Shown: positions 1 through 64,000 of the stretch, one piece after another | How the letters are laid out: the number at the start of each line of letters is the position of its first letter | Numbering within the stretch: position 1 is the stretch's first letter | Source: Bradyrhizobium sp. CCBAU 051011 | GTDB lineage: Bacteria > Pseudomonadota > Alphaproteobacteria > Rhizobiales > Xanthobacteraceae | Length of the DNA: 64,000 nucleotides | Reading direction: 5' to 3' | NCBI RefSeq assembly: GCF_009930815.1 | Contig: NZ_CP022222.1 | Coordinates: 5,312,501 to 5,376,500, forward strand | The notes under the pieces: generated by a model | The model's database searches: none | What the model saw: the letters and a program-made list of their open reading frames with translations, nothing else | What the model was told of the DNA's origin: nothing | Program-made: the position numbers and the translations under genes

Positions 1-3000
1 TCGTCGGCTATGTCAGCGGCGAGGCATCGCTGGATGCGGCGGCGCTCAAGACCGCGCTGTCGTCGGTACTGCCGGATTACATGGTGCCGGCGCGAATTGT
101 GGTGCTGGACCGGCTGCCACTGACACCGAACGGCAAGATCGACCGCAAGGCGCTGCCGGCGCCGGATCAGCTGGCGGCAGCCACGGAACGCGTCGCGCCG
201 CGCACGCCGGCCGAGGTGAAGCTCGCTGCGATCTGGGCCGACCTGCTGCGCCAGCCCGACATCGGCGTCACCGACAATTTCTTCGAGCTCGGTGGCGACT
301 CGATCATCTCGCTGCAGATGGTGAGCCGCGCGCGCCGCGAAGGCGTATCGATCGAGCCGCGCGACGTCTTCCGGCATCAGACGATCGAGGCGCTGGCGGC
401 GGTGTCCCGCGACGTCGGCCCGTCCGAGGATACACCGGTATCCGAACGCGGCTCGCTCGCGGGGCTATCCAGCGAGCAGCTCGAGCGGCTTGGTCTCGAC
501 TGGAACCGCATCGAGGATATCTACCCGCTGTCGCCGATGCAGCAGGGCATGTTGTTCCACAGTCTGCGCGATGCCGGCAGCGGCGTCTACGTCAACCAGG
601 TCAGCGTCGAGATTCGCGGCCTCGACCCCGAACGTCTGGGCCGGGCATGGCATGAGGTGACCGCGCGCCATCAGATGCTTCGGACCGGATTCCTGTGGCG
701 CGAGCTTTCCGGATCTCCGCTGCAAGCGGTCTATCGCGACGCCATCGCGCCGTTCGAACAGGAAGACTGGCGCGGGCAGGCGATCAGCGACGAACGGATC
801 GCGGCGGCGCTTGCCGGCGAACGCGCCGCCGAGTTCGATCTCTCGACACCGCCGCTGCAGCGCGTGCGGCTGTTGCGCCTCGATGACGACCTCTACCGGC
901 TGGTCTGGACCTATCATCACATCCTGATGGACGGCTGGAGTTCGGCAAGGTTCGTCGGGGAAGTTCTGCAATGCTACTACGGCGGCGCGCCTGCAGCGAA
1001 CCCGACGCGTTACCGCGATTACATCGCCTGGCTGCTGGCACAGGACGCCAAGGCGGCTGAAAGCTTCTGGCGCGAACAGCTCGAGGCCTTCGATGAGCCG
1101 ACGCAACTGGCCGATGCCTTCGGTTCGCGCCGCCACCAGGCATCCGGCCATGAGCGCTGCTATACACGGCTTGGAGAGACGGCGACCGCAGAATTGAAGG
1201 CGTTCGCGCGCCGTGAGCGGATCACGCTCAACACTATCGTTCAGGGCGTCTGGGCCCTGCTGCTGCAACGCTATACCGGCCAGCAGACCGTGACGTTTGG
1301 CGTTACCGTCGCCGGCCGCCCGGCCAATCTCGACGGATCGCAGCAGATGCTCGGACTCTTCATCAACACGCTGCCGGTTATCGAAACACCGTCGTTCGCC
1401 AGCACGGTCGGAGAATGGCTCCGCGCGCTGCAGGACCGCAATTCGGCGATCCGCGACTACGAGCATACGCCGCTCTACGACATTCAGGGCTGGGCCGGTC
1501 GCGCCGGGCAGACGATGTTCGACAGCATCATCGTGTTCGAGAATTATCCGATCGAACGCAGCATGCACCAAGGCGATGGTTCGCTGCAGTTCAGCGGTCT
1601 CAGAAACGTCGACGTGACGAACTATCCGATGGACCTGTCGGTGCTCGTCGAGGACACGCTGCAGATCGAGTACACCTATATGCCGAGCCATTTCACGGCG
1701 GCACAGGCGGTGCAGATCAAGGCGCAGTTCGAACATCTGCTTGTCGCGCTGACGCGGGACGCAACGGCAATGCTTGGCAGCATCGATCCGGTGACGGAGA
1801 TCGACGCCGCTCTCGCCGGGAATTGCAATCGCCACGCGACGCCGGCCGTGCCGCTGCCGCCGGTGCATGAGGCGATCAGCCGCCATGCGAAGCGCCACCC
1901 TGAACGGACGGCGCTTACCATCGGCGGCAAGGTGCTCTCATTCGGCGCGCTCGACGCCAAGGCCAATCGTCTTGCCCATCATCTGATTGCCCGCGGGCTC
2001 AGGTCCGAGCAGCGTGTCGGCGTCGTGGTCGAACGAACCGAAGCCACGATGGTCGCGCTGCTGGCTGTGTTGAAGGCGGGTGGGGCGTACGTTCCGCTCG
2101 ATCCGGAGCTTCCACCCGAGCGGCGCGCGTTCGTCATGCGCGATGCCGGGATCTCGTTCCTGCTGACGGGGCAGGTGGACGTCGAAGGTGGCATGGATCG
2201 TCTTGCAAGAATCTCGCTTTCCACATTCGATTTCGATGCGGGACCGGACCATGCGCCGCAACGGGAGTTGCATCCCGACAACCTCGCTTACCTGATCTAC
2301 ACGTCCGGTTCGACGGGAACGCCAAAGGGTGTCGCCGTTGCCCACGGGCCGCTCGCCATGCATTGCGACGTCACGGGCAGCCTTTACGAGATCGACGAGG
2401 GCTCGTGCGAGCTGCATTTCCTTTCGCTGGCCTTCGATGGCGCTCATGAACGCTGGCTGACGGTTCTGTCGCATGGCGCGCGGCTTTTGATGCGTGACGC
2501 CGAACTGTGGACGCCGGAACAGACGGTCGAGAACCTGCATGCGCATCGCGTCAGCCATATCGGATTGCCGCCGGCCTATCTGCAGCAGGTCGCAGAAGCG
2601 GTCGAGCAGACGGGCAACCCACCGCCGGTCAAGCTTTACTCGTTCGGCGGCGAGGCGATGCCGAAGGCGGGCTTCGACAAGGTCAGGCGCGTCCTGAAGC
2701 CGCGGATCCTGATCAATGGCTACGGACCGACGGAAACCGTCGTCACGCCACTGGTCTGGAAGGTCGATGGCACGGGCGAATGCGATACGCCGTACGCGCC
2801 GATTGGCGTGCCGGTCGGTGACCGCCGCGCCTACATTCTCGATGGCGCACTCAATATCATTCCCGCCGGTGTTGCCGGTGAACTCTATCTCGGCGGCTTT
2901 GGACTCGCGCGCGGCTATCACGGCAAGGCGGGCATGACCGCCGAGCGGTTCGTACCTGATCCATTCTCGGCGCTGCGGGGGGCCCGGCTGTACCGCACCG

Positions 3001-4520
3001 GTGATCTCGCGCGATGGCGCGAAGACGGCACCGTCGAGTATCTCGGTCGCAGCGATGACCAGGTCAAGGTCAACGGCTTCCGGATCGAGCTTGGAGAAAT
3101 CCAGACCACGCTGCTTCGCCATGAGGAGATCGAGCAGGCGGCAGTGGTGGCGCTACCGGGCGCGGCAGGTAATCAGCTCGTTGCCTATGTCGCACCGAAG
3201 GCGGCAAAGGACGCATCAGAAGATGCCGCCGACGCGCTGGTTGAGAGATTGACCTCGTTCCTTAAGCAGACCTTGCCGGCCTACATGGTGCCGGCGCGGA
3301 TCATAGTGCTGGAGCGGCTGCCGGTCTTGTCGAGCGGCAAGATCGACCGGCGTGCGCTGCCAGCGCCTGATGTGGCAGCGCGAAGTTTCGTTGCTCCGGA
3401 AGGACCCGTCGAAACCGCGATGGCGCGGCTGTGGGCCGATATCCTCAAGGTGCCGCAAGTCGGCGTGACAGATAATTTCTTCGAACTCGGCGGCAATTCG
3501 ATTCTCAGCCTCAAGGTCGTGGCCCGGCTCCGGCAGGACAAGACATTCGGCATCGAGATCAAGCTGCGCGATCTCCTGCAGAAACCGACGATCCGAGCGC
3601 TGCTGGCCGATAGCGGTGCCGCGGCTTCCGCCGCTACGCCTGCGCCATCGGCGCTGCTGCCGCTGAACGCGGCGGTTCGTGGTGCGCAGCCGGTGTTCTG
3701 TGTGCATGGCGGCTTCGGCACCGTCTTCGATTATGGGCCACTGGCGCGCCGCCTCGAAGGGCGCCGGCAGGTGATCGGGCTGCAGTCGAGAATGCTGGTC
3801 GACAGTTCGTGGAGCGACGGCTCGCTCGACGCGATGGCCGCAGACTATGCGAACGAGATCAGGCAGGTGCAGCCGCATGGGCCGTATAGTCTGGTCGGTT
3901 GGTCGCTCGGCGGCCTTCTGGTCACCCTCGTTGCCGCCGAGCTCGAACGTTCCGGTGAGCGCGTGGCGTGTCTTGCCATGGTCGACAGTTTCGTGTTGCA
4001 ACGGCAAGGCGGTTCCAACCGGCAGGAAGCGGCAGTCCACTGGATCGACGATCTCACGGGATTGCTGTCTGCGGTACTTCCGCAATCCGCGGCCGCCGTG
4101 CGCACCAGTTCGCATGTCGAAGCAGCGAAACGCGCTGATCTGCCGGAGACATCCGAGAGCGTCCGGCATCTGGTTGCACAGATATCGGGGGAGGGAGTAT
4201 CGACGGACGACAGGTCACTCGGCGTCGACGACATAGCCGGTGCTTTTGCCGTCGGGCGACATCTCAAAATCTTGACGCAGAACGCAACGCCGCCGCGCTG
4301 TCTTGCGGCAAGGCCATTGTGCTGGTGGACATCGAGCCGATTGGCACAGCGCGATCGGCTGGAGACGCAACTGCCTGACGTCGTCGATCGTGGCGTCGTC
4401 GGAGACAACCATTTCACGATCCTCAGGGATGCGCGCCTGCTCGACGAGATCTGCGGACTGCTTGTGCCGGAGGCAGCATCGATGGCATCGCCGGACACGG
4501 TTCCGGAGCCGGCGGAATGA
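1..4520 (+). CDS. Non-ribosomal peptide synthetase, C-terminal part with thioesterase (5' end outside window)
   Basis: The reading frame is open from the first bases, so the gene starts upstream. Domains in order: the tail of an adenylation domain (PNGKIDR), a carrier protein (LGGDS, Ser codon near 300), a condensation domain (HHILMDGW near 915-938), a full adenylation domain (TSGSTGTPKG near 2300-2330), a second carrier (LGGNS, Ser codon 3498-3500), and a thioesterase (GWSLGG, Ser codon 3903-3905; a later NHFTILRD supplies a likely His). This is therefore the terminal module that adds the last residue and releases the peptide. By alignment to the PheA pocket the specificity residues read D-G-E-G-Y-F-G-V-T-(K). 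The DGE start suggests a basic residue such as a (hydroxy)ornithine or lysine, which is tentative. Tailoring genes downstream support a hydroxamate siderophore. Confidence 0.95.
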   Translation, partial: VGYVSGEASLDAAALKTALSSVLPDYMVPARIVVLDRLPLTPNGKIDRKALPAPDQLAAATERVAPRTPAEVKLAAIWADLLRQPDIGVTDNFFELGGDSIISLQMVSRARREGVSIEPRDVFRHQTIEALAAVSRDVGPSEDTPVSERGSLAGLSSEQLERLGLDWNRIEDIYPLSPMQQGMLFHSLRDAGSGVYVNQVSVEIRGLDPERLGRAWHEVTARHQMLRTGFLWRELSGSPLQAVYRDAIAPFEQEDWRGQAISDERIAAALAGERAAEFDLSTPPLQRVRLLRLDDDLYRLVWTYHHILMDGWSSARFVGEVLQCYYGGAPAANPTRYRDYIAWLLAQDAKAAESFWREQLEAFDEPTQLADAFGSRRHQASGHERCYTRLGETATAELKAFARRERITLNTIVQGVWALLLQRYTGQQTVTFGVTVAGRPANLDGSQQMLGLFINTLPVIETPSFASTVGEWLRALQDRNSAIRDYEHTPLYDIQGWAGRAGQTMFDSIIVFENYPIERSMHQGDGSLQFSGLRNVDVTNYPMDLSVLVEDTLQIEYTYMPSHFTAAQAVQIKAQFEHLLVALTRDATAMLGSIDPVTEIDAALAGNCNRHATPAVPLPPVHEAISRHAKRHPERTALTIGGKVLSFGALDAKANRLAHHLIARGLRSEQRVGVVVERTEATMVALLAVLKAGGAYVPLDPELPPERRAFVMRDAGISFLLTGQVDVEGGMDRLARISLSTFDFDAGPDHAPQRELHPDNLAYLIYTSGSTGTPKGVAVAHGPLAMHCDVTGSLYEIDEGSCELHFLSLAFDGAHERWLTVLSHGARLLMRDAELWTPEQTVENLHAHRVSHIGLPPAYLQQVAEAVEQTGNPPPVKLYSFGGEAMPKAGFDKVRRVLKPRILINGYGPTETVVTPLVWKVDGTGECDTPYAPIGVPVGDRRAYILDGALNIIPAGVAGELYLGGFGLARGYHGKAGMTAERFVPDPFSALRGARLYRTGDLARWREDGTVEYLGRSDDQVKVNGFRIELGEIQTTLLRHEEIEQAAVVALPGAAGNQLVAYVAPKAAKDASEDAADALVERLTSFLKQTLPAYMVPARIIVLERLPVLSSGKIDRRALPAPDVAARSFVAPEGPVETAMARLWADILKVPQVGVTDNFFELGGNSILSLKVVARLRQDKTFGIEIKLRDLLQKPTIRALLADSGAAASAATPAPSALLPLNAAVRGAQPVFCVHGGFGTVFDYGPLARRLEGRRQVIGLQSRMLVDSSWSDGSLDAMAADYANEIRQVQPHGPYSLVGWSLGGLLVTLVAAELERSGERVACLAMVDSFVLQRQGGSNRQEAAVHWIDDLTGLLSAVLPQSAAAVRTSSHVEAAKRADLPETSESVRHLVAQISGEGVSTDDRSLGVDDIAGAFAVGRHLKILTQNATPPRCLAARPLCWWTSSRLAQRDRLETQLPDVVDRGVVGDNHFTILRDARLLDEICGLLVPEAASMASPDTVPEPAE

Positions 4521-5509
4521 GTAATCCCATGAATCTTGATCCAGACATCGCCGCACTGCTCGAGATGGTGCAGGCGGGGACCGAAAGCGGTGCCCGCATC
4601 CCGTTTCCGCAACTGACGGCCGTTCAGGCGCGGGCCGATTTCGATGCGTCCTCGCCGCTGCTCGATGTCGATCCGCCGGCGCTTGGCCATGAACGTCAAC
4701 TCTCGCTGCCGACGCGCGATGGCGCGACGATCGACGCGCGGCTCTATGCGCAGGCGGAGCCAAGCAGCCGCAATCCGGTGCCGATTCTTCTTTATATGCA
4801 TGGCGGCGGCTTTGTCGTCGGAAGTCTCGATTCCCATCAGCCCTTGTGCCGCGGCCTTGCCGAAGACAGCGGCGCGGCCGTGCTGTCGGTCGGCTACCGG
4901 CTTGCGCCCGAGCACAAGTTTCCGACCGCCTTCGAGGATGCCGTCGATGCGCTGACCTGGATCGGTCGCGAGGGCCTCGCGGCGGGACTGGATGCCGGCC
5001 GCGTCGCCATCGGTGGCGACAGCGCCGGCGGGACGCTTGCCGCAGCGCTCGCCATCGAGGCCAAGGCGAACCGAAGCCTGCCGCAGCCCGTGCTCCAGGT
5101 TCTGGCCTATCCCGGCCTGAGCCCTCGGCAAACGTCGGATTCCTACGAGCGGTACGGTTCCGGCTATCTCCTGGAACGCAGCACCGTCGACTGGTTCTTC
5201 CGGCAATATCTTCGCGACGATGCCGACCGCGATGACTGGCGCTTTGCGCCGCTCGCCGCCGGGGATCTCTCAGGACTGCCGCCGGCGCTCATCGTGCTGG
5301 CCGAATTTGATCCCCTGGTGGATGAGGGACGCGACTACGCAGCAAGGCTCCGCGCCGCCGGCGTTCCCGCCGATCTGCAGATCTATCCGGGAATGATCCA
5401 TGAATTCCTGCGTATGGGAAACGTCGTGGCTGATGCCCTGCAGGCGCGGGCGGCGATCGGGCAGGCGCTGGCCAACGCTTTTCGTTCTGCCGGCGAAAAG
5501 GCGGCGTGA
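4517..5509 (+). CDS. Alpha/beta hydrolase of the hormone-sensitive-lipase family
   Basis: This 330-residue enzyme carries the HGGGF oxyanion motif and the GDSAGG nucleophile motif of the HSL-type (alpha/beta-hydrolase-3) family. A DPL Asp and an IHEF His near the C-terminus complete the triad. Its ATG overlaps the synthetase stop codon in an ATGA junction, so it is translationally coupled to the NRPS. No signal peptide is evident, so it probably acts in the cytoplasm. In this setting it may cleave the ferric siderophore to release iron or edit the product, but that role is inferred from position only. The family also includes general esterases. Confidence 0.88.
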   Translation: MSNPMNLDPDIAALLEMVQAGTESGARIPFPQLTAVQARADFDASSPLLDVDPPALGHERQLSLPTRDGATIDARLYAQAEPSSRNPVPILLYMHGGGFVVGSLDSHQPLCRGLAEDSGAAVLSVGYRLAPEHKFPTAFEDAVDALTWIGREGLAAGLDAGRVAIGGDSAGGTLAAALAIEAKANRSLPQPVLQVLAYPGLSPRQTSDSYERYGSGYLLERSTVDWFFRQYLRDDADRDDWRFAPLAAGDLSGLPPALIVLAEFDPLVDEGRDYAARLRAAGVPADLQIYPGMIHEFLRMGNVVADALQARAAIGQALANAFRSAGEKAA

Positions 5510-5593
5510 TGTGGAAATGCAGCGGGAATGAGGGTATGTCATGGCTGTTACCCTCCGCGGCTTCGCTGCAAGGCTTTCCTGAGCCGGATTTCC

Positions 5594-6520
5594 ATGAGCA
5601 CGTTTGTCTCCGACTACAGACTATCCCGCCGTGCGCTGCTGAAAGCGGGCATCGGCGGCGCGGCGCTTGCCGGTGGGTTGCCGATGGCATTTGCACAAGT
5701 CGGTGGATCGCCATCCGGTCCCCGCGTTGCCGCACTTGGCTGGGCCTGTGCGCAGACGATACTGGCGCTCGGCATGGTGCCTCTGGTCGTTCCGGAGATC
5801 GAGCGTTACGGCAGGCTCGTCGTCGAGCCGGCTGTTCCGTCAAGCGTTCAGGAGATCGGTCTGCGTTCGGAGCCAAATCTCGAGCTGCTGCAGAGTTTGA
5901 CGCCCGACATCATCATCATCGATCCCAGCATCACGGCCGCCATGCCCCGGCTCAAGCTGGTCGCCCCGGTCGAGGTGTTCACGATCTTCAAGCCCGGCGG
6001 GCATCCCCTCGATACCGCGCGCCGTTCGACGATGGAGCTTGCGAAGCGTCTCGGCATCCGGGCGGCGTGCGAAGCCTATCTCGCGCGTTTCGATGTCGCC
6101 ATGGCCGGCTATCGCGAACAGGTTCGAGGACGCGGAGGCAAGCCGCTCTATCTCGTCAGCGAAATCGCGCGCAATCGTGCGCTCGTATTCGGCCCGAACA
6201 GCCTCTATCAAGAGGTGCTCAATGAATTCGGGTTGAAGAATGCCTGGACCGGGCAGAGCGGCCCGTGGGGGCACACGAGCGTCGGCCTCGAAGTGCTCGC
6301 TGCGGTTCCCGACGCGCGACTGGTGCTGTTGAGCTCGCGCGTTGCCGATGTCGAAGCCCTGCTCAAGACGGGTCCGGTGTTGCAGACCCTGCCGTCCCTT
6401 CGGTCCGGTCGGCTGACGGTGCTCGGCAATCAATTCTTCTATGGCGGCGTGCCGGCGGCCGAGCGCTTCGCGCGTCTGCTGGCCGAACGTTTGCCGCAGG
6501 ACAACAATGAACAAGGTTGA
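5594..6520 (+). CDS. Fe-siderophore ABC transporter, periplasmic binding protein (FhuD/BtuF-like)
   Basis: The protein starts with a Tat-type leader (LSRRALLKAG followed by an Ala-rich hydrophobic stretch ending AFAQ), then the class III periplasmic binding fold seen in FhuD and FecB: an early ALGWACAQTI segment, LTPDIIIIDPS, and a C-terminal domain with VLLSSR. I chose the ATG at 5594 because the frame upstream (from 5528) lies before the Tat motif and looks non-coding. It binds a ferric siderophore in the periplasm for the permease encoded next, whose start overlaps its 3' end by 14 bases. The ligand is presumably the product of the adjacent NRPS. Confidence 0.88.
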   Translation: MSTFVSDYRLSRRALLKAGIGGAALAGGLPMAFAQVGGSPSGPRVAALGWACAQTILALGMVPLVVPEIERYGRLVVEPAVPSSVQEIGLRSEPNLELLQSLTPDIIIIDPSITAAMPRLKLVAPVEVFTIFKPGGHPLDTARRSTMELAKRLGIRAACEAYLARFDVAMAGYREQVRGRGGKPLYLVSEIARNRALVFGPNSLYQEVLNEFGLKNAWTGQSGPWGHTSVGLEVLAAVPDARLVLLSSRVADVEALLKTGPVLQTLPSLRSGRLTVLGNQFFYGGVPAAERFARLLAERLPQDNNEQG

Positions 6521-8513
6521 CGCGCTGCCCGCCCGGTCCGGGATCGAGATGCATCCGGCCGCGCTGATCGGCTTGCTGTTTGCAGCGGCCTTTGCGCTGA
6601 CGTGGCGGCATCTGTCGGGATATCTGCCGGCTGGCGCATGGTTATCGGTGCTGTGGCGGCCCGAGATCAACGACCCGCAGCAGATGCTCGTGCACTATAC
6701 CGTGTTTCCGCGCATCGCGGTGGCGTTGCTGGCCGGCGCGGCCCTTGGTCTCGCCGGCACCGTCTGTCAGCAGGTGCTGCGCAATCCGCTTGCTGAACCG
6801 AGCACCCTCGGCGTCCTGAATGGGGCCTATCTGGCGCTGGCTATCACGACGCTGTGGGCGCCGTCGCTGCTCGCGTTCGGCCGCGAGTGGATCGCGCTGG
6901 CGGGCGGGTTCGCTGCCTTCCTGTGTGTGTTCGGATTAACCTGGAGGCGTGCGCTATCGCCGGTCGTGCTGGTGCTTGCCGGGCTGATCGTCGCCTATTA
7001 CTGCGCCGTGACAACCCAGGCGCTGGTGTTGCTCAACCACGAATACCTGATCGGCCTGTTCATCTGGGGCGCCGGCTTCCTCAATCAGCAGGACTGGAAC
7101 AACGTGACGTTCCTGGCGCCGCGATTGCTCATTTCCTTCGTGCTCGTCGCGGCGATGGTGCGTCCGCTGACCTTGCTCGGTTTCGACGACGAGACTGCGC
7201 GCAATCTCGGCCTCGGACTGACGCGAGCGCGGGTCTGCGCGCTGGCGATTGCGATCGCGCTCAGCGCTTCGGTTGTCAGTGTGGTCGGTGTCATGGGCTT
7301 TGTGGGCCTTGCTGCGCCGGCCATCGTCATGCTGTCGGGCGCGCGCCGGTTTCGCGACCGGCTGATCTGGGCCCCGCTTTGCGGTGCCCTGCTGCTGTGG
7401 CTGACGGATGAACTTGTGCTGCTGATCCCGCCCGGTTATCGCGAAATGCCGGCTGGCGCAGTGACAGCCCTGATCGGCGCGCCGATGTTGCTTATGTTGC
7501 TGCCGCGGCTACGCGCCACGGTGCTGGTCGGAAATCTCACGCCATACGTTCCGCCACGTCTCGATCATCCCTGGCGGATCATCCTGTTCGGGCTCGCCTT
7601 GCTGCTGTTCGTCATCTGGATCGCGCTCGCCGTCGGGGTCGGATCCGAAGGTTGGCGCTGGAGCGGCCTTGCCGGTATCCAGGAGTTTTGGCCATGGCGC
7701 TGGCCGCGCGTGGTGTCGGCGATGGCGGCGGGCGCGACGCTTGCCGTGGCCGGCACATTGCTGCAGCGCATGACCGGAAATCCGATGGCCGCGCCGGAGG
7801 TGATGGGCATCAGCTATGGCGCTGCGATGGGCGTCATCGCTCTTCTCTATCTGTTTCCCGCTCACACGCGGCTGGCGCAGATTGCAGCGGGCGGGATCGG
7901 CGCCTTCCTCGTGCTGGCACTGGTCCTGCTGTTCAGCCGGCGGTCCGAGTTCAGTCCGGAACGGGTGCTGCTGGCGGGCGTCGCCATGAGCGCGGCGTTC
8001 GGTGCGATCATTGCCATGGCGCTGGCGACCGGGGATCCCCGCATCGGCATGCTCCTGTCGTTGCTGACGGGATCGCTGTATCAGATCGGTCCGGCCGAGG
8101 CCTTGGTCCTTGCCGCCGCGGCGCTGATTCTGCTGGTCATGGTGCCGATGCTGTCCCGCTGGCTCGACATCCTGCCGCTCGGCCCGGCGGCATCGCGTTC
8201 GGTCGGCATCTCGCTGGGCAGAAGCCGCATCATCATCATGCTGCTGACGGCTTTGCTGACGGCGACGGCGACGCTGATGGTGGGGCTATTGAGCCTGGTC
8301 GGGTTCATCGCCCCGCATATGGCGCGGATGATGGGGGCGCAGCGCGCACTTCATCAGGCCGCGCTCGCTGCAATGATCGGCGCTATCCTGATGGTATCAG
8401 CGGATTGGGCCGGGCGCATGGTGATATTTCCATTCCAGATGCCGGCCGGCATTTTCGCGATGATGCTCGCCGGGCCTTATCTCATCTGGCTGTTGCGTCC
8501 GCGACGCGGATGA
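6507..8513 (+). CDS. fhuB: Fe-siderophore ABC transporter permease, double-length FhuB type
   Basis: At 668 residues this is a tandem fusion of two BtuC/FecCD permease halves, as in FhuB. Each half has many hydrophobic helices, a conserved RNPLAEPSTLG-type or GNPMAAPEVMG-type segment, and a glycine-rich GFVGL/GFIAPH segment near its end that contacts the ATPase. The start at 6507 (MNKVDAL) is preferred over in-frame upstream codons lying inside the binding-protein gene. It forms the inner-membrane channel for the binding protein encoded just upstream. The ATPase is convergent on the opposite strand, an unusual arrangement for this operon type. Confidence 0.92.
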   Translation: MNKVDALPARSGIEMHPAALIGLLFAAAFALTWRHLSGYLPAGAWLSVLWRPEINDPQQMLVHYTVFPRIAVALLAGAALGLAGTVCQQVLRNPLAEPSTLGVLNGAYLALAITTLWAPSLLAFGREWIALAGGFAAFLCVFGLTWRRALSPVVLVLAGLIVAYYCAVTTQALVLLNHEYLIGLFIWGAGFLNQQDWNNVTFLAPRLLISFVLVAAMVRPLTLLGFDDETARNLGLGLTRARVCALAIAIALSASVVSVVGVMGFVGLAAPAIVMLSGARRFRDRLIWAPLCGALLLWLTDELVLLIPPGYREMPAGAVTALIGAPMLLMLLPRLRATVLVGNLTPYVPPRLDHPWRIILFGLALLLFVIWIALAVGVGSEGWRWSGLAGIQEFWPWRWPRVVSAMAAGATLAVAGTLLQRMTGNPMAAPEVMGISYGAAMGVIALLYLFPAHTRLAQIAAGGIGAFLVLALVLLFSRRSEFSPERVLLAGVAMSAAFGAIIAMALATGDPRIGMLLSLLTGSLYQIGPAEALVLAAAALILLVMVPMLSRWLDILPLGPAASRSVGISLGRSRIIIMLLTALLTATATLMVGLLSLVGFIAPHMARMMGAQRALHQAALAAMIGAILMVSADWAGRMVIFPFQMPAGIFAMMLAGPYLIWLLRPRRG

Positions 8514-8534
8514 GAGCGCGGTGAACGTGGATCG

Positions 8535-9359
8535 TCACCGCGCGAAGCTGATGAGATGGCCGTGATCCGGCGACGGCATCACCCCCATCGCAATGCCGTA
8601 GATGGTTTCGAGCTCGGCCGGGGTCATGATCTTGTCCGGGGTGCCGCGGGCAATCAGCTTGCCCGAATGCAACGCGATGATCTCGTCGCAGAAACGCGCG
8701 GCCATGTTGACGTCATGGAGCACGACGACCACGCCGAGATCGCGCTCGCGGGCGAGCTGCTTCACGAGCGACAGAACCTCGATCTGATGGGCGATGTCGA
8801 GTGCGGAGGTCGGCTCATCGAGCAGCAGGCACTCGGCATCCTGTGCAACCAGCATGGCGATCCAGACTCGTTGGCGCTCGCCGCCTGACAGCGTATCGAC
8901 CAGCCGGTCCGCAAACGGCTCGATGTGGGTCAGCGCCATGGCTTCCGCGACTTTTTCGCGGTCGGTGTCGCCAAACCGGCCGAGCGCGCCATGCCAGGGA
9001 TAGCGGCCGAGCGCAACCAGTTCCCTGACCAGCATGCCGGCGGCGGGCGGCGTCTGCTGTGGCAGATAGGCGACCTTGCGGGCGTAGTCCCGATCGCTCC
9101 ATTCGCGCAAGCCGCGTCCTTCGAAGCGGATCGTGCCGAAGGAACTCGGTTGCTGCCGCGCCAGCAATTTCAGCAAGGTCGATTTGCCGGAGCCATTATG
9201 CCCGATCAATCCCACGACGCTGCGCGTGGGAAGGGTAAGCGTGAGCGGTTCGAGCAATGCGCGTCCGGCGACCGCGAAGCCAACCTGATCGAGTTCGAAC
9301 AAGGACGCGGGCGCATCAGGCGCGGCTTGCGCGATTTCGTTTGGTCGAACTACGTGCAT
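8535..9359 (-). CDS. fhuC: Fe-siderophore ABC transporter ATP-binding protein (FhuC-like)
   Basis: This 274-residue ATPase has Walker A GHNGSGKS at about residues 53-60, the ABC signature LSGGERQR from about 157, Walker B LLLDEP at about 178-183, and an H-loop in VVVLHDVN. Length and the GRYPWHGALGRF segment match the FhuC/FepC group. It energises the double-length permease, which ends 21 bases away in the convergent direction. It is probably co-transcribed with the SIP-family gene upstream of it on the same strand (64 bases apart). Those two genes appear to form the second transcription unit of the uptake system. Confidence 0.93.
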   Translation of the reverse strand: MHVVRPNEIAQAAPDAPASLFELDQVGFAVAGRALLEPLTLTLPTRSVVGLIGHNGSGKSTLLKLLARQQPSSFGTIRFEGRGLREWSDRDYARKVAYLPQQTPPAAGMLVRELVALGRYPWHGALGRFGDTDREKVAEAMALTHIEPFADRLVDTLSGGERQRVWIAMLVAQDAECLLLDEPTSALDIAHQIEVLSLVKQLARERDLGVVVVLHDVNMAARFCDEIIALHSGKLIARGTPDKIMTPAELETIYGIAMGVMPSPDHGHLISFAR

Positions 9360-9423
9360 GAGAAGGGGCCTGCAATGCGGTGCGAGGCGGGCGCCGTCCC
9401 GCCGACCTGCGTGCGTCGGGACG

Positions 9424-10485
9424 TCATGGCTGGCGCAGGCTCCAATACGCGACCGCCAGGTGCTGATTGCGGGCGAGCTTTCGATCCTCGCGCAGATGAT
9501 TTCGCAACACCTTCAGGGCCTGCGCTTCGCACGCCACCCACGCAAAGATGTCGCGATGGTCGGGCCATCGCACGGCCTTGACGGCATCGACCAGTAGCTG
9601 CGTCGTCCCGGCCGAATGGTCGCCGCGATGCAGCCAGCGGACCGATACGCCGTTTGGTGCGACCAGCGGAACCTCTTCAAGTCGGTCGGCAACTTCGATG
9701 AAGACTTCGCCCGTTGCCGTTGCCGGCAGCATCTCGAGAATTCGCGCAATGGCGGGCAGGGCGGTCTCATCGCCTGCCATCAGCACCCAGCGCGCCGGGC
9801 GAATGCTTCGCCCGAGCGGGCCGGCCATGCCGCAAATGGCGCCGGCTTGCGCGTTGACTGCGAATTCCGAACCCGGTCCGGCATGATCATGGACCACGAA
9901 ATCGATATCGATCTCGCCGGCCTGCAGATCGATGCGGCGGATTGTGTAGTAGCGCGTGACGGGTCTGCGGTCGGGTTCCGGCCACAGGATACGTCCGTCC
10001 GGGGCAGGCCACGGCCATTCGGGCTTGGCGAGGCCTTCGGGCGGGAAATACAGCCGGACATGCAGGTCATCGTCGTTCACGAAGCGCGCGATGTCGTCTC
10101 CGGTGAAAGTCAGCCGGCGCATCCGCGGTGTCAGATCGGTTACGGCCTTCAGGCGGACCTCGCGGAAGTTCGCCAGCGTGCCGCCATCGGACTCATGGCC
10201 GGACCAGACGATGGTCGGAGCTTCGTCGCCGGCGAATTCGATCACATGGGAGGCGACGACCGAGCGCAGCATTTCGAGATTGCCCTTGTCGTTGGCCTCG
10301 ACGCGGATCTTGAGCGTTTCGGCCTCGACGGCGAGCGAACTGGTTCCAAACGGCAGCTTCGCCACCATCAGGCCGCCCTGGTCCTCGAAGGCGATGTCAT
10401 GCTCGGCCAGATGATCGATCATCCGGGCAGCGAGGCCGGCGGCATCGGCAAGCGCGATGCGGGTCTCCGAGATCAGCGAATCCAA
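9424..10485 (-). CDS. DUF2218 - siderophore-interacting protein (SIP) fusion, ferric-siderophore reductase-like
   Basis: The first ~95 residues resemble DUF2218 (small alpha/beta domain with AEHDIAFEDQGG and VASHVIEFAGDE). The remainder is a SIP/ViuB-type flavoreductase with the FAD-binding segment VTRYYTIRRID, a glycine-rich GPGSEFA stretch, and the NAD(P)H-binding half containing LMAGDETALPAIARIL. Such proteins reduce ferric siderophores in the cytoplasm so that iron is released. It lies divergently from the exporter gene and upstream of the ATPase gene. The candidate iron-response element at 10646 lies in its promoter region. Confidence 0.9.
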   Translation of the reverse strand: MDSLISETRIALADAAGLAARMIDHLAEHDIAFEDQGGLMVAKLPFGTSSLAVEAETLKIRVEANDKGNLEMLRSVVASHVIEFAGDEAPTIVWSGHESDGGTLANFREVRLKAVTDLTPRMRRLTFTGDDIARFVNDDDLHVRLYFPPEGLAKPEWPWPAPDGRILWPEPDRRPVTRYYTIRRIDLQAGEIDIDFVVHDHAGPGSEFAVNAQAGAICGMAGPLGRSIRPARWVLMAGDETALPAIARILEMLPATATGEVFIEVADRLEEVPLVAPNGVSVRWLHRGDHSAGTTQLLVDAVKAVRWPDHRDIFAWVACEAQALKVLRNHLREDRKLARNQHLAVAYWSLRQP

Positions 10486-10787
10486 GTCGTCCTCCAGTCG
10501 GCCTGGCCGATGCTGGCCTGCAAGCGCTTCGATGTCCTGAAATCGCGGCCCGACACAGCGGCTGGATCAACGTCCTACTCGCTCCTCGGCTGCGATGCAA
10601 AGGCGGTACCACTCACATTTTATTAAACGCGCAGCCGATCACAAATTAGAATCCATCGAAAAGGGCTGAAAAATAAGCTCTGGAATAGCGATGCTGCCAT
10701 CATGTATTCGCATCACACCAGCAAGGCTGTTCGTACCAGGACGGGCCGTGTAGGTTCGCTTCAGCTCTACTCCAGCGCGCGGCACAC
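10486..10787. promoter_or_regulatory. Divergent promoter region with candidate iron-response (Irr/ICE-like) element
   Basis: This 300-base gap separates the divergent SIP-type gene and the ABC exporter gene and must hold both promoters. At 10646-10660 it contains TTAGAATCCATCGAA, which matches 13 of 15 bases of the element at 16077-16091 in another siderophore-gene promoter region. The TTAGA...TCTAA design resembles rhizobial iron-control elements bound by Irr. The regulator itself is an inference. Confidence 0.5.
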
Positions 10788-12491
10788 ATGATGAACCCAC
10801 GAAGCGGCCTGACGGCGCAGATCCTGCATCTCCTGCGGCCATACTGGCCGATCGTGCTCGGCGGCATCGTCCTCGGCGCCGTCGGCGGCGCCAGCGTTGC
10901 GGGATTGCTCGCGGTGGTCAACCGCGGCCTCTACGCGACGCAAGGCGACGTCGCAACGCTGTTTCTCGCGTTTGCGGGCCTGTGCCTGTTGATCCTGATC
11001 GGCTCCATCGGCGCCGATATCAGCGCCAACTATGTCGGCCAGCGGATCATTGCCGAACTTCGCAAGTCGCTCGCCGCCAGGATTCTGGCCGCCCCGATCG
11101 ATCAGCTCGAAATTTATCGGACGCATCGCCTGATCCCGGTTCTCACCCAGGATGTCGATACGATCAGCGATTTCGCGTTCTTCTTTTCCTCCTTCTTCGT
11201 CTCCCTCATCATCACGCTCGGTTGCATGGTTTACCTGGCGGTGCTGTCGTGGCCGCTATTTCTCATTACGGGGCTGGTCATTGCGCTCGGTTCGCTTGCG
11301 CATGCATTTGCGCGAACGCGGGGCGTTCGAGGGTTCAACGCTGCCCGGGATTCGGAAGACGAGCTGCAGAAGCATTATCGTGCGATCGCCGAGGGCGCGA
11401 AGGAGCTGCGGCTGAACCGCGCGCGCCGCCAGCGCGTCTATGTCGAGCAGCTCCAACGTACGGTCGACCGGATCAGCGCGGTGCAGGTCAAGTCGATCAA
11501 TCTCTTCGTGACGGCGCGGGCGCTCGGCACGATGCTGTTCTTCGTCGTGATCGGCGTCGCGCTCACCTTGCGACCGTCCTTCTGGCCCGACAGCCCTGCC
11601 GCGGTTTCGAGCGGGTTCGTTCTGGTGCTGCTCTATATGCGGGGACCTATCGATCAGGTCATCGGCATCCTGCCATCCCTGGGCCGTGCGCAGGTGGCGA
11701 TGCGGCGCATTGCCGATCTTTCGGAGCAGTTCTCGACGCCCGAACAGGACTTGCTGGCCGTGCCATCCACCGCGCCGGATGGATCAGGCAGGATCGAATC
11801 GATCGAGCTCCGCAATGTGTCGTACAGCTTCCGTGCTGTGCCGGGCAGCGAGCCCTTCGTTCTCGGGCCGATCGACCTGCATGTCCGCCGGGGAGAAATC
11901 GTCTTCATTGTCGGCGAGAACGGCAGCGGAAAGACCACGCTGATCAAGCTGCTGCTCGGCCTTTACGCACCGCAGAGCGGCACAGTGCTGCGCGATGGCC
12001 GGGCGGTCGAAACACAAACGCGCGATGACTACCGGCAGCTCTTCACCACCATTTTCTCAGACTATTACCTGTTTGAGGATCTTCTGCAGGCTGGTGGAAT
12101 GGTGCCTGAGGTCGCCGAACGCTACTTGAAGCGATTGGAGGTCGCGCACAAGGTATCGGTCGAGAACGGCGTGTTTACGACGACGGACCTCTCGACCGGC
12201 CAGCGCAAGCGGCTGGCGCTGATGAATGCGTGGCTCGAGGAGCGGCCGGTCCTCGTTTTCGACGAGTGGGCCGCGGATCAGGATCCCGCCTTCCGTCACA
12301 TCTTCTACACGGAATTGCTGCCCGACCTGAAGCGCATGGGCAAGACGATCATCGTGATCTCGCACGACGATCGCTATTTCGGCGTAGCGGATCATCTCGT
12401 GCGACTTCGCCACGGCAAGCTTTTGGCCGGGGAAGCGATAGCGCATGACGTCATCAAGTCGTCATCGGTTCCAACCAGCACGTCTCTTTAG
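10788..12491 (+). CDS. Siderophore/cyclic-peptide exporter, fused ABC permease-ATPase (PvdE/SyrD family)
   Basis: This 567-residue half-transporter has six predicted membrane helices in the first ~330 residues and then an ABC domain with Walker A GENGSGKTT. Its signature is STGQRKRLAL rather than the usual LSGGQ, and Walker B ends in the distinctive DEWAADQDP. This combination is typical of the PvdE/SyrD group that moves siderophore precursors or lipopeptides across the inner membrane. It stands divergent from the reductase-like gene and upstream of the acyltransferase and hydroxylase genes, so it most likely exports the hydroxamate siderophore or its precursor. Confidence 0.92.
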   Translation: MMNPRSGLTAQILHLLRPYWPIVLGGIVLGAVGGASVAGLLAVVNRGLYATQGDVATLFLAFAGLCLLILIGSIGADISANYVGQRIIAELRKSLAARILAAPIDQLEIYRTHRLIPVLTQDVDTISDFAFFFSSFFVSLIITLGCMVYLAVLSWPLFLITGLVIALGSLAHAFARTRGVRGFNAARDSEDELQKHYRAIAEGAKELRLNRARRQRVYVEQLQRTVDRISAVQVKSINLFVTARALGTMLFFVVIGVALTLRPSFWPDSPAAVSSGFVLVLLYMRGPIDQVIGILPSLGRAQVAMRRIADLSEQFSTPEQDLLAVPSTAPDGSGRIESIELRNVSYSFRAVPGSEPFVLGPIDLHVRRGEIVFIVGENGSGKTTLIKLLLGLYAPQSGTVLRDGRAVETQTRDDYRQLFTTIFSDYYLFEDLLQAGGMVPEVAERYLKRLEVAHKVSVENGVFTTTDLSTGQRKRLALMNAWLEERPVLVFDEWAADQDPAFRHIFYTELLPDLKRMGKTIIVISHDDRYFGVADHLVRLRHGKLLAGEAIAHDVIKSSSVPTSTSL

Positions 12492-12597
12492 AGCTATTTT
12501 ATTCTCGGGAGAAATTTGAATCGAAGTTCATGTTCTTGCGAGATGGATGCCACCGAAAGCGCATGATGTCTCGCGACGCTGTCTTGTCAGATTTGTA

Positions 12598-12649
12598 AGG
12601 AATCTAAACTGCGTGTGGTGGCACTCCTTGTCATCTTGTGCGGGAGTGC
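12598..12649 (+). terminator. Hairpin between exporter and acyltransferase genes
   Basis: GCACTCC (12621-12627) pairs with GGAGTGC (12643-12649) and is followed by TTTAGAT. Just before it, AGATT and AATCT form a 5-base inverted repeat around 12590-12605. This could be a weak terminator or attenuator. There is no long T run, so the call is tentative. Confidence 0.35.
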
Positions 12650-12718
12650 TTTAGATCGCAAGCGCGACTGAAGATCGCGTTTCGTTTTGAGCAATCACGT
12701 TTGCGATGCGAGGGCCGG

Positions 12719-13783
12719 ATGAAGAAAGCTTCGAGCTCCGCAATTGGGCCCCGCGCGTTGCCGATCGGACCGCACTCTGCAATGACGGTCGTTCAGGACG
12801 GCGGCAGAGACCTTCGGGTTGCCATGGGCGCCACGACGGTGATGCGGCTGCGGCTCGAGGAGCCGCTGGATCGCTTGAAACTATCGGATACTCCCGACGA
12901 TCCGCACCTCGCGATATCTGCGGTTGCGGCGGCAGCAGAAGCCATGTTCGGATGGCGGCCGACCCTTGACCGGCTTGTGCTGGATCTGGCCGGTAGAGAA
13001 TCTCTTGCGCGCGAACTGATGAACCATGGCCTCGTTGTCATAGCGGGAACGGAGCTCGTTCTGCTTCCAGAATTGTTGATGCAGCGGCCGGATAATTGGC
13101 TGGTCAATGCCGAACAGCCGCCAATGCCGCAACTTCATGTGATGACGGACGGCAAGCGTCATCCGCGGCGCCCGGCCAAGCCCGTGGGCAAGGTATATGC
13201 CCGGTTCATACCCTGGCTCGCCGAGGTGATCTCCTTTCGCGTCGCTGACCTGGACAAGGACCTGCATCTGCTGCACCGGTGGATGAACGATCCCCGTGTC
13301 GACGCATTCTGGAACGAGGCGGGCGATCTCGAAAAGCATCGGCGCTATCTCTCCGGCATTCTGGCAGACCCACATATGCTGCCGCTCATCGGCTGTTTCG
13401 ATGACGAGCCGTTCGGCTATTTCGAGCTCTATTGGGCCAGGGAAAATCGCATCGCGCCGTTCTACGATGCCGACGACTACGATCGTGGCTGGCACGTCGT
13501 CGTGGGCGAGGACGCCTATCGTGGGCGCCGCTACATCAGCGCCTGGTTACCGTCGCTGATGCACTACATGTTCCTGGACGATTGCCGAACACAGCGAATC
13601 GTCGGCGAGCCGGCGGCGGCGCATTCGCAGCAGCTTCGCAATCTGGAAGTTTCGGGCTTCGCGAAAATCAAGAATTTCGATTTTCCGCACAAGCGGGCCA
13701 CCCTCGTCATGCTGCTGCGCGAGCGCTTCTTCGGCGACCGGCTGTGGTTGCCCGCAGCCACAGCTCCGGCGGCCAAGTCTTAA
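12719..13783 (+). CDS. Siderophore hydroxamate acyltransferase (IucB/RhbD-type GNAT)
   Basis: The C-terminal ~180 residues form the GNAT domain of siderophore acyltransferases: RWMNDPRV, a GYFELYW strand, GWHVVVGEDAYRGRRY, and the terminal KNFDFPHKRATLVML seen in IucB, RhbD and MbtK-like proteins. It transfers an acyl group from CoA to the N-hydroxylated amine of lysine or ornithine, making the hydroxamate iron ligand. I chose the ATG at 12719 because GAGGG sits 7 bases upstream; an ATG at 12782 is also possible. The N-hydroxylase gene follows 22 bases later, so the pair forms one unit. Confidence 0.92.
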   Translation: MKKASSSAIGPRALPIGPHSAMTVVQDGGRDLRVAMGATTVMRLRLEEPLDRLKLSDTPDDPHLAISAVAAAAEAMFGWRPTLDRLVLDLAGRESLARELMNHGLVVIAGTELVLLPELLMQRPDNWLVNAEQPPMPQLHVMTDGKRHPRRPAKPVGKVYARFIPWLAEVISFRVADLDKDLHLLHRWMNDPRVDAFWNEAGDLEKHRRYLSGILADPHMLPLIGCFDDEPFGYFELYWARENRIAPFYDADDYDRGWHVVVGEDAYRGRRYISAWLPSLMHYMFLDDCRTQRIVGEPAAAHSQQLRNLEVSGFAKIKNFDFPHKRATLVMLLRERFFGDRLWLPAATAPAAKS

Positions 13784-13805
13784 GGCCTGAACGGAGCGCG
13801 GCTTC

Positions 13806-15104
13806 ATGTCTCACCAGCTTGCGATCGAGCACGACGTCGTCGGCGTCGGATTCGGGCCTTCCAATCTTGCGCTTGCCATCGCGCTGGACGAATGCGCCAG
13901 AAGGTCACGTCTGAAATGCGCGCCGCTGTTCGTGGAAAAGCAGCCGCATTTCACCTGGCACGGCGGCATGCTGCTGCCGGGCAGCGACATGCAGATCTCA
14001 TTTCTCAAGGATCTGGTTTCGCTGCGCGATCCGACCAGTCCATTCACCTTTGTGAACTATCTGCACAAGCGTGGCCGTTTGCTGGATTTCATCAATTGCC
14101 GGACGTTCTATCCGAGCAGACTGGAGTTCAACGACTATCTCCGGTGGGTCGCCGACCAGTTCAAGTCTCGGGCTGCCTACGGCGAAACCATTGTTGCCGT
14201 CGAGCCGGTGACGGCCGGGCAAACCGTGACGTCCTTGCGGGTTCATTCGCGGACGCTTGCCGGCGGAGAAACTGTGCGGCTTGCAAGGAATCTGGTGATC
14301 GCTGCGGGAGGGCAGCCGTATGTCCCGCAGGTGTTTGCGAAGGCGGCCGGCGATCCCAGATTGTTCCACACCAGCCGCTACCTGGATGCGGTCGAGCGCG
14401 CCGGCCTGGACGGCAGGACAGCGCGCGTGGCCGCGATCGGCGGAGGACAGAGTGCAACCGAAGTGACGGTCGACCTTCACGGCCGTTTCCCGCAGGCACG
14501 CATCGATTTGATCTTTCGCGGCCATGCCTTGAAGCCGTCCGACAGCAGCCCGTTCGTCAACGAGATTTTCAATCCTGATTACACCGACTTCATCCATGCG
14601 CAGTCTGCCGAGCGGCGGGACGCTATCGTTCGCAATTTCCGGAATACGAATTATGCGGTGGTCGATTCCGATCTGCTCGATCAACTATATCGACTGCTCT
14701 ACCAGCAACGTGTTGGCGGCGAGACAAGAGTAGCATTGCATCCGCGTAGCGAAATTACGGATGTGCATGCTACGCCTGAGGGGATCGAGATAAGCCTGGT
14801 CGACAAGTTCGGGAGCGAAAATCGCCGCTCGACCTATGATGCCGTCGTTCTCGCCACCGGATACGACAGAGAAACGCCGCACGCGTTTCTCGCGCCAATT
14901 CAACGCTACATTCGCGACAGCGTGCCGGATCGCAGCTACAGGCTTGTCACCAGTCCGGCGTTTCGGCCGCAAATCCATCTCCAGGGATATTCGGAAGCTT
15001 CGCATGGCCTCAGCGATACGCTGCTCTCAGTTATTGCCGTGCGTTCGCAGGAAATCGCCGAATCGCTGCTTGCGACGATTTCGCGCCGGGAACTCATCGC
15101 CTAA
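13806..15104 (+). CDS. L-lysine/L-ornithine N-monooxygenase (IucD/PvdA family)
   Basis: This 432-residue flavoenzyme begins with the FAD-binding motif GVGFGPSN, has the NADPH-binding motif AIGGGQSATE near the middle, and ends with the ATGYDRETP segment typical of the family. It hydroxylates the side-chain amine of lysine or ornithine using NADPH and O2, the first step of hydroxamate formation. The substrate (lysine or ornithine) cannot be decided by eye. It works with the acyltransferase encoded just upstream, and the product would be loaded by the NRPS. Confidence 0.94.
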   Translation: MSHQLAIEHDVVGVGFGPSNLALAIALDECARRSRLKCAPLFVEKQPHFTWHGGMLLPGSDMQISFLKDLVSLRDPTSPFTFVNYLHKRGRLLDFINCRTFYPSRLEFNDYLRWVADQFKSRAAYGETIVAVEPVTAGQTVTSLRVHSRTLAGGETVRLARNLVIAAGGQPYVPQVFAKAAGDPRLFHTSRYLDAVERAGLDGRTARVAAIGGGQSATEVTVDLHGRFPQARIDLIFRGHALKPSDSSPFVNEIFNPDYTDFIHAQSAERRDAIVRNFRNTNYAVVDSDLLDQLYRLLYQQRVGGETRVALHPRSEITDVHATPEGIEISLVDKFGSENRRSTYDAVVLATGYDRETPHAFLAPIQRYIRDSVPDRSYRLVTSPAFRPQIHLQGYSEASHGLSDTLLSVIAVRSQEIAESLLATISRRELIA

Positions 15105-15190
15105 GTTCGATTGGATAGACAGAGCGGCGTGCGCCAAGGATTTGAAGCGGGCCGCGAGACCGCCTTGTCAAGGAGCCTTGCTTTCGGGTT

Positions 15191-16000
15191 TCAGGGGGCT
15201 GAGGCGATCACGCGCCATTGCGCTGCGGATCCAAGTGCAGCCGGCACGGAGAGCACTGCAGGAGACGAACCCGCATCAACGATCAATGTGTCAGGTGGAA
15301 TCGTGAAACCGACGCCGGCGGCCTTGAGGATTGCCTCCTTGAGCGTCCAGTAGCGAAGGAAGAGGCGAGAGCGCTGAGTTGCGGGGGCTTTCGCCAGCTC
15401 CCGAAGCTCTTCTGCCGCCAGGACGATTTCGCTCATCGCGTCCATATCTGCAATTTGCCGCAGGGGCTCGATATCCACGCCGATCGGCATGTGTGCCACT
15501 GCAGCGGCGACAGCGCCTCTCGCGTGGCTCAGGCTGAAGTCGAGGTCTGCGGGGGCATCAACGAGCACGGGTTTGCCCAGCGCGGATTGTTCGAAGCGCA
15601 ACCCGTCGGCTGCCCGTCCCGCGATGGCTCCGAGCAACAGGCGCGCACCCGCATGCGCGGCGAGATAGCCCATGCGATCCTCGATATGGAGGAAGCGTGC
15701 CAGACGATCGGTCTCGTCGGCATCGAGCACTTGCATGGCTTGCCCGACCCTGAGCGTATCGGGTTCGCCGGCGACCACGTCGCCGGGCGGAGCTACCTTC
15801 GCCAGCCAGAGAACGATCTCTTCCGACTTCAGCCGTCCGATCGGGCGCGCGAAACCTGCATCGTACAGGCATCGCAAGCGTAATTGTTCCCGCTCTGCCG
15901 TGCATTTGACAGCGAGCGACCACACGAGGAAGGCGTTTGCCTGATCGATCGAAAGCGGTGCAGCAAATGGCCCGTGTGCTGCCTTTTGAAAATTCGTCAT
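15191..16000 (-). CDS. 4'-phosphopantetheinyl transferase (Sfp/EntD type)
   Basis: The protein contains the Sfp-type motifs GVDIEPL and RYWTLKEAILKAAG, which bind Mg and CoA, after the LSHARG segment. It would attach the phosphopantetheine arm to the carrier domains of the NRPS and make them active. The ATG at 16000 gives 269 residues; another in-frame ATG at 16060 would add 20 residues lacking family features. The gene faces the hydroxylase gene tail to tail. The palindromic element at 16077-16091 lies immediately upstream, which suggests iron control. Confidence 0.92.
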   Translation of the reverse strand: MTNFQKAAHGPFAAPLSIDQANAFLVWSLAVKCTAEREQLRLRCLYDAGFARPIGRLKSEEIVLWLAKVAPPGDVVAGEPDTLRVGQAMQVLDADETDRLARFLHIEDRMGYLAAHAGARLLLGAIAGRAADGLRFEQSALGKPVLVDAPADLDFSLSHARGAVAAAVAHMPIGVDIEPLRQIADMDAMSEIVLAAEELRELAKAPATQRSRLFLRYWTLKEAILKAAGVGFTIPPDTLIVDAGSSPAVLSVPAALGSAAQWRVIASAP

Positions 16001-16076
16001 GTCAGTTGGCTCGCCGCCTCTGCACAACCATATGCAATCCGCGGGTGTATTGATGCGCACGTGGAGGCGATCTGAC

Positions 16077-16091
16077 TTAGAATCCGTCTAA
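16077..16091. promoter_or_regulatory. Perfect TTAGA-N5-TCTAA palindrome, candidate iron-response operator
   Basis: TTAGAATCCGTCTAA is a perfect 5-5-5 inverted repeat between the transferase gene (minus) and the small helix-hairpin protein gene (plus). It is nearly identical to 10646-10660. It resembles Irr-type iron-control elements of rhizobia, but binding is inferred. Confidence 0.5.
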
Positions 16092-16198
16092 CTGAGCGTC
16101 ATCGGCACCATGTGTGGTTGCAACAAACACGAGTTGTGCTGATAGATTCATTCTTAAGCGCATCGGCGCGATCTGCAGACGTATATTTGGAAGCGACC

Positions 16199-16786
16199 AT
16201 GACAAAATCCGCCCCTGTCGAGCAATCTATGGAAAGCTATCTGCCGGAGCGGATTGCAACCATACTGGTTGGCAGCCAGCATGCAGGCCTCATCAGCAAG
16301 GAGCCAGCCACGCGCATCGACTACCTGCTCGAGATTGCGTCGCTTCATACCAGGAACGAACTCCTCAGCCACCCGGGCCTGGGACGCGTGGGCGTCCAGC
16401 GGATCGAAAAGTGGATGAGGCTTCATAGCCGGCGCCTTCGCCGCAACGAAGAGAGCCTCGATAGTGTGATCTGCCGATTCGGCTTTCGGCAGGCATTTGC
16501 CGACGCCAGAGCCGGTCGGGCCGGGCCCGTATTGGTGATCTCGCCGGAGTCCAGGGACAAGGTCCTGCGTGGGCTCGGTTCATACGATATGCGCGCCCAA
16601 CAGCCGACAGTTCGCGATGATGGCATTTCGGCGCCATCGAGCATGAAAGCTGAACCCGAGCCGTTCGGAAAATGGCCATCCTTCGTGAGTCAAAACGAAG
16701 ACAGCCTCAAAATTTGTTGGCCCCCGATCTTCACGCCGCCGACAGCGGTCGATCGACTGAATAGCTGTGTCATTGGAACATATTAG
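16199..16786 (+). CDS. Hypothetical protein with RNA polymerase alpha-CTD-like helix-hairpin segment
   Basis: The 195-residue product is not assigned to a named family. Residues ~38-75 (TRNELLSHPGLGRVGVQRIEKW) follow the pattern of the alpha subunit C-terminal domain, in which a helix is followed by a hairpin of the type LLxxPNFGKKSLxEI that contacts DNA. The C-terminal third is low-complexity and Pro/Ser-rich. I took the ATG at 16199 because the upstream frame (from 16112) crosses the promoter region. It is divergent from the phosphopantetheinyl transferase gene and shares its palindromic element. A regulatory role is only a suggestion. Confidence 0.6.
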   Translation: MTKSAPVEQSMESYLPERIATILVGSQHAGLISKEPATRIDYLLEIASLHTRNELLSHPGLGRVGVQRIEKWMRLHSRRLRRNEESLDSVICRFGFRQAFADARAGRAGPVLVISPESRDKVLRGLGSYDMRAQQPTVRDDGISAPSSMKAEPEPFGKWPSFVSQNEDSLKICWPPIFTPPTAVDRLNSCVIGTY

Positions 16787-17140
16787 CAGCGAGAAACTTT
16801 CGTTAAGCACTGCCGGCGGCGGAGCGCTCGTTGCAAAATAGTTTACCGATTGCTCTTGACGGATTTGCAAATCTCTGTGCATACCGCTGCCCCACAAAAC
16901 GCCGTCGAACTCGCCGGCGCTCTTTAAGGACCGAAACCGTGTTGCGATTGCGCTCACATATCGTCGCGAATGCCGCCCCCGCGCTGCCGTTTATCCGGTC
17001 GTGCGATTGGTCGCGCATGTCCGTGACGGAACACGGTCCACGCTATCTGACGAAGCCCGACAATCTCGGGACCAGCAGGATAGCAGGCAGAGCGTAACAG
17101 GCAGCGGGAATCCCCCTCTGCCAATCAGGCGGAGGGCAAC
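16787..17140. other. Intergenic region before the tRNA array
   Basis: I see no convincing gene in these 354 bases. The last bases carry the GGAGGG ribosome binding site of the following small gene. Confidence 0.5.
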
Positions 17141-17341
17141 ATGGCCCGCAACAGCACCACCAAGACAGGACTCGAGAACCGTACCCGCGAGAAGATTTTC
17201 TCCTCGCCGGTCGCGCTCGCCTTCGTGCGCACCGTTGTGGCGCTGCGAGGGATCTCCGAGACCGAAGCCCGCCAGATTTATCTCGACTACATCAACCGAT
17301 CGCGGTCGGCGGGTAACCGCGGCCGCCGCGTGATGACGTGA
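17141..17341 (+). CDS. Small hypothetical protein at the head of the tRNA array (66 aa)
   Basis: The ATG is preceded by GGAGGG at optimal spacing, as are the other two protein genes embedded in the tRNA array. The product is basic and helical, with no family I recognise. A central SPVALAFVRTVVALRG segment and a charged ISETEARQIYLDYINRS segment are the main features. It lies 150 bases before the first tRNA, on the same strand, and may belong to the same mobile or inherited unit. Confidence 0.65.
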   Translation: MARNSTTKTGLENRTREKIFSSPVALAFVRTVVALRGISETEARQIYLDYINRSRSAGNRGRRVMT

Positions 17342-17456
17342 AGTGATTTCCGAATACAGGATGGTCGCCCCTGCAAGGACATAAGGCGATCCGCTGACCG
17401 GTACCGGTCTCCTTCAGTGGAGCGGCAAACGGTGGTTTCAGGCAGCGATTACTTTT

Positions 17457-17480
17457 GGCCGGGCATCCCCCGGCCGTTTG
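17457..17480 (+). terminator. GC-rich hairpin just before the first tRNA
   Basis: GGCCGGG (17457-17463) pairs with CCCGGCC (17469-17475) across a 5-base loop, followed by GTTTGT. It could end the upstream transcript or mark the start of the array. Confidence 0.5.
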
Positions 17481-17490
17481 TAGATTTCAC

Positions 17491-17565
17491 GCCGGCGTAG
17501 CACAGCGGAAGTGCAGGGCTTTTGTAAAGCCAAGGTCGGGAGTTCGATCCTCTCCGCCGGCACCA
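17491..17565 (+). tRNA. tRNA-Thr(UGU)
   Basis: Acceptor GCCGGCG pairs with CGCCGGC, then A and encoded CCA. Anticodon loop TTTGTAA gives UGU. The first anticodon-stem pair is mismatched. T-loop TTCGATC is canonical. It is the first tRNA of the array. Confidence 0.88.
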
Positions 17566-17569
17566 TTTC

Positions 17570-17646
17570 GCTCCACTAGCCCAACTGGTAGAGGCGACGG
17601 ACTTAGATTCCGTGCGGTGGCGGTTCGAATCCGTCGTGGAGCACCA
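17570..17646 (+). tRNA. tRNA-Leu(UAG) with a short variable loop
   Basis: Acceptor GCTCCAC/GTGGAGC, anticodon stem ACGGA/TCCGT, loop CTTAGAT (anticodon UAG), T-loop TTCGAAT. The D-arm is Leu-like, but only five bases (GCGGT) lie between anticodon and T stems, so the long variable arm expected of a leucine tRNA is missing. Confidence 0.85.
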
Positions 17647-17686
17647 AACATTGCAATTCCATTGCATAGGCAATGACTCGACAAAT

Positions 17687-17763
17687 GTCCGTGTAGCCCA
17701 ATCGGTAGAGGCGGCGCTTTCAAACGGCGCGCGATCGCGGTTCGAATCCGTGCACGGACACCA
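17687..17763 (+). tRNA. tRNA-Leu(CAA) with a short variable loop
   Basis: Acceptor GTCCGTG/CACGGAC, discriminator A, CCA encoded. Loop TTCAAAC gives anticodon CAA. The variable region is five bases (GCGAT), again lacking the leucine long arm. T-loop TTCGAAT is canonical. Confidence 0.82.
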
Positions 17764-17766
17764 AGC

Positions 17767-17841
17767 GCGCGCTTAGCTCAGCGGTAGAGCGCCTGTCTTA
17801 CACACAGGATGTCGGCCGTTCGATCCGGTCAGCGCGTACCA
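17767..17841 (+). tRNA. tRNA-Val(UAC)
   Basis: Acceptor GCGCGCT/AGCGCGT, anticodon stem CCTGT/ACAGG, loop CTTACAC (UAC), D-arm and T-arm (TTCGATC) near canonical. CCA is encoded. Confidence 0.92.
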
Positions 17842-17845
17842 ACTC

Positions 17846-17921
17846 GCGTCCGTAGCTCATTCAGGAGAGCGCCGCTGTGACATGGCGGAGGCGGCAGGGG
17901 CAGAGCCTGCCGGACGCACCA
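17846..17921 (+). tRNA. tRNA-Val(GAC) with abnormal T-loop
   Basis: Acceptor GCGTCCG/CGGACGC and D-arm are good. Loop GTGACAT gives GAC. The T-stem GCAGG/CCTGC closes a loop GGCAGAG, which lacks the usual TTC-R-A residues. The T-arm core is therefore non-canonical. Confidence 0.78.
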
Positions 17922-17928
17922 TCAATTC

Positions 17929-18002
17929 CCTCTCGTAGCTCAGTGGTAGAGCAATCGCTTGATAAGCGATCGACGGATGTTCGATTCATCACGGGAGGAC
18001 CA
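17929..18002 (+). tRNA. tRNA-Ile(GAU)
   Basis: Acceptor CCTCTCG/CGGGAGG, anticodon stem ATCGC/GCGAT, loop TTGATAA (GAU), T-loop TTCGATT. CCA is encoded. The outermost T-stem pair is mismatched. Confidence 0.87.
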
Positions 18003-18020
18003 AACAGCCAGGAGGTCACC

Positions 18021-18179
18021 ATGAGCGAGAACTTACCTGCCGGCGTGCACCGTCTCTCCGCCGAGAGCCAGCTCGCGCTTGCCCGATCAAAGGCGAGGGG
18101 CGACGCCATCATGGCGCGTCACGCGAAACCGGAGCGGCTGGCCGCCGCGACCATCAAGACAATGGATCCGGAGCGTTAA
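18021..18179 (+). CDS. 52-residue hypothetical protein inside the tRNA array
   Basis: A strong AGGAGGT site five bases before the ATG supports translation. The product is short and basic, starts MSENLPAGVHRLSAESQLAL and ends TMDPER. It has no recognised family. Its last codons and stop overlap the 5' acceptor strand of the next tRNA (18164 onward), so gene and tRNA have evolved as one packed unit. Its role in the array is unknown. Confidence 0.7.
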   Translation: MSENLPAGVHRLSAESQLALARSKARGDAIMARHAKPERLAAATIKTMDPER

Positions 18180-18246
18180 ACCTGAATGGAGATGGAGCGG
18201 ACTTTTAACCCGTGCGCAAGTGGTTCGAAACCACCCGGATCCTCCA
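18164..18246 (+). tRNA. tRNA-Lys(UUU)-like, degenerate
   Basis: Acceptor GGATCCG/CGGATCC with discriminator T and encoded CCA. Loop CTTTTAA gives UUU. The anticodon stem GCGGA/CCCGT has an A-C mismatch next to the loop. The D region is about seven bases longer than normal and folds poorly. T-loop TTCGAAA is near canonical. The 5' end lies within the preceding protein gene. Confidence 0.68.
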
Positions 18247-18250
18247 TCAC

Positions 18251-18334
18251 GGACCTGTGCCCCCAGCGGCTAAGGGAGCGGATTCTTAATCCGTCGCGAA
18301 AGCATCGTCGGTTCGAGTCCGACCAGGTCCTCCA
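18251..18334 (+). tRNA. tRNA-Lys(CUU) anticodon on a long-variable-arm (Tyr-like) body
   Basis: Acceptor GGACCTG/CAGGTCC, discriminator T, CCA. Loop TTCTTAA gives CUU. The 12-base variable arm (CGCGAAAGCATC) and the D-arm CCCCCAGCGGCTAAGGGAGC are like class II tRNAs, especially tRNA-Tyr. Normal tRNA-Lys is class I. Confidence 0.8.
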
Positions 18335-18345
18335 ACTGAATTTTC

Positions 18346-18428
18346 GCGCTCGTGGCGAAACTGGTAGACGCGCCGTCTTGAGAGGGCGGTGGGAGACCAT
18401 GTCGGTTCGATCCCGGCCGAGCGCACCA
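18346..18428 (+). tRNA. tRNA-Leu(GAG)
   Basis: Acceptor GCGCTCG/CGAGCGC, Leu-type D-arm (GTGGCGAAACTGGTAGACGC), loop TTGAGAG (GAG). A proper variable hairpin TGG-GAGA-CCA is present, and the T-loop is TTCGATC. This is the only Leu in the array with a class II arm. Confidence 0.9.
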
Positions 18429-18443
18429 ATTGCCCAACCAATT

Positions 18444-18518
18444 GCCCATGTCCCCATCTGGCGAAGGGACCGGACTGTCGATCCGGGAAGGCGAGTTCGA
18501 TCCTCGTCATGGGCGCCA
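18444..18518 (+). tRNA. tRNA-Asp(GUC)
   Basis: Acceptor GCCCATG/CATGGGC with discriminator G as expected for Asp. Anticodon stem CCGGA/TCCGG, loop CTGTCGA (GUC), T-loop TTCGATC, CCA encoded. Confidence 0.9.
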
Positions 18519-18522
18519 ATTC

Positions 18523-18601
18523 CAGGATGTAGCTTAGCCCGGCTAAAGCGCACGCCTCGGGCGCGTGAGACCCGCAGGTTCAAATCCTGCCATCCTGACC
18601 A
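18523..18601 (+). tRNA. tRNA-Pro(CGG)
   Basis: Acceptor CAGGATG/CATCCTG starts with C as is usual for Pro. Anticodon stem CACGC/GCGTG, loop CTCGGGC (CGG), T-arm GCAGG-TTCAAAT-CCTGC. CCA encoded. Confidence 0.92.
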
Positions 18602-18605
18602 CTTC

Positions 18606-18680
18606 GGGCGTCTAGCTCAACGGTAGAGCCGGCTGCTCATAACAGTCCACGTATCGGTTCAAATCCGGTGGCGCCCACCA
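18606..18680 (+). tRNA. tRNA with CAU anticodon (Met elongator or Ile2)
   Basis: Acceptor GGGCGTC/GGCGCCC, loop CTCATAA (CAU). The 1-72 pair is G-C, so it is not an initiator. It could be elongator Met or, after lysidine modification, an AUA-reading Ile tRNA. Confidence 0.85.
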
Positions 18681-18699
18681 CCAAAGAGAGGAGAGGGCA

Positions 18700-19236
18700 A
18701 TGTTCGCAGCAAATCCCTCCCTTGTCCTCAACGCCGACTTCCAGCCGCTCAGCTATTTCCCGCTGTCGCTGTTCAACTGGGAGGATGCCGTCAAGGCGGT
18801 CGTGAAGGGATCGCATGTCGTCGTCGCAGAATACGAACAGCTTGTCCGCAGCCCGTCGACGGTGATGCGGCTGCCGTCGGTCATCGCGCTGCGCGAGTAC
18901 GTGCGGCCGCCGTCTCGAGTAGCCTTCACCCGGTTCAACGTCTTCCTCCGCGATCGCTTCCGTTGCCAGTATTGCGGCGACCAGCACCTCCGCGGCGAAC
19001 TGACGTTCGACCACGTTATCTCGCGAGTAAACGGCGGCCAGACGTCGTGGACAAACATCGTGGCGGCTTGCAGTCCCTGCAACACGCGCAAGGGCCGCTT
19101 CTACCTGAAGCCGCTGCGGGAGCCGTTCGAGCCGACGCAGTACGACTTGATGGCAGCCCAGCGTCTGTTCCCGCCGAACTTTCTGCACGAGACCTGGCGC
19201 GACTATCTGTACTGGGACGTCGAGCTCGAGAAGTAA
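18700..19236 (+). CDS. HNH endonuclease embedded in the tRNA array
   Basis: This 178-residue protein has a C-terminal HNH domain: CQYCG zinc knuckle, LTFDHVISR with the catalytic His, NIVAACSPCNTRKG with the second zinc pair and metal-binding residues. The ~90 residues before it (LVLNADFQPLSYFPLS) match a common bacterial HNH family. A purine-rich GAGGAGAGG site precedes the ATG. It sits between tRNA-Met(CAU) and tRNA-Arg(CCG), on the same strand. HNH enzymes often travel with phage or mobile DNA, so it may have spread or maintained the array; it could also be a housekeeping member of the family. A nuclease action on DNA is expected. Confidence 0.93.
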   Translation: MFAANPSLVLNADFQPLSYFPLSLFNWEDAVKAVVKGSHVVVAEYEQLVRSPSTVMRLPSVIALREYVRPPSRVAFTRFNVFLRDRFRCQYCGDQHLRGELTFDHVISRVNGGQTSWTNIVAACSPCNTRKGRFYLKPLREPFEPTQYDLMAAQRLFPPNFLHETWRDYLYWDVELEK

Positions 19237-19239
19237 CGG

Positions 19240-19267
19240 CGCCGGCGGCGAGTTTCTTCCGCCGGCG
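19240..19267 (+). terminator. GC-rich hairpin after the HNH gene
   Basis: CGCCGGCGG (19240-19248) pairs with CCGCCGGCG (19259-19267) around a 10-base loop, starting 4 bases after the stop codon. There is no T tract, so termination is uncertain; it may be a processing hairpin before the next tRNA. Confidence 0.5.
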
Positions 19268-19272
19268 TCCAT

Positions 19273-19348
19273 CACCACGTAGCTCAACTGGACGAGCACG
19301 ACCCTCCGAAGGTCGAGGATGTAGGTTCGAGTCCTATCGTGGTGGCCA
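19273..19348 (+). tRNA. tRNA-Arg(CCG)
   Basis: Acceptor CACCACG/CGTGGTG, discriminator G, anticodon stem CGACC/GGTCG, loop CTCCGAA (CCG), T-loop TTCGAGT, CCA encoded. Confidence 0.92.
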
Positions 19349-19439
19349 AATTTTGATGCCCGACAAGCGGGAGGCCCGCGCTCTTAAGCGGGAAACTTGA
19401 AACGGCCGTGCCCGCGGCGATAGCCGATGGTGCTGCCCT

Positions 19440-19530
19440 GGATGACGAACCGGACAAGCGTGCCGGCGCTGCCTTGAAAACAGACGGGCGCCGCGAGGCG
19501 TTGCGGTGCAAGTCCGCCGTCACTCCGCCA
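19440..19530 (+). tRNA. tRNA-Ser(UGA)-like, degenerate
   Basis: It shares layout with the next Ser tRNA (GA-ACCGG...CCGGC D-arm). Loop CTTGAAA gives UGA. Variable hairpin GCGCC-GCGA-GGCGT is strong. The anticodon stem keeps three pairs, the T-loop is TGCAAGT, and the acceptor (GGATGAC with GTCA-C-TCC) needs a bulged C. Confidence 0.62.
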
Positions 19531-19533
19531 TTT

Positions 19534-19619
19534 GGACAGTGAACCGGCGCGCCGCCGGCCTCGATTGGAAATCGAGTGGGCGCTTCGGCGCTGGGGATCA
19601 GGGCCTCCGCTGTCCGCCA
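19534..19619 (+). tRNA. tRNA-Ser(GGA) with abnormal T-loop
   Basis: Acceptor GGACAGT/GCTGTCC, discriminator G, perfect anticodon stem CTCGA/TCGAG with loop TTGGAAA (GGA), variable hairpin GCGC-TTCG-GCGC. The T-loop is ATCAGGG instead of TTCRANY. Confidence 0.8.
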
Positions 19620-20679
19620 CCTAGATGTGAGCTTTCAGGAGGTTGTCCATCCAGTCCTGAACGAGGAAGCTGAAGTTGTCGAAGCTTTAGCCAATCCCCG
19701 GAGGACCGAATGGACACCCATAAGAATGCGCCTCTGACGCCGAAAGGTCGAGAGGCCATGGTGCGGAGCGTGATCGAGGGCGGCCTGACGAAGGCCGCAG
19801 CCGCGCTCCGGTTCAACGTCACAGCGAAGACGGTCGCCAAATGGGTCAAGCGCTCCCGGGAGGAAGGTGTTGATGGGTTGCGTGATCGCTCCTCACGGCC
19901 CCATTCATTGCCAGGCCAAACCCTGCCTGCCACATGCGCTGCGGTCGAGGCGCTGCGCCGACAGCGCCACACGGGCAAGCAGATCGCGGCCGAACTCGGC
20001 ATCTCTCCGGCGACTGTCAGTCGTGTCCTGCGGCGACTGGGATTGAACCGGTTGCGCGACCTGGAACCGGCCGAACCGGTGCGGCGCTACGAGCGTGAAC
20101 ATCCCGGCGAACTGATCCACATCGACATCAAAAAGCTCGGCAAGTTCAACCAGGTAGGCCATCGCATCACCGGCGATCGAACCGGTCAGAGCAACCTGCG
20201 TACCCGCGGCGAAGGGCCTGGCTGGGAATACGTCCACGTCTGTATCGACGATGCTTCCCGGATCGCCTTCAGCAAGGTCATGAAGAGCGAACGGCAGGGT
20301 TGCGCCGTGGCCTTCCTCAAAGCTGCGATCGCTTACTACGCCAGCCTGGACGTCAGGGTCGAGCGGGTGATGACCGACAACGGTTCTTGCTATAAATCGC
20401 GCGCCTTCCGCAAAGCCTGCCAGCGCCTCGGCCTCAAGCACATTCGCACCAAGCCATACACGCCGAAGACCAACGGTAAGGCCGAACGCTTCATTCAGAC
20501 CAGCTTGCGCGAGTGGGCTTATGCCCGCGCCTACAACACCTCAGGAGAACGCGCCGCCGAACTGCCAAGATGGCTTCACCGCTACAATTGGCATCGCCCT
20601 CATGGCAGTATCGGCGCGATGCCACCCATCAGCAGACTCGCTCTAACCGGGAACAACCTGTTGAGGCTCCACACCTAGA
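19620..20679 (+). mobile_element. IS481-family insertion sequence with 6-bp CTAG-centred target duplication
   Basis: The element runs from 19626 (TGTGAGCTTTCAGGAGGTTG) to 20673 (ending CTCCACA); the reverse complement of the right end, TGTGGAGCCTCAACAGGTTG, gives imperfect ~24-base terminal inverted repeats. CCTAGA flanks it at 19620-19625 and 20674-20679. IS481 members are known to duplicate NCTAGN targets. It inserted right after the CCA of tRNA-Ser(GGA). Confidence 0.93.
19710..20678 (+). CDS. IS481-family transposase
   Basis: This 322-residue DDE transposase has an N-terminal helix-turn-helix (TKAAAALRFNVTAKTVAKW), a second HTH (AAELGISPATVSRVLRRLG), and an integrase core with HIDIKKLGKF (first Asp), VMTDNGSCYKS (second Asp) and NGKAERFIQT (Glu). 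The open frame is intact, so the element may still be active. The TAG stop (20676-20678) is formed by the target duplication outside the IS end. The gene is co-oriented with the tRNAs it interrupts. Confidence 0.95.
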   Translation: MDTHKNAPLTPKGREAMVRSVIEGGLTKAAAALRFNVTAKTVAKWVKRSREEGVDGLRDRSSRPHSLPGQTLPATCAAVEALRRQRHTGKQIAAELGISPATVSRVLRRLGLNRLRDLEPAEPVRRYEREHPGELIHIDIKKLGKFNQVGHRITGDRTGQSNLRTRGEGPGWEYVHVCIDDASRIAFSKVMKSERQGCAVAFLKAAIAYYASLDVRVERVMTDNGSCYKSRAFRKACQRLGLKHIRTKPYTPKTNGKAERFIQTSLREWAYARAYNTSGERAAELPRWLHRYNWHRPHGSIGAMPPISRLALTGNNLLRLHT

Positions 20680-20774
20680 GCATGATCCGGATCCGAAGGG
20701 CCGCGTCAGCGCAAAGTGGACACCGGTTTTCCCTCGCGACAAACGCGGAACGCGTTTGCGCGGAGATCATGCTC
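20678..20774. repeat. Long palindromic repeat bounded by GAGCATGATC / GATCATGCTC
   Basis: GAGCATGATC (20678-20687) and GATCATGCTC (20765-20774) are perfect inverted ends; AGTGGACACCGGTTTTCC lies inside. From memory this matches a common intergenic palindrome family of Bradyrhizobium-type genomes. Confidence 0.7.
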
Positions 20775-20826
20775 AAACAAAAAGACAGATTGGGATGACG
20801 ATTCGAAGAAGCGGCACCCCAATCTT

Positions 20827-20914
20827 GGAGAGTCAACCGGACAGGCGCGCCGGCACGGCTTCGAACACCGATGGCACCGAAAGGTGTGAGGCTCAGGTCC
20901 TCGGCTCTCCGCCA
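20827..20914 (+). tRNA. tRNA-Ser(CGA) with abnormal T-loop
   Basis: Acceptor GGAGAGT/GCTCTCC, discriminator G, Ser-type D-arm ACCGG...CCGGC, loop TTCGAAC (CGA), variable hairpin CACC-GAAA-GGTG. The anticodon stem keeps three central pairs, and the T-loop is CTCAGGT, not TTCRANY. Confidence 0.75.
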
Positions 20915-20979
20915 TCAACGATCGCGCCAGGCCGGATGTACGCCGGCGCCGCTGAGGAGTTGCAGCCTCGGCATTATTT

Positions 20980-21064
20980 CGCGGGATGACCGGAGCGGTA
21001 ACCAGGCCCCCGGCCGTGGCTCATAACCACGAGACGCGCGTTCGATTAGCGCTCCCGCCAACCA
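20980..21064 (+). tRNA. tRNA-Met(CAU), initiator-like acceptor, enlarged D region
   Basis: Perfect anticodon stem CGTGG/CCACG, loop CTCATAA (CAU). The ends CGCGGGA and TCCCGC...AACCA recall initiator tRNA (CGCGGGG...CCCCGCAACCA), with an unpaired first base and one extra 3' base. The D region is about eight bases longer than normal. T-loop TTCGATT. Confidence 0.7.
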
Positions 21065-21068
21065 ATCC

Positions 21069-21153
21069 GGGTAACGCCAAGTCTGGGGACTGAGCGGGCC
21101 TGTAAAGCCTGCGCCTTTGTGCCTGCCTGGTTCGATTCCAGGGTTACCCACCA
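21069..21153 (+). tRNA. tRNA-Tyr(GUA)
   Basis: Acceptor GGGTAAC/GTTACCC, anticodon stem CGGGC/GCCTG, loop CTGTAAA (GUA), long variable arm, T-arm CCTGG-TTCGATT-CCAGG, CCA encoded. Confidence 0.9.
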
Positions 21154-21162
21154 CGCATCATT

Positions 21163-21236
21163 GCGGACGTAGCTGGAAGGTCGAGCACCTGAGTGCCACT
21201 CAGGAGAATCGGTTTCGATTACCGACGTCCGCGCCA
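21163..21236 (+). tRNA. tRNA-Gly(GCC)
   Basis: Acceptor GCGGACG/CGTCCGC, anticodon stem CCTGA/TCAGG, loop GTGCCAC (GCC), T-arm TCGGT-TTCGATT-ACCGA. Discriminator is G, unusual for Gly. Confidence 0.87.
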
Positions 21237-21240
21237 TCTA

Positions 21241-21316
21241 GCCCAGTTAGCAAATCTGGTGATTGCACGCGCCTGAAGAGCGCAGGAGGCCAGTTCAAAT
21301 CTGGCGCTGGGCACCA
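21241..21316 (+). tRNA. tRNA-Phe(GAA)
   Basis: Acceptor GCCCAGT/GCTGGGC, D-arm GCAA/TTGC, four-pair anticodon stem with loop CTGAAGA (GAA), T-loop TTCAAAT, CCA encoded. Confidence 0.88.
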
Positions 21317-21320
21317 TTTC

Positions 21321-21392
21321 GGGGCAAGCAGCGGGCTGCAGTTGATCCTTGCAAGATCGACGTCCGGAGTTCGACTCTCCGTTGCTCCACCA
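21321..21392 (+). tRNA. tRNA-Ala(UGC), keeps the G3-U70 identity pair
   Basis: Acceptor GGGGCAA/TTGCTCC contains a G3-T70 pair, the known alanine identity element. Loop CTTGCAA gives UGC. The D-arm is short (GCAG-CGGG-CTGC). T-arm CGGAG-TTCGACT-CTCCG is canonical. Confidence 0.88.
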
Positions 21393-21398
21393 TCTCGT

Positions 21399-21474
21399 TC
21401 CCGTCGAGCCATCTCGGTGAAGGCGCTCCGCTGTTAACGGAGGAAGGCACGTTCGAATCGTGCGGCGGGAGCCA
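21399..21474 (+). tRNA. tRNA-Asn(GUU)
   Basis: Acceptor TCCCGTC/GGCGGGA with discriminator G, anticodon stem CTCCG/CGGAG, loop CTGTTAA (GUU), T-loop TTCGAAT, CCA encoded. Confidence 0.92.
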
Positions 21475-21554
21475 ATGCACCACTTCCGATCTCGGGCCTG
21501 ACTTAGGACGCCGAAACGGAAACGGCCGCCATTGTAAGTCGAAAAAATGGACAT

Positions 21555-21629
21555 GCTGCCATCGTCTAGCGGCAAGGATGCCCGGTTCTCAGCCGGTCGA
21601 CGCGGGTTCGAGTCCCGCTGGCAGTGCCA
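21555..21629 (+). tRNA. tRNA-Glu(CUC)
   Basis: Acceptor GCTGCCA/TGGCAGT, Glu-like D-arm (TCGTCTAGCGGCAAGGAT), loop TTCTCAG (CUC), T-arm GCGGG-TTCGAGT-CCCGC, discriminator G, CCA encoded. Confidence 0.9.
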
Positions 21630-21636
21630 TAATCAT

Positions 21637-21713
21637 CTTCCCGTAGCTCAACTGGATGAGCAGCGCGCTACGAACGCGAAGGTATGCAGGTTCGAGTCCT
21701 GCCGGGAAGGCCA
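21637..21713 (+). tRNA. tRNA-Arg(ACG)
   Basis: Acceptor CTTCCCG/CGGGAAG, loop CTACGAA (ACG, the A normally deaminated to inosine), T-arm GCAGG-TTCGAGT-CCTGC, discriminator G, CCA encoded. Confidence 0.9.
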
Positions 21714-21720
21714 ATCTCTC

Positions 21721-21795
21721 CTGGGTAAAGCTCGTGTGGAAGAGCACCGCGTTTGGGCCGCGGAGGCGCGTGGTCGGAGCACGCTGCCCAGACCA
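21721..21795 (+). tRNA. tRNA-Pro(UGG) with abnormal T-loop
   Basis: Acceptor CTGGGTA/TGCCCAG, perfect anticodon stem CCGCG/CGCGG, loop TTTGGGC (UGG). T-stem GCGTG/CACGC is perfect, but its loop is GTCGGAG, losing the T54-A58 pair. Confidence 0.82.
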
Positions 21796-21799
21796 TCAT

Positions 21800-21873
21800 C
21801 GCGCGCTGGCCGATCGGCTAGGCAGCGGACTCTGAATCCGCTCAGACAGGTTCGACTCCTGTGCGCGCAGCCA
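21800..21873 (+). tRNA. tRNA-Gln(CUG)
   Basis: Gln-like D-arm, anticodon stem GCGGA/TCCGC, loop CTCTGAA (CUG), T-arm ACAGG-TTCGACT-CCTGT, discriminator G. The first acceptor pair is a C-A mismatch (CGCGCGC/GCGCGCA). Confidence 0.87.
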
Positions 21874-21877
21874 ATTT

Positions 21878-21952
21878 GGCCCCGTGGCGAAACAGGAACG
21901 CGGCGGTCTGCAAAACCGCTATGAGCCGGGGCAGCACCGGCCGGGGCTTCCA
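21878..21952 (+). tRNA. tRNA-Cys(GCA) with abnormal T-loop
   Basis: Acceptor GGCCCCG/CGGGGCT, discriminator T as expected for Cys, anticodon stem GCGGT/ACCGC, loop CTGCAAA (GCA). T-stem GCCGG/CCGGC closes GGCAGCA, similar to the odd T-loop of tRNA-Val(GAC). Confidence 0.82.
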
Positions 21953-21956
21953 GCAT

Positions 21957-22032
21957 GCGCTCGTGGACCAACTGGATGGTCAGCCGTCTTCTAAACGGCC
22001 CTATGCTGGTTCGAGTCCAGTCGAGCGCGCCA
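21957..22032 (+). tRNA. tRNA-Arg(UCU)
   Basis: Acceptor GCGCTCG/CGAGCGC, D-stem GACC/GGTC, anticodon stem GCCGT/ACGGC, loop CTTCTAA (UCU), T-arm CTGG-TTCGAGT-CCAG, discriminator G. Confidence 0.92.
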
Positions 22033-22046
22033 TCATCATGTGAGTT

Positions 22047-22133
22047 GGAGAGTTGGCCGAGCGGTAAGGCAACGCGGTGCTAACGCGTCGAGTCCTTCGG
22101 GACGCACAGGTTCGATCCCTGTACTCTCCGCCA
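22047..22133 (+). tRNA. tRNA-Ser(GCU)
   Basis: Acceptor GGAGAGT/ACTCTCC, anticodon stem ACGCG/CGCGT, loop GTGCTAA (GCU), variable hairpin GTCC-TTCG-GGAC, T-arm ACAGG-TTCGATC-CCTGT, discriminator G. The best preserved Ser tRNA of the array. Confidence 0.93.
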
Positions 22134-22183
22134 TCACGCCAACCCCGGTAGGCGAACCCATCCGCGATCGATCGGATCTTCCT

Positions 22184-22259
22184 GCGGGCGTGGCGTAGTG
22201 GGCTGCGCGCCTGTCTTCCAAACAGGAGGTGTTCGGTTCGATCCCGACCGCCCGCACCA
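22184..22259 (+). tRNA. tRNA-Gly(UCC)
   Basis: Acceptor GCGGGCG/CGCCCGC, anticodon stem CCTGT/ACAGG, loop CTTCCAA (UCC), T-arm TCGG-TTCGATC-CCGA, CCA encoded. Confidence 0.92.
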
Positions 22260-22260
22260 A

Positions 22261-22337
22261 CCTGCCATCGCCTGGTGCCAAGGGTACGGCGCTTTCAACG
22301 CTGGACTTCGCGGGTTGAACTCCCGTTGGCAGGACCA
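22261..22337 (+). tRNA. tRNA-Glu(UUC)
   Basis: Acceptor CCTGCCA/TGGCAGG, loop CTTTCAA (UUC), anticodon stem CGGCG/CGCTG. T-loop TTGAACT has G in place of the invariant C56. CCA encoded. Confidence 0.85.
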
Positions 22338-22344
22338 GATTCAT

Positions 22345-22414
22345 GAGCGCGTCGCCGAGCTGGGCAAGGCGCCGGATTTTGATTCCGGTGGTTCGAGTCC
22401 TGCCGCGCTTGCCA
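22345..22414 (+). tRNA. tRNA-Gln(UUG), shortened
   Basis: Acceptor GAGCGCG/CGCGCTT, perfect anticodon stem CCGGA/TCCGG, loop TTTTGAT (UUG). No bases are left for a variable loop, and the T-stem keeps two or three pairs around TTCGAGT, as if six to seven bases were deleted. Confidence 0.7.
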
Positions 22415-22420
22415 ATTCCT

Positions 22421-22493
22421 CGCGGGGCCTCGGTAGGGAAGGGGCCGGCTCATAAGGCTGGAGTGGCGGGTTCGACCCCCGTACCCGCGACCA
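22421..22493 (+). tRNA. tRNA with CAU anticodon, weak anticodon stem
   Basis: Acceptor CGCGGGG/ACCCGCG and T-arm GCGGG-TTCGACC-CCCGT are good. CTCATAA is present, but flanking bases pair only as GGCC/GGCT around a nine-base loop. It may be Met or Ile2 type, or decayed. Confidence 0.65.
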
Positions 22494-22604
22494 TTTCCGG
22501 CAGTTCGGGGCTGGCTTGACCCGTTGTGTCCGCTGATCACCAACGGCTCGACTTGCTCGTCATCCAGCCGCCGCCGACTACGAGATAGTGGCCATTCAAT
22601 CTCT

Positions 22605-22679
22605 CCTGATTTCGTTCAATGGCAGGACGCTCGGTTGTGGACCGGGAGACGCGGAGTTCGATTCTCCCAGTCAGGACCA
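22605..22679 (+). tRNA. tRNA-His(GUG)
   Basis: Acceptor CCTGATT/AGTCAGG, anticodon stem CTCGG/CCGGG, loop TTGTGGA (GUG), T-loop TTCGATT. Discriminator is A, whereas bacterial tRNA-His usually has C pairing with an extra 5' G. Confidence 0.83.
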
Positions 22680-22682
22680 GAT

Positions 22683-22756
22683 GCCGGTTTAGTTCAGTGG
22701 TAGAACGCGGGCCTCCAAAACCCGATTCGACTGTTCGATTCAGTCAGCCGGTGCCA
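22683..22756 (+). tRNA. tRNA-Trp(CCA)
   Basis: Acceptor GCCGGTT/AGCCGGT, discriminator G as for Trp, loop CTCCAAA (CCA), anticodon stem CGGGC/ACCCG with one C-A mismatch, T-loop TTCGATT. Last clear tRNA of the array. Confidence 0.87.
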
Positions 22757-22904
22757 ACTTCTTCTCGTGCCCTGGCGGTCCGCTCGTGCGGTATGCAGCG
22801 CGCGGCCGTGCCGCGGTATGAAGTTTGCGCTCCACAATCTTGCTTTTCTGCGCAATCGCGCGCCCGATGCCGAGCATAGCGAACTGACCTGCCTTCGTGT
22901 CGCC

Positions 22905-22980
22905 GGTGGGGCAGGGGGCTTCTATTCAGAGTAAGGGCGAAAAATGCTGACGTCGGGGTTCGAGTCGCTCCCCTGCTACG
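22905..22980 (+). repeat. GC-rich tRNA-like element, copy A
   Basis: GGCAGGGG (from 22910) can pair with CCCCTGCT near 22970-22977, and a TTCGAGTC segment lies inside. A diverged copy occurs at 55387-55464 in the same orientation, sharing GGGGCAGGGG, TTCAG, CTGA, TCGAGTCGC and GCTAC. It could be a decayed tRNA or structured RNA. Confidence 0.45.
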
Positions 22981-23054
22981 ACGCGAGTTCCCCGGTGGCG
23001 TGAGGTGTCTGGCTGTAGCGCCCTTCCGCTACCAAAGCTGCGGTTGTCCGGCGC

Positions 23055-24032
23055 TCAGGGCACCTTGATCCCGGCGCGCTCGATCACACGCGCGTACCCT
23101 GCACGCTCCTTAGCGAGCGCTTCGGCGTAGGCCGGACCGGGCAGTTCGGTCTGAAGTACACCAAACTTTTCGAGTGCGGTGCGGACCTCGGGGATCTTGC
23201 CGACCGCGACCAGCTCTTCAATGAGCTTCTTCACGATGTCGGGCGGTATGTTGGCGGGGCCGACCCAGCCGAATGCCGGCATCAGTTCGAAGCCCGGTAG
23301 GGTCGCGGCGGTCGGCTCGATCTCCTTGGCGAGCGGATAGGGCCCAGGCGACGTGATCGAGACGGCACGCAGTTTGCCGGCTTTCACCTGCTCGTATGCC
23401 ACGGCGAAGTTGTCGCAGGCGAGCCGGATCTGACCACCAATCAGATCCTGGATGCTGAGGTTTGATGCGCGGTAGGTGACGGCCGTCATCTTGAGCCCCG
23501 CGGCGTCCTCCAGCATCGCGCCGCAGATATGCTGCGTCGTGCCGGGGCCAGATGTCGCATACGGCGTCTCCGGGTTCGCCTTCAGCCAGGCGATCAGCTC
23601 CGCCATGGTGTTGGCGGGGACGGACGGGTTGACGAGCCAGATGTTCGGCTGCGCCGCCATGCCATAGAGGTAGGTGAAGTCTTTCTCGACGTTGTAGGGG
23701 ATCTTGTCCTTGATCAGTATCGGATTGATGGCGATTCCACCGGAGGTGGCTACCGCAACGGTGTAGCCGTCCGGCGCCGCGCGCGTCGTCGCGTGCAGGC
23801 CGTTGACCCCGCCCGCGCCGGGCCTGTTCTCGACGACGAACTGCTGGCCGAGCCGCCTCGTCAGTTGCTCTGCAAAAATGCGCGCCATGACGTCCGTGTT
23901 GCCGCCCGCGGCGAACGGCACGATGACAGTCACGGGCCTCGATGGCCACTTTTCTTGCGCCGTCGCAGCGCCAGTGAGCAAGCCAAGCGTCACGGCCACC
24001 ACGGCGAGCCTTGCGAGAATACGGGACGGCAT
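23055..24032 (-). CDS. Tripartite tricarboxylate transporter substrate-binding protein (Bug/TctC family)
   Basis: The 325-residue protein has a signal peptide (LARLAVVAVTLGLLTGAATAQ) and then the Bug-family features: WPSRPVTVIVPFAAGGNTDVMAR, FVVENRPGAGG, and a late GWVGPANIP segment. It captures small carboxylates or similar solutes in the periplasm. I chose the ATG at 24032, which has GGAGAACGAA before it and begins the signal peptide. The membrane components TctA/TctB are not nearby, as is common for orphan Bug proteins. The ligand is unknown. Confidence 0.92.
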   Translation of the reverse strand: MPSRILARLAVVAVTLGLLTGAATAQEKWPSRPVTVIVPFAAGGNTDVMARIFAEQLTRRLGQQFVVENRPGAGGVNGLHATTRAAPDGYTVAVATSGGIAINPILIKDKIPYNVEKDFTYLYGMAAQPNIWLVNPSVPANTMAELIAWLKANPETPYATSGPGTTQHICGAMLEDAAGLKMTAVTYRASNLSIQDLIGGQIRLACDNFAVAYEQVKAGKLRAVSITSPGPYPLAKEIEPTAATLPGFELMPAFGWVGPANIPPDIVKKLIEELVAVGKIPEVRTALEKFGVLQTELPGPAYAEALAKERAGYARVIERAGIKVP

Positions 24033-24665
24033 TTCGTTCTCCGATCTCTGACGAGCGGTACTGCAGCAAGAAAGTCGGTCAGCCCGAGGCTCGACCGAGC
24101 GTTCCGAAGGATATTTCGCCAGACGCAAATATGTCAATGACAGGCCGAACCCATCCCGTGGTCCTTTGGGTTTGCGAGGTGGAATTCACAGGCGTCGCGC
24201 GCGTCCCTCGGCGTGAACTTCTGCGCCCGATGGGTGCTGGAAGCGTTAGACAGCGTCATCACACTGCTCTCATTCTACTGAGGTGCTTCCTCAAATACGC
24301 TGACGTCGGAGCGCGCATGATCTCTTCAGTTCGCACTTGATCAATGCGGACTTCATTGCCAAAGCTGATTTTTATTTCGTTGAACGTGTATCGTTGTCGG
24401 CGTTTCATCGCGTCGCTCGCGTTGCGATGTGAATTGGGAAAGAAATGCTTCCAGCGACAATCTGCGTGCTGGATCGGAATGCAATTAGATGAAGGTCGCC
24501 ACGCGTGTGCACTCGGGTTTTCGTGTGCACCATGTGTGCATTGAGAATGCAAAATGTGACGATTTGGCTTCCAATCGGAGCGGATATGGCCCTAGAAAAA
24601 CCGGGGTAAACAGACTTGCTAATGCCGAATTTGCCAGTCGGTCCAATCCCTTATAGGATCGATTA
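24033..24665. other. Intergenic region with GTGTGCAC repeats
   Basis: No convincing gene. CGTGTGCAC occurs at 24504-24512 and 24522-24530, and TGTGTGCA at 24533-24540. Paired CGTGTGCAC motifs recur at 55192-55211. Confidence 0.4.
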
Positions 24666-24745
24666 GTGACAAAAAAGCCTAACGAAATGAATGCCTTAGA
24701 CTATCTCTTTTCCGTCGCCCCGATGATGGATTGGACCGGGACATC
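24666..24745 (+). pseudogene. dusA: Truncated 5' end of dusA (tRNA-dihydrouridine synthase), probable att remnant
   Basis: The frame starting at 24666 encodes LFSVAPMMDWT, the highly recognisable N-terminus of DusA, and then loses all similarity after the Thr codon (near 24742). The frame continues to 24971 with unrelated basic sequence. The 5' end of dusA is a known integration site for islands and prophages, so this is probably an attachment-site scar rather than a working gene. No integrase is visible nearby. Confidence 0.72.
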
Positions 24746-24866
24746 TCAAAAAGCGAAGCCGCAATCAGCACTTAAGCACGGTCGCCAAGCGTCATGCTGT
24801 ACCAAATGCTGTACCGACCGACCTTTGAGGAGACACAGGCGAGCAATTTCGCGGTCTCTACGGAAA

Positions 24867-25310
24867 TCAAAAAGAGCGATCCGAGTTGGTGAACAAGGCT
24901 CGCTTTCCGCCAAGCAGGACCCGGTACTGAGCGAGTGGCCATACAGCGGCGAGGCCGACCCGGCGACTTAGATGGATCGCTCGATCGTTGCCAACGTGGA
25001 CAGCAACATGCGCACCCCAGGCATTGTGGGTCGGACTAAAGAGCAGGAGATCAAGCGGCTGATATTGATCAACGGTGATCGTGTGCTCGGTATCGTCCCA
25101 TAAATTGCTTGATCGGAAATAGGGTACCTGCCGGCCAAAGTGCCGTAGCAATTCGTAGGCAAAGTTTTGACAATTGGCGCCGGTTTCAATTCCCACCAGC
25201 GTCGCCGAGTCGCGGTAGTGGGCAATGTCGTAGGGTATCTTCCAAAATCGATCTGGAATGTCGGGGACGATATCTGCGACGAAGAGCGGCATAGATGGCT
25301 CACGTTCCAT
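24867..25310 (-). CDS. Putative NlpC/P60-like cysteine hydrolase
   Basis: The 147-residue protein has a GANCQNFAYELLRHFG segment with a candidate catalytic Cys and, ~50 residues later, GAHVAVHVG with candidate His, the order seen in NlpC/P60-type (CHAP-like) hydrolases that cut peptide bonds in cell-wall or related substrates. No signal peptide is present, so the site of action is unclear. The fold assignment is from motifs only. It lies just downstream of the dusA scar on the opposite strand. Confidence 0.62.
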   Translation of the reverse strand: MEREPSMPLFVADIVPDIPDRFWKIPYDIAHYRDSATLVGIETGANCQNFAYELLRHFGRQVPYFRSSNLWDDTEHTITVDQYQPLDLLLFSPTHNAWGAHVAVHVGNDRAIHLSRRVGLAAVWPLAQYRVLLGGKRALFTNSDRSF

Positions 25311-25580
25311 GAGCCAACAAATATCATTTTTCGGCGGCGACAGTAAAGCCAGCGGGAAGGACGGCGAAGATAAAACTCTTGGCCGAATGCATCGCGAAAG
25401 AAGCGACTATAGCTGTGCACGGCGATGACATCGAACGCGTTATCGCCGTCGCAAGCGGGAATGAAACTAGGGGTGCAGCAGTCCAAACTCGCGGCGATCG
25501 ACCGGCAGCTCAGCGAAGTCTATCGCGCAGCGCTGAAGAATGACGCAGCAAATCGAGAGCGCGCCATAAGCAACAAAAGT

Positions 25581-25620
25581 AGTAGGTTAGCCGAGGGGTA
25601 GCTGCTTTCAAAGCAGGACC
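25581..25620 (+). other. tRNA-like fragment with a UCA loop
   Basis: TTAGCCGAGGGGTAGC resembles a tRNA D-arm and is followed by a hairpin CTGC-TTTCAAA-GCAG whose middle loop bases read TCA. No matching acceptor or T-arm was found, so it is a fragment. Confidence 0.4.
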
Positions 25621-25668
25621 GCCCGAATGCGTCTTTTTGTTTGGCTGGACGCTCGATCGGAACCAAAA

Positions 25669-25716
25669 TCAGGCTACGGCGTTCGAATCATCTCAGGCTA
25701 CGGCGTTCGAATCATC
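25669..25716. repeat. Perfect tandem duplication of a 24-base unit
   Basis: TCAGGCTACGGC followed by GTTCGAATCATC occurs twice head to tail (25669-25692 and 25693-25716). The unit contains TTCGAAT, a T-loop-like string. Confidence 0.9.
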
Positions 25717-25727
25717 GGAGACGTGTC

Positions 25728-26003
25728 ATGTCGACGATGACGATGGAGACGGACCAGGTTCGATTAAGAGAATGGGATGACGCGCTTTGGTCAATGGCGG
25801 CCGTGCTAATACCTGCAAGTTGGGGGATGGCAAAAGGCGAGTGCGCTCCTCGACGCGTGATCGAAAAGCTTCTGGCAAGGGGTTGGATTGAATGGAAGCC
25901 GCTTTCCGCTGACCGCGTCCTTTATCGAAATACTGAAAAAGGCACCACCGCCAAGAAAGCTCGGATCCCGCAGCTTACGCTGCCCGCTAAGGCTCGACGC
26001 TGA
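25728..26003 (+). CDS. Hypothetical protein (91 aa)
   Basis: No recognised family. The product has an aromatic WDDALWSMAAVLIPASWGMAKGE stretch and a basic C-terminus. I used the ATG at 25728 since the frame upstream runs through the tandem repeat. The segment RRVIEKLLARGWIEWKP resembles a small winged-helix-like pattern, but that is speculative. It precedes two other short genes on the same strand. Confidence 0.5.
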   Translation: MSTMTMETDQVRLREWDDALWSMAAVLIPASWGMAKGECAPRRVIEKLLARGWIEWKPLSADRVLYRNTEKGTTAKKARIPQLTLPAKARR

Positions 26004-26057
26004 TCGCGCGTCGGTGTGCAACAAGAAAATGAGTGTCGCCAATGTGGAGGCGATAAG

Positions 26058-26249
26058 ATGAGCAAAAAGACGTTTTCAAATTCTGGTATTTCTGCGGCAG
26101 GTCGAGAAGCGCACAAGCATTTCAAAACCACTGAAGCAGAAAAAGTCCTGACTGATAACGAGAAGGCGCAAGAGACCTTTCACAAAAATCGCGAACGATT
26201 GAAGTCGGAACGGCTTGCGCGAGATGCTGCCAAGGCGAAGGGAAAGTGA
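26058..26249 (+). CDS. Small charged hypothetical protein (63 aa)
   Basis: The ATG has GGAGG at good spacing. The product is rich in Lys, Glu and Arg and predicted all-helical; it is not assigned to a family. Its stop overlaps the GTG of the next gene in a GTGA junction, so the two are probably co-translated. Confidence 0.6.
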   Translation: MSKKTFSNSGISAAGREAHKHFKTTEAEKVLTDNEKAQETFHKNRERLKSERLARDAAKAKGK

Positions 26250-26485
26250 GCGAGCCGAACATGCTCGATCCGACGCCAGAGCTACCTGATGATACGCCGA
26301 TCAGCAATGTTGAATTTCCGGCGCGAATTTGCAACGTGTTGGCGGCCGCCGGCCTGAAAACGGTCGGGGAAGTGCGCGAGACGTCGGACGAAATCCTGCT
26401 GAGCTTCCAGGATCTAGGGAAGGCCTCTGTCGCCTATCTTCGCGAGACGCTGGGTCTACCGTCGTGCGATGGGGTCAGGCTTTAG
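26246..26485 (+). CDS. RNA polymerase alpha-CTD-like small protein (79 aa)
   Basis: Residues ~20-70 (EFPARICNVLAAAGLKTVGE then DEILLSFQDLGKASVAYLRE) follow the alpha-subunit C-terminal domain pattern: helix, turn, and the hairpin LLSFQDLGKASVxxLRE equivalent to the alpha LLKxPNLGKKSLxEIKE. Such stand-alone domains could bind DNA or compete with RNA polymerase alpha. The start is a GTG overlapping the previous stop; an ATG at 26261 is also possible. A second protein of this type is encoded at 16199. Confidence 0.72.
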   Translation: MSEPNMLDPTPELPDDTPISNVEFPARICNVLAAAGLKTVGEVRETSDEILLSFQDLGKASVAYLRETLGLPSCDGVRL

Positions 26486-26579
26486 GCAAAAAGCCGGCCT
26501 AATTTTGCCGAATTGACAATTCCCCACTGGGGAGTTTGGTGCGTTTGCGCGGTGCCCGCCATGGCAGTTGGAGAGTGCG

Positions 26580-26882
26580 ATGCATAAGGCTACGACCTTC
26601 GAGCACGGCGGCAAGGTCTACGAAGTTCGCGCGATCCCGACGTTAAACGGTTGGAAGGTTCGCATTTTCGTCGAGGGCATCCCGGCAAATGGCTTCACTT
26701 ATTCAGTCGACTCAGAAGTCTATCAAGATGCTGCGATCGACGGAGTGCCGGAAGATTTGGTAGCCGGGCTGATGGAAACAGCGGAGCGTGATTTTCGGCG
26801 CGGCCTTGCCCAGGAATTGGTGATCGCCGAAGAGACTACCGACGACGATATCGCGGCGGAAAACGATAAATTCAAACCATGA
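26580..26882 (+). CDS. Hypothetical protein (100 aa)
   Basis: No family recognised. A beta-rich beginning (FEHGGKVYEVRAIPTLNGWKV) and an acidic C-terminal tail are visible. GGAGAG lies before the ATG. It follows the alpha-CTD-like gene by about 95 bases on the same strand. Confidence 0.6.
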   Translation: MHKATTFEHGGKVYEVRAIPTLNGWKVRIFVEGIPANGFTYSVDSEVYQDAAIDGVPEDLVAGLMETAERDFRRGLAQELVIAEETTDDDIAAENDKFKP

Positions 26883-26963
26883 GATCACCCCCCAGGCGCT
26901 CTTGCGGATAACGGCCCGGTTGGCTTTCGTCTTGGCTTCTTCAATCAGGCGGTCCGGCTCCGC

Positions 26964-27158
26964 TCAACTTAATTGCGAAGCGTCTTCATAATTTCGTCGC
27001 GCGTCTTTTTGCTTTTTTGCTTTTGCGGGTCGCGGCAAGTCGTTGACCGTACCTTTCAAGTCGGTGCTTTTGGGCGCGGTCGGTGCGAGCGGCGAGACGA
27101 ATCTAGCGGCCCACCGCTTCTCAAACTTTCTTTGAAGGTGAAGAGGAATAGTGCTCAC
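26964..27158 (-). CDS. Small basic hypothetical protein (64 aa)
   Basis: The N-terminal LQRKFEKRWAARF pattern is, from memory, common in small Bradyrhizobium proteins, which argues that this is a real gene. The C-terminus is Lys-rich. I chose a GTG start at 27158; a TTG two codons upstream is possible. Confidence 0.45.
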   Translation of the reverse strand: MSTIPLHLQRKFEKRWAARFVSPLAPTAPKSTDLKGTVNDLPRPAKAKKQKDARRNYEDASQLS

Positions 27159-27329
27159 AGTCAAAGCTCCGCGTTCGTCGTCGCCCCGGTCTCACGGCCC
27201 CAACGCGCGTGGGTCGCCTAAGGGTCCGCCGGATTCACCAGCGGTCTTCCCAGATCGGCACACGGCCATCGAGGGCGTGGAGCATGCCGGGATCCTAAGC
27301 CGGCGCTCGCAGCCCGGAAGATATCCACC

Positions 27330-27528
27330 TCATCGATTTGGTCTCGGTGACCACCTTATCGACGTGATCGCAATTGACGCCCTGACACGTGCGCACTCGA
27401 ATCCGATGCGCGAGGGCCTGATACGCGCCAGGACCATTGGGCCCAGACATTTGGGACAGTTGTGGGACTGAATCGCTATGCGGCTTGAATTCAACAAGAC
27501 TGCTAGTGATGGCATGATGCTCACCCAA
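27330..27528 (-). pseudogene. Frameshifted small zinc-ribbon protein gene
   Basis: In one frame NCPKCLGPMVLARIRPSRIGF gives the first Cys pair; after a shift the other frame continues with NCDHVDKVVTETKSMRW, which supplies the second half. Together they resemble a short CxxC...CxxC protein also found at 34242 (intact) and in fragments at 33.4 and 38.3 kb. The repeat at 27533 lies just upstream of its start. Confidence 0.6.
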
Positions 27529-27532
27529 ACTC

Positions 27533-27655
27533 AGGCGGGAGCGTTACAGAACTCTCAGTCACCGATAGATGCCGTGATGGGACGGTGATGGAGTCACCAT
27601 GGGATCATTGCTATCTCCGCCGCTGTTCCATTTTGCTCACTTTCGAAAAGTTAAC
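27533..27655. repeat. Composite repeat, copy 1 (GGCGGGAGCG... and TTTTGCTCACTTTC)
   Basis: GGCGGGAGCGTTAC-x-GAACTCTCAG...GACGGTGATG is followed about 40 bases later by ATTTTGCTCACTTTCGAAA. The same pair of blocks occurs at 33854-33985 and 34509-34620. A second TTGCTCACTTTC lies at about 27786. It may be the remains of an insertion-sequence end. Confidence 0.6.
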
Positions 27656-27679
27656 GAATTAGGGCACCCGGGAAAGCAC

Positions 27680-27712
27680 AACGCCACCAAGCCAATAATG
27701 CCTGGTGGCGTT
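27680..27712. terminator. Perfect 10-base inverted repeat
   Basis: AACGCCACCA (27680-27689) pairs with TGGTGGCGTT (27703-27712) over a 13-base loop. It may be a terminator or part of a decayed mobile element. Apart from this and nearby repeats I see no gene between 27.53 and 28.18 kb. Confidence 0.5.
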
Positions 27713-28178
27713 GGATTAGGTCCGGAAAGTGCAATCCCCCGGTGATTACCAAAACAGCGGATATGCACTGCGATAGTTCAAAATTGCTCACTTTCAAAAA
27801 AGGCCATTGTGGTCGCACAGGCCAGAACCCACCGTCCGGTGTGGTCCTAATTAGGCCGCCTGCAATTTGAAATTAGGACAGTGAGCAAAAGTGAGCAGCG
27901 CGCCGCTGCTGGATGTGGTCGGCTGCAACGGAAGCCGCAGCCATTCTGTGGTTTCCCTCAAGACCCAGACGGCGCTGTGCCGTGTGAGGATCGATAACCA
28001 TGCATCGCGACAGTTTCCTGATACTCGATCACCTCGTCAGCGCAGTCGACACAGTGAGTGTGGAATGGCAAGAGCTTCAGGCTACGTCACATCTGCAAAC
28101 CGGCTTCCTGTGCACGCAGGAACATAGACTGACCTTGTCGGTTAGGTCGCCGGGACTTCATCTTAGGGAGTGTGCGCC

Positions 28179-28544
28179 ATGGAGACGAATCGAATTGCCG
28201 GCTCGGCGAAGGATTTCGCTGGTAAGCTCGAGGGCGCCGTAGGCGAGATCGCCGGCGACGCAAAGACCGAGGCAGCAGACCGCGTCCGCGAGGCGACAAG
28301 TACCGCGCAGAATCTGTACGGCCAGGCCAAGGATGCAGCGCGCGAGGCTACGGATGCCGCCGTCGACTTCGCCAAAGACGCTTATGAGAACAGCGGCGAT
28401 ACTTTCCATGACGGCTCGCAAGCGATTGCGAGGAGGGTGCGGGACAATCCGCTCGGTTCGATGTTGATCGCGGGCGGGATCGGCTTTGCGTTGGCGCTGT
28501 TGCTGACGCGCCCGCCGCGCCGTCCGCCGCAGCGCGCGCGATAA
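28179..28544 (+). CDS. CsbD-like stress protein with C-terminal membrane helix
   Basis: The N-terminal half (NRIAGSAKDFAGKLEGAVGEIAGD) resembles CsbD/DUF883-type proteins, and Ala-rich amphipathic helices follow. The last 40 residues (DNPLGSMLIAGGIGFALALLLTRPPRR) form one membrane segment with a basic tail, as in YqjD/ElaB ribosome- and membrane-associated proteins. ATG at 28179 is preferred to a GTG at 28170. It is probably a general-stress envelope protein. Confidence 0.75.
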   Translation: METNRIAGSAKDFAGKLEGAVGEIAGDAKTEAADRVREATSTAQNLYGQAKDAAREATDAAVDFAKDAYENSGDTFHDGSQAIARRVRDNPLGSMLIAGGIGFALALLLTRPPRRPPQRAR

Positions 28545-28616
28545 CGGCTACGACGGCCATCTAGAACAATTCACGCCTTTTGATTGATTGGCCGCTGTTG
28601 ATTTGGAGATTCAATC

Positions 28617-28862
28617 GTGAGTGATGACATTCCGCTGGCCCCTTACGCCCACGAAGGCTTGGGTCCCGCTCCAGAACCGAAATCCGCCATCGCGGAAGTC
28701 TCCGAAGCTGTGAAAGAGACAGTCCATCGAGTTAGCGGCGCGATAGAAGCGGGTCGGAAGCCAGGGATGCCGTTGAGCATCTTGAGCAATATCGCGCGTG
28801 AAGCGCCACTTGGTTCGCTGTTAGTCGCGTTCCTGTTGGGTGTTGCCGTCGCCCGCCGATGA
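28617..28862 (+). CDS. Small single-pass membrane protein (81 aa)
   Basis: GTG start after GGAG. A soluble acidic N-terminus, an amphipathic helix (EVSEAVKETVHRVSGAIEAG), and a C-terminal hydrophobic stretch (APLGSLLVAFLLGVAVARR) echo the end of the preceding CsbD-like protein. They are probably related membrane-anchored stress proteins. Confidence 0.65.
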   Translation: MSDDIPLAPYAHEGLGPAPEPKSAIAEVSEAVKETVHRVSGAIEAGRKPGMPLSILSNIAREAPLGSLLVAFLLGVAVARR

Positions 28863-29150
28863 TGGTTGGGGGCGCGCCAACCGTCCCGGGCTGTACAAAT
28901 GGCTGACTGCTCGGTGGATGCTTAGAGCGGGTACCCGATACCCGCGGTCGGCGGATGGCGTCCAAAATCGGCAGACTCTCGCGCGACACGCCCCTCCGCG
29001 CATGCCCTTCACCGGCTAAAGAGACCGTCGCACTGCCACAGCTCAACATCGTGAGCCAAATTGACTGTTGCAACAAAACGGCAGATGCGCCCGGCCATAC
29101 TAACAAAAGACCGGTCCCCGTGAGGGCGGCTCTTGGATCGTTGTCGAGCG

Positions 29151-29681
29151 TTAGTACTTAAACTCCGGCATGGCCTTCAATTCATCCTTGGTGGCGCTAT
29201 ACACCGCGTGATCAGGATACCAATGCGTACTGGCGCTGGTTGTGGTCGTTGTCGTGGTGGTAGTTGCAGCACCGGTGGTGGTTCGCGTGGTGCTGTCTGG
29301 AGCGGAAGTAGTTGCAGGCGCATTCGCCGGTGCGGACGTTGTTGACGCAGTTGTCGAGGTCACCGGCTGGTCAACCCACTTCAGCTTATCGAAGGCGACC
29401 GCCACGTAGCGTTCGCCCAGGCCGAGAAAGCCACCCACACCCAGAATGACATTGGCCACTTTGCCTGACCTATCCAAAATCACGTCGTGGATATCGCCGA
29501 TCTTCTCGTTTGCTTCATTGTACACATCGACGCCGGCGAGCTTGGACGCGCGCCATTCACCCTCCTTGTGCGCGGTAGCACTGGTTGTCGAAGCCGCTTG
29601 GTTTGTGGCTGTTTGCGCCGCCGCCGCGAAGGTCATCGACGCGATTGCCACGAATGCTATTGCAAGACATTTGGAAATCAT
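29151..29681 (-). CDS. Secreted PRC-barrel domain protein with threonine-rich tract
   Basis: A signal peptide (CLAIAFVAIASMTFAAAAQ) is followed by a PRC-barrel (WRASKLAGVDVYNEANEKIGDI then VILDRSGKVANVILGVGGFLGLGE). A Thr/Ala/Ser low-complexity linker leads to a short C-terminal motif (HAVYSATKDELKAMPEFKY). I chose the ATG at 29681, with GGAGGA before it, over upstream in-frame starts. It is a periplasmic protein of unknown role. Confidence 0.85.
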   Translation of the reverse strand: MISKCLAIAFVAIASMTFAAAAQTATNQAASTTSATAHKEGEWRASKLAGVDVYNEANEKIGDIHDVILDRSGKVANVILGVGGFLGLGERYVAVAFDKLKWVDQPVTSTTASTTSAPANAPATTSAPDSTTRTTTGAATTTTTTTTTSASTHWYPDHAVYSATKDELKAMPEFKY

Positions 29682-30112
29682 GATGTTCCTCCATCGTTTT
29701 GGGGAACAATAACGCGGTATGACTTTGGTTCCAGCGACGGAACAGTAAATCCCCCTCGCGGCGAGGTTCCTGAGAAGCGACTGACACCCGGGCTCAACCA
29801 TTGCGCGTCTCACTCGATCACTTCGTCGGCGCGAGAGCAGCGTGAGTTGCAGCCTTCTCTATAAACTTGGCTGCCAAGCGGACGTACGGCCCTCCTGATC
29901 AGATTTTTGCACCTAAAGGTGCGTTTCGCTCGTTGGCGATCGCGGCGGATTCGACGGCGATCGCTTGTCGCTACCGGGCAAACTGCGCCTGGTGATCATC
30001 ATACGCACATACAAGCACCGCCTAATTAGAAAGCGAGAATCGAGGTTCCGAAGCAACCATTGGTGGTGCGCGACGTTGGTTCACTGTTAAACAAACAAAG
30101 GAAAGTCCAAAA
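29682..30112. other. Intergenic region
   Basis: I see no gene here. It must contain the divergent promoters of the PRC-barrel and phasin genes. Confidence 0.5.
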
Positions 30113-30463
30113 ATGTCGAATAAAAATCAGATTCACTCGAATCAGAATTTCGAGCACCAACCGAATAGTAACGAACAAATCGATACAGGGACCGCGTCAT
30201 CCAACGCCTTCCTGGCGATTGCCACTGCTTACGGTGACTACACGAAGAAGTCGTTTGAAGACACGAAACTGTTCGTTGAGAAGCTCTCTGGCGTGAAGTC
30301 GCTCGACAAGGCGATTGAAGTTCAAACCGAATTCGCCAAGACGGCCTACGATACGTTCGTTGCGGAGTCACAGAAGATTGGCGCACTGTACAGCGATCTT
30401 GCCAAGCAGTCCTACAAGCCATTCGGTGACCTTGTTGCAAAGATGACCCCGACAAATCGATAA
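30113..30463 (+). CDS. Phasin-family protein
   Basis: The 116-residue helical protein carries the phasin pattern: a central YGDYTKKSFEDTKLFVEKLSG, then IEVQTEFAKTAYDTFVAESQKIGALYSDLAKQSYKPF. Phasins coat polyhydroxyalkanoate granules; short ones in rhizobia may have other stress roles. The Asn/Gln-rich N-terminus is unusual. The gene stands alone with its own upstream region. Confidence 0.88.
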   Translation: MSNKNQIHSNQNFEHQPNSNEQIDTGTASSNAFLAIATAYGDYTKKSFEDTKLFVEKLSGVKSLDKAIEVQTEFAKTAYDTFVAESQKIGALYSDLAKQSYKPFGDLVAKMTPTNR

Positions 30464-30589
30464 TTCTTCCCCCCGCGGTGTCAGAGCACAATTGCCCTGC
30501 TCATCGCGAGGTTTTTCCAATCATCACTTAACTCGTCTAATCCTCGCAACTGAGAGCTTGCGCTCGCGCTTGCTACGAGGAGGAGCATT

Positions 30590-30835
30590 ATGTCCAATCC
30601 TGATCCGCTTATCCAAAATTTGTCCTTTGATCCAGAGCAGGTAACCGCCGTGAACCAGGCATACGACCAGGCATGTCGAACGCTTCAGAATATCGGTCAG
30701 CTCGAGGTAGATCGCGAAATCATTGCCAGGGGTATTTTGCAGGCTGCAGGCAGCGGCGAGCGGGACGCCAACAAACTATGTGAGCGTGCTATCCTGGGTT
30801 TGACGCCGCTCGACTATCGGCAGCATAGCACCTAA
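30590..30835 (+). CDS. Conserved small hypothetical protein (81 aa)
   Basis: Good GAGGAG site before the ATG. The product is helical and acidic, with the segment FDPEQVTAVNQAYDQACRTL and a C-terminal ANKLCERAILGL. I recall similar proteins in this bacterial group but know no function. Confidence 0.7.
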   Translation: MSNPDPLIQNLSFDPEQVTAVNQAYDQACRTLQNIGQLEVDREIIARGILQAAGSGERDANKLCERAILGLTPLDYRQHST

Positions 30836-30867
30836 AACAACCAACGGAGCGATCGGGTTCGGCTTCG

Positions 30868-31530
30868 ATGACGGAGACATCGGCCTGCCAAGAGACCAGG
30901 AGACACTTTTTGATGCCGAGACCGCCGGCCGACCCGACGCGGCTTGTTCCCACCTCCGCCGTGCTGCAGCGGCTGCATGATGAAGTACCAGCGAACCATT
31001 TCACCTTGGGCTGGCTGATGCACAGCCTTCGCAAGCGATCCTTCGGGATCGTTATGCTCCTGCTCGCGCTGGTCGCGATCGCACCGGGGCTCTCGATCGT
31101 AGCTGGCCTGTTGCTCATGATTCCCGCGTTTCAGATGGTCGCGGGCAAACCCGCTCCGGTCTTTCCACACCGCATTGCCGCTCGTTCCTTGCAGACGAGG
31201 CACCTCACTGCTGTGGTGCAGCGATCCCTACCGGTGCTCAGATATCTTGAGAAGGTGGTTCATCCACGCTGGCACACTCCGCTCGGGGCAACCAAGCGCC
31301 TGGTTGGCACCATCGTCGTGGTACTGAGCGCCACCCTGGTGTTCATTCCAATACCCTTGAGCAACGTCGTCCCCGCCTTGGTGATTGCCTTGATCTCCCT
31401 TGCCTATCTCGAGGAGGATGGGGTCCTGCTCTCGATCGCCTTGCTGGCCGGCGTCATTGTTTTGGCGGTCGCGGCGGCGGCAGCTTGGCAGATGGTCGTC
31501 GGCGCAAAATGGATCATCGATCTCTGGTAG
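30868..31530 (+). CDS. ExoD-family membrane protein
   Basis: Several hydrophobic segments and the family hallmarks (LGWLMHSLRKRSFGIVMLLLALVAIAPG, IPAFQM, GTIVVVLSATLVFIPIPLSNVVPALVIALISLAYLEEDG) identify ExoD, first linked to exopolysaccharide and alkali tolerance in rhizobia. The length (220 residues, or ~205 from a later ATG at 30913) is normal. Its exact biochemical role is not established. Confidence 0.88.
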   Translation: MTETSACQETRRHFLMPRPPADPTRLVPTSAVLQRLHDEVPANHFTLGWLMHSLRKRSFGIVMLLLALVAIAPGLSIVAGLLLMIPAFQMVAGKPAPVFPHRIAARSLQTRHLTAVVQRSLPVLRYLEKVVHPRWHTPLGATKRLVGTIVVVLSATLVFIPIPLSNVVPALVIALISLAYLEEDGVLLSIALLAGVIVLAVAAAAAWQMVVGAKWIIDLW

Positions 31531-31776
31531 CGCCCTGTCTCTGGTAACGAACCGTGCCGTGCCGCTTGTTGGCCGCGCCAACAATACTCGCCTCGCTTCT
31601 GCCCGGAAGACCGTTTGAAGCCGCAACCACAGGCATCAGCCCTGCTTCGCTCGACCACACGACCGGCGGAGCTATGAACCGTAGCGCGAAAGAATACCTT
31701 GCAGGCGGAAGAAACTTTTCCTTTGGATCGATGTTGTCATTCCAGCAACGGAACCAGGCGACTGGCAGTTGCTTGA

Positions 31777-31816
31777 AAAGCCGCTCGGCGTAATGCCCGG
31801 GCGGCTTTCTTCTTTT
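31777..31816 (+). terminator. Rho-independent terminator-like hairpin
   Basis: AAAGCCGC (31777-31784) pairs with GCGGCTTT (31801-31808) and is followed by CTTCTTTT. It lies just before the next small gene. Confidence 0.75.
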
Positions 31817-31832
31817 AACGTGGGAGGGCGAA

Positions 31833-32012
31833 ATGTCGAATGATAAGCCCCTCAAGCCCGACGACTTCCCGGTTGAGGTTGAGGGCGACGAATTAATGAC
31901 CGCGGACGGCAAGCCAATCGCCAAGGCGAAAACGCCAGACATCGCAGAGGATATCGCGGACCGTCTCAACGAAGACGATTACCGCAAAGAGCAGAACAGA
32001 TGGTCGGCTTGA
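31833..32012 (+). CDS. Conserved acidic small protein (59 aa)
   Basis: The sequence starts MSNDKPLKPDDFPVEVEGDE and continues with ADGKPIAKAKTPDIAEDIADRLNEDDYRKEQ. From memory, similar proteins are widespread in rhizobia. GGGAGG stands before the ATG. Function unknown. Confidence 0.78.
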   Translation: MSNDKPLKPDDFPVEVEGDELMTADGKPIAKAKTPDIAEDIADRLNEDDYRKEQNRWSA

Positions 32013-32406
32013 TTTTTAGCTCGTGGTCGCGGCGAAGCATGCCGCTCACAGGCCGCAGCAATATCACACCGGATGCGGTGACGCCCCCGAGGCGTATCGA
32101 CCCAACTTGCCCGTAAGCGCGCGTTCGCAGCCTTGCGGTTCATCGCCAGTTCGAAAACCGTTGGTGTCTCCCCCGGCAGATCGCCGGCGTTGGTACCCTA
32201 CAGAATTCTGTCGAGAGTACGCACCCGCCACCACGCGCGCTGAAGGTTCTGGCGACACAGCCCCATTGATCGACGCGATCTCACTCGCATATCTCCAATA
32301 CATTTCCGAACCCAAGAAAGAAGCGGAACGTTACGCTGCTGGGGCCGTTCCATCTCTATGGCCGACCTTCGTCGGCATAGAGTCAAATTGAATTGGAAAA
32401 AATCAG
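32013..32406. other. Intergenic region without a supported gene
   Basis: Open frames here have no family features or good ribosome binding sites, so I leave them out. Confidence 0.4.
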
Positions 32407-33165
32407 ATGAGAAAGACATTAATGGTTTCGGTGGCCGTTGCGGCCTTATTGGCGGCGACCGGGCTTGCGACTGCTCAAGGCGTTAATCAAGGAGCAGCGA
32501 AGGAATCTCCGACTGCCGCTTCGCCTAAAGGTGATACTGCGGCGCCGATGAATGCACCGGCAGCAAAGGGAGCCGAGACAGCAACCCCCGGCGCTGGGTC
32601 GAAAGAGGCGGTGCCTCCACGTGCGGAGGGCAAGCCGGATGCAAAGACGACCGGCGACATGAAAGCCGATGGCAAGTCAAAGGCATCAGATTCAACTAGT
32701 CCGACCACCACTTCGAAGGACTTGAAGAGTCCGACCGCCGAAACGAAGTCGCCTTCTGACAGCAAGACGGTCGGCGAGACGAAAGCCGACGGTAAAACGA
32801 AAGCGCCTGATTCGACCACCACTTCAAAGGACTTAAAAACTCCGACTGCCGAGACCAAGCCTTCGAACCCCGACAGCAAGACGACCGGCAATGCCGCCAC
32901 CGCGGCGACAGCAGCGCCTCCCGCCGAAAAGCGCACCCAGATAACCTCGGCAATCAAGCAAGAGAAGGTCGAGGAAGTTAAAGACGTGAACTTCAATCTC
33001 TCAATCGGAACGGCTGTCCCGGCAGGTGTCCGCTATCACCCGATGCCGTCACGTATCGTGGAAATCTATCCGGAATGGCGTGGATACGATTTCATCCTGG
33101 TGCGCGGCAAGTACATCATTCTTCGCCCACACACCCACGAGATCGTTTACATCATCGAAGGTTAA
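32407..33165 (+). CDS. Secreted DUF1236-type protein with internal repeats
   Basis: A signal peptide (MVSVAVAALLAATGLATAQG) precedes a long Lys/Thr/Ser/Pro-rich region with two ~35-residue repeats built around TTSKDLKSPTAETK and TTSKDLKTPTAETK. The C-terminal ~70 residues (VNFNLSIGTAVPAGVRYHPMP then YDFILVRGKYIILRPHTHEIVYIIE) match DUF1236, a periplasmic domain common in Bradyrhizobiaceae. The repeats look like a flexible wall-spanning or mineral-binding linker. A strong terminator follows. Confidence 0.85.
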   Translation: MRKTLMVSVAVAALLAATGLATAQGVNQGAAKESPTAASPKGDTAAPMNAPAAKGAETATPGAGSKEAVPPRAEGKPDAKTTGDMKADGKSKASDSTSPTTTSKDLKSPTAETKSPSDSKTVGETKADGKTKAPDSTTTSKDLKTPTAETKPSNPDSKTTGNAATAATAAPPAEKRTQITSAIKQEKVEEVKDVNFNLSIGTAVPAGVRYHPMPSRIVEIYPEWRGYDFILVRGKYIILRPHTHEIVYIIEG

Positions 33166-33196
33166 GCGAATCCGCCAGCAAACTACAAGCAAACGA

Positions 33197-33226
33197 GAGG
33201 GCGGCTTAACAGCCGCCCTCATTTTC
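33197..33226 (+). terminator. Strong terminator after the DUF1236 gene
   Basis: GAGGGCGGCT (33197-33206) and AGCCGCCCTC (33211-33220) form a 10-pair stem with loop TAAC, followed by ATTTT. Confidence 0.85.
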
Positions 33227-33419
33227 TGAGCCAACCACCGCCGGTGCGTCCTAATTGTCCTTCGAGAAGAGTCCCATTCTTGAAAGCGAGCAATATTGAC
33301 CAGCGTGGATAGATCCCAAGACGTATGTTGGTTCGATCACGGTCCCACCGATTGGCAACAATCGGTGACTGAGAATGTCGCGCTCCCGCCTGGTCTTACG
33401 GGGAGCGTCATGCTGTCGA

Positions 33420-33560
33420 CTCAATCCAATCCAATTTTGGTGTCGAGATGCGGCAACCCGATGAGGTTGGTCTGCGTCGAGCCGGACCTGGTTTTGATCT
33501 GCGCACCTTTGAATGCGCAAAGTGCAATGCCGGCACAACCTTCCTCGTTGCCATTTAGGT
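33420..33560 (+). pseudogene. Decayed zinc-ribbon gene fragment
   Basis: RCGNPMRLVCVEP in one frame and, after a shift, AGPGFDLRTFECAKC in another resemble the two Cys knuckles of the small zinc-ribbon family at 34242. No intact frame remains. Confidence 0.5.
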
Positions 33561-33599
33561 GGGGCTTCGTCTTGCGGAGAGTCGGTGTTGGAGTTGTCC

Positions 33600-33836
33600 C
33601 TATTTCACTGGGGATGGCGAAGGACGATCATTGAGCATCGCCGCTCCTTCCCATGTATGGGCGTCCAGCCACTCCTCGTTCTTGAACAGGGTACGAAGTG
33701 ATAAGGCTATCTGCCGGCGCTGATTGCGATCGGCCCCAGGTGGGAATGAGCGAGCATAGCGCAACATATCGCGCCTTATTCCGACAAGTTCCTCAATACT
33801 GTGACGCTGCTCGACCAACCGGTGTACAGAAGGCAT
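33600..33836 (-). CDS. Hypothetical helical protein (78 aa), paralogue of the product at 46455
   Basis: The segment RRDMLRYARSFPPGADRNQRRQIALSLRTLFKNEEWLDAHT is closely matched by RRNTLRYARTFSPGNERNQHRQLAVSLRTLF in the protein starting at 46455. Conservation of the pair argues for a real gene. No known domain. It ends with a short Pro/Ser tail. Confidence 0.65.
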   Translation of the reverse strand: MPSVHRLVEQRHSIEELVGIRRDMLRYARSFPPGADRNQRRQIALSLRTLFKNEEWLDAHTWEGAAMLNDRPSPSPVK

Positions 33837-33853
33837 GATACTTCCCTTGAGGT

Positions 33854-33985
33854 TATGGGCGGGAGCGTTACCGAACTCTCAGCACCGAAAGCTGCCACGG
33901 ACGGGGCGGTGATGAGATACTTTGCGCCCTTGCGGTGCCGGGCACTGGTCAATATCGCTCAGTTTTCGAAACTTACTTCTTGGGA
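33854..33985. repeat. Composite repeat, copy 2
   Basis: GGGCGGGAGCGTTACCGAACTCTCAG then GGGGCGGTGATG, followed by TCGCTCAGTTTTCGAAACTTAC, matches the block order at 27533 and 34509 with divergence. Confidence 0.55.
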
Positions 33986-34071
33986 ATTTCGAGTGGTCTA
34001 TTTCGGCCAATGGTTCGCAATCCTGCTGGCATGGATCGCCCGTCAGCGAGCTAACGAATCACGCCGCTAGC

Positions 34072-34245
34072 TCATTTCGCCGTTAGCCAGTTTTTCATGT
34101 CTGCGGCGATGCGAAGCTGTGCTGCTTTTCTGATGGCTTCGGATCGCTTCAATCCGGGCGGCAACTTGTTGGCCTGCGCCAGAGCTTCAGATGCCCGGGC
34201 AGCCCAATCGTGACTATCGATATCGTTGCGCGTCAGTTCTGTCAT
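34072..34245 (-). CDS. Small conserved helical protein (57 aa)
   Basis: Starts MTELTRNDIDSHDWAARASE and continues with LPPGLKRSEAIRKAAQLRIAADMKNW. The ATG overlaps the stop of the zinc-ribbon gene upstream (ATGA), so both are translated together. Function unknown. Confidence 0.7.
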   Translation of the reverse strand: MTELTRNDIDSHDWAARASEALAQANKLPPGLKRSEAIRKAAQLRIAADMKNWLTAK

Positions 34246-34487
34246 GTCATCGTCCTTAATGTGGCGCGGAGGTCGCTGTGCTCCCGGCCGATAACATCGG
34301 ACTTCATCGGATCGGCGTTTACTTGCGCGTCGTGGATAAGGCCGCACTTAGTGCACCGCAGGGTCCAGTGCTCGAACCCAGAACGTGCTGAAGTAATATG
34401 CTGGATCTCCATGCGCGACTGGCATTTGGGACAACGAGGGCGCTCCGCCACGCGAGGCGATAGGTTGGATGCTTGTGAATTGGGCAA
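34242..34487 (-). CDS. Small zinc-ribbon protein (81 aa)
   Basis: Two Cys pairs (CPKC and CTKC, about 25 residues apart) make a zinc ribbon; the middle SARSGFEHWTLRCTKCG and the C-terminal DPMKSDVIGREHSDLRA are shared with damaged relatives elsewhere in this window. It is the only intact member seen. It probably binds zinc and perhaps nucleic acid. It is coupled to the 57-residue gene downstream. Confidence 0.7.
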   Translation of the reverse strand: MPNSQASNLSPRVAERPRCPKCQSRMEIQHITSARSGFEHWTLRCTKCGLIHDAQVNADPMKSDVIGREHSDLRATLRTMT

Positions 34488-34508
34488 CAGATGCCTCCGG
34501 TTAAATCA

Positions 34509-34620
34509 GGCGGGAGCACTACCGCGCTGTCTCCGATGGGTGCCGGAACGGTGCGGTGATCGCAGCAGTATGCCGACTCGGCGTTATGAATGCTGATCAA
34601 TTTTGCTCACTTCCCAATAA
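34509..34620. repeat. Composite repeat, copy 3
   Basis: CAGGCGGGAGCACTACCGC...GGAACGGTGCGGTGATCG followed by CAATTTTGCTCACTTCCC. It lies directly upstream of the zinc-ribbon gene, as copy 1 does for its broken relative. Confidence 0.6.
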
Positions 34621-34725
34621 TGAATGAGACGTTCTTCCCGGATTAAGCGAGGATGGCTGGAACGAAGGCGATCTCACAATATTGGTCCCTCGGCGGTATT
34701 GTTACCGACCAGATGGAGGCTATCC

Positions 34726-35067
34726 ATGAGAAAGATCAGTATTGCACTCTTGGCTGGCGCAGGCGTTCTGTTCGCGAACAGCGCCATGGCTGCCGACGTG
34801 TTTACCAACGATGCCACGTATCTCGGCATGAACCAGCCGAACGTGGAGCAAGTGCGCCTGGTTTGCGATGACTCCGGCCGTTGCTACCGGTCCCGTGGAC
34901 CGCGGCGCGTGGTCATCCAGCAGGGCTACGACGATTCGTACAACTATGCTCCCCGCGAGCGGTATATCGAGAGGCGCGGTTATTATGACGATCAATCGCG
35001 CTCCGGCATCGGCTTCGGCGCGCCGGGCGTGAGCATCGGTGTGGGCGTCGGTAACGGTCGCTGGTAA
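34726..35067 (+). CDS. Secreted hypothetical protein (113 aa)
   Basis: Signal peptide (MRKISIALLAGAGVLFANSAMA) followed by a Cys pair (CDDSGRC) and a Tyr/Arg-rich region; the end (SIGVGVGNGRW) is Gly-rich. GGAGG precedes the ATG. It is a periplasmic or surface protein of unknown function; a distant resemblance to the secreted protein at 45918 is limited to the GVGVG motif. Confidence 0.75.
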   Translation: MRKISIALLAGAGVLFANSAMAADVFTNDATYLGMNQPNVEQVRLVCDDSGRCYRSRGPRRVVIQQGYDDSYNYAPRERYIERRGYYDDQSRSGIGFGAPGVSIGVGVGNGRW

Positions 35068-35129
35068 GTACATGAGGCCGAAGAGATCGTTGCGGCCGTT
35101 TTTCTCCTATCCCTCAATCGGAGTGTGTA

Positions 35130-35201
35130 ATGAACATTTTTTACATCATCGGCGTCGTGGTTGTCATAATCTTTGTTGCCGGATTCCTCGGGCTGCGTTG
35201 A
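35130..35201 (+). CDS. Tiny hydrophobic peptide (23 aa)
   Basis: MNIFYIIGVVVVIIFVAGFL is one membrane helix ending in GLR. GGAG lies 6 bases before the ATG. A copy without its start codon exists on the other strand near 45630-45690, inside the inverted duplication. Similar micro-peptides occur in rhizobia as far as I recall. Confidence 0.65.
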   Translation: MNIFYIIGVVVVIIFVAGFLGLR

Positions 35202-35858
35202 ACAAACCATCCGATATGATTCTGACCTGATCTTATCATGGCTGGCCAAAGGCAGTAATAACTGAGAGCAATCCGCTTGCGCTTGGTACAACTTTCGATC
35301 CCAAGAACGCCGTCCACGCCAGCTGAATTGTTGATGCTGGCCCCCGGCTCAGGTCAAACCGGTGACAGAGCACGCCATAGCCAACACCGAGCGCCCTTTC
35401 ATCCTCTCGCCCGAGGTCGACCGAAGCGGTATGATTCCTGTCTGGCACGATGACATTCGCGTCCGGGAGGGAGAACAATGATTGCTGCCTCACCGCCACC
35501 ACAGCGGCCCCCTATTACGCCCGTCTCAGACGACCATCTGCCAGAGCCAGATGCCGCAGCGACGGAAGCCGCCGACGAGACGGAGATGCCGCTGCCGTCC
35601 GATCCGCGGACGTTCTTCCTCGGTGGTTTGTTCGGGTTGGGTGCCTTGGCGGCGCTCTACGTGGCAAGCGCGATCATCCTACCCATCGTACTCGCCTTCG
35701 TGTTGAATCTCCTTCTTCAACCCGCTGTCCGTCTCTTGGGGTGTTTGCATCTGCCCCGTACAGTTGGCGCGCTCTTGACTATCTTTCTGGTCATTGGAGC
35801 GCTTGCAGGTCTCGTGGCGGCCTTATCGGTACCGACCGCGACTTGGGCTGAACGGCTG
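35147..35858 (+). repeat. Inverted duplication, left arm
   Basis: From the micro-peptide gene through the first ~127 codons of the AI-2E transporter, this segment is closely repeated in reverse at 45016-45690. It includes GAGAGCAATCCGCTTGCGCT and CGCGTCCGGGAGGGAGAACA in both arms. Confidence 0.85.
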
Positions 35859-36638
35859 CCCGAGGGCATACCGCGCCTGCAGGCACATCTGCAGGTTATC
35901 AGAGTGCCAATCGAAGCGTTGCAAAAGGTTATCCAACAGGCCGAGCAGGTTGCAGACGCTCCACCTGGCCAGGGCTCGATCGTCTCGGTTCGCCGCGATC
36001 TTGGCCTGACGGGCGCACTTTTCGCAGGGACGCGCTCCGTACTCGATGGCCTGTTTACGACTGTCCTGGTGCTCTATTTTCTTTTGGTTGCGGGCGACAT
36101 ATTCCTTCGACGCATTGTTGAGATCCTGCCGACATTCGGTGACAAGCGACAGGCCGTCGATATCTCTCAGCAGATCCAGGAGGACATATCGGGCTATCTG
36201 GTGACAATCACGGCCATGAATGCCGCGGTCGGTGTCACGACGGCGGCCGCGATGTATCTTTGCGGTCTGGGAGACCCGTTGTTGTGGGGCACCACAGCCT
36301 TCCTGCTCAACTACATTCCAATTTTGGGGCCGCTTTTCGGCGTCGGCATCTTCGTGTTGGTCGGAATGCTGAGCTTCGAAAGTCTATGGTGGGCGTTGCT
36401 GCCGCCGGCCCTTTACCTTGGCATTCACCTCATTGAGGGTGAAACAGTAACGCCGATGCTGCTGGCGCGGCGCTTCACGCTGAATCCGGTGTTGATCATC
36501 CTGTCGCTGATATTCTGGTTCTGGATGTGGGGCGTGCTTGGCGCAATCCTGGCCGTTCCGATGCTGGCTATCCTGAAGATCATCTGTGACAGGTTGCGCC
36601 CGCTCAAGGCCCTGGGGCACTTCCTCGAAGGGGAATAG
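35478..36638 (+). CDS. AI-2E family (PerM-like) transporter
   Basis: The 386-residue membrane protein has about eight hydrophobic helices and the family hallmarks: paired N-terminal helices (YVASAIILPIVLAFVLNLLLQP), a cytoplasmic/periplasmic middle, LLVAGDIFLRRIVEILP, and the C-terminal block with WGTTAFLLNYIPILGP, EGETVTPMLLARRF and FWFWMWGVLGAILAVPML. The family covers small-molecule efflux and cation/proton exchange. The ATG follows GGGAGGGAGAACA. A truncated, fused copy exists at 44589-45396. Confidence 0.92.
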   Translation: MIAASPPPQRPPITPVSDDHLPEPDAAATEAADETEMPLPSDPRTFFLGGLFGLGALAALYVASAIILPIVLAFVLNLLLQPAVRLLGCLHLPRTVGALLTIFLVIGALAGLVAALSVPTATWAERLPEGIPRLQAHLQVIRVPIEALQKVIQQAEQVADAPPGQGSIVSVRRDLGLTGALFAGTRSVLDGLFTTVLVLYFLLVAGDIFLRRIVEILPTFGDKRQAVDISQQIQEDISGYLVTITAMNAAVGVTTAAAMYLCGLGDPLLWGTTAFLLNYIPILGPLFGVGIFVLVGMLSFESLWWALLPPALYLGIHLIEGETVTPMLLARRFTLNPVLIILSLIFWFWMWGVLGAILAVPMLAILKIICDRLRPLKALGHFLEGE

Positions 36639-36705
36639 CGGTATCTCCCTCTCGTTTATCATGTGTTGCCATCGAACGAACTCGGTAGCAACGAGTTGTC
36701 CTTGA

Positions 36706-36932
36706 TGGCTAAAAGCAAATCACCATCGATTGGTCCAATGAGCGTGCAGCCTATCGAGCACAGCTTGACCGCGCGGAACCAACTGCCGACCATGATGTCA
36801 ACGCGCGGCGAAGACAAGAGGACGCCCCTCCCGAAAAACGAGCAAGCCAGGATGGAAGCAGTCCGCGTCGCGAGAGCCAGAATTATGCGGCGCAATTCCC
36901 TGCGGAAGCAGCGACAAGCTCAAGAGTGCTAA
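36706..36932 (+). CDS. Possible small basic protein (75 aa)
   Basis: The frame is open, with a basic helical C-terminus (RMEAVRVARARIMRRNSLRKQ). No good ribosome binding site and no known family, so it may not be a gene. Confidence 0.3.
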
Positions 36933-36950
36933 TCTCGCCACGATGCTTGT

Positions 36951-37151
36951 TCAGTTTCTGGAGTCATTTGCCCGGTCCAGCTCGCGAAGGTACGACAGTC
37001 CATGCACCGTCAAGCGGTGCTCGTCTTTTTCGCCCCCTAGGTACAATTCCATCAGATGCCTGGAAAGCCGTTCACGGGCCCCCTTGGTCTCGGAACGGTC
37101 TGCAAGCGTGCCGTATAGGCTCAGCGCGCGATCAACGGGGAGGATACTCAT
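36951..37151 (-). CDS. Hypothetical protein (66 aa)
   Basis: The product (MSILPVDRALSLYGTLADRS then RLSRHLMELYLGGEKDEHRLTVHGLSYLREL) has balanced composition and helix pattern suggesting a true gene. No family recognised. An ATG three codons upstream is an alternative start. Confidence 0.55.
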   Translation of the reverse strand: MSILPVDRALSLYGTLADRSETKGARERLSRHLMELYLGGEKDEHRLTVHGLSYLRELDRANDSRN

Positions 37152-37160
37152 TGGATTCAA

Positions 37161-37659
37161 CTCACAGGATCATTTCAAGCTCTCAACAAGGTTCGCTGCT
37201 TCGCATTGTTCCGGAAAAACATCCCAGCTCGTGAAGCAATTTTAGGCGCGAAGTGATGGCGCCCGTACACCAACGGGCTAAAGCCAACGCCGAGACGCGG
37301 GGCGTTGAGCGGCATCGCGGACAAGGTGTCGGTCATACGAGATTTCCTAGGCACGGCGTTAGTCGGGGGTAAGTTGGATAGCAGGGCGCGAGCCGGTCAA
37401 ATGGCTAGCGGGGGTTATTTCATGAATTTTTCTAAATGAGCAGAATTGAACAGCGCCGAGATGGCGAGGGGTCCAAGGTCACTCCGATATGCGCTATGGA
37501 ACAAGCGATCCCGATAACAGGTGCCCAGTGACGAACCCGAGTTGACCGTTGATTTAGATGTCGCCGGAAGGTCTGGTTTCACGGCGGTGTATTTGAACCG
37601 ACATCGGTCTTCAAAGCGAAATCACCGAGAAGCTTTCAGATCAAGGGGAGATATAGGCC
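37161..37659. other. Intergenic region without a supported gene
   Basis: No recognisable coding or RNA features seen in these 499 bases. Confidence 0.4.
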
Positions 37660-38154
37660 ATGCGTGTCTTGATCCTCGCATTGTCGGTCCTGGCATTTTT
37701 TGTCAGTGCCGATGCTGGCAAAGCCGGTCCGAGCACGGCCAACCGCGACCTGTCGGCATCCGTCGATCCGTCGATCTTTGTCGACGAAGCAACTCAGGAA
37801 ACCGAGGATCAGATCGGCCTCGACAAGCGAAAGCGGCGCGACGTGCAGCGCCGGCTGACCGGTCTCGGCTTCGACACCAAGGTCAACGGCAGGTTCGACG
37901 AACAGACCCGCGCCGTCATCACGCGCTGGCAGGGGGCACGCGGCTATCCCAGGACTGGCTTCCTCAGCACGCTGCAGCATCGGGCGTTACAGACCGAGTT
38001 CGTCTCGGCGGCCCAGGCCAGATTCACGAGCAGCGACAAATCAGATGGCGGCGATCCGGCCCGTCATCGCGGCCGGGGTGGCGCTCGCCATCACCGCAGT
38101 GGTGGCGGTCCCGGTGGCTTGATTGGTGGCGTGATGGGCGGCATGTTTAGGTGA
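37660..38154 (+). CDS. Secreted peptidoglycan-binding domain protein
   Basis: A signal peptide (LILALSVLAFFVSADAGKA) is followed by a PG_binding_1-type repeat (KRRDVQRRLTGLGFDTKVNGRFDEQTRAVITRWQGARGYPRTGFLS). The C-terminus is His/Gly/Arg-rich (GGGPGGLIGGVMGGMF), perhaps metal-binding or aggregating. GGGGAG stands before the ATG. It is expected in the periplasm, bound to the wall. Confidence 0.83.
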   Translation: MRVLILALSVLAFFVSADAGKAGPSTANRDLSASVDPSIFVDEATQETEDQIGLDKRKRRDVQRRLTGLGFDTKVNGRFDEQTRAVITRWQGARGYPRTGFLSTLQHRALQTEFVSAAQARFTSSDKSDGGDPARHRGRGGARHHRSGGGPGGLIGGVMGGMFR

Positions 38155-38269
38155 CCCGACCAACTGTACGACAATCATGCGGAGCGTGAGTTCTCTCGGT
38201 CCGCACGATCAGCGGGGCCCGTCGTCGTCCCGAATTGCTGATCCAGTCAATCCGGGACTGTTTCGAGCT

Positions 38270-38410
38270 CCAAGTGGCCCGGTTTGACATCCGAACATTC
38301 GAGTGTCCTGAGTGCGACCACGTCCATCAAACTGTAGTCGAGCTGGTCGATCCGATGAAATCGCGCAAAACCAACGCTTGGCTTATGGGGCAACTTCGAG
38401 CGCCAACGCG
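38270..38410 (+). pseudogene. Zinc-ribbon gene fragment
   Basis: The frame encodes FDIRTFECPECDHVHQTVVELVDPMKSRKTNAWLMGQLRAP, the C-terminal half of the zinc-ribbon family at 34242; the first Cys pair is missing. Confidence 0.6.
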
Positions 38411-38872
38411 AGGCCGCCTACCACGTTTCGCTGTTGGCCTCCGGAACCAATCGCCTGGAGATCACTTGGTGATGCACTACCGGATGCCTTTCCCCAGAGT
38501 CATCCGATGAATGCGGCCCCAGTCGCCCCCGTGCTGGGGTCGTTTCTTTTGTGCGAAGAGTCTCCTCTGAAAGCCCGTTATCGTTGTCAGCGGCCGTCCG
38601 GATTTCGCTACCAAAGACCCCAGCTCCTAATGTAACCGACCGTGCAAAGCCACCCGAAGTATGCGGTCAATCTTACATGTGATCAAAATTGCTCAGACGG
38701 TGACGACATCATGAGCGACCTTGGTTGAAGGCGGGGGAGTGCAGTGATGCTCGCCTGGCGACGAGGAAGCCTCGCTTACCGACGCAGGCTGCCTCGCTCC
38801 TCATGGACAGGAACGCTTTTTTGACGCTCCCTGCCTGAAAAATCGCTAAGATAGACGTCCATCGCGGGGACC

Positions 38873-39562
38873 ATGCCGGACATGCCAGACCACACCGATC
38901 AGGCTTCTTTTGATCCCAAGGAATTTCTCGCCAAGGTGGGCGAGGGGAAAACCATTGTTGAATTTCGTAAGGATCAGGTCGTTTTCGCCCAAGGAGATGT
39001 GGCGAACACGATTTTCTATATTCAAAAAGGTCGCGTCAAGGTTGTTGTCATATCTGAACAAGGCAAGGAAGCGGTGGTCGGAATTTTAGGACCAGGCCAA
39101 TTCTTTGGCGAAGGCTGCATGAACGGCCATTCGCTGCGCATCGCGACAACGACCGCGATGGAAGATTGCCTGGTCACCGCGATAACGAAGGCGGCCATGC
39201 TGGCGGCACTTCACAGCCAGCCAAAATTTTCCGAATTGTTCATGGCCTATTTGTTGACCCGGAATAGCCGAATTGAAGAGGACCTGATCGACCAACTCTT
39301 CAACTCCAGTGAAAAACGGTTAGCGCGCCTGCTGCTCCTGCTGGCGAATTTCGGCAAGGAGGGCAGCCCTCAACCGATCACTCCGAATATCAGCCAGGAA
39401 ACATTGGCCGAAATGATTGGAACGACGCGATCCCGCGTCAGCTTCTTCATGAACAGATTCCGCAAGCTTGGCTTCATCAGCTACAACGGGAAGATCGAGG
39501 TCAACAGTTCATTGCTGAACGCGGTCTTGTACGACAAGCCAGAAATCAAGAGCGAGCCGTGA
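38873..39562 (+). CDS. Crp/Fnr-family transcriptional regulator
   Basis: The 229-residue protein has a cyclic-nucleotide-binding fold (VVFAQGDVANTIFYIQKGRVKVVVISEQGKEAVVGILGPGQFFGE) and a C-terminal HTH (SQETLAEMIGTTRSRVSFFMNRFRKLGFI). No N-terminal Cys cluster for an Fe-S centre is visible, so it is not a typical FNR. A second ATG at 38882 may be the true start. It is a lone regulator; targets are unknown. Confidence 0.92.
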   Translation: MPDMPDHTDQASFDPKEFLAKVGEGKTIVEFRKDQVVFAQGDVANTIFYIQKGRVKVVVISEQGKEAVVGILGPGQFFGEGCMNGHSLRIATTTAMEDCLVTAITKAAMLAALHSQPKFSELFMAYLLTRNSRIEEDLIDQLFNSSEKRLARLLLLLANFGKEGSPQPITPNISQETLAEMIGTTRSRVSFFMNRFRKLGFISYNGKIEVNSSLLNAVLYDKPEIKSEP

Positions 39563-39632
39563 TGAAGATATCTCCGGATGCGCCCAGCCTCCAACTGCGT
39601 TGAATTAATCCTGACGCGGGCGGCGGGCGCTT

Positions 39633-39829
39633 CTATCGGCGCCACCAGCTCCTTTGCCAGCCCCGTCCGCCACCGAGAAGGAGATGCACAATAAGCAGGA
39701 GCACTACGGCGCCGATCGTGGCGTTGACGATGGCGCTGATCAATCCAGTACCGAGATGGATTCCGAGTTGCGGGAGCAACCAGCTTCCGATAAAGGCGCC
39801 CACGATACCGACAACAAGTACACGTAATG
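39633..39829 (-). pseudogene. GlsB/YeaQ/YmgE-family membrane protein, C-terminal remnant
   Basis: The minus strand encodes VLVVGIVGAFIGSWLLPQLGIHLGTGLISAIVNATIGAVVLLLIVHLLLGGGRG, the last two helices of this small stress-associated family, and then stops. The first helix and a start codon are absent. Confidence 0.65.
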
Positions 39830-39906
39830 CAGTCAGTAATCGCTTATCGGCTCGGGAAAATGAGGTTTGAAAGCGGCGTGGTGCTCTTTATCTCCTTGGC
39901 AAGGCT

Positions 39907-40218
39907 TCACCTGCTTCTCCATTTCAGTTTAAGCCACTCGCACTTCGCCTCGACCAACGCAAACGAAGCCACTAGAGGCTCTTGCAGTAAGGGAACATCT
40001 TGCGCGATTAACAATAAACCAAGAGGCAACATCCAGAGGCCCAAGACAGGCAAAAAACTAAAGATGCCTCCGAGAATGAGAAGGATTGCAATGACCAGAC
40101 GAATTGCAAATGAGGAGGGCATACGCAACCAACGAATGAACTGAGAGACGCTAATCGGCACTCGCCGATCAATCATCTCGAAGTACCTGTTCAATTCCGC
40201 TCTTGTTGTTGTTGTCAT
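39907..40218 (-). CDS. Small two-helix membrane protein (103 aa)
   Basis: A soluble N-terminus (ELNRYFEMIDRRVPISVSQFIRWLR) is followed by two close hydrophobic stretches (LVIAILLILGGIFSFLPVLG and LGLWMLPLGLLLIAQDVP). I recall similar proteins in rhizobia but no named function. Confidence 0.7.
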   Translation of the reverse strand: MTTTTRAELNRYFEMIDRRVPISVSQFIRWLRMPSSFAIRLVIAILLILGGIFSFLPVLGLWMLPLGLLLIAQDVPLLQEPLVASFALVEAKCEWLKLKWRSR

Positions 40219-40950
40219 TCTGTAAGCTTTGGCAAATAACTACTCAGGTGGCTTTCCATGCGTCAAGGTAACGTTCGGATTGCCCAAAGGTCCCCATAGA
40301 GTTTCGTGGCAGCCCCGTTATTCGCGGATGGGCGCTCCAGATCGAACCGATGAACCATCTGCAAAACCGGATCGAAGAACTCAATCCAATGGCGTCATTA
40401 CCGTCGATAGCGATAGATCGTTACATCACGGCCCGGCATCTATCGATGATCAAGGCCCTGGCCGATATCGGCGTTCGATCACGGCACGTCGGGAGGCAGC
40501 GAATTCATCGCTCGCATGTATTTCGCCCCACATGACCGTCTCGGAGCCACAGGCGCTTGAGGCGGGGACCGTCCGAGCTAAGCGCGCGAGAGCCGCTGGG
40601 ATGTCCCCAGCGGCTCGCGCGTTGCGTAGCGATGTGGTGCGACGCGCAGCGTCGCGTGGTGGAACGTTGCGATGCGCCGAGGCGCGCCGCGTTGCCTACC
40701 ATGATGTCGATAAGTCCTACGCGTCTCATCGACCAGGCTAACATGGCTGGTCGCGAGGCGACTTCAAGACAGCGCTGCTGCCGTAGTCGCGATCTCTTTC
40801 GATCGCGCCGAAAAAGCCGCGACTGCCGGAACGAAAACCTGTAACGGTCGGCTTTGGCGCTGACGACTACGATACTTGCGCATGGTGTCGTTGAGCCAGC
40901 GTACCTGCCAAAAGCGTGATATGCTTAGTCGAAAGCAGCGGGAGACCTAG
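40219..40950. other. Intergenic region with a long hairpin
   Basis: No gene supported. A strong hairpin lies at 40583-40621: CGCGCGA pairs with TCGCGCG and GCCGCTGGG with CCCAGCGGC around ATGTC, with a two-base bulge. There is no T tract. It may be a repeated palindrome or structured RNA. Confidence 0.5.
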
Positions 40951-41157
40951 ATGTCAGAAGACGCCCTTATCGTCATAACAAGCGCCATCAAAACCGCTTT
41001 CATTGACCATCCCGGTTCTGGGCACGGCACGACGTGGGACCCAGTGACGAAAAGTGACGAAGAGAGTATTCATCTCGCCAAGGCTGTGCTGGTCGCTCTT
41101 CGCAAAGCCGGATATTCCGTTACCAAGATCGAAGACCAGAATGCCCCAAAGCCCTAA
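40951..41157 (+). CDS. Hypothetical protein (68 aa)
   Basis: GGGAGAC precedes the ATG. The product has a helix (DALIVITSAIKTAFIDH), a Gly/Ser/Thr turn and a second helix (ESIHLAKAVLVALRKAGYSV). No known family. Confidence 0.6.
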   Translation: MSEDALIVITSAIKTAFIDHPGSGHGTTWDPVTKSDEESIHLAKAVLVALRKAGYSVTKIEDQNAPKP

Positions 41158-41907
41158 AGGCGAGAAGCTTCTCTCGACGTGATCGGAGATGCCATTTGCC
41201 GATGCCGCTTCTGCTTGCCCGTTCGTTAGATTGGTGTGGCCGGTAAAGCAAACCCTAGCGGCGAACATCGACCATCCCGCGTCGGCGACGGACGACCGGA
41301 GCCATTTGCCTCCACGAGCAGATCTCATGCCTCTGCGGTTTAGCTCCATGGCCATGGATGCGAGTGTGAGCGCGCCGGTAGGCCGATGGCTTGGACGACA
41401 GGAATTAGACTCGATTCAAAATCGTCCACCGCGCGGGCCAGCGCCGCTCTGCCAAGACAGCCGGCATGATCAAGCTTGTGACGGTTGCCGAGTCTTGCTC
41501 CAGCCGCACTTGCTGCCAGCGCACCTTTAGTGCGCTCCGCTATCAGTCGTAGCGCCTTCTCAGCCGGGGCGGCATACAGGTGCATTGGCATGTCTCAGAG
41601 GTGCCAACAGGCGACACTGTGATTTACGTCGCGCCAAGAAACGGACCGGTGATAGGTTCGTTTACTTCGTTTGGCAGCAAGCATTGCCGAGATCGCTTTA
41701 GTTCGCGGCGCTCACGATCGCTGGCGTCTGCCATGAACCCTCATCGCGCGGCATTATCGAGGGTGGCAGACTCATTCACCGCGGCAAACAACTAAAGTAA
41801 AGTTGTTCGATCGTTTCGTCGGTGCCGCATTTCTTCTCGCCCGCCGGCCCCCGAAATCAATTTGCGCATGAGCGAGAAAGATCAGCCCCAAAGTCTACTC
41901 CCTTGCG
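41158..41907. other. Region without a supported gene
   Basis: The short open frames here have no recognisable features. It may be decayed sequence. Confidence 0.4.
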
Positions 41908-42192
41908 TTAATGCAACCGGAACACCCCGTCGGTGGTGTGCAATTCGGCTGGCTTGATCAGTCTCGGGTGCGCAACGGTAACTGCGAACAGAGGTCCTTC
42001 GAGTGATTTTTCCCAGAACGCGAGGAAATCCCTTAGCGCCGGAAAATTTGGAAACAGATCGTTGTCCTGCCAGACGTAGGTTTGCAGCAGCCAGGGACGA
42101 TCCGGACGGCGATAAACGATTTCCGCCGTCGTCAGTCCGTAGCCCAAGACCTGCTTCCTGAAATCCTCGGAAACCGCTTCTTTCTCGGCCAT
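41908..42192 (-). CDS. Usg-family protein
   Basis: The 94-residue product matches the Usg family as I know it: FRKQVLGYGLTTAEIVYRRPDRPWLLQTYVWQDNDLFPNFP, then FWEKSLEGPLFAVTVAHPRLIKPAEL and a C-terminal FRLH. The family is conserved in Alphaproteobacteria, often near tryptophan genes, with unknown function. GGAGG lies before the ATG at 42192. Confidence 0.85.
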   Translation of the reverse strand: MAEKEAVSEDFRKQVLGYGLTTAEIVYRRPDRPWLLQTYVWQDNDLFPNFPALRDFLAFWEKSLEGPLFAVTVAHPRLIKPAELHTTDGVFRLH

Positions 42193-42892
42193 GGCAACCT
42201 CCAGCAAGCAGCGACCGCTTCGACGGCGGTTTCGAACAGGCCATTCCGCCAAAAACTAGTAGACGCCGATCGACCCTAGCGCGGTTACCTTTGTATTGGG
42301 GCAAGCCCTGACGGGCGGGGAGGTGCGGGGTCGTTCTCTACAGCTTCAGGGATCCGTATTTGTCAATAGCTGAAGGGCCACTGCCGATTAGGGGAAGGCG
42401 ACGGCGAGGAAGCGCTTTGCCGTCGAGGTATTGCCACCGAAGTGCGCTGATGCGAACGCCGAATGCCATCGAACAATCGAACACCACCTCTGCTACGACA
42501 CCGAATCGGCGTGGCCCGGTGTAGCGGATCGCAGGAAATCGTGGATTCGGCGGAGTTTGGCGTGCCAGCGTTGATGAAACTGATAACTACGTTTCCGCTG
42601 GAGCGCTTTGATATTCCAGCCATCGGGCTGCGAATGCAGCCGCGCGCATCCGAGACTCGCCAAAGCTACTACTCCGTAGCGCTCGCTCCTCGGATGTGTG
42701 GAGCAGATGAAGCGCCCGGTTAAACCCCAACTTATGACGTCCACAGCCTGAAACTATCAGCGAAAAGTGTAGGTGGCACGACTCATTTCTTGCCGTTTCG
42801 ACGACATCGGTTGTTTGAGGGCACGAAACGGGTGGCAGCGCTGCCTACCCAACTGTTAGATAGCCATGACGCAACCTTCAGGGGAGCTCGTT
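42193..42892. other. Intergenic region holding the left copy of a direct repeat
   Basis: No gene supported. Bases 42493-42573 are a diverged direct repeat of 43757-43847 (shared core GATTCGGCGGAG-T-TTGGCG), so the SDR gene sits between two copies. Confidence 0.5.
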
Positions 42893-43651
42893 ATGGAACT
42901 GAAAAACAAGTCGATCATCGTAACTGGGGCAAGCAGTGGGATCGGCGCAGCGGCGGCTTTGTTGTTCGCAGCCGAAGGGGCCAATGTGGTCCTTGGCGCG
43001 CGCCGATCGGCGGAGATGGAAACCCTTGCAGGGCAAATCAATCAAAGCAATGGCAGGGCTGTATTCCTTTCCGGCGATGTAAAGGATGAAAGCTACGCCA
43101 ATGCTCTCGTTGATCTCGCCATGAAGGAGTTCGGTGGGTTGGACGGCGCATTCAATAATGCCGGCATCGTGGGGGAGATGGGGCCGGTCGCCGATATGGG
43201 AATCGGTAATTGGAACGATGTCATTTCGGTCAATCTGACAAGCGCGTTCCTGGCCGCGAAGGCCCAGATACCGGTCATGAAGAAACGAGGGCAGGGCTCC
43301 ATTGTCTTCACGTCTTCCTTCGTTGGCTTCAGCAATGGCGGAATGCCGGGAATGGGGGCCTATGCGGCGTCCAAAGCCGGGTTGATCGGCCTAGTGCAGT
43401 CGCTGGCATCCGACCACGCCGCAGATGGCGTCCGCGTCAATGCACTGTTGCCGGGCGGCACGATCACGCCAAGCGGAGGAGAGGGAGATCCTGCCGCTTT
43501 GGATTTCATCGCAAATCTGCATCCAATGAAGCGAATGGCGAATGCAAAGGAGGTTGCGCAGGCAGCCCTTTTCCTCCTTTCCGACCGGTCGACCTTCATG
43601 ACGGGAAGCCCGATGATCGTGGATGGCGGCATGTCCGTTCGGCTGACATAG
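42893..43651 (+). CDS. SDR-family oxidoreductase
   Basis: A 252-residue classical short-chain dehydrogenase: TGASSGIG cofactor motif, NNAG, catalytic Ser (TSS) and YAASK, and a C-terminal GSPMIVDGG. An Arg-rich segment after beta-2 (GARRS) suggests NADP(H) preference. Substrate unknown. I took the ATG at 42893 (GGGGAGCTC upstream). It is flanked by a direct repeat and a degenerate tRNA-Arg, so it may be a recent insertion. Confidence 0.92.
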   Translation: MELKNKSIIVTGASSGIGAAAALLFAAEGANVVLGARRSAEMETLAGQINQSNGRAVFLSGDVKDESYANALVDLAMKEFGGLDGAFNNAGIVGEMGPVADMGIGNWNDVISVNLTSAFLAAKAQIPVMKKRGQGSIVFTSSFVGFSNGGMPGMGAYAASKAGLIGLVQSLASDHAADGVRVNALLPGGTITPSGGEGDPAALDFIANLHPMKRMANAKEVAQAALFLLSDRSTFMTGSPMIVDGGMSVRLT

Positions 43652-43756
43652 ATACCGCGCGCACGTCCTCCGAATGGCTATGATGGCCGAGACGCAAATT
43701 GGAGCTAGCATATCCTTCTTGCCTTGATGCCTCCCAAACAATGCCTGCCGCCCGCT

Positions 43757-43847
43757 GTACGACAACGAATTTCTGCAGTCGTAGTCTGGCGTGGGCTTGT
43801 TCGCGGGAAGTCGTAGATTCGGCGGAGATTGGCGCACCCGACACGAT
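43757..43847. repeat. Right copy of the direct repeat around the SDR gene
   Basis: TACGACAACGAAT...GGCGTGGGC...GGGAAGTCGTAGATTCGGCGGAGATTGGCG aligns with 42493-42573. The right copy runs into the 3' end of the tRNA-Arg. Confidence 0.6.
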
Positions 43848-43907
43848 TCGAAGGTGTGGCCTCCACCTTCGGAGGGTGGCGCTCTATCCAGCTGAGCTAC
43901 GCTTACG
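43831..43907 (-). tRNA. tRNA-Arg(CCG) with damaged acceptor stem
   Basis: On the minus strand the D-arm (TAGCTCAGCTGGATAGAGC), anticodon stem CACC/GGTG region with loop CTCCGAA (CCG), T-loop TTCGAAT and CGGGTGC-G-CCA are all present. The 5' acceptor strand is GTAAGCG, leaving mismatches at two central positions. It is probably a tRNA whose 5' side was replaced by recombination. Confidence 0.75.
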
Positions 43908-44119
43908 CAATGCCTACGCGGATTTCTTGCGGTATGAAGAAATGACGACAGATCTCGCAAGTCCTTGAATTTCTAACCTCTTGCAACCGCGATGCGACAC
44001 CGCATAGAAGCGAACTCTTCAGTTCTATTGGTCGTTATCGCATTACGATGTTGCCGACACGGATGTTGTCGTAATGGATCAGCCAAGTAACTTGATTGGC
44101 GTCGGGATCGCGGTGGCGG

Positions 44120-44495
44120 CTATACGTCGGGCGGAGAACAGCAGATGTGCGCGATCGGCCGCGCGCTGATGTCGCGCCCGAAGATGATCCTGCTCGACGA
44201 GCCTTCGATGGGCCTCGCGCCGCAGATCGTTGAAGAGATCTTCGAGATCGTGAAGGATCTGAACGTCAAGGAAGGTGTCTCGTTTCTTCTCGCCGAGCAG
44301 AATACCAACATGGCGCTCAAATACGCCAGCTACGGACATATCCTCGAAAATGGCCGCGTGGTGATGGACGGCGAGGCGCGGGCGCTCGCTGCGAATGAGG
44401 ACGTCAAGGAATTCTATCTTGGCGTCGCCGGGGAGAAGCGAAAATCATTCCGCGATGGGAAGCACTACAAGCGGCGCAAACGCTGGCTCATTTAG
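44120..44495 (+). pseudogene. livF: Branched-chain amino-acid ABC ATPase (LivF), C-terminal fragment
   Basis: The frame encodes SGGEQQM, the ABC signature, then IGRALMSRPKMILLDEPSMGLAP (Walker B) and the LivF ending (FLLAEQNTNMALKYASYGHILENGRVVMDG). The Walker A half is absent upstream, so the gene is truncated. It sits next to another chimeric pseudogene. Confidence 0.85.
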
Positions 44496-44588
44496 GCAAT
44501 GGCGCTAAGCGATCGGCGCGCGTTGAGTGTGCCCGCCGCGATCCGCGGCGCAAGACCAGACCGTGGTTTGTCTCACACCGGCATCCGA

Positions 44589-45396
44589 TCAGTGCGACAT
44601 CAATGTCGGTTTGGTCATCGAGGCAAGCATACCACGTGTCGTTCCGCCAAGAATAAATTCCCGCAGCCGGGAATGCCCGTACCCGCCCATGACAATCGGC
44701 ACCTGTATCGGCTGCATATGACAGGATTGCATTGGAAACATCGATCTTGCTGACGGGAATGCGCTCGATCGCGGCGTTTACTCCGTGACGGGACAGATGG
44801 GTCGCGATATCCGAACCCGGAAGGTCTGCGCTTTTGGCGCTCTGAGTGTCCGCAACAACAATACTCGTCTTGCCGGAGCGGGTAAGAAACGGCATGGCAT
44901 CGGCGATCGCTCGCGTGGCTGCCCGGCTGCCATCCCAGCACACCATGACATGATCGAGTTTAAGGCGATCCTTCTGAATAAAAGGAACGATCAGCACCGG
45001 TCTTCCGGATTCGAACAGCCGCTCAGCCCAAGTCGCGGCCGGTACCGATAAGGCTGCCACAAGACCTACCAGCGCTCCAATAACGAGGAGGACGGTCAAG
45101 AGCGCTCCGACAGCGCGGGGCAGATGCACACGCCCTAAAAGACGGACAGCGGGTTGAAGAAGGAGGTTCAACACGAAGGCAAGTATGACGGGAAGGATGA
45201 TCGCGCTTGCCAGGTAGAGCACCGCAAAGACACCCAGCGCGAACAAACCGCCGAGAAAGAATGTCTGTGCATCGGACGGCAGCGGCATCTCCGTCTCGTC
45301 GGCGGCCTCCGTCACCGCTGCATGTGGCTCTGGCAGATCGTCGTCTGAGACGGGCGAAATAGGGGGGCGCTGTGGTGGCGGTGAGGCAGCCATCAT
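44589..45396 (-). pseudogene. Chimeric pseudogene: AI-2E transporter N-terminus fused to UspA-like C-terminus, frameshifted
   Basis: Starting at 45396, ~127 codons match the intact AI-2E transporter at 35478, ending at ATWAERL. The frame then switches directly into a universal-stress-protein segment (GRPVLIVPF, MVCWDGSRAATRAIADAMPFL). After SYAADTGAD the frame is lost, while the expected Usp ending (MGGYGHSRLREFILGGTT... LMSH) continues in another frame to a stop near 44589. It is therefore a broken recombination product. Confidence 0.85.
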
Positions 45397-45690
45397 TGTT
45401 CTCCCTCCCGGACGCGAATGCCATCGTGCCAGACAGGAATTATACCGTCTTGGTCGACCTCGGGCGAGAGGATGAAAGGGCTTGATGTTGGCTATGGCGT
45501 ACCCTGTCACCGGTTTGGCCTGCGCCAGGGCGGGGCAGCATTGACAGTTCAACTGGCGTGGAAGGCGTTCTTGGGGTCGAGAGTTGTACCAAGCGCAAGC
45601 GGATTGCTCTCAGTTTCGGGTCAAAATCATCTCAGCCCTAAGAATCCGGCAACAAAGATTATTACGACCACGACGCCGTCCCCCGACGAA
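45016..45690 (-). repeat. Inverted duplication, right arm
   Basis: Reverse complement of 35147-35858 with scattered differences. It carries the start-less copy of the micro-peptide gene (coding VVVVIIFVAGFLGLR before its stop) and the 5' part of the chimeric pseudogene. Confidence 0.85.
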
Positions 45691-45917
45691 GATGAACGGC
45701 AGTTCCGGGTGGCAATTTAGCTTTGCCCGTTATCAATTGCTTACCGTCAACAGTCTCGAACATATCGGCGAACTGCCACGACCCCTGTTGCGGTAAGAGC
45801 GTCGATTTTGGGGCGAGGACATGAACTCACCAACGAAAACCCGCCCGATGGGGATCATCGAGCGGGTCGTCTCCCGGGTCAGGTGGGGCTCTGAACAGAG
45901 GCCACGTGATTCCGTTT

Positions 45918-46175
45918 TTAGTTGCGGTCGCGCTCGATGATCACCTTGCGATCAGGTTCCCTGTCGCGCTCCCTGATGACCGTTGTTTCGCGTGGCTCGC
46001 GCTCGCGTTCCTTGATTACGGTCGTTCGTTCGCGATCTCGGTCGCGGTGATCCGAACCTACCGTCACTCCGGCTCCGACCGGGCCGACTCCGACACCAAC
46101 ACCGACCTCTCCCGCGCTCGCCGGTACTGCGGCGCATATGCTTGCCGCTGCAATGATTGCCAATACGTACTTCAT
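45918..46175 (-). CDS. Small secreted protein with Arg/Glu-rich repeats (85 aa)
   Basis: A clear signal peptide (MKYVLAIIAAASICAAVPASA), a Gly/Val stretch (GVGVGVGPVGAGVTVG), and then repeats of the type TTVIxERxRE. It is periplasmic or surface-exposed; function unknown. Its 5' half overlaps the tail of the frame from the gene upstream. Confidence 0.72.
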   Translation of the reverse strand: MKYVLAIIAAASICAAVPASAGEVGVGVGVGPVGAGVTVGSDHRDRDRERTTVIKEREREPRETTVIRERDREPDRKVIIERDRN

Positions 46176-46455
46176 GAAACGCTCCTAGCGTTGTGCGCAC
46201 CCATGGGCTCAATCCGATGGGGCAGCTTTCGTTCCGACCGGATCGATCATTGGACAGCATTGCGCCTTCGAGCGTGTGAGTCCGCAGCCATTTCTGGTTT
46301 CGGAAAAGCGTCCGAAGCGAGACAGCGAGCTGCCGATGCTGATTGCGCTCGTTTCCGGGAGAAAAAGTGCGGGCGTAGCGCAATGTATTGCGCCGTAGTT
46401 CCGTCAGCTCATCTAGGCTGTAAAGACGCTCGGCGCGGGGATCGACGGTAGTCAT
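45952..46455 (-). CDS. Paralogue of the 78-aa helical protein, with run-on C-terminus
   Basis: The first ~65 residues (YSLDELTELRRNTLRYARTF then LSLRTLFRNQKWLRTHTLEGA) match the product at 33600. Beyond that the frame continues for another ~100 codons of Arg-rich sequence across the following secreted-protein gene in a different frame. The paralogue ends about 13 residues after the conserved part, so the stop here was probably lost. Confidence 0.55.
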   Translation of the reverse strand: MTTVDPRAERLYSLDELTELRRNTLRYARTFSPGNERNQHRQLAVSLRTLFRNQKWLRTHTLEGAMLSNDRSGRNESCPIGLSPWVRTTLGAFHEVRIGNHCSGKHMRRSTGERGRGRCWCRSRPGRSRSDGRFGSPRPRSRTNDRNQGTRARATRNNGHQGARQGT

Positions 46456-46707
46456 TGAATCGGGCTTGCGCCTTCCGCGGCGCGAACGCGAGTAGTTCGC
46501 GATCACATTAAGCGCAACGGTATGTACGCCACACGAGCAACAGACGGCAAGCCACCTATGTCTTCACCGGGTGATGCCGGTGATTCAGGCGGTCTGCCAC
46601 TCGGAGTTCCCGAATCGCTGGTCAATAATGCTCACTCTTACATTGCCGTATCGCCGCAGGCGGAACGCTTGCGGGGTATTAGACATGGGCTCAGTTGGAG
46701 GTGGCCG

Positions 46708-46938
46708 ATGCCACATTATTATTTCGATATCAAGGACGGCCACAGGTTCGTGGACGCGTCAGGATTGGACCTCAGAAATGACGACGCCGCCATCGCCAAG
46801 GCGAAGGTGCTCGCTATTGGGGTTTCGATCGACAAGCCCGAAGTCGATCCGAAGCGGCACATTGCTGTTTTAAACGGATCACGGGAGCAAATCTTTAGCG
46901 TGCCCGTTTATTCCAAACCATCAATGAGCACCACGTAG
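46708..46938 (+). CDS. DUF6894-like small protein (76 aa)
   Basis: The N-terminus MPHYYFDIKDGHRFVDASGLDL and the following AIAKAKVLAIG helix fit the small DUF6894 family abundant in Bradyrhizobium. GGAGGTGGCCG precedes the ATG at 46708. Function unknown. Confidence 0.75.
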   Translation: MPHYYFDIKDGHRFVDASGLDLRNDDAAIAKAKVLAIGVSIDKPEVDPKRHIAVLNGSREQIFSVPVYSKPSMSTT

Positions 46939-47156
46939 GCATTCGCAGAATCAATCGGGCTTCGAGCGCGAAGCAGCCTCAGGTGGGGGACGAACGCAAT
47001 GGCAGAGAGCCACAATCAGACGGACGTGCGCTACATCCGCCGGCATCCGAACACGACCGATTTCCGGTACTGCGGCTCGGCTTCCCATGTGCTATTCTGA
47101 AAGATCACGCGCCGCCGATCAGGGAGGAAAGCTCAGCGTCGGTTTGCTCTTTCAAT

Positions 47157-47789
47157 TCAACGCCTATTACCTTTAAACAACTCGTCGGCAAAGCGGTGGT
47201 TCACATCGCGGTGGCCGGCCTCGTCGGCCCGCACGGCGATGACGACGTCCTTGAGGCGCGCGTCGGGCCCGAGCTTCCAGTAGTCGATGGCGATTTGTGG
47301 CGCAGCGACATTCTCGATCCGCCCGCCCTCGATCTCGGCCAGGTACTCGGTATAGCTGACGATCGCCTCCTGCTCAAAATAGCCGACCGCCCGATGGGCC
47401 GTGCGGGATGAGACGAGATAGAGCAGAAAGAAGCCGTTGTAAAACACGCCCTGCGCGAGAAGCACCAGCCAGCGTTCAAGCCAACTGGGTTTGGCGATTT
47501 CGATGAACGTCATCAGGTGCATGCGCTCGTTCTCGGCCTCCGCCAGCAGGGCATGGATCCAACCTCCATCATCCTGCAAGCGCCGCAGCGATTTGAGATG
47601 CTGCAACGTTGCGCCGACCATGCCCGGCACCGCTGCAACCGTCTCGAGCACGACCGCTCGATGGCCGTAACGTTTGGCAAAGAACGTGTCGGCGATGAAG
47701 CGGAGAAACCTGGTGAAACTGAAGGCGACCCGGTCGGAGAATGTCCTTGGATCATGCCGAGTCGTCAGATCGGCTGGCGTGGTGGGCAT
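47157..47789 (-). CDS. Alternative oxidase (AOX, di-iron ubiquinol oxidase)
   Basis: The 210-residue protein has the iron ligands of alternative oxidases in order: [13 protein letters not shown] (Glu), AENERMHLM (Glu and His), [10 protein letters not shown] (Glu) and [12 protein letters not shown] (Glu and His), with the two membrane-facing helices ([20 protein letters not shown]). It oxidises ubiquinol and reduces oxygen without pumping protons, and resists cyanide or NO. AOX is rare in bacteria. Start chosen at 47789 (MPTTPADL); one at 47831 is possible. Confidence 0.92.
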
Positions 47790-48006
47790 GGCGCACCTGA
47801 ACCTATGAGAAGAGCGCTTTACGATCGTCAAACGATAAGCGATTTACTAATCGAATGCGGTGAGTCACTTCCGGATTTGCCTCGTTAGCTTGCTGCCTTT
47901 TAGCACTTCGTTGCGCCGAATTGCTTGTTGGATTGAGTCCCGCACATTATTCGTTTTCGCGAATGGAGCTTCGAGCCGATATTCCTCAATCTCCGATTCA
48001 ACGCGT

Positions 48007-48659
48007 TCATGGTCGCCAGGCTCTCAGGCCGCCGTTATTTAGCTTTCGGCTGCTGTTCTTCATTTCTTCGCACCTGGCGTGCGAGATCACCAACGGTCGT
48101 TCGGTCGTTTCTTTGCGCAACTCAGCCGTTTCGGGATCCTCGATCTGCTGAAATTGGAAATGACGACTGAGCCTGTCGTGGATTTGAAGAATTTTCGTCG
48201 ACTCCTTCTCGGCCAGTAAGTTGATCTGAAGACCTAAATGGTTCCGACGGTCGGCACGCATATCCATTTGATTTTGTCGTATCAACACGAAGGAGGTAAG
48301 CAGAACAGCTTCTAGCGATAAATGCCCGACAGTAGCGAAAACGGGTGTGGATCAAAGGTCCAACTATTCCGACGAGATCAGCGTTCACAATCAGCCAGCA
48401 AGCGACCGCCAGTAACTGAAGGCCTACAAAGGTCGCCGTGCCGACAAACCCGCCGACCGCTTGTAGAATTCTTTGGGATCGAGAATGGCGCCTTTCGTCC
48501 TGTTATGGCCCAGACGACAATCAATCCTACAGCCAACAGGAAAGTAAGAGCTCGCCCCGCTGCCCGTGCGGCGGCGTTGGCCACATCGGCAAAAAATTGG
48601 CTCGCTTGGTCGGCGTGGGGTTGATTCTGCCTCTCGACGGCAGCTCGTTTGTCCGCCAT
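48007..48659 (-). pseudogene. Disrupted DUF1003 / low-affinity iron permease-like membrane protein
   Basis: Pieces of a membrane protein lie in three frames: an N-terminal part with RALTFLLAVGLIVVWAITG, a middle part (GTATFVGLQLLAVACWLIVNADLVG), and a C-terminal DUF1003-like part (MDMRADRRNHLGLQINLLAEKESTKILQ). Frameshifts separate them. The N-terminal piece recalls low-affinity iron permeases and the end recalls DUF1003, so the parent could be a fusion. Confidence 0.6.
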
Positions 48660-48820
48660 GTCGGAGCGTTCCAGGCCTTCATCTCATCGCTCAGGCTGGC
48701 GGATCTTGCGTCTAACGCTTGGGCTGGTGAGAGATCAGCCAAACTCGCATTTTTCTGCTGGGCTGAGCTAATCGGATCCGGCAGCGTTGCAGCGCCGTGC
48801 CAACTTTAGATCAGCCGCGT

Positions 48821-48907
48821 TTAGTACCAGCGTCCACGGCCGTACCAGCCGCCGCCGCCAAGCAGCAGAATGAGAAGTACAATGATGAGAAGCGTGGTGG
48901 TATCCAT
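48821..48907 (-). CDS. Tiny DUF3309-like membrane peptide (28 aa)
   Basis: MDTTTLLIIVLLILLLGGGG then WYGRGRWY: one membrane helix and an aromatic/Arg tail, as in DUF3309 peptides. It lies outside larger genes and has GAGGAAAAC before the ATG. Confidence 0.65.
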   Translation of the reverse strand: MDTTTLLIIVLLILLLGGGGWYGRGRWY

Positions 48908-49146
48908 GTGCGTTTTCCTCGGTGCTGCGTATTGCGCAGCCTGAAATTCTGCACTTCTGACAACGTTTAGCCGGTCGTCCGGTTCCAGGAATCCACGTGG
49001 CGAGATGGCGCAGGTCATGGTGCCCGCGCTAGGATACTCGTCTACCGCATGCGCGCACAGACCCCCGGCGCCCCAACGAACGAGCGATATATTGGCGTCT
49101 GCTTAGCTGTGATGTCGTCTTCCGGAACAAATGTGGGATGAGGGCT

Positions 49147-51082
49147 TCAAGCCACCTGGCGGGGCGGGAGCGGAGGCTCCTTGCGTTTGCGCAGCCAGCG
49201 TCCCAGTAAGCGCCTGCGGTTATCAAGCGGAATCAGATCAATGTCGCTGACAAACCTCGCCCCGCCTTTGCGGCGCTCAAGCGTGATCTTGCGGCTGTGG
49301 AACGCCTCCAGTTCGGCGCGATGGGCAACGCTGACGACGGTCGCGTCCTTCAGTTCCTCGTTAAGTAGCTCCATCAGCTTGTCCTGACTGCGATCATCGA
49401 GCGCGGACGTCGCCTCGTCAAGCACGATGATATCCGGGCGATGAAGAAAGAGCCGCGCGAAGGCAAGCCGCTGTTTCGCCGCCCGACAACGTCTGGTCCC
49501 AGGGAGCCTCCTCCTCGATGCGCCCCTTCAGATGACCCAGCCCCACCTTGTCGAGCGCTTCCCCGATCTGCTCGATGCTCCAATCTTCGGCGGCCGCGGG
49601 ATAAGCGGCAGCGCGACGCAACGTGCCCGACGGCACATAGGGTTTTTGCGGCAACATGAACAATCGGCGATCCGCATGGAAATCGATGCTGCCGCCACCC
49701 CATGGCCAAAGTCCTGCAATGGCGCGCACCAACGTGCTCTTGCCAGTCCCGGACTCGCCTGACACCAGAACCCACTCGCCAGGTTCGATCAGAATTTCCG
49801 CCTCGCCAACCACGGCGGTGCCATCATCAAGTGTGACTGATAGATCATTCAAACGAAGCATTGTATTGCCCTCGGTTTCGCCGCGCTTGATGCGATTGAG
49901 GCCCTCGCCAGTTTCCGCACGTTCAAGCCCATCGAGGGACATCATCAGCGATGCAATGCGGCGCGCTCCTGCATTCCATTCTGCCAGGCGGGGATAGTTA
50001 TCCACCAGCCAGCCGAAAGCGCTTTGAACGATGGTGAACGCCGATGCGGCCTGCATCACCTGGCCCAGCGTCATGCTGCCTTCGAGAAATTTAGGCGCGC
50101 AAAGCAATATCGGAATGACGGGCGCGATCAGGCTCGATCCTTGCGAAACGATGGTGGTGCGCATGTGCTGGCCGCACAGCAGCGCCCATTGCTTCAGGAC
50201 TTTGCCGAACGATCTGTCGATGCCCGAGCGCTCCTCTTCCTCCCCGCCCAGAAGCGCAATGCTCTCACCGTTCTCGCGTACGCGCATCAGGGCGTAACGG
50301 TACTCAGCTTCAGTCTGATTCTTGCTTTCCGAAATGGCCACGAAATTTCGCCCGATGACGACCATCGAGCCGCTCGCGATCGCTGCATACAGCACTGCCG
50401 CGACGACGAGAAAGCCTGGAATCGTCACAGTGGCGCCTGCAATTGTCAGCGTCAACGCACCGCCGATCGTCCAAAGTACGATGATGAATGTCGTTGCCGA
50501 CAAAAACGCGGACGTTACGCCGGTGGCGAAATCAACCGGGGCGTCGGTCGCCACGCGCAAGTCCTCGGCAATGCGGTACTCCGGATTCTGGTGATCGCCG
50601 CTGACCAGGTTGAGCTGGTAGTAGCGACCGTTCTTCAGCCAGCGGGAAATAACCGAACTGGTCAGCCACGCCCGCCATCGCCTCTGGATGCCCATGCGGG
50701 TGTAGACCTGAATTACGCCAAGCAGCACGCTGCCGATTGCCAGCGGGAAGAACACCACCGTAAGATGGAGCACGACGGCTGCATCCCTCCTCTCGATGGC
50801 ATCGAAGATCGCTCTGTTCCAGAGGTTGATGCCGTACTGGAAAGAGAGCTGCAGGAATATCAACACCAGCAATCCGCCGGTGAGAACCCAAGCAAGCCTG
50901 CCACCAGCCACTCCCCAAAAGCCCTTGGCACTGATCCAAAAGCGCTTCAGTAAGTACTTGCGGCGAATCTGCTCGGCTTCTTCGGGAGACAGTCCTGGAT
51001 CCGTTTCGAGAATCTCTGGTGGTGGGGCGTCGACCGTCTTGCCGGTTTCAGCGACAACGTCCTCGATCGGCTGCCGATTCAT
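49147..51082 (-). CDS. ABC transporter, fused permease-ATPase of the YddA/SbmA-related (ABCD) family, frameshifted
   Basis: The N-terminal ~370 residues form an ABC membrane region of the type found with SbmA/BacA-like proteins (FQYGINLWNRAIFDAIERRD, PEYRIAEDLR). The ATPase follows with Walker A SGESGTGKST and signature LSGGE. Near 49478 the frame shifts: after GGE the first frame goes out of register and stops at 49418, while Walker B (DIIVLDEATSALDD) and the end lie in another frame to 49147. A two-base deletion in GGCGAAACAGCGG explains this. It is either a recent pseudogene or a sequence error. Confidence 0.85.
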
Positions 51083-51557
51083 GCGCTGTCAACGCAAATG
51101 GAACCTGAAAGTTCCATTCCATGTACCAATTCGGCGGTTCGGCTCGCGCAACTGATTGCACGGGGCCGGACCGGAAGGCTCGCGCAACCGATCGATGAAT
51201 GGGTAGATGGCTGGCGTCGCCGTGGCGCGGACTTCTTCCTGAATCGAGGCCCTTCACGGTGGCATGATTACCATGCTGCGACGGCCATTCATTGCGGTAG
51301 TCAAAATTCCCGTACTCAGATCCCCCGGATCTGCTGGCCAACTCGATAAATTCACCCCAACTTATCAAAGCATGGCCGACTGCTTTGGGGTCGGGGTCAA
51401 TGTCCGCATCGGGGTCAAAAACAGACTTCACCGGAACGACCGCTTCTGGCGCAAACCCGAGGTTCATTGATATTTGCGCTCTTGCATCGTTCGGCCTCAT
51501 TATGCGTCCTTGATGGAGCTCGGGACCGATGACCGCAGCGAGCCAGGGAGAACAGAC
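51083..51557. other. Intergenic region without a supported gene
   Basis: A frame on the minus strand (51463 to 51048) is open but has no family features and overlaps the ABC transporter start, so I do not call it. Confidence 0.4.
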
Positions 51558-52103
51558 ATGACAGTTTCGGCGGAACGGGCAGTCCTTGCCGGCGGCTGCT
51601 TCTGGGGTGTGCAGGATCTGCTGCGCCGGTATCCTGGCGTGATCTCGACCAGAGTGGGCTACACCGGCGGCGAGGTGCCAAACGCGACCTACCGCAACCA
51701 CGGCAATCACGCCGAAGCGATTGAGATCACCTTCGATCCGCAGACCATCAGCTATCGCAAGCTGCTGGAGTTCTTTTTCCAGATCCATGATCCCTCGACG
51801 CTTAACCGCCAGGGCAACGACCGGGGCGCGAGCTACCGGTCGGCCATCTTCTATACCAGCGACGCGCAGAAGCGGATCGCGGAAGACACCATCGCCGATG
51901 TCGACGCTTCCGGCCTTTGGCCGGGCAAGGTTGTCACCGAGGTGGCCCCTGCCGGACCGTTCTGGGAGGCCGAGCCCGAGCATCAGGATTATCTGGAAAA
52001 ATATCCTGACGGCTACACCTGTCACTTCATTCGGCCGGAATGGACGCTGCCGCATCGGGCGGAGAAAGCTGCAACAGGCGTGAGCGGAGTTTCGGCCGCG
52101 TGA
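51558..52103 (+). CDS. msrA: Peptide-methionine (S)-S-oxide reductase MsrA
   Basis: The 181-residue enzyme has the active-site GGCFWG motif (Cys at residue 14), GYTGG, and [11 protein letters not shown], all typical of MsrA. It reduces methionine S-sulfoxide in proteins using thioredoxin. No signal peptide, so cytoplasmic. GGGAGAAC precedes the ATG at 51558. Its stop overlaps the GTG of the next gene (GTGA), so the two are coupled. Confidence 0.95.
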
Positions 52104-53740
52104 CAAAAGCCTCCGATTTGCTGGTGGCCGCCCTTGAGAACGAGGGCGTCGGGTACATCTTCGCCATTCCCGGCGAGGAGAATCTCGACGTGCTGGAGTC
52201 GCTGCGGCGCTCGAAGATCAAGCTGGTGCTGACGCGGCACGAACAGGCTGCCGGCTTCATGGCGGCCACCTACGGGCGTCTCACCGGGCGCGCGGGCGTC
52301 TGCCTGACGACACTGGGTCCCGGTGCGCTCAATCTGACGACGGCTGCGGCCTACGCGCATTTGGGCGCGATGCCGATGGTCATGATCACAGGACAGAAGG
52401 CGATCCGGAGCGGCCGCCAAGCGCGCTTCCAAATCGTCGACATCGTCGCGACCATGCGGCCGCTCACCAAGATGGCGACGCAGATCGTCTCCGCGCAGAG
52501 TATTCCGACCCTGGTTCGCGACGCTTTCCGGGTCGCGCAGCAGGAGCGGCCGGGCCCCGTGCATCTCGAACTACCCGAGGATATCGCGGCCGACGAAGCC
52601 GCCGCCGACATCGTTCCCCCGCATGTCGTCGAACTTCCGGTCGCGCCTGCCGCGGCCATCGAACGCGCAGCAGCCATGATCATGGGCGCCAGCAGGCCGC
52701 TAGTCATGCTGGGCGCCGCGGCGAGCCGCCCGCATCTCGCCGAACCGCTGTCGGCGTTTGTGCGACGATGCAGGATTCCATTCTTCAATACCCAGATGGG
52801 GAAGGGCGCGGTCAATGCTGGCTCCAACCTCTATATGGGCACGGCCGCACTGTCGGAGCGGGATTGGGTCCACAAGGCCATTGACCAGGCCGATCTGATT
52901 ATTTCGATTGGCCACGACACCGTCGAGAAGCCGCCTTTCCTGATGGGCCATGATGGACCGCAGGTTATCCATGTCGGCGCCACGCCAGCGACGGTGGAAC
53001 AGGTATACTTCCCGCAGGCGGAGATCGTCGGCGATGTCGGCGCGAGCCTCACAAGCCTGGCCGATCGCCTCGAAGGCAAGCTCCCCGACGGTCAGGCATT
53101 GCTGGGTTTGCGGGAAGGGATCCTTGCCCACCTCGCCGAGCGGTCGACGGAGGATCGGTTTCCTCTGACGCCGCAGCGCATCGTGCACGACGTCCGCCAG
53201 GTCATCCCACCGGACGGCATCGTTGCCCTCGACAACGGCATGTACAAGATCTGGTTCGCCCGCAACTATCGCACCAGCGTCGCCAACACGCTGTTGCTTG
53301 ACAACGCGCTCGCGACCATGGGTGCTGGTCTTCCCTCCGCGATCGCGGCGTCGCTGATCCATCCGGATCGGCGCGTGCTCGCCGTCTGCGGAGACGGCGG
53401 CTTTATGATGAATTCGCAGGAGCTTGAGACGGCCGTGCGGCTCAAACTGAATCTCGTCGTGCTCGTGCTCGAGGATCGCGCCTACGGCATGATCCGATGG
53501 AAGCAGGAAGTCGACGGGTTTTCCGACTTCGGCCTCGACTTCGGTAATCCTGATTTCGTCGCCTATGCCAAGTCATATGGCGCCAGGGGCTCCCGCGTCG
53601 GCAAGGGCTCGGAACTCGTGACAATGCTGGAAGCTGCTTTCAGCGAAGGCGGTGTGCATCTCGTCGTAGTGCCCGTCGATTACAGCGAGAACATGCGCGT
53701 GCTCGTCAATGAGCTGCACTCGGTACCCCAGACCGTGTGA
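52100..53740 (+). CDS. Acetolactate synthase large-subunit-like ThDP enzyme
   Basis: The 546-residue protein has the three ThDP-enzyme domains: N-terminal PYR domain with the catalytic Glu in [11 protein letters not shown], a central domain, and the PP domain with the [21 protein letters not shown]hDP-Mg motif. The family joins two pyruvates to acetolactate; related enzymes act on other 2-oxo acids. No regulatory subunit gene is near, so a catabolic or AlsS-like role is possible. The GTG at 52100 overlaps the msrA stop. Confidence 0.9.
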
Positions 53741-53815
53741 CATTTTAAATCACCGCGTCAGCGCAAATTGCCATAGGCTATCACCGGTGCTGCCATTTCC
53801 GGCACGGGGAAAGCA

Positions 53816-54117
53816 ATGAGCAACGACGTCATCGCCAATGGCTCCTTGTCAGAAGACCTGAAGGCAATATTCGTGAAGACGATTTCCGCTTGTAGAGAGC
53901 CCGATACCGACACCCGAGCAGGGCCAGGTCCTGGTTCGCAATCTCTGGATCTCGTTCGATCCCACCCAGAGCGGCTGGATGAGGAGAGACACCTATATTC
54001 CGATGATCCCGCTTGGTGACGTCATGCGCGCGGCAAGTGTCGGCCAGGTGATTCAATCCCGGCATCCGGGCTACAAGCCCGGCGAGCCTTCGGAAACGCT
54101 GCGTCAGGCAGCCCGCG
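53816..54117 (+). pseudogene. NADP-dependent oxidoreductase (CurA/YncB-like), N-terminal fragment
   Basis: In one frame the sequence ends DDFRL, and one base later another frame goes on with VESPIPTPEQGQVLVRNLWI and GWMRRDTYIPMIPLGDVMRAASVGQV, the N-terminus of medium-chain NADP-dependent reductases of the CurA type. The catalytic and cofactor domains are missing. Confidence 0.75.
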
Positions 54118-54284
54118 AACGTAGTGGCGGCGACGTAGCCGTGAATGGAAGCCGGTGCAGCTCGGACCGCGGTGTGGACTTTTGGCAAAGCGCATAATCC
54201 GCTTGCCAATGCTCGCTTAGCCACCAAACCTCACTTCGTATCTTTGGAGATTGATGGAAGTTGAACTCCCCGGAGGCGACGAAG

Positions 54285-54986
54285 ATGAGAACAACTGAAT
54301 CGCAGAATACTGTCAGGCATCTGAAGTCTTGGGCTCCGACCTTGTTCGTCGCCGTTCTTCTGTTCGGTTTTGCGTTCATCGCACTGGAAGTGACCGAAGG
54401 AGAGCCTATCGCGTTCGACCGTTGGTTGATGGTCGCCTTTCGCCATGCGTCCGACTTGTCGCGGCCAATCGGGCCGCCATGGTTGCTTGACGTTGTGCGA
54501 GACATCACCGCACTGGGCAGTACCGCGGTACTTGCGCTGCTGGTCACGGTTGTGACTACGTTCCTTTTTGCCATAGGCAAACCTCACGCCGGTTTGTTCG
54601 TCCTGACGACGGTCCTGAGCGGCGCCATTCTCAATACACTTCTCAAGCTTGCGTTTGCGCGAGCGCGCCCCGATCTCGTCGCTCAACTCACTCAGGTCTC
54701 TACGCTGAGCTTTCCGAGCGGGCACGCTGCGATTTCGGCTGTCTGCTATCTGACGCTCGGCTTGATGCTCGCTCAAACGCAAGCGTCCCGCTCTGTTCGC
54801 ATCCATCTTATAATGACCGCCGCGATCCTTACTCTGCTGGTCGGAGTCAGCCGCATATATCTCGGAGTTCATTATCCGAGCGATGTGTTGGCGGGCTGGT
54901 GCTTCGGCACTTCGTGGGCGCTAATTTGCCAGATGCTCATGTCGTATTTTCAGCGCACCGGAAGGATCGAGCAGCCGAGCGACTAG
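54285..54986 (+). CDS. PAP2-family membrane phosphatase
   Basis: The 233-residue protein has about six membrane helices and the three PAP2 phosphatase motifs: KLAFARARPD, PSGHA, and SRIYLGVHYPSDVLAGW. These enzymes remove phosphate from lipids such as undecaprenyl diphosphate or phosphatidic acid at the periplasmic face. GGAGGCGACGAAG is before the ATG at 54285. Confidence 0.93.
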   Translation: MRTTESQNTVRHLKSWAPTLFVAVLLFGFAFIALEVTEGEPIAFDRWLMVAFRHASDLSRPIGPPWLLDVVRDITALGSTAVLALLVTVVTTFLFAIGKPHAGLFVLTTVLSGAILNTLLKLAFARARPDLVAQLTQVSTLSFPSGHAAISAVCYLTLGLMLAQTQASRSVRIHLIMTAAILTLLVGVSRIYLGVHYPSDVLAGWCFGTSWALICQMLMSYFQRTGRIEQPSD

Positions 54987-55618
54987 TCGGCGTTGCGCCG
55001 CTCAGGCGGCAACTTTGCTCGCCTGCACTGACGAAGTGATCGAATGAGGACGTCGGACTTCTGCTATTGGCGCAAAGCGGTCGTTGTGGCCCAATGTTGG
55101 ATTTGGCTATATCCGGCTGGCTGGACCTAGCTCAAACTTCCTCATGATGGATTGGGAGAGAGTGCGATTCATTCAAATGGCTAGATGTGAGCGTGTGCAC
55201 GACGTGTGCACCGGGAGGTCAAGAGAAATCTATTGATGGCAATCTGAGCAGCTCTCCGAGGCGTGTTGTAGACGTCGGGTGCGACGCGGACGGATCGGAT
55301 TGATTGGAACAGAATGCTCCACTTTCGATCGAGAAGCTGAACTCACTCGTCTGAAATGGAGAACGGGACCAACCTTCGTCTTTGCCGGCGGGGCAGGGGA
55401 GCTGCTGGTTCAGCGAGAGAGCGACGAATTCTGATGACGGGAGCTCGAGTCGCGCCCCCGCTACTCAGTTCTACGATGTTGCATATTTTTCTTATTTTTC
55501 TGCGATGAGGAGTGCGAGCCTACATGCCTCATCGCCGAAAATGCCCGAAATCACAGTCCTTGAAACTCCTCCTGTGCCCACTCGCGATCAACTCGCGCCT
55601 TCAGGATGCCGTCCAGAT
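54987..55618. other. Intergenic region at the right edge of the accessory segment
   Basis: No gene supported. It has two CGTGTGCAC motifs (55192-55200, 55203-55211) and the tRNA-like element copy B. Confidence 0.5.
55387..55464 (+). repeat. GC-rich tRNA-like element, copy B
   Basis: GGCGGGG (55387-55393) pairs with CCCCGCT near 55456-55462; CTCGAGTC lies inside, and the layout matches copy A at 22905. A base change in the closing stem (A in copy A, G in copy B) is compensated on the other strand (T to C). Confidence 0.45.
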
Positions 55619-56854
55619 CTACGCGCTCATCTGCACGAGCGCTCGGTCCTCGCGCGGCAGGTCGAGCCGCTCCCAGACATCGATCAGCGCGCTGGCGAGC
55701 GCTTCGATCATGTCGTCGTCGTGATGGGGCGAAGGCGTGATGCGCAGCCGCTCCGTACCGCGCGGCACGGTCGGGTAGTTGATCGGCTGGATATAGATGC
55801 CATGCTCGGTGAGCAGGAGGTCGCTTGCCTCCTTGCAGTGTTCTGGATCGCCGACGAGGATGGGTATGATGTGCGTTTCGTTCGGCATGACCGGGAGCCC
55901 GGCCGCAGTGAGCACTGCCTTCGTGCGCGCCGCGCGGTGCTGGTGGTGCTCGCGCTCCCAATTGGAGCGCTTGAGGTGGCGGATCGCCGCGGTTACAGCG
56001 GCACAAATCGCTGGCGGAAGGGCTGTGGTGAAAATGAAGCCAGGCGCGTATGATCGCACCGCATCGATCAGCGCGGCATCGCCCGCAATGTATCCGCCAA
56101 GACAGCCGAACGCCTTGGCAAGCGTTCCTTCGATGAAGTCGACGCGGTGCGCTGCGCCTTCGCGTTCTGTGATGCCGCCGCCGCGCGGGCCGTACAGGCC
56201 GACCGCATGCACCTCGTCGCAATAGGTCATCGCCTCGTAACGCTGGGCAAGATCGCAAATGCCGTTGATGGGGGCGACGTCACCATCCATGGAATAGAGG
56301 CTCTCGAACACGATCAGCTTCGGCCGTTGGGGCTCGGCCCGTTTGAGCAGCTCTTCGAGGTGGCCGAGATCGTTATGGCGCCAGATATGCTTGTCCGTCC
56401 CGGACTGGCGCACGCCCTCGATCATCGAGTTGTGGTTGAGTGCGTCGGACAGAATCACGCAGCCCGACATTAGCCGGGCAATCGTTGCAATTCCGGTCTG
56501 GTTCGAGACGTAACCGGAAGTGAACACAAGCGCCGCCTCCTTGCCGTGCAGGTCGGCCAACTCGCGCTCAAGCTCGACCAGCGGATGACTGGTGCCGGCG
56601 ATGTTACGCGTGCCGCCCGCACCGGTGCCCATGCGGATCGCGGTTTCGACCATGGCGCCGATCACCTTCGGGTGTTGCCCCATCGCGAGGTAGTCGTTGG
56701 AGCACCAAATCACGACGCTGCGCGGGCCCGCAGGCGAGTGCCAGATGGCGCGGGGATAGCGCCCGGCGATGCGCTCAAGATCTGCAAAGATGCGGTAGCG
56801 CCGTTCGTCCCGTAAACGCGCAAGGGCGCGTTGGAAATAGCCGTCGTAATTCAT
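55619..56854 (-). CDS. hemA: 5-aminolevulinate synthase
   Basis: The 411-residue PLP enzyme shows the ALAS pattern: [30 protein letters not shown], the Asp in [12 protein letters not shown], and the PLP Lys in EGTLAKAFG (Lys 247). It condenses glycine and succinyl-CoA to 5-aminolevulinate, the first haem precursor in Alphaproteobacteria. Next to SCO and cbb3 genes it may be a second copy devoted to supplying haem for the oxidase; whether another hemA exists cannot be seen here. Confidence 0.95.
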
Positions 56855-56950
56855 GACAGCCCTCCGGTTTGCGAGGGTCTCAGATGTTCGTGCGACGCCC
56901 TTGGTCAGGACGCGCTCTCATTGCGTTGATCGTCCCCGATGACTTGCGTT

Positions 56951-57556
56951 CTAGCGAGCCTTTGCCATGGCGCCGCGCACCACCTCGGCGATGCGCTCGC
57001 CTGGCGTGTCGGCGTCAAGACCGCGCACGAATTCACCTTCAGTGTCCATCAGGTAGAGATAGGTGCTGTGGTCCATGACATAGTCTTCGGCGCCCGGCCC
57101 GCTCTTACGAGGTTCATAATAGACCCCATACTCTTGGGCGACGGCAGCGATCTGTTGCGGCGTGCCAGTGAGTCCGACGATCCTCAAATCAAATGACTGG
57201 GTGTAGTTCCCCATGACCGTCGGCGTATCGCGCTGCGGATCGACGGTAATGAACAACGGTTGGAGCTTGTCGGCGTCGGGGCCGAGCTTCTCGAGCGCGG
57301 CGGAAATCTCAAGGAACGCCGTAGGGCAGCTATCGGGACACGAAGTGAAGCCGAAATAGACTAGAAGCCATTTCCCACGGTAGGTCTGTTCCGTGACCGT
57401 TGCCCCATCAGGTGAGGTTAGTGTGAACGGGCCGCCGATCATGACCGGCGAGTTGGCTGCACGCACGAGCGGTTGGCTCAACACCAAGGCGGTGGCGACA
57501 GCAATCCCGAAAGGGATTGCTCGTCCGAGGACCGAAAATATGGGATGGCGACGCAT
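56951..57556 (-). CDS. SCO1/SenC-family copper chaperone
   Basis: The 201-residue protein has one N-terminal membrane anchor (FSVLGRAIPFGIAVATALVLS), a thioredoxin fold, the copper-binding CPDSC motif (Cys 73 and 77) and the distal His (MDHST, His 163). SCO proteins deliver copper to oxidase Cu sites or reduce their cysteines. The start at 57556 is preferred to 57595. It is 96 bases upstream of hemA in the same direction and divergent from the oxidase cluster. Confidence 0.94.
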   Translation of the reverse strand: MRRHPIFSVLGRAIPFGIAVATALVLSQPLVRAANSPVMIGGPFTLTSPDGATVTEQTYRGKWLLVYFGFTSCPDSCPTAFLEISAALEKLGPDADKLQPLFITVDPQRDTPTVMGNYTQSFDLRIVGLTGTPQQIAAVAQEYGVYYEPRKSGPGAEDYVMDHSTYLYLMDTEGEFVRGLDADTPGERIAEVVRGAMAKAR

Positions 57557-57775
57557 CAAATGCCTCCCTGCGGCGGCGGTGCTTAGCCGCCACAAACTTC
57601 TCTCCCGTTTCAGCGGGTATTTCTTAGACGATTTTTGCTCTCAAGCTTCATAAGCTTTGCTTAAGGTCTCGCAAAGCAGTTCTGATTTTCCTAACCCCTG
57701 CAAATGGCGGTTAGCTCTCGACGAATTCCTGCGGATATCAAAGATCAACACCAAAGATCAAGAAAGAGTGCTGTG

Positions 57776-58534
57776 ATGACTGGCTTAGCTATGAAGTGGC
57801 TGATCGGGGTGTCGTCGATGGTCGCGGCGGTAGCAACGCCGCTCCCGGCGCAAGCCTACGAAGCGGGCCCGGTCGCCGGCGGCGGATCGATCACCGGCAA
57901 GGTCGTGTTCAACGGCCCCCCCGGCACCCGCAAGGTCATTCCGACCAAGGACATCGAGGTGTGCGGCGGTCCCTACGAGGAGACGCTCATTCAGGTCGGG
58001 CCGGACAAGAGCGTGCAGAACGCCGTCGTGTATCTGGCCGATATCGCGAAAGGAAAAGCCTGGCCGGAGCAAGCCAAGAAGCCAGAGATCGACAACAAGA
58101 AGTGCAAATTCGAACCTAGCATTCAGGTGATACGCGTGGGCGGGCTGGACGTCGTCAATAGCGATCCGATGCTCCACAACACGCACGGCTATTACGGCAA
58201 GCGCACCGTGTTCAACCTCGCTCTGCCCAACCAGGGTCAGCGAATTCCCGTCGAATTGCCGCGGCCGGGCGAGGTGCGCATCGACTGTGACGCGCATGGC
58301 TGGATGGAAGCGTTTATCTATGTCGCCGACAATCCCTACTACGCCGTCACCGGCGCCGACGGAAAGTTCACCATCTCCGACGTTCCGGCCGGAACCTACA
58401 AGCTGGTGGCGTACCAACCTTTCACCGGCCCGAACGAGCAGACGGTGACCGTTGCGGCGGGGAAGTCGAGCGATCTGAACATCGAACTGAAGAAGGGCGC
58501 CTCGGCGGTTCAAGGCGGTTCCGGCGCGAAGTAA
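57776..58534 (+). CDS. Periplasmic cupredoxin-like protein with carboxypeptidase-regulatory-like domain
   Basis: After a signal peptide (VSSMVAAVATPLPAQA), residues ~38-185 look like a cupredoxin fold with His 134 (MLHN) and the C-x2-H-x2-M motif (Cys 171, His 174, Met 177), the classic type-1 copper set. The end (VTGADGKFTISDVPAGTYKLVAYQ) resembles a carboxypeptidase-regulatory-like beta domain. It might carry electrons or copper to the adjacent oxidase. The ATG at 57776 is preferred to upstream starts because it begins the signal peptide. Confidence 0.8.
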   Translation: MTGLAMKWLIGVSSMVAAVATPLPAQAYEAGPVAGGGSITGKVVFNGPPGTRKVIPTKDIEVCGGPYEETLIQVGPDKSVQNAVVYLADIAKGKAWPEQAKKPEIDNKKCKFEPSIQVIRVGGLDVVNSDPMLHNTHGYYGKRTVFNLALPNQGQRIPVELPRPGEVRIDCDAHGWMEAFIYVADNPYYAVTGADGKFTISDVPAGTYKLVAYQPFTGPNEQTVTVAAGKSSDLNIELKKGASAVQGGSGAK

Positions 58535-58664
58535 CGGACTTCTGCGGCTCGACCGGCGACAATCGAGCCGAAGGAACAAGAAAATCTGGCGAGGTGGCAA
58601 ACAACCAGAGTCGCCTAGTGGAGAGGAGCAACGCTGTAACGACCAATCGCAAGGGAGGAAGCCC

Positions 58665-59795
58665 ATGTCCGAGCTTGAGCGCGACCGGCGTGAAATAGCT
58701 GCGGTACTCCAACAGCCCGGAGTGCGTCCTGACCCCTCGCTGCGGATTACCCGGCGCACCTTTGTTCACAGATCATGTCTCGTCGGAGCCGCGACCGTAG
58801 CCGAGACCTTCGCCTGGTGGCCGCTGCTCAACACTCTCGATGTCGCTTATGCGGCCGAGGCGCCATTCAAGTTTGCCTGGATTTCCGACACCCATCTCTA
58901 TCCGAAATCCCTCAATACGCGCTTCGTCGAGAAGACGGTGCGTGCCGCCAAGGAGGTGCAGGCGATGAGTCCGCCGGCCGACTTCCTGATTTTCGGCGGC
59001 GACCTGGCCCAGCTTGGCAAGGTCGAAGAACTTGAGCTCGGTGTGGAGATCCTGAAAGAAATCAACATCCGCAAGGTCTACATTCCGGGCGAGCACGATT
59101 GGTACCTCGACATGGGTAAGAAGTGGGGCGAACTGTTCGGTCAGCCTAACTGGACATTCGACCATAAGGGCGTGCGCTTTGTCGGGCTCGATACCGTCAG
59201 TCGCGGTCCGGACTATTGGACGGCGAAGAAGATGAGTCCCCAGGAGCGCATGGGTCACATGGCCACGCTCGACGGCACCGTCGCTGGCCCGTGGGCGGGC
59301 GTCGGCCGCGATCAGCTCGACTGGCTGCAGAAGACGCTTGCCAATTGGGACCGGAACCGGCCGGTCGTCATCTTCAGCCACAATCCGCTCTACGAGTACT
59401 ATCCGCCGTGGAACTTTTGGGTGCGCGACTGGCGCGAGGTGAACGAGGTGCTCAAGCCCTACACCAAAGTCACCAACATTCACGGTCACACGCATCAGGT
59501 GCTCTACAACGAGATCGGCACCATGCGTTCGATCGGCATGCTGGCAACCTCATGGCCTTGGCCTTACGCCCCGGAGGGGGTGCCGAAGCTTACAAAGCCG
59601 ATGATACGGGTCGACCCTGGTGATCACTTTGACGGGGTAGGTTGGGCGAAGATCGACGTCAGCGCCGAGGACAAAGTCGACGCCGAATACGTAATGTGGC
59701 GCAAGCAGGTATACGCGCAGTCTCCAGATGACTATGCGAAGAGCATTCCCGAGGTTTTGCGGCCCCGGATCGCTGACAGTATTTGGCCATATTAG
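58665..59795 (+). CDS. Tat-exported metallophosphoesterase
   Basis: The 376-residue protein has a twin-arginine motif (ITRRTFVHRS) before a hydrophobic stretch, then calcineurin-like metal motifs in order: ISDTHLY, GGDLAQ, GEHDW, SHNPLY and HGHTH. In the second motif an NHD is replaced by EHD. It would act in the periplasm on an unknown phosphoester. Its position between cupredoxin and cytochrome genes suggests a role in oxidase biogenesis, but that is inference. Confidence 0.88.
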   Translation: MSELERDRREIAAVLQQPGVRPDPSLRITRRTFVHRSCLVGAATVAETFAWWPLLNTLDVAYAAEAPFKFAWISDTHLYPKSLNTRFVEKTVRAAKEVQAMSPPADFLIFGGDLAQLGKVEELELGVEILKEINIRKVYIPGEHDWYLDMGKKWGELFGQPNWTFDHKGVRFVGLDTVSRGPDYWTAKKMSPQERMGHMATLDGTVAGPWAGVGRDQLDWLQKTLANWDRNRPVVIFSHNPLYEYYPPWNFWVRDWREVNEVLKPYTKVTNIHGHTHQVLYNEIGTMRSIGMLATSWPWPYAPEGVPKLTKPMIRVDPGDHFDGVGWAKIDVSAEDKVDAEYVMWRKQVYAQSPDDYAKSIPEVLRPRIADSIWPY

Positions 59796-59806
59796 GAGGA
59801 ATGGGC

Positions 59807-60262
59807 ATGACCGCGTCGACAACATGCCGTTTCATTCTGTTCCGCGCTGTCCCAGCGGTAGCACTTGCCGCCCTGGTCGGCCCTGCGGGTGCGCACAAGG
59901 ATCCGGTGACGCCGCAGCTGCTGAACTCCTACCAGCAAGTGTTCATGGAGCAGGTTCGCAAAGGCGACCTGCTGTTCCACGGCGATGCAGCAACCGAAGA
60001 GGCGATGGGTGTCGTGTTGTCCAAAACTGGAATGGCATGCGCTATGTGCCATCCCATGACGGCCGATACCCACCCCGCCACGTTCCCGAAGTTCCAGGCG
60101 CAGATGGCCAAGTTCGCGACGCTGCGCGACATGATCAATTGGTGCATCGAGAAGCCCAACCAGGGAGAAAAGATCGCCGATGACTCGGACGCGATGAAGG
60201 CTTTGGAAGCGTATATTTACTGGTCGCAGAGCGGCTCGGTGTTGAACCCGGGCAAGTTCTGA
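59807..60262 (+). CDS. Periplasmic mono-haem cytochrome c
   Basis: A signal peptide (FRAVPAVALAALVGPAGA) is followed by one CAMCH haem c site (residues 78-82) and a SoxA-like pattern in which the region after the haem site (HPATFPKFQAQMAKFATLRDMINWCIEKPNQGE) is conserved. It could donate electrons to the cbb3 oxidase. AGGAGG precedes the ATG. It lies 11 bases after the phosphoesterase gene. Confidence 0.87.
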   Translation: MTASTTCRFILFRAVPAVALAALVGPAGAHKDPVTPQLLNSYQQVFMEQVRKGDLLFHGDAATEEAMGVVLSKTGMACAMCHPMTADTHPATFPKFQAQMAKFATLRDMINWCIEKPNQGEKIADDSDAMKALEAYIYWSQSGSVLNPGKF

Positions 60263-60370
60263 TTTCGATGCTGCGAAGCGGAGGCTTCTAGCGCGCGTCA
60301 TTGCTGTCGAAGGTGCGCTGACTGAGAACAGGAGAGAACGCATTATCAGACAAGCAAAGGGCAATGCTCC

Positions 60371-61819
60371 ATGGCGGAAGTGCTTCCTGCAGAGAGATTG
60401 CACGGCAGGTTCGCCGGCATCAATCTGGATGATCTGGTCGACTGGGTGGTGGTCCGAACCTGGCTTTATTTCGGAATGTTCTGGCTCCTTGTCACACCAT
60501 CGATCGGCGTCGCCCTCTCAAGCCTCTTCAATCATCCCGATTATCTCGGAAACGCAATAGGGCTCACCTTCGGCAGGCTGCGGCCTGTGCACGTCAACGG
60601 CGTCATCTTCGGCGCCTTTTCGACGCTGTTCATCGGCGAATGTTACTATCTTGTGCCGCGCCTGTGTGGCGTCCGCGTGGTCTGGCCGCAACTGGGCGTT
60701 CCGCTGGCCTGGCTATGGAGTATCGCCGTTTTCGCCGGTCTGGTGTCGCTGGCATTCGGCCAGAATCACGGTCTCGAAGCCGGCGAGCTTCCGCTGTTCG
60801 CTGAAATCCCGATCTTCATCGTCGTTGCCACGGTGACCGCGCAATTCCTGATCACCATCGGGCAGCGACTGGAGCCGCCGCTTTATGTTGCACTTTGGTA
60901 CCTGATCGCCACCTTCATCTGGACGACGATGAATCTCGTACTCGGCAGCTTCATCCTGCCGTACACGATTTCCGGAATCAACAGCGCGGCGTTCCACGGT
61001 CTCTACATCCACTACATCGTCGGGCTGTGGCTGACGCCGGCCGGCTATGTGCTGATCTACTATTTCCTCCCCGTTGCCGCGCGCAATCCGCTGTTTGCGC
61101 ACAAGCTCTCTTTGGTCGGCTTCTGGTCACTCGCCCTGTTCTATCCCTTCGTCGGCATCCATCATTATCTCTACAGTCCAATTGCCGACTGGGCCGAAAC
61201 GCTGGCGATCATCACCTCGATGCTTCTCATCATTCCGGTGTGGACCGTGCTGGTGAATTTCTTCGGAACAATGACGGGCAAGTGGCACGAGTTCGGGCGG
61301 AACCTGCCGGCTAAGTTCCTGATCATGGGCTCTCTGATGTATCTCGTCGGGTGCTTCCAAGGCTCGACCGAAGCCTTGCGCTCAATCCAGCAGCCCACCC
61401 ACTTCTCCGACTTCGTCATCTCCCACTCGCACCTCACCGTATTCGGGACCTTCGTGGTCTGGGCGATGGGAGGTCTGGTCTATGTCTGGCCGCGGGCATT
61501 CAAGCGTGAATTGTGGTCCTTCAGGCTTGGCAATTGGTCATTCTGGCTGATTACCGTCGGCATTGCCACCATGGGCCTAGTGCTAACCGCCGCTGGCCTG
61601 CAGCAGGGCTTTCAGTGGATGAGCGGCACCGAATGGCTTGATACCGTAGTGTGGATGCAGCCCTACTGGCTGGTGCGCACGATGTCTGGCATCAGCATGG
61701 ACATCGGCATGTCTCTCTTGGTCATCAATTTGGCAATGACGGCGCTGACCAGTCAGGTCGTGGCCCCGGCGCCGGCGATTGAGCCCGGAGTGATCCCGGT
61801 TGGGAGGCCGGCCGAATGA
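60371..61819 (+). CDS. ccoN: cbb3-type cytochrome c oxidase subunit I
   Basis: The 482-residue protein has about 12 helices and the haem/copper ligands of cbb3 subunit I: RPVHVNG (low-spin haem), GLYIHYIVGLW (Cu-B His and nearby Tyr), GIHHYLY (two His), and SHSHLTVFGT (haem His). It is the catalytic subunit reducing oxygen with high affinity. Its stop overlaps the next start (ATGA). Confidence 0.95.
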   Translation: MAEVLPAERLHGRFAGINLDDLVDWVVVRTWLYFGMFWLLVTPSIGVALSSLFNHPDYLGNAIGLTFGRLRPVHVNGVIFGAFSTLFIGECYYLVPRLCGVRVVWPQLGVPLAWLWSIAVFAGLVSLAFGQNHGLEAGELPLFAEIPIFIVVATVTAQFLITIGQRLEPPLYVALWYLIATFIWTTMNLVLGSFILPYTISGINSAAFHGLYIHYIVGLWLTPAGYVLIYYFLPVAARNPLFAHKLSLVGFWSLALFYPFVGIHHYLYSPIADWAETLAIITSMLLIIPVWTVLVNFFGTMTGKWHEFGRNLPAKFLIMGSLMYLVGCFQGSTEALRSIQQPTHFSDFVISHSHLTVFGTFVVWAMGGLVYVWPRAFKRELWSFRLGNWSFWLITVGIATMGLVLTAAGLQQGFQWMSGTEWLDTVVWMQPYWLVRTMSGISMDIGMSLLVINLAMTALTSQVVAPAPAIEPGVIPVGRPAE

Positions 61820-63594
61820 GCGCGCATGACGACGGCACTCGGCCGCGTGGTGGAGAGGGCGAAAGCCGTGCCGCCCGGTGGCGGGCCTGGTTGCGCTGGC
61901 GCTGGAAGCCTGAAGCCATTAGCGCGCGCTTTGTCGCACTGGTCGCCGGCATCATCTTCTTCTTCCTCGCCGTCCTCACCCAGGGCGTTCTCCCCTTCAT
62001 CGAGCCCTCAGCCCGGACTACCGAGGTGACTGCCGTCGTCCGTACCGACTACGGCCAGCTTAAATGGATGCTCAGCGACGCCACCGATTACACGCCGACG
62101 CAGCAACTCGGCCGCCAAGTCTATCTGCGCGAGGGCTGTTGGTATTGTCATTCGCAGTATGTGCGCCCGGTAACCGGCGAGACGCGCCGCTGGGGCCCGG
62201 TGAGCGAGGCCGGCGAATACGCCTATGATGTGCCGCATCTGTTCGGCACCCGGCGCATCGGGCCGGACCTGACCCGGGTTGGGCTCAAATACAGCAACGA
62301 GTGGCATTTGGCCCACTTCTGGAATCCGCGCGAGCTATTGCCTGACTCGATCATGGCACCGTATCGGGCACTGTTCGAAACACCCCGGGAGCCAGTCAAG
62401 ATCGTCGATGACGGGGCCGGAAATCGCACGCTGGAAAATAATGCCATCACGCAAAAGCTGTTCGACTTCGAAAGCAAGGTGCAGATCAAACTCACGCCGA
62501 ACGCCGGCGGGCTGCTGTTCGTCCCGTTGGAAGCACGCGATAAGGCACCGGCGATCCTGATCCCGAACAACGAATATATCGGCAATACGGTTACGATCGC
62601 GGCCGAGACGAAAGAACTCGAAGGTCTGATCGCTTATCTGCAAAAGCTCGGCATGAACCGTGGCAAATGGCGCGACGTGTTCGAGCCGCAGCAGCTTGAG
62701 GTGACGCAGGCCACGCTGCCGCGCTCTTCCGAGTGGATTGACTATGGCCGGGTTGTCTATGAGCGGCGGTGTGTCGGCTGTCATGGCGTCAAGGGCGACG
62801 GGAACGGCCCCGCGGCGACGTTCCTGTATCGGCAGCGGCCGCGAAGCTTTGCAGCGGCGGTCTTCAAGTTTAGGCTGACCAAGGAACCTGTCCCGACCGA
62901 CGGCGATCTCTTGCGCACGATCACTCGGGGCGTGCGCGGCACCGCCATGCCGCCCTGGTATGAGCTGCCCCTGACGGATCGGCTCGCGGTCATCCAATAC
63001 ATCAAATATGAGCTGGCGGTCGATCGCTCCGATCCGGCGAAGCCGTATTCGTTCTTCATCGAGGAACCGCCGGGCGCTCCTTTGTACATCCAGCGGCCAC
63101 CGGCCCCGTCGCAGCAGATCCTTGCCCGCGGCAAAGAGGTCTGGCGGATCGCCAAATGCTGGGAGTGCCACGGCAATTCCGGCAAGGGCGACGGCGAAAA
63201 GGCTGCTGGCTTGAAGGACGATCTCGGCTTTCCGATCCCGCCCGCCGATCTAACCACCGGCCAGTTCAAGTCGGGTCCGGCGGTCGAAGACATCTTCCGG
63301 ACCATGACGACCGGGTTGAGCGGCACGCCTATGCCTAATTACCGCGACTCGCTGCCCGAGGAAGACCGCTGGGCGCTCGCCTATTACGTGCTCTCGCTTT
63401 CCGCCTTCACGGATCCCATCACGGGCGAGCCGCTTCCTATCACATCCGCCGATCGCACTGCGCTCAACGACCCCAAACTGCAAGCGGACACGCCGGACAA
63501 AGCCTATATTCCGAACGGGCGCGCGCAGAGGACCGGCGGCTCGAAGGCGGCGCGTGGCAGTTCGCGTGGGGAGGCCGCGGCCAAACAACCTTGA
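61816..63594 (+). CDS. ccoO: Fused CcoO - dihaem cytochrome c subunit of cbb3 oxidase
   Basis: At 592 residues this is far longer than normal CcoO (~240). The N-terminal part is CcoO: a membrane anchor (FVALVAGIIFFFLAVLTQGVLPF), haem site CWYCH (residues 108-112), SQYVRPV, and RRIGPDL. After residue ~300 two more haem sites follow, CVGCH (319-323) and CWECH (448-452), in a CcoP-like dihaem region without its own membrane helix. The fusion merges the electron-entry chain into one protein. The separate CcoP gene is not seen in the window. Confidence 0.93.
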   Translation: MSAHDDGTRPRGGEGESRAARWRAWLRWRWKPEAISARFVALVAGIIFFFLAVLTQGVLPFIEPSARTTEVTAVVRTDYGQLKWMLSDATDYTPTQQLGRQVYLREGCWYCHSQYVRPVTGETRRWGPVSEAGEYAYDVPHLFGTRRIGPDLTRVGLKYSNEWHLAHFWNPRELLPDSIMAPYRALFETPREPVKIVDDGAGNRTLENNAITQKLFDFESKVQIKLTPNAGGLLFVPLEARDKAPAILIPNNEYIGNTVTIAAETKELEGLIAYLQKLGMNRGKWRDVFEPQQLEVTQATLPRSSEWIDYGRVVYERRCVGCHGVKGDGNGPAATFLYRQRPRSFAAAVFKFRLTKEPVPTDGDLLRTITRGVRGTAMPPWYELPLTDRLAVIQYIKYELAVDRSDPAKPYSFFIEEPPGAPLYIQRPPAPSQQILARGKEVWRIAKCWECHGNSGKGDGEKAAGLKDDLGFPIPPADLTTGQFKSGPAVEDIFRTMTTGLSGTPMPNYRDSLPEEDRWALAYYVLSLSAFTDPITGEPLPITSADRTALNDPKLQADTPDKAYIPNGRAQRTGGSKAARGSSRGEAAAKQP

Positions 63595-63617
63595 GCGGCC
63601 GCCAAGGAGAATGAACC

Positions 63618-63830
63618 ATGATCACCAATTTCGAGATCGTCGGCCCCTATCTCGCCGCGTTGATGATGAGCCTCGGCGCGGTCTGCATCTTCGTTTGGGG
63701 CGTGTTCTCGGGCGCGTTCCACGGGGCAGACGAAGCAGCTTTACGATTCTATCAAAGGGAGGTCGGCGATGACGGACCTGCAGCAGAGCGACCCGGAAAG
63801 CCCGACGCACCCCAAGCTGGAGGTGCGTGA
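63618..63830 (+). CDS. Small membrane protein, cbb3-oxidase-associated (70 aa)
   Basis: One helix (GPYLAALMMSLGAVCIFVWGVFSGAFHG) and a polar tail. The layout is like CcoS, a small membrane protein for cbb3 assembly, but I cannot assign it with certainty. It follows the fused subunit by 23 bases, with AGGAG before the ATG. Confidence 0.75.
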   Translation: MITNFEIVGPYLAALMMSLGAVCIFVWGVFSGAFHGADEAALRFYQREVGDDGPAAERPGKPDAPQAGGA

Positions 63831-63993
63831 GAGTTCGCCTCCGGAATTGGAGGAATATGCTGGCGGCACCATTCAGGCCCGCGTTGGATATATCCCGGTG
63901 TGGCTGCTTGTCACCTACGCGGTCCTGTTCGCCTGGGGCCTGTACTATATGTACGCCTATTGGGGTGGCGTTGGGCCGGGGCGGCCTGGTTAG
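63769..63993 (+). CDS. Small membrane protein, CcoP-N-terminus/CcoQ-like (74 aa)
   Basis: A soluble N-terminus and one helix near the end (VGYIPVWLLVTYAVLFAWGLYYMYAYWGG), resembling the membrane anchor of CcoP without its haem domain. It overlaps the preceding gene by 62 bases in another frame, with GGGAGG at good spacing. In combination with the fused dihaem subunit, the membrane anchor and haem part of CcoP may have been split apart. Confidence 0.75.
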   Translation: MTDLQQSDPESPTHPKLEVRESSPPELEEYAGGTIQARVGYIPVWLLVTYAVLFAWGLYYMYAYWGGVGPGRPG

Positions 63994-64000
63994 GCGGCCG

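Follow-up and report, generated by a model that had tools for sequence, protein, structure and literature searches.

A dense array of 35 tRNA-like genes with 33 different anticodons lies at positions 17491-22756 of the window, the 64,000-nucleotide stretch of Bradyrhizobium sp. CCBAU 051011 DNA analysed here, entirely on the + strand. It belongs to a longer cassette (about 16852-22823), in which a promoter-like site, two small genes named orfA and orf66, a structured RNA and a GC-rich hairpin precede tRNA genes arranged around an HNH gene. We tentatively favor the view, at something close to an even chance, that this is a phage anti-defence tRNA operon in a mobile cassette shared with large Bradyrhizobium phages, which the host may have kept as an RNA-gated translation reserve. 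Within a single genus the cassette takes three forms: an expanded array of the phage type, a compact array on the chromosome that is under purifying selection, and orf66 with HNH beside no more than one tRNA. This allows its parts to be compared and deleted individually, which bears on the question of what purpose such arrays serve in phages and plasmids.

Genes were called with ARAGORN, Rfam, a custom structural scanner and reading by eye. ARAGORN identified 25 tRNA genes, all on the + strand. Both ARAGORN and Rfam recognized Thr(UGU) (17491-17565), Leu(UAG) (17570-17646), Leu(CAA) (17687-17763), Val(UAC) (17767-17841), Ile(GAU) (17929-18002), Leu(GAG) (18346-18428), Asp(GUC) (18444-18518), Pro(CGG) (18523-18601), a gene with a CAU anticodon (18606-18680), Arg(CCG) (19273-19348), Gly(GCC) (21163-21236), Phe(GAA) (21241-21316), Glu(CUC) (21555-21629), Arg(ACG) (21637-21713), Gln(CUG) (21800-21873), Arg(UCU) (21957-22032), Ser(GCU) (22047-22133), Gly(UCC) (22184-22259), His(GUG) (22605-22679) and Trp(CCA) (22683-22756), as well as Lys(CUU) (18251-18334), which has a 12-base variable region and was also found by the scanner. 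Tyr(GUA) (21069-21153), Asn(GUU) (21399-21474) and Glu(UUC) (22261-22337) were called by ARAGORN, and Pro(UGG) (21721-21795; T-loop GTCGGAG) by ARAGORN and the scanner. Rfam added Val(GAC) (17846-17921; 41.2 bits, T-loop GGCAGAG, also found by the scanner), Cys(GCA) (21878-21952; 41.4 bits, T-loop GGCAGCA) and Gln(UUG) (22345-22414; 35 bits, with a shortened variable/T region), bringing the total to 28. The structural scan contributed five more: Lys(UUU) with an enlarged D-arm (18164-18246), Ser(GGA) with T-loop ATCAGGG (19534-19619), a degraded CAU gene (20987-21064), Ala(UGC) with a reduced D-arm (21321-21392) and a tRNA-like gene at 22421-22493. Two were read by eye: a degraded Ser(UGA) (about 19437-19527), a gene for which is present, with scores of 16-23, in seven of eight expanded arrays, and Ser(CGA) (20829-20916; T-loop CTCAGGT), which lies directly 3' of Ser(GGA) in the related loci L031 and L186. 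Ten of the 35 genes escape ARAGORN, which marks part of the set as unusual in structure.

The scanner background was estimated from four block-shuffled copies of the region, which gave two hits (best score, 13.8), and from reverse-strand decoys, which scored up to 18.3. Several array genes score no better: Ser(GGA) reaches 16.8, Ala(UGC) 17.9 and the CAU gene at 20987 14.4. The slot at 22343 scores 13.2; the scanner misreads it as Arg(CCG), and Rfam identifies Gln(UUG) there. The weak calls were therefore accepted because Rfam supports them or because they are conserved and collinear in relatives, and not on score. The combined calling yields the same totals as the original prediction, which had also placed all genes on one strand with an encoded CCA; CCA is present in all 33 scanner genes, and 23 of the 33 gaps between 34 of the genes (Ser(UGA) left out) measure 3-16 bases, as had been said of most of them.

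The original prediction had the array covering all 20 amino acids, which holds by anticodon and on that basis only. Three CAU genes, proposed as possible initiator, elongator and AUA-reading forms, are indeed present. The gene at 18606 is Ile2-like and is taken as Ile2 by its likeness to its nearest core tRNA, L046 (77%); the gene at 20987 occupies an initiator slot and is itself degraded, the tRNA in the same slot of phage contig L138 being 92% identical to core tRNA L053; and the gene at 22421 has either a CAU or a shifted anticodon. Core L053 is initiator-like. The array does not hold the only tRNA genes of the genome (9.1 Mb), in which Rfam made 50 tRNA matches outside the window, 44 of them well formed. 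Over 30 genes, array tRNAs share a median identity of 65% with their core cognates (maximum, 84%). Of 29 genes whose anticodon loop can be compared with that of the core tRNA of the same anticodon, 17 differ and 12 are identical. The visible core has 31 of the 33 anticodons. Missing from it are GAT and TGC, of Ile(GAU) and Ala(UGC), whose core genes would be expected within the rRNA operon, a region masked as N in the sequence used. Leu(UAA) is absent from the array as noted before, but the supposed consequence for UUA codons is unimportant, as the core has Leu(UAA).

Extra tRNAs could boost translation capacity for particular codons, or growth, and every isotype is present by anticodon. The anticodons are redundant with the core, however, rare codons stay rare (5 UUA of 7,147 in 13 window ORFs), and the set is foreign and found in only 26 of 251 genomes, so we regard such compensation as very unlikely. 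A foreign, redundant and phage-related set that is selectively kept fits a reserve or anti-nuclease role better.

A non-canonical T-loop, GGYRG in place of UUCRA, recurs in five isotypes together with a matching D-loop change, the accompanying D-loop containing AG; the isotypes that carry it are not the same between arrays. Lacking U54 and U55, these tRNAs would be expected to evade modification of the T-loop and recognition that depends on the elbow, and they provide a test of how much change in the near-universal elbow a conserved tRNA tolerates. The T-loop class looks new, as does the leader RNA described below. It is doubtful, although conceivable, that the locus came from a phage and serves as a reserve translation operon under the gating of a new leader RNA, with a new elbow type (GGYRG) among its tRNAs in at least five isotypes; the GGYRG tRNAs would then form a natural elbow-rebuilt set, called on when ordinary tRNAs come under attack. 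The same T-loops and D-loop change could also mean that part of the array, especially these tRNAs, works outside ribosomal translation as an aminoacyl-tRNA donor or decoy; given that no tRNA-using enzyme was found among the cassette ORFs, that anticodon arms are retained, and that the GGYRG isotypes vary between arrays, we consider this highly improbable.

The cassette opens with the promoter-like site (16855-16884, + strand), CTTGACG and GCATA separated by a 17-base spacer, with both boxes invariant in 25 aligned cassettes; it does not pass a strict sigma-70 scan. orfA (16939-17097, +) has a GTG start and encodes 52 amino acids; with start and stop, it is open in 25 aligned loci at 48-52 amino acids, and it has no Pfam match up to E 10. 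A hairpin, CCCTCTGCC/GGCGGAGGG (17114-17136, +), lies over the likely ribosome-binding site of orf66, and one of its pairs varies as T-G, T-A or C-G in alignment A4. orf66 itself (17141-17341, +) encodes a 66-amino-acid protein with no assigned family and 297 homologues; it was modeled with three helices, for which a fold search gave no match with E ≤ 0.001, and it is weakly constrained among near relatives (dN/dS, 0.42-0.71, with 0.63-0.71 for the comparisons with the closest ones). The conserved structured RNA element (17363-17447, +) is supported by covariation: its alignment contains 35 pairs, with 99.0% of cells paired and two-sided changes at 11 pairs, and none of 500 shuffles scored as high. 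It matched no Rfam family. A T-box riboswitch was considered and rejected, there being no Rfam T-box match at E ≤ 1 across 17200-23100. Last comes the attenuator-like, GC-rich hairpin with GTTTGTAGATTT (17457-17487, +; stem, 17457-17475), helix 6 of alignment A3, which shows compensatory change at three pairs; it lies 5' of the first tRNA, its stem stopping 15 bases short, and is not passed by a terminator scan.

Under the reading that we favor, transcription would run from the promoter-like site through orfA, orf66, the structured RNA and the hairpin, and the last two may gate read-through and so confine production of the tRNAs to particular conditions, for example translation stress or infection. 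Once charged, they would constitute a supplementary translation set, whose altered anticodon loops and elbows might make it more resistant to damage by defences or toxins that target tRNAs. For the phage, the set would sustain phage translation, and on the chromosome it would be domesticated as a reserve of benefit to the host. The leader RNA gives a point of access for learning when arrays of this kind switch on. Points that speak against this explanation are the promoter and hairpin that fail their scans, the IS insertion, several odd tRNAs and the weak constraint on orf66, together with the genomes that keep orf66 and HNH beside one tRNA or none, the genome (G228) that has the RNA element with no called tRNA, and the lack of enrichment of PrrC/RloC-type genes among array carriers.

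That arrays of this type are known from phages was borne out by six IMG/VR contigs (L138 to L143), which carry the same cassette with collinear tRNA order and with HNH, orf66 and orf52. The latter is a small ORF within the array (18021-18179, +), whose 3' end overlaps tRNA-Lys(UUU); it is 78.8% identical in L138, with dN/dS of 0.31 against relative L076 and 0.21 against L075. Both annotated contigs of the six contain virion genes, one encoding terminase, major head, tape-measure and tail proteins, and the other tape-measure, tail and endolysin proteins. Transfer may have run from phage to host. None of the 1,037 ORFs (at least 60 amino acids, all frames) of these two contigs had a match in 140 kb outside the cassette, which rules out that the present copy lies within a prophage resembling these two.

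orf66 occurs in 37 of 251 Bradyrhizobium genomes, 26 of them with at least eight array tRNAs. The RNA element is present in 26 of the 37, and 25 of these 26 have at least eight tRNAs; genome G228 has the element with no called tRNA and no HNH. Among the 11 orf66 genomes from which the element is absent, one has 19 tRNAs, four have one and six have none. In 35 of the 37 genomes, including all 11 without the RNA element, the HNH endonuclease gene (18700-19236, +; 178 amino acids, Pfam PF01844/PF14279) and orf66 lie no more than 9 kb apart. Ten genomes keep the pair beside one tRNA or none, which means that selection also acts on something besides the tRNAs. Together with orf66, the HNH protein might be an endonuclease of the homing type that serves to spread or protect the locus, with the tRNAs as cargo or target; its proximity to orf66 and the different chromosomal sites that the cassette occupies agree with this, and PMC13096335 offers a precedent in the phage homing endonuclease SegB, which amplifies a tRNA-Tyr segment. 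Such a selfish role is improbable, in our estimate, as it leaves the chromosomal conservation of the tRNA sequences and the RNA element unexplained.

In aligned blocks, the tRNAs differ from those of L075 and L076 by 1.8 and 2.1%, against 9.6 and 13.6% for the spacers. Array tRNAs are 5-6 times more conserved than spacers, and this includes the odd ones: no site differs in either relative in Lys(UUU) (0/83), Ala(UGC) (0/72) or the tRNA-like gene at 22421 (0/73). These values, with a dN/dS for HNH of 0.11-0.12 (at dS 0.17-0.19 against the same relatives) and the retained pairs of the RNA element, make it unlikely that the array is a decaying remnant of an old prophage without a present role, which would otherwise account for the genes missed by ARAGORN, the IS and repeat insertions, the reduction to 8-13 tRNAs in 8 of 26 array genomes, and the disappearance of the array from 11 of 37 orf66 genomes, four of which keep one tRNA.

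The suggestion of a backup set that restores translation after damage to host tRNAs stands in so far as the set is foreign, redundant, related to phages and selectively kept, but not as to a resident target. No PrrC/RloC-type AAA_13 protein (E ≤ 1e-20) is found in this genome, and such proteins occur in 20 of the 251 genus genomes and in one of the 26 with at least eight array tRNAs; with the type rare among array carriers and absent here, nothing points to a resident nuclease of this kind against which the array guards. Phage anti-defence tRNAs are likewise sets carried by phages (passages of PMC10264068; PMC11555353 and PMC12409363), with anticodon-loop changes in those of PMC10264068; the Bradyrhizobium copy, in contrast, is chromosomal and selectively kept.

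tRNA array units with HNH are an already known kind. In passages of PMC5966550 and PMC12803027, units from Mycobacterium plasmids, phages and chromosomes have at least 20 tRNA genes at no fewer than 2 per kb (definition of Tran et al., as cited in PMC5966550); ARAGORN calls alone give 25 genes in 5.27 kb here, or 4.7 per kb. The Mycobacterium units resemble this array in their embedded HNH, their mobility, their redundancy with chromosomal anticodons and their tRNAs unlike the core, and the HNH of M. avium plasmid pS2b is 38% identical to that of the array. They differ in host phylum, and the orfA/orf66 genes and GGYRG T-loops distinguish the Bradyrhizobium cassette; the words "T-loop" and "promoter" are absent from the main texts of both papers. 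About 81% of the arrays in PMC5966550 have a structured RNA of ~430 nt, as its passages describe, whereas the Bradyrhizobium RNA is 85 nt plus a hairpin, lies upstream and has no Rfam match. GOLLD and ROOL are also structured RNAs beside phage tRNA islands, but both have Rfam profiles and GOLLD often exceeds 800 nt (passages of PMC12286853), unlike the small element here. The trn operon of Anabaena PCC 7120, with 26 genes, is normally silent and is induced by translation-targeting antibiotics, and its deletion lowers resistance; it is on a megaplasmid under a repressor, TrcR, and the passages of PMC10272220 that describe it do not mention a leader RNA. In tRNA-dependent lysogeny (PMC10865867), a phage tRNA also matters to the lysogen, but there a single phage tRNA stands in for a host tRNA that integration has disrupted, whereas the visible Bradyrhizobium core is intact. 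Acidithiobacillus arrays are likewise horizontally acquired, that of A. ferrooxidans within a putative ICE as cited in passages of PMC5468388; phage relatives and a leader set the Bradyrhizobium array apart.

An IS481-family element (19626-20673, +; transposase frame, 19710-20678) is a later insertion into the array, flanked by a 6-bp duplication, CCTAGA (19620-19625 and 20674-20679), and absent from all five relatives examined. Beside it is a palindromic repeat (20680-20821, no strand assigned), which is absent in L031, L186 and L190 and occurs without the IS in L029 and partly in L030; we take this repeat to be REP-like.

Detection of tRNA genes in the array (17491-22756, forward strand) was cumulative. 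ARAGORN called 25 genes, Rfam contributed three beyond that set, a structural scan brought the total to 33, and two serine tRNAs identified by eye completed a set of 35. The original prediction of 35 genes with 33 anticodons, all on one strand and all encoding CCA, was thereby borne out. The array is also not the only tRNA set of this Bradyrhizobium genome, a single contig of 9,099,371 bases, in which Rfam gave 50 tRNA matches elsewhere, 44 of them well formed and representing 42 anticodons. Six odd tRNA-like matches lie outside the well-formed 44, among them G000:C1:5923453-5923592, 3434006-3434078, 2265710-2265806, 8425300-8425372, and 4137510-4137563 of the same genome.

The 30 array tRNAs that were compared share 53-84% identity (median 65%) with the core tRNA of the same anticodon, the lowest value belonging to a misread slot at 22343, and the anticodon loop is unlike that of the core counterpart in 17 of 29 genes. 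Duplication of core genes as the source of the array was ruled out, the best core matches reaching 60-84%. No gain in decoding from the array could be demonstrated, with core Ile(GAU) and Ala(UGC) not visible because the rRNA operon is masked, and codon compensation as its main role was rejected. An insertion of the IS481 family, flanked by a 6-bp target duplication, separates Ser(GGA) from Ser(CGA); the element is absent from all five relatives examined, and the two genes directly adjoin in loci L031 and L186. tRNA-Lys(UUU) (18164-18246) overlaps the 3' end of a small ORF (18021-18179), an overlap that may account for its enlarged D-arm.

Comparison of flanks showed that the array is part of a larger cassette. 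Strains with unlike neighbors share a block from about 16852 to 22760-22823, whose left end falls at 16691-16760 among near relatives. In the window, the left flank of the cassette holds siderophore-type genes and the right flank a TctC-type gene; the left neighbors are these same siderophore-type genes in three other genomes (G142, G001, and G024), and on the right the G142 and G001 matches stop at 22823. The siderophore-type cluster itself (81-16060) encodes an NRPS, FecCD, ABC transporters, a lysine/ornithine monooxygenase, a GNAT protein, and a phosphopantetheinyl transferase.

The first part of the cassette contains a promoter-like site, orfA (52 aa, 16939-17097), orf66 (66 aa, 17141-17341), and a hairpin that covers what is probably the ribosome-binding site of orf66. 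The promoter-like site is unchanged in all 25 cassettes aligned. In these 25 the orfA frame is uninterrupted, so an interpretation of the initial 290 bases purely as leader RNA was given up in favor of orfA. Formal promoter and terminator scans found nothing, and 16852-17490 matched no INPHARED phage record and no PLSDB plasmid. The predicted fold of the Orf66 protein has three helices (mean pLDDT, 77); a fold search gave no match at an E value of ≤0.001, only weak IHF/HU-like pieces.

An RNA element some 85 bases long occupies the interval from orf66 to the first tRNA, together with a downstream GC-rich hairpin that a promoter may overlap. The alignment of element and hairpin covers 26 of the 27 sources searched (locus L085 had no match) and that of the leader region covers 25; loci L196 and L197 were excluded from both. 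Across the 26 sequences, the 35 pairs of the element are formed in 99.0% of alignment cells and 11 pairs show two-sided changes. None of 500 shuffles reached the real pairing score, and when partners were slid out of register, pairing fell to 29 to 57%. We consider this covariation strong, though not independent, support for a conserved structure: the alignment that was scored also supplied the structure, and its sequences are related. The single-sequence fold favors a different structure, of unexceptional stability (z = -1.2), and the element corresponds to no known RNA family of Rfam, either in the window or at six loci that carry it.

A search model of the element, built from most of the loci that it then recovers, gave strong matches in 26 of 251 Bradyrhizobium genomes (completeness of at least 90%) and only weak ones (26-32 bits) in six; G071, G142, and G001 each have a second, weak match. 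Among 387 genomes of the class, few of them from this genus, only the genome of the window was matched. G001, which already has a full cassette, carries another orf66 and RNA element in diverged form (L197, contig 159, ~47.4-47.7 kb; 47 bits), with no tRNAs called alongside and no conserved promoter boxes.

The same genus set was used to relate the element to the tRNAs. orf66 is present in 37 of the 251 genomes, with the HNH endonuclease gene (178 aa in the window) within 9 kb in 35 of them. The RNA element occurs in 26 of the 37; at least eight tRNAs follow it in 25 of these, and none in the other, G228. The 11 orf66 genomes without the element comprise one with 19 tRNAs (G171), four with a single tRNA, and six with none (Fisher P = 3e-7, uncorrected for relatedness). 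In BTAi1 and other Bradyrhizobium strains, orf66 stands ahead of the HNH gene with zero or one tRNA (Asp in L130) and no RNA element (loci L086-L089, L130, L204, L214-L217, L219, L220, and L222-L224).

Because the element and the tRNAs are closely linked, the simplest model is a gate. The array transcript would probably pass orfA, orf66, the RNA element, and the hairpin before the tRNAs, since the first tRNA starts 15 bases past the hairpin stem. Normally little read-through into the tRNAs would occur, and more would follow when translation fails. An Anabaena operon of such kind is described in an excerpt of PMC10272220 as silent and induced by translation-targeting antibiotics, and an excerpt of PMC10264068 reports the proposal that phage tRNAs evade tRNA-cleaving defenses. 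No link between the array and anticodon nucleases of the PrrC/RloC type was found.

Some array tRNAs carry a non-canonical T-loop, GGYRG, with a full T stem. In 31 loci this class makes up 25 of 389 distinct array tRNAs (score of at least 22, CCA, at most one mismatch) and spans five isotypes, Val, Cys, Phe, Ile, and His; the window has two, Val(GAC) and Cys(GCA), and related T-loops occur in Ala(UGC) of several arrays. All 25 have CAG or GAG in the D-loop, versus 52 of 349 tRNAs with canonical T-loops, and the usual D-loop GG is kept in 14 of 25 versus 346 of 349. All 42 core tRNAs examined have the canonical T-loop, and 225,604 background bases, searched on both strands, gave no GGYRG match. 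The class was likewise absent from the arrays of roseophage DSS3_MAL1 (0/18), L144 (0/14), L145 (0/2), and Mycobacterium avium pS2b (0/4, strict calls only). The rhizobial phage Cp1R7A-A1 of Mesorhizobium (L234) has one among 13 tRNAs, with the loop GGCGG; five further tRNAs of this phage have ATCGA or ATCAT T-loops, also non-canonical. From the letters of the loop and the enzymology involved, T54 and psi55 should not be possible in GGYRG tRNAs. Synthetic tRNAs with changed D/T-loop contacts function as suppressors, according to an excerpt of PMC6337575; among the matches listed from open-licence papers, none concerned GGYRG-like T-loops.

A search with the HNH alignment retrieved eight IMG/VR contigs, six of which (L138-L143) carry collinear arrays of 28-31 ARAGORN tRNAs across 9.6-11.9 kb of the contig sequence examined, with genes interspersed. 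Pieces of the two of these six that were annotated encode virion proteins, one with terminase, major head, tape-measure, and tail proteins and the second with tape-measure, tail, and endolysin proteins. Within 140 kb of sequence surrounding the array, nothing but the cassette matched either contig, and a still present prophage of the kind of these two phages was discounted. As the rest of both contigs is unmatched there, the chromosomal copies look like cassettes retained after phage loss or moved out of a phage.

Selection was assessed with two relatives, L075 and L076, that share left neighbors with the window cassette. In ungapped blocks (at least 20 columns, 70% identity), tRNA differences were 41/2260 and 51/2408, versus 66/687 and 71/523 in spacers; with all columns counted, the rates were 6.8 and 3.9% versus 18.9 and 19.5%. 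For L077 and L078, loci from which many tRNAs are missing, the ungapped blocks gave 5.5 and 7.8% in tRNAs versus 16.7 and 19.0% in spacers. Stem changes kept the pair in 20 of 22 cases against L076; against L075, 35 kept it, 36 broke it, and 5 remained unpaired, the broken pairs being put down to misaligned blocks. dN/dS against the same relatives was 0.11-0.12 for HNH, 0.21-0.31 for orf52 (a small ORF within the array), and only 0.63-0.71 for orf66. At matched HNH divergence (0.04-0.165), the ratio of tRNA to HNH divergence was 0.47 in compact chromosomal arrays (55 pairs) versus 1.07 in 14 pairs of expanded, phage-type arrays, which come from two genomes and six IMG/VR contigs. When every pair was counted, the contrast was small (0.87 for 113 compact versus 1.02 for 28 expanded); the pairs are non-independent. 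These comparisons hint that tRNA change is faster in phages and restrained on chromosomes.

The array falls within the definition of a tRNA array unit cited in a passage of PMC5966550 (at least 20 tRNAs, at least 2 per kb), and an embedded HNH gene is already known from Mycobacterium arrays. Open-licence papers yielded none on tRNA arrays or clusters in Bradyrhizobium. As far as our searches go, the Bradyrhizobium array family, the leader RNA with orfA and orf66, and the GGYRG tRNAs are new, as is the apparent purifying selection on chromosomal copies. Outside the array, a lone low-scoring tRNA-Arg(CCG) at 43830-43906 on the reverse strand (43.9 bits), additional to the core Arg(CCG), is possibly an old attachment site or a pseudogene. 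Past the last called tRNA, a degenerate tRNA-like stretch occupies 22901-22985 (GCAGGGG ... GGTTCGAGTC ... CCCCTGC).
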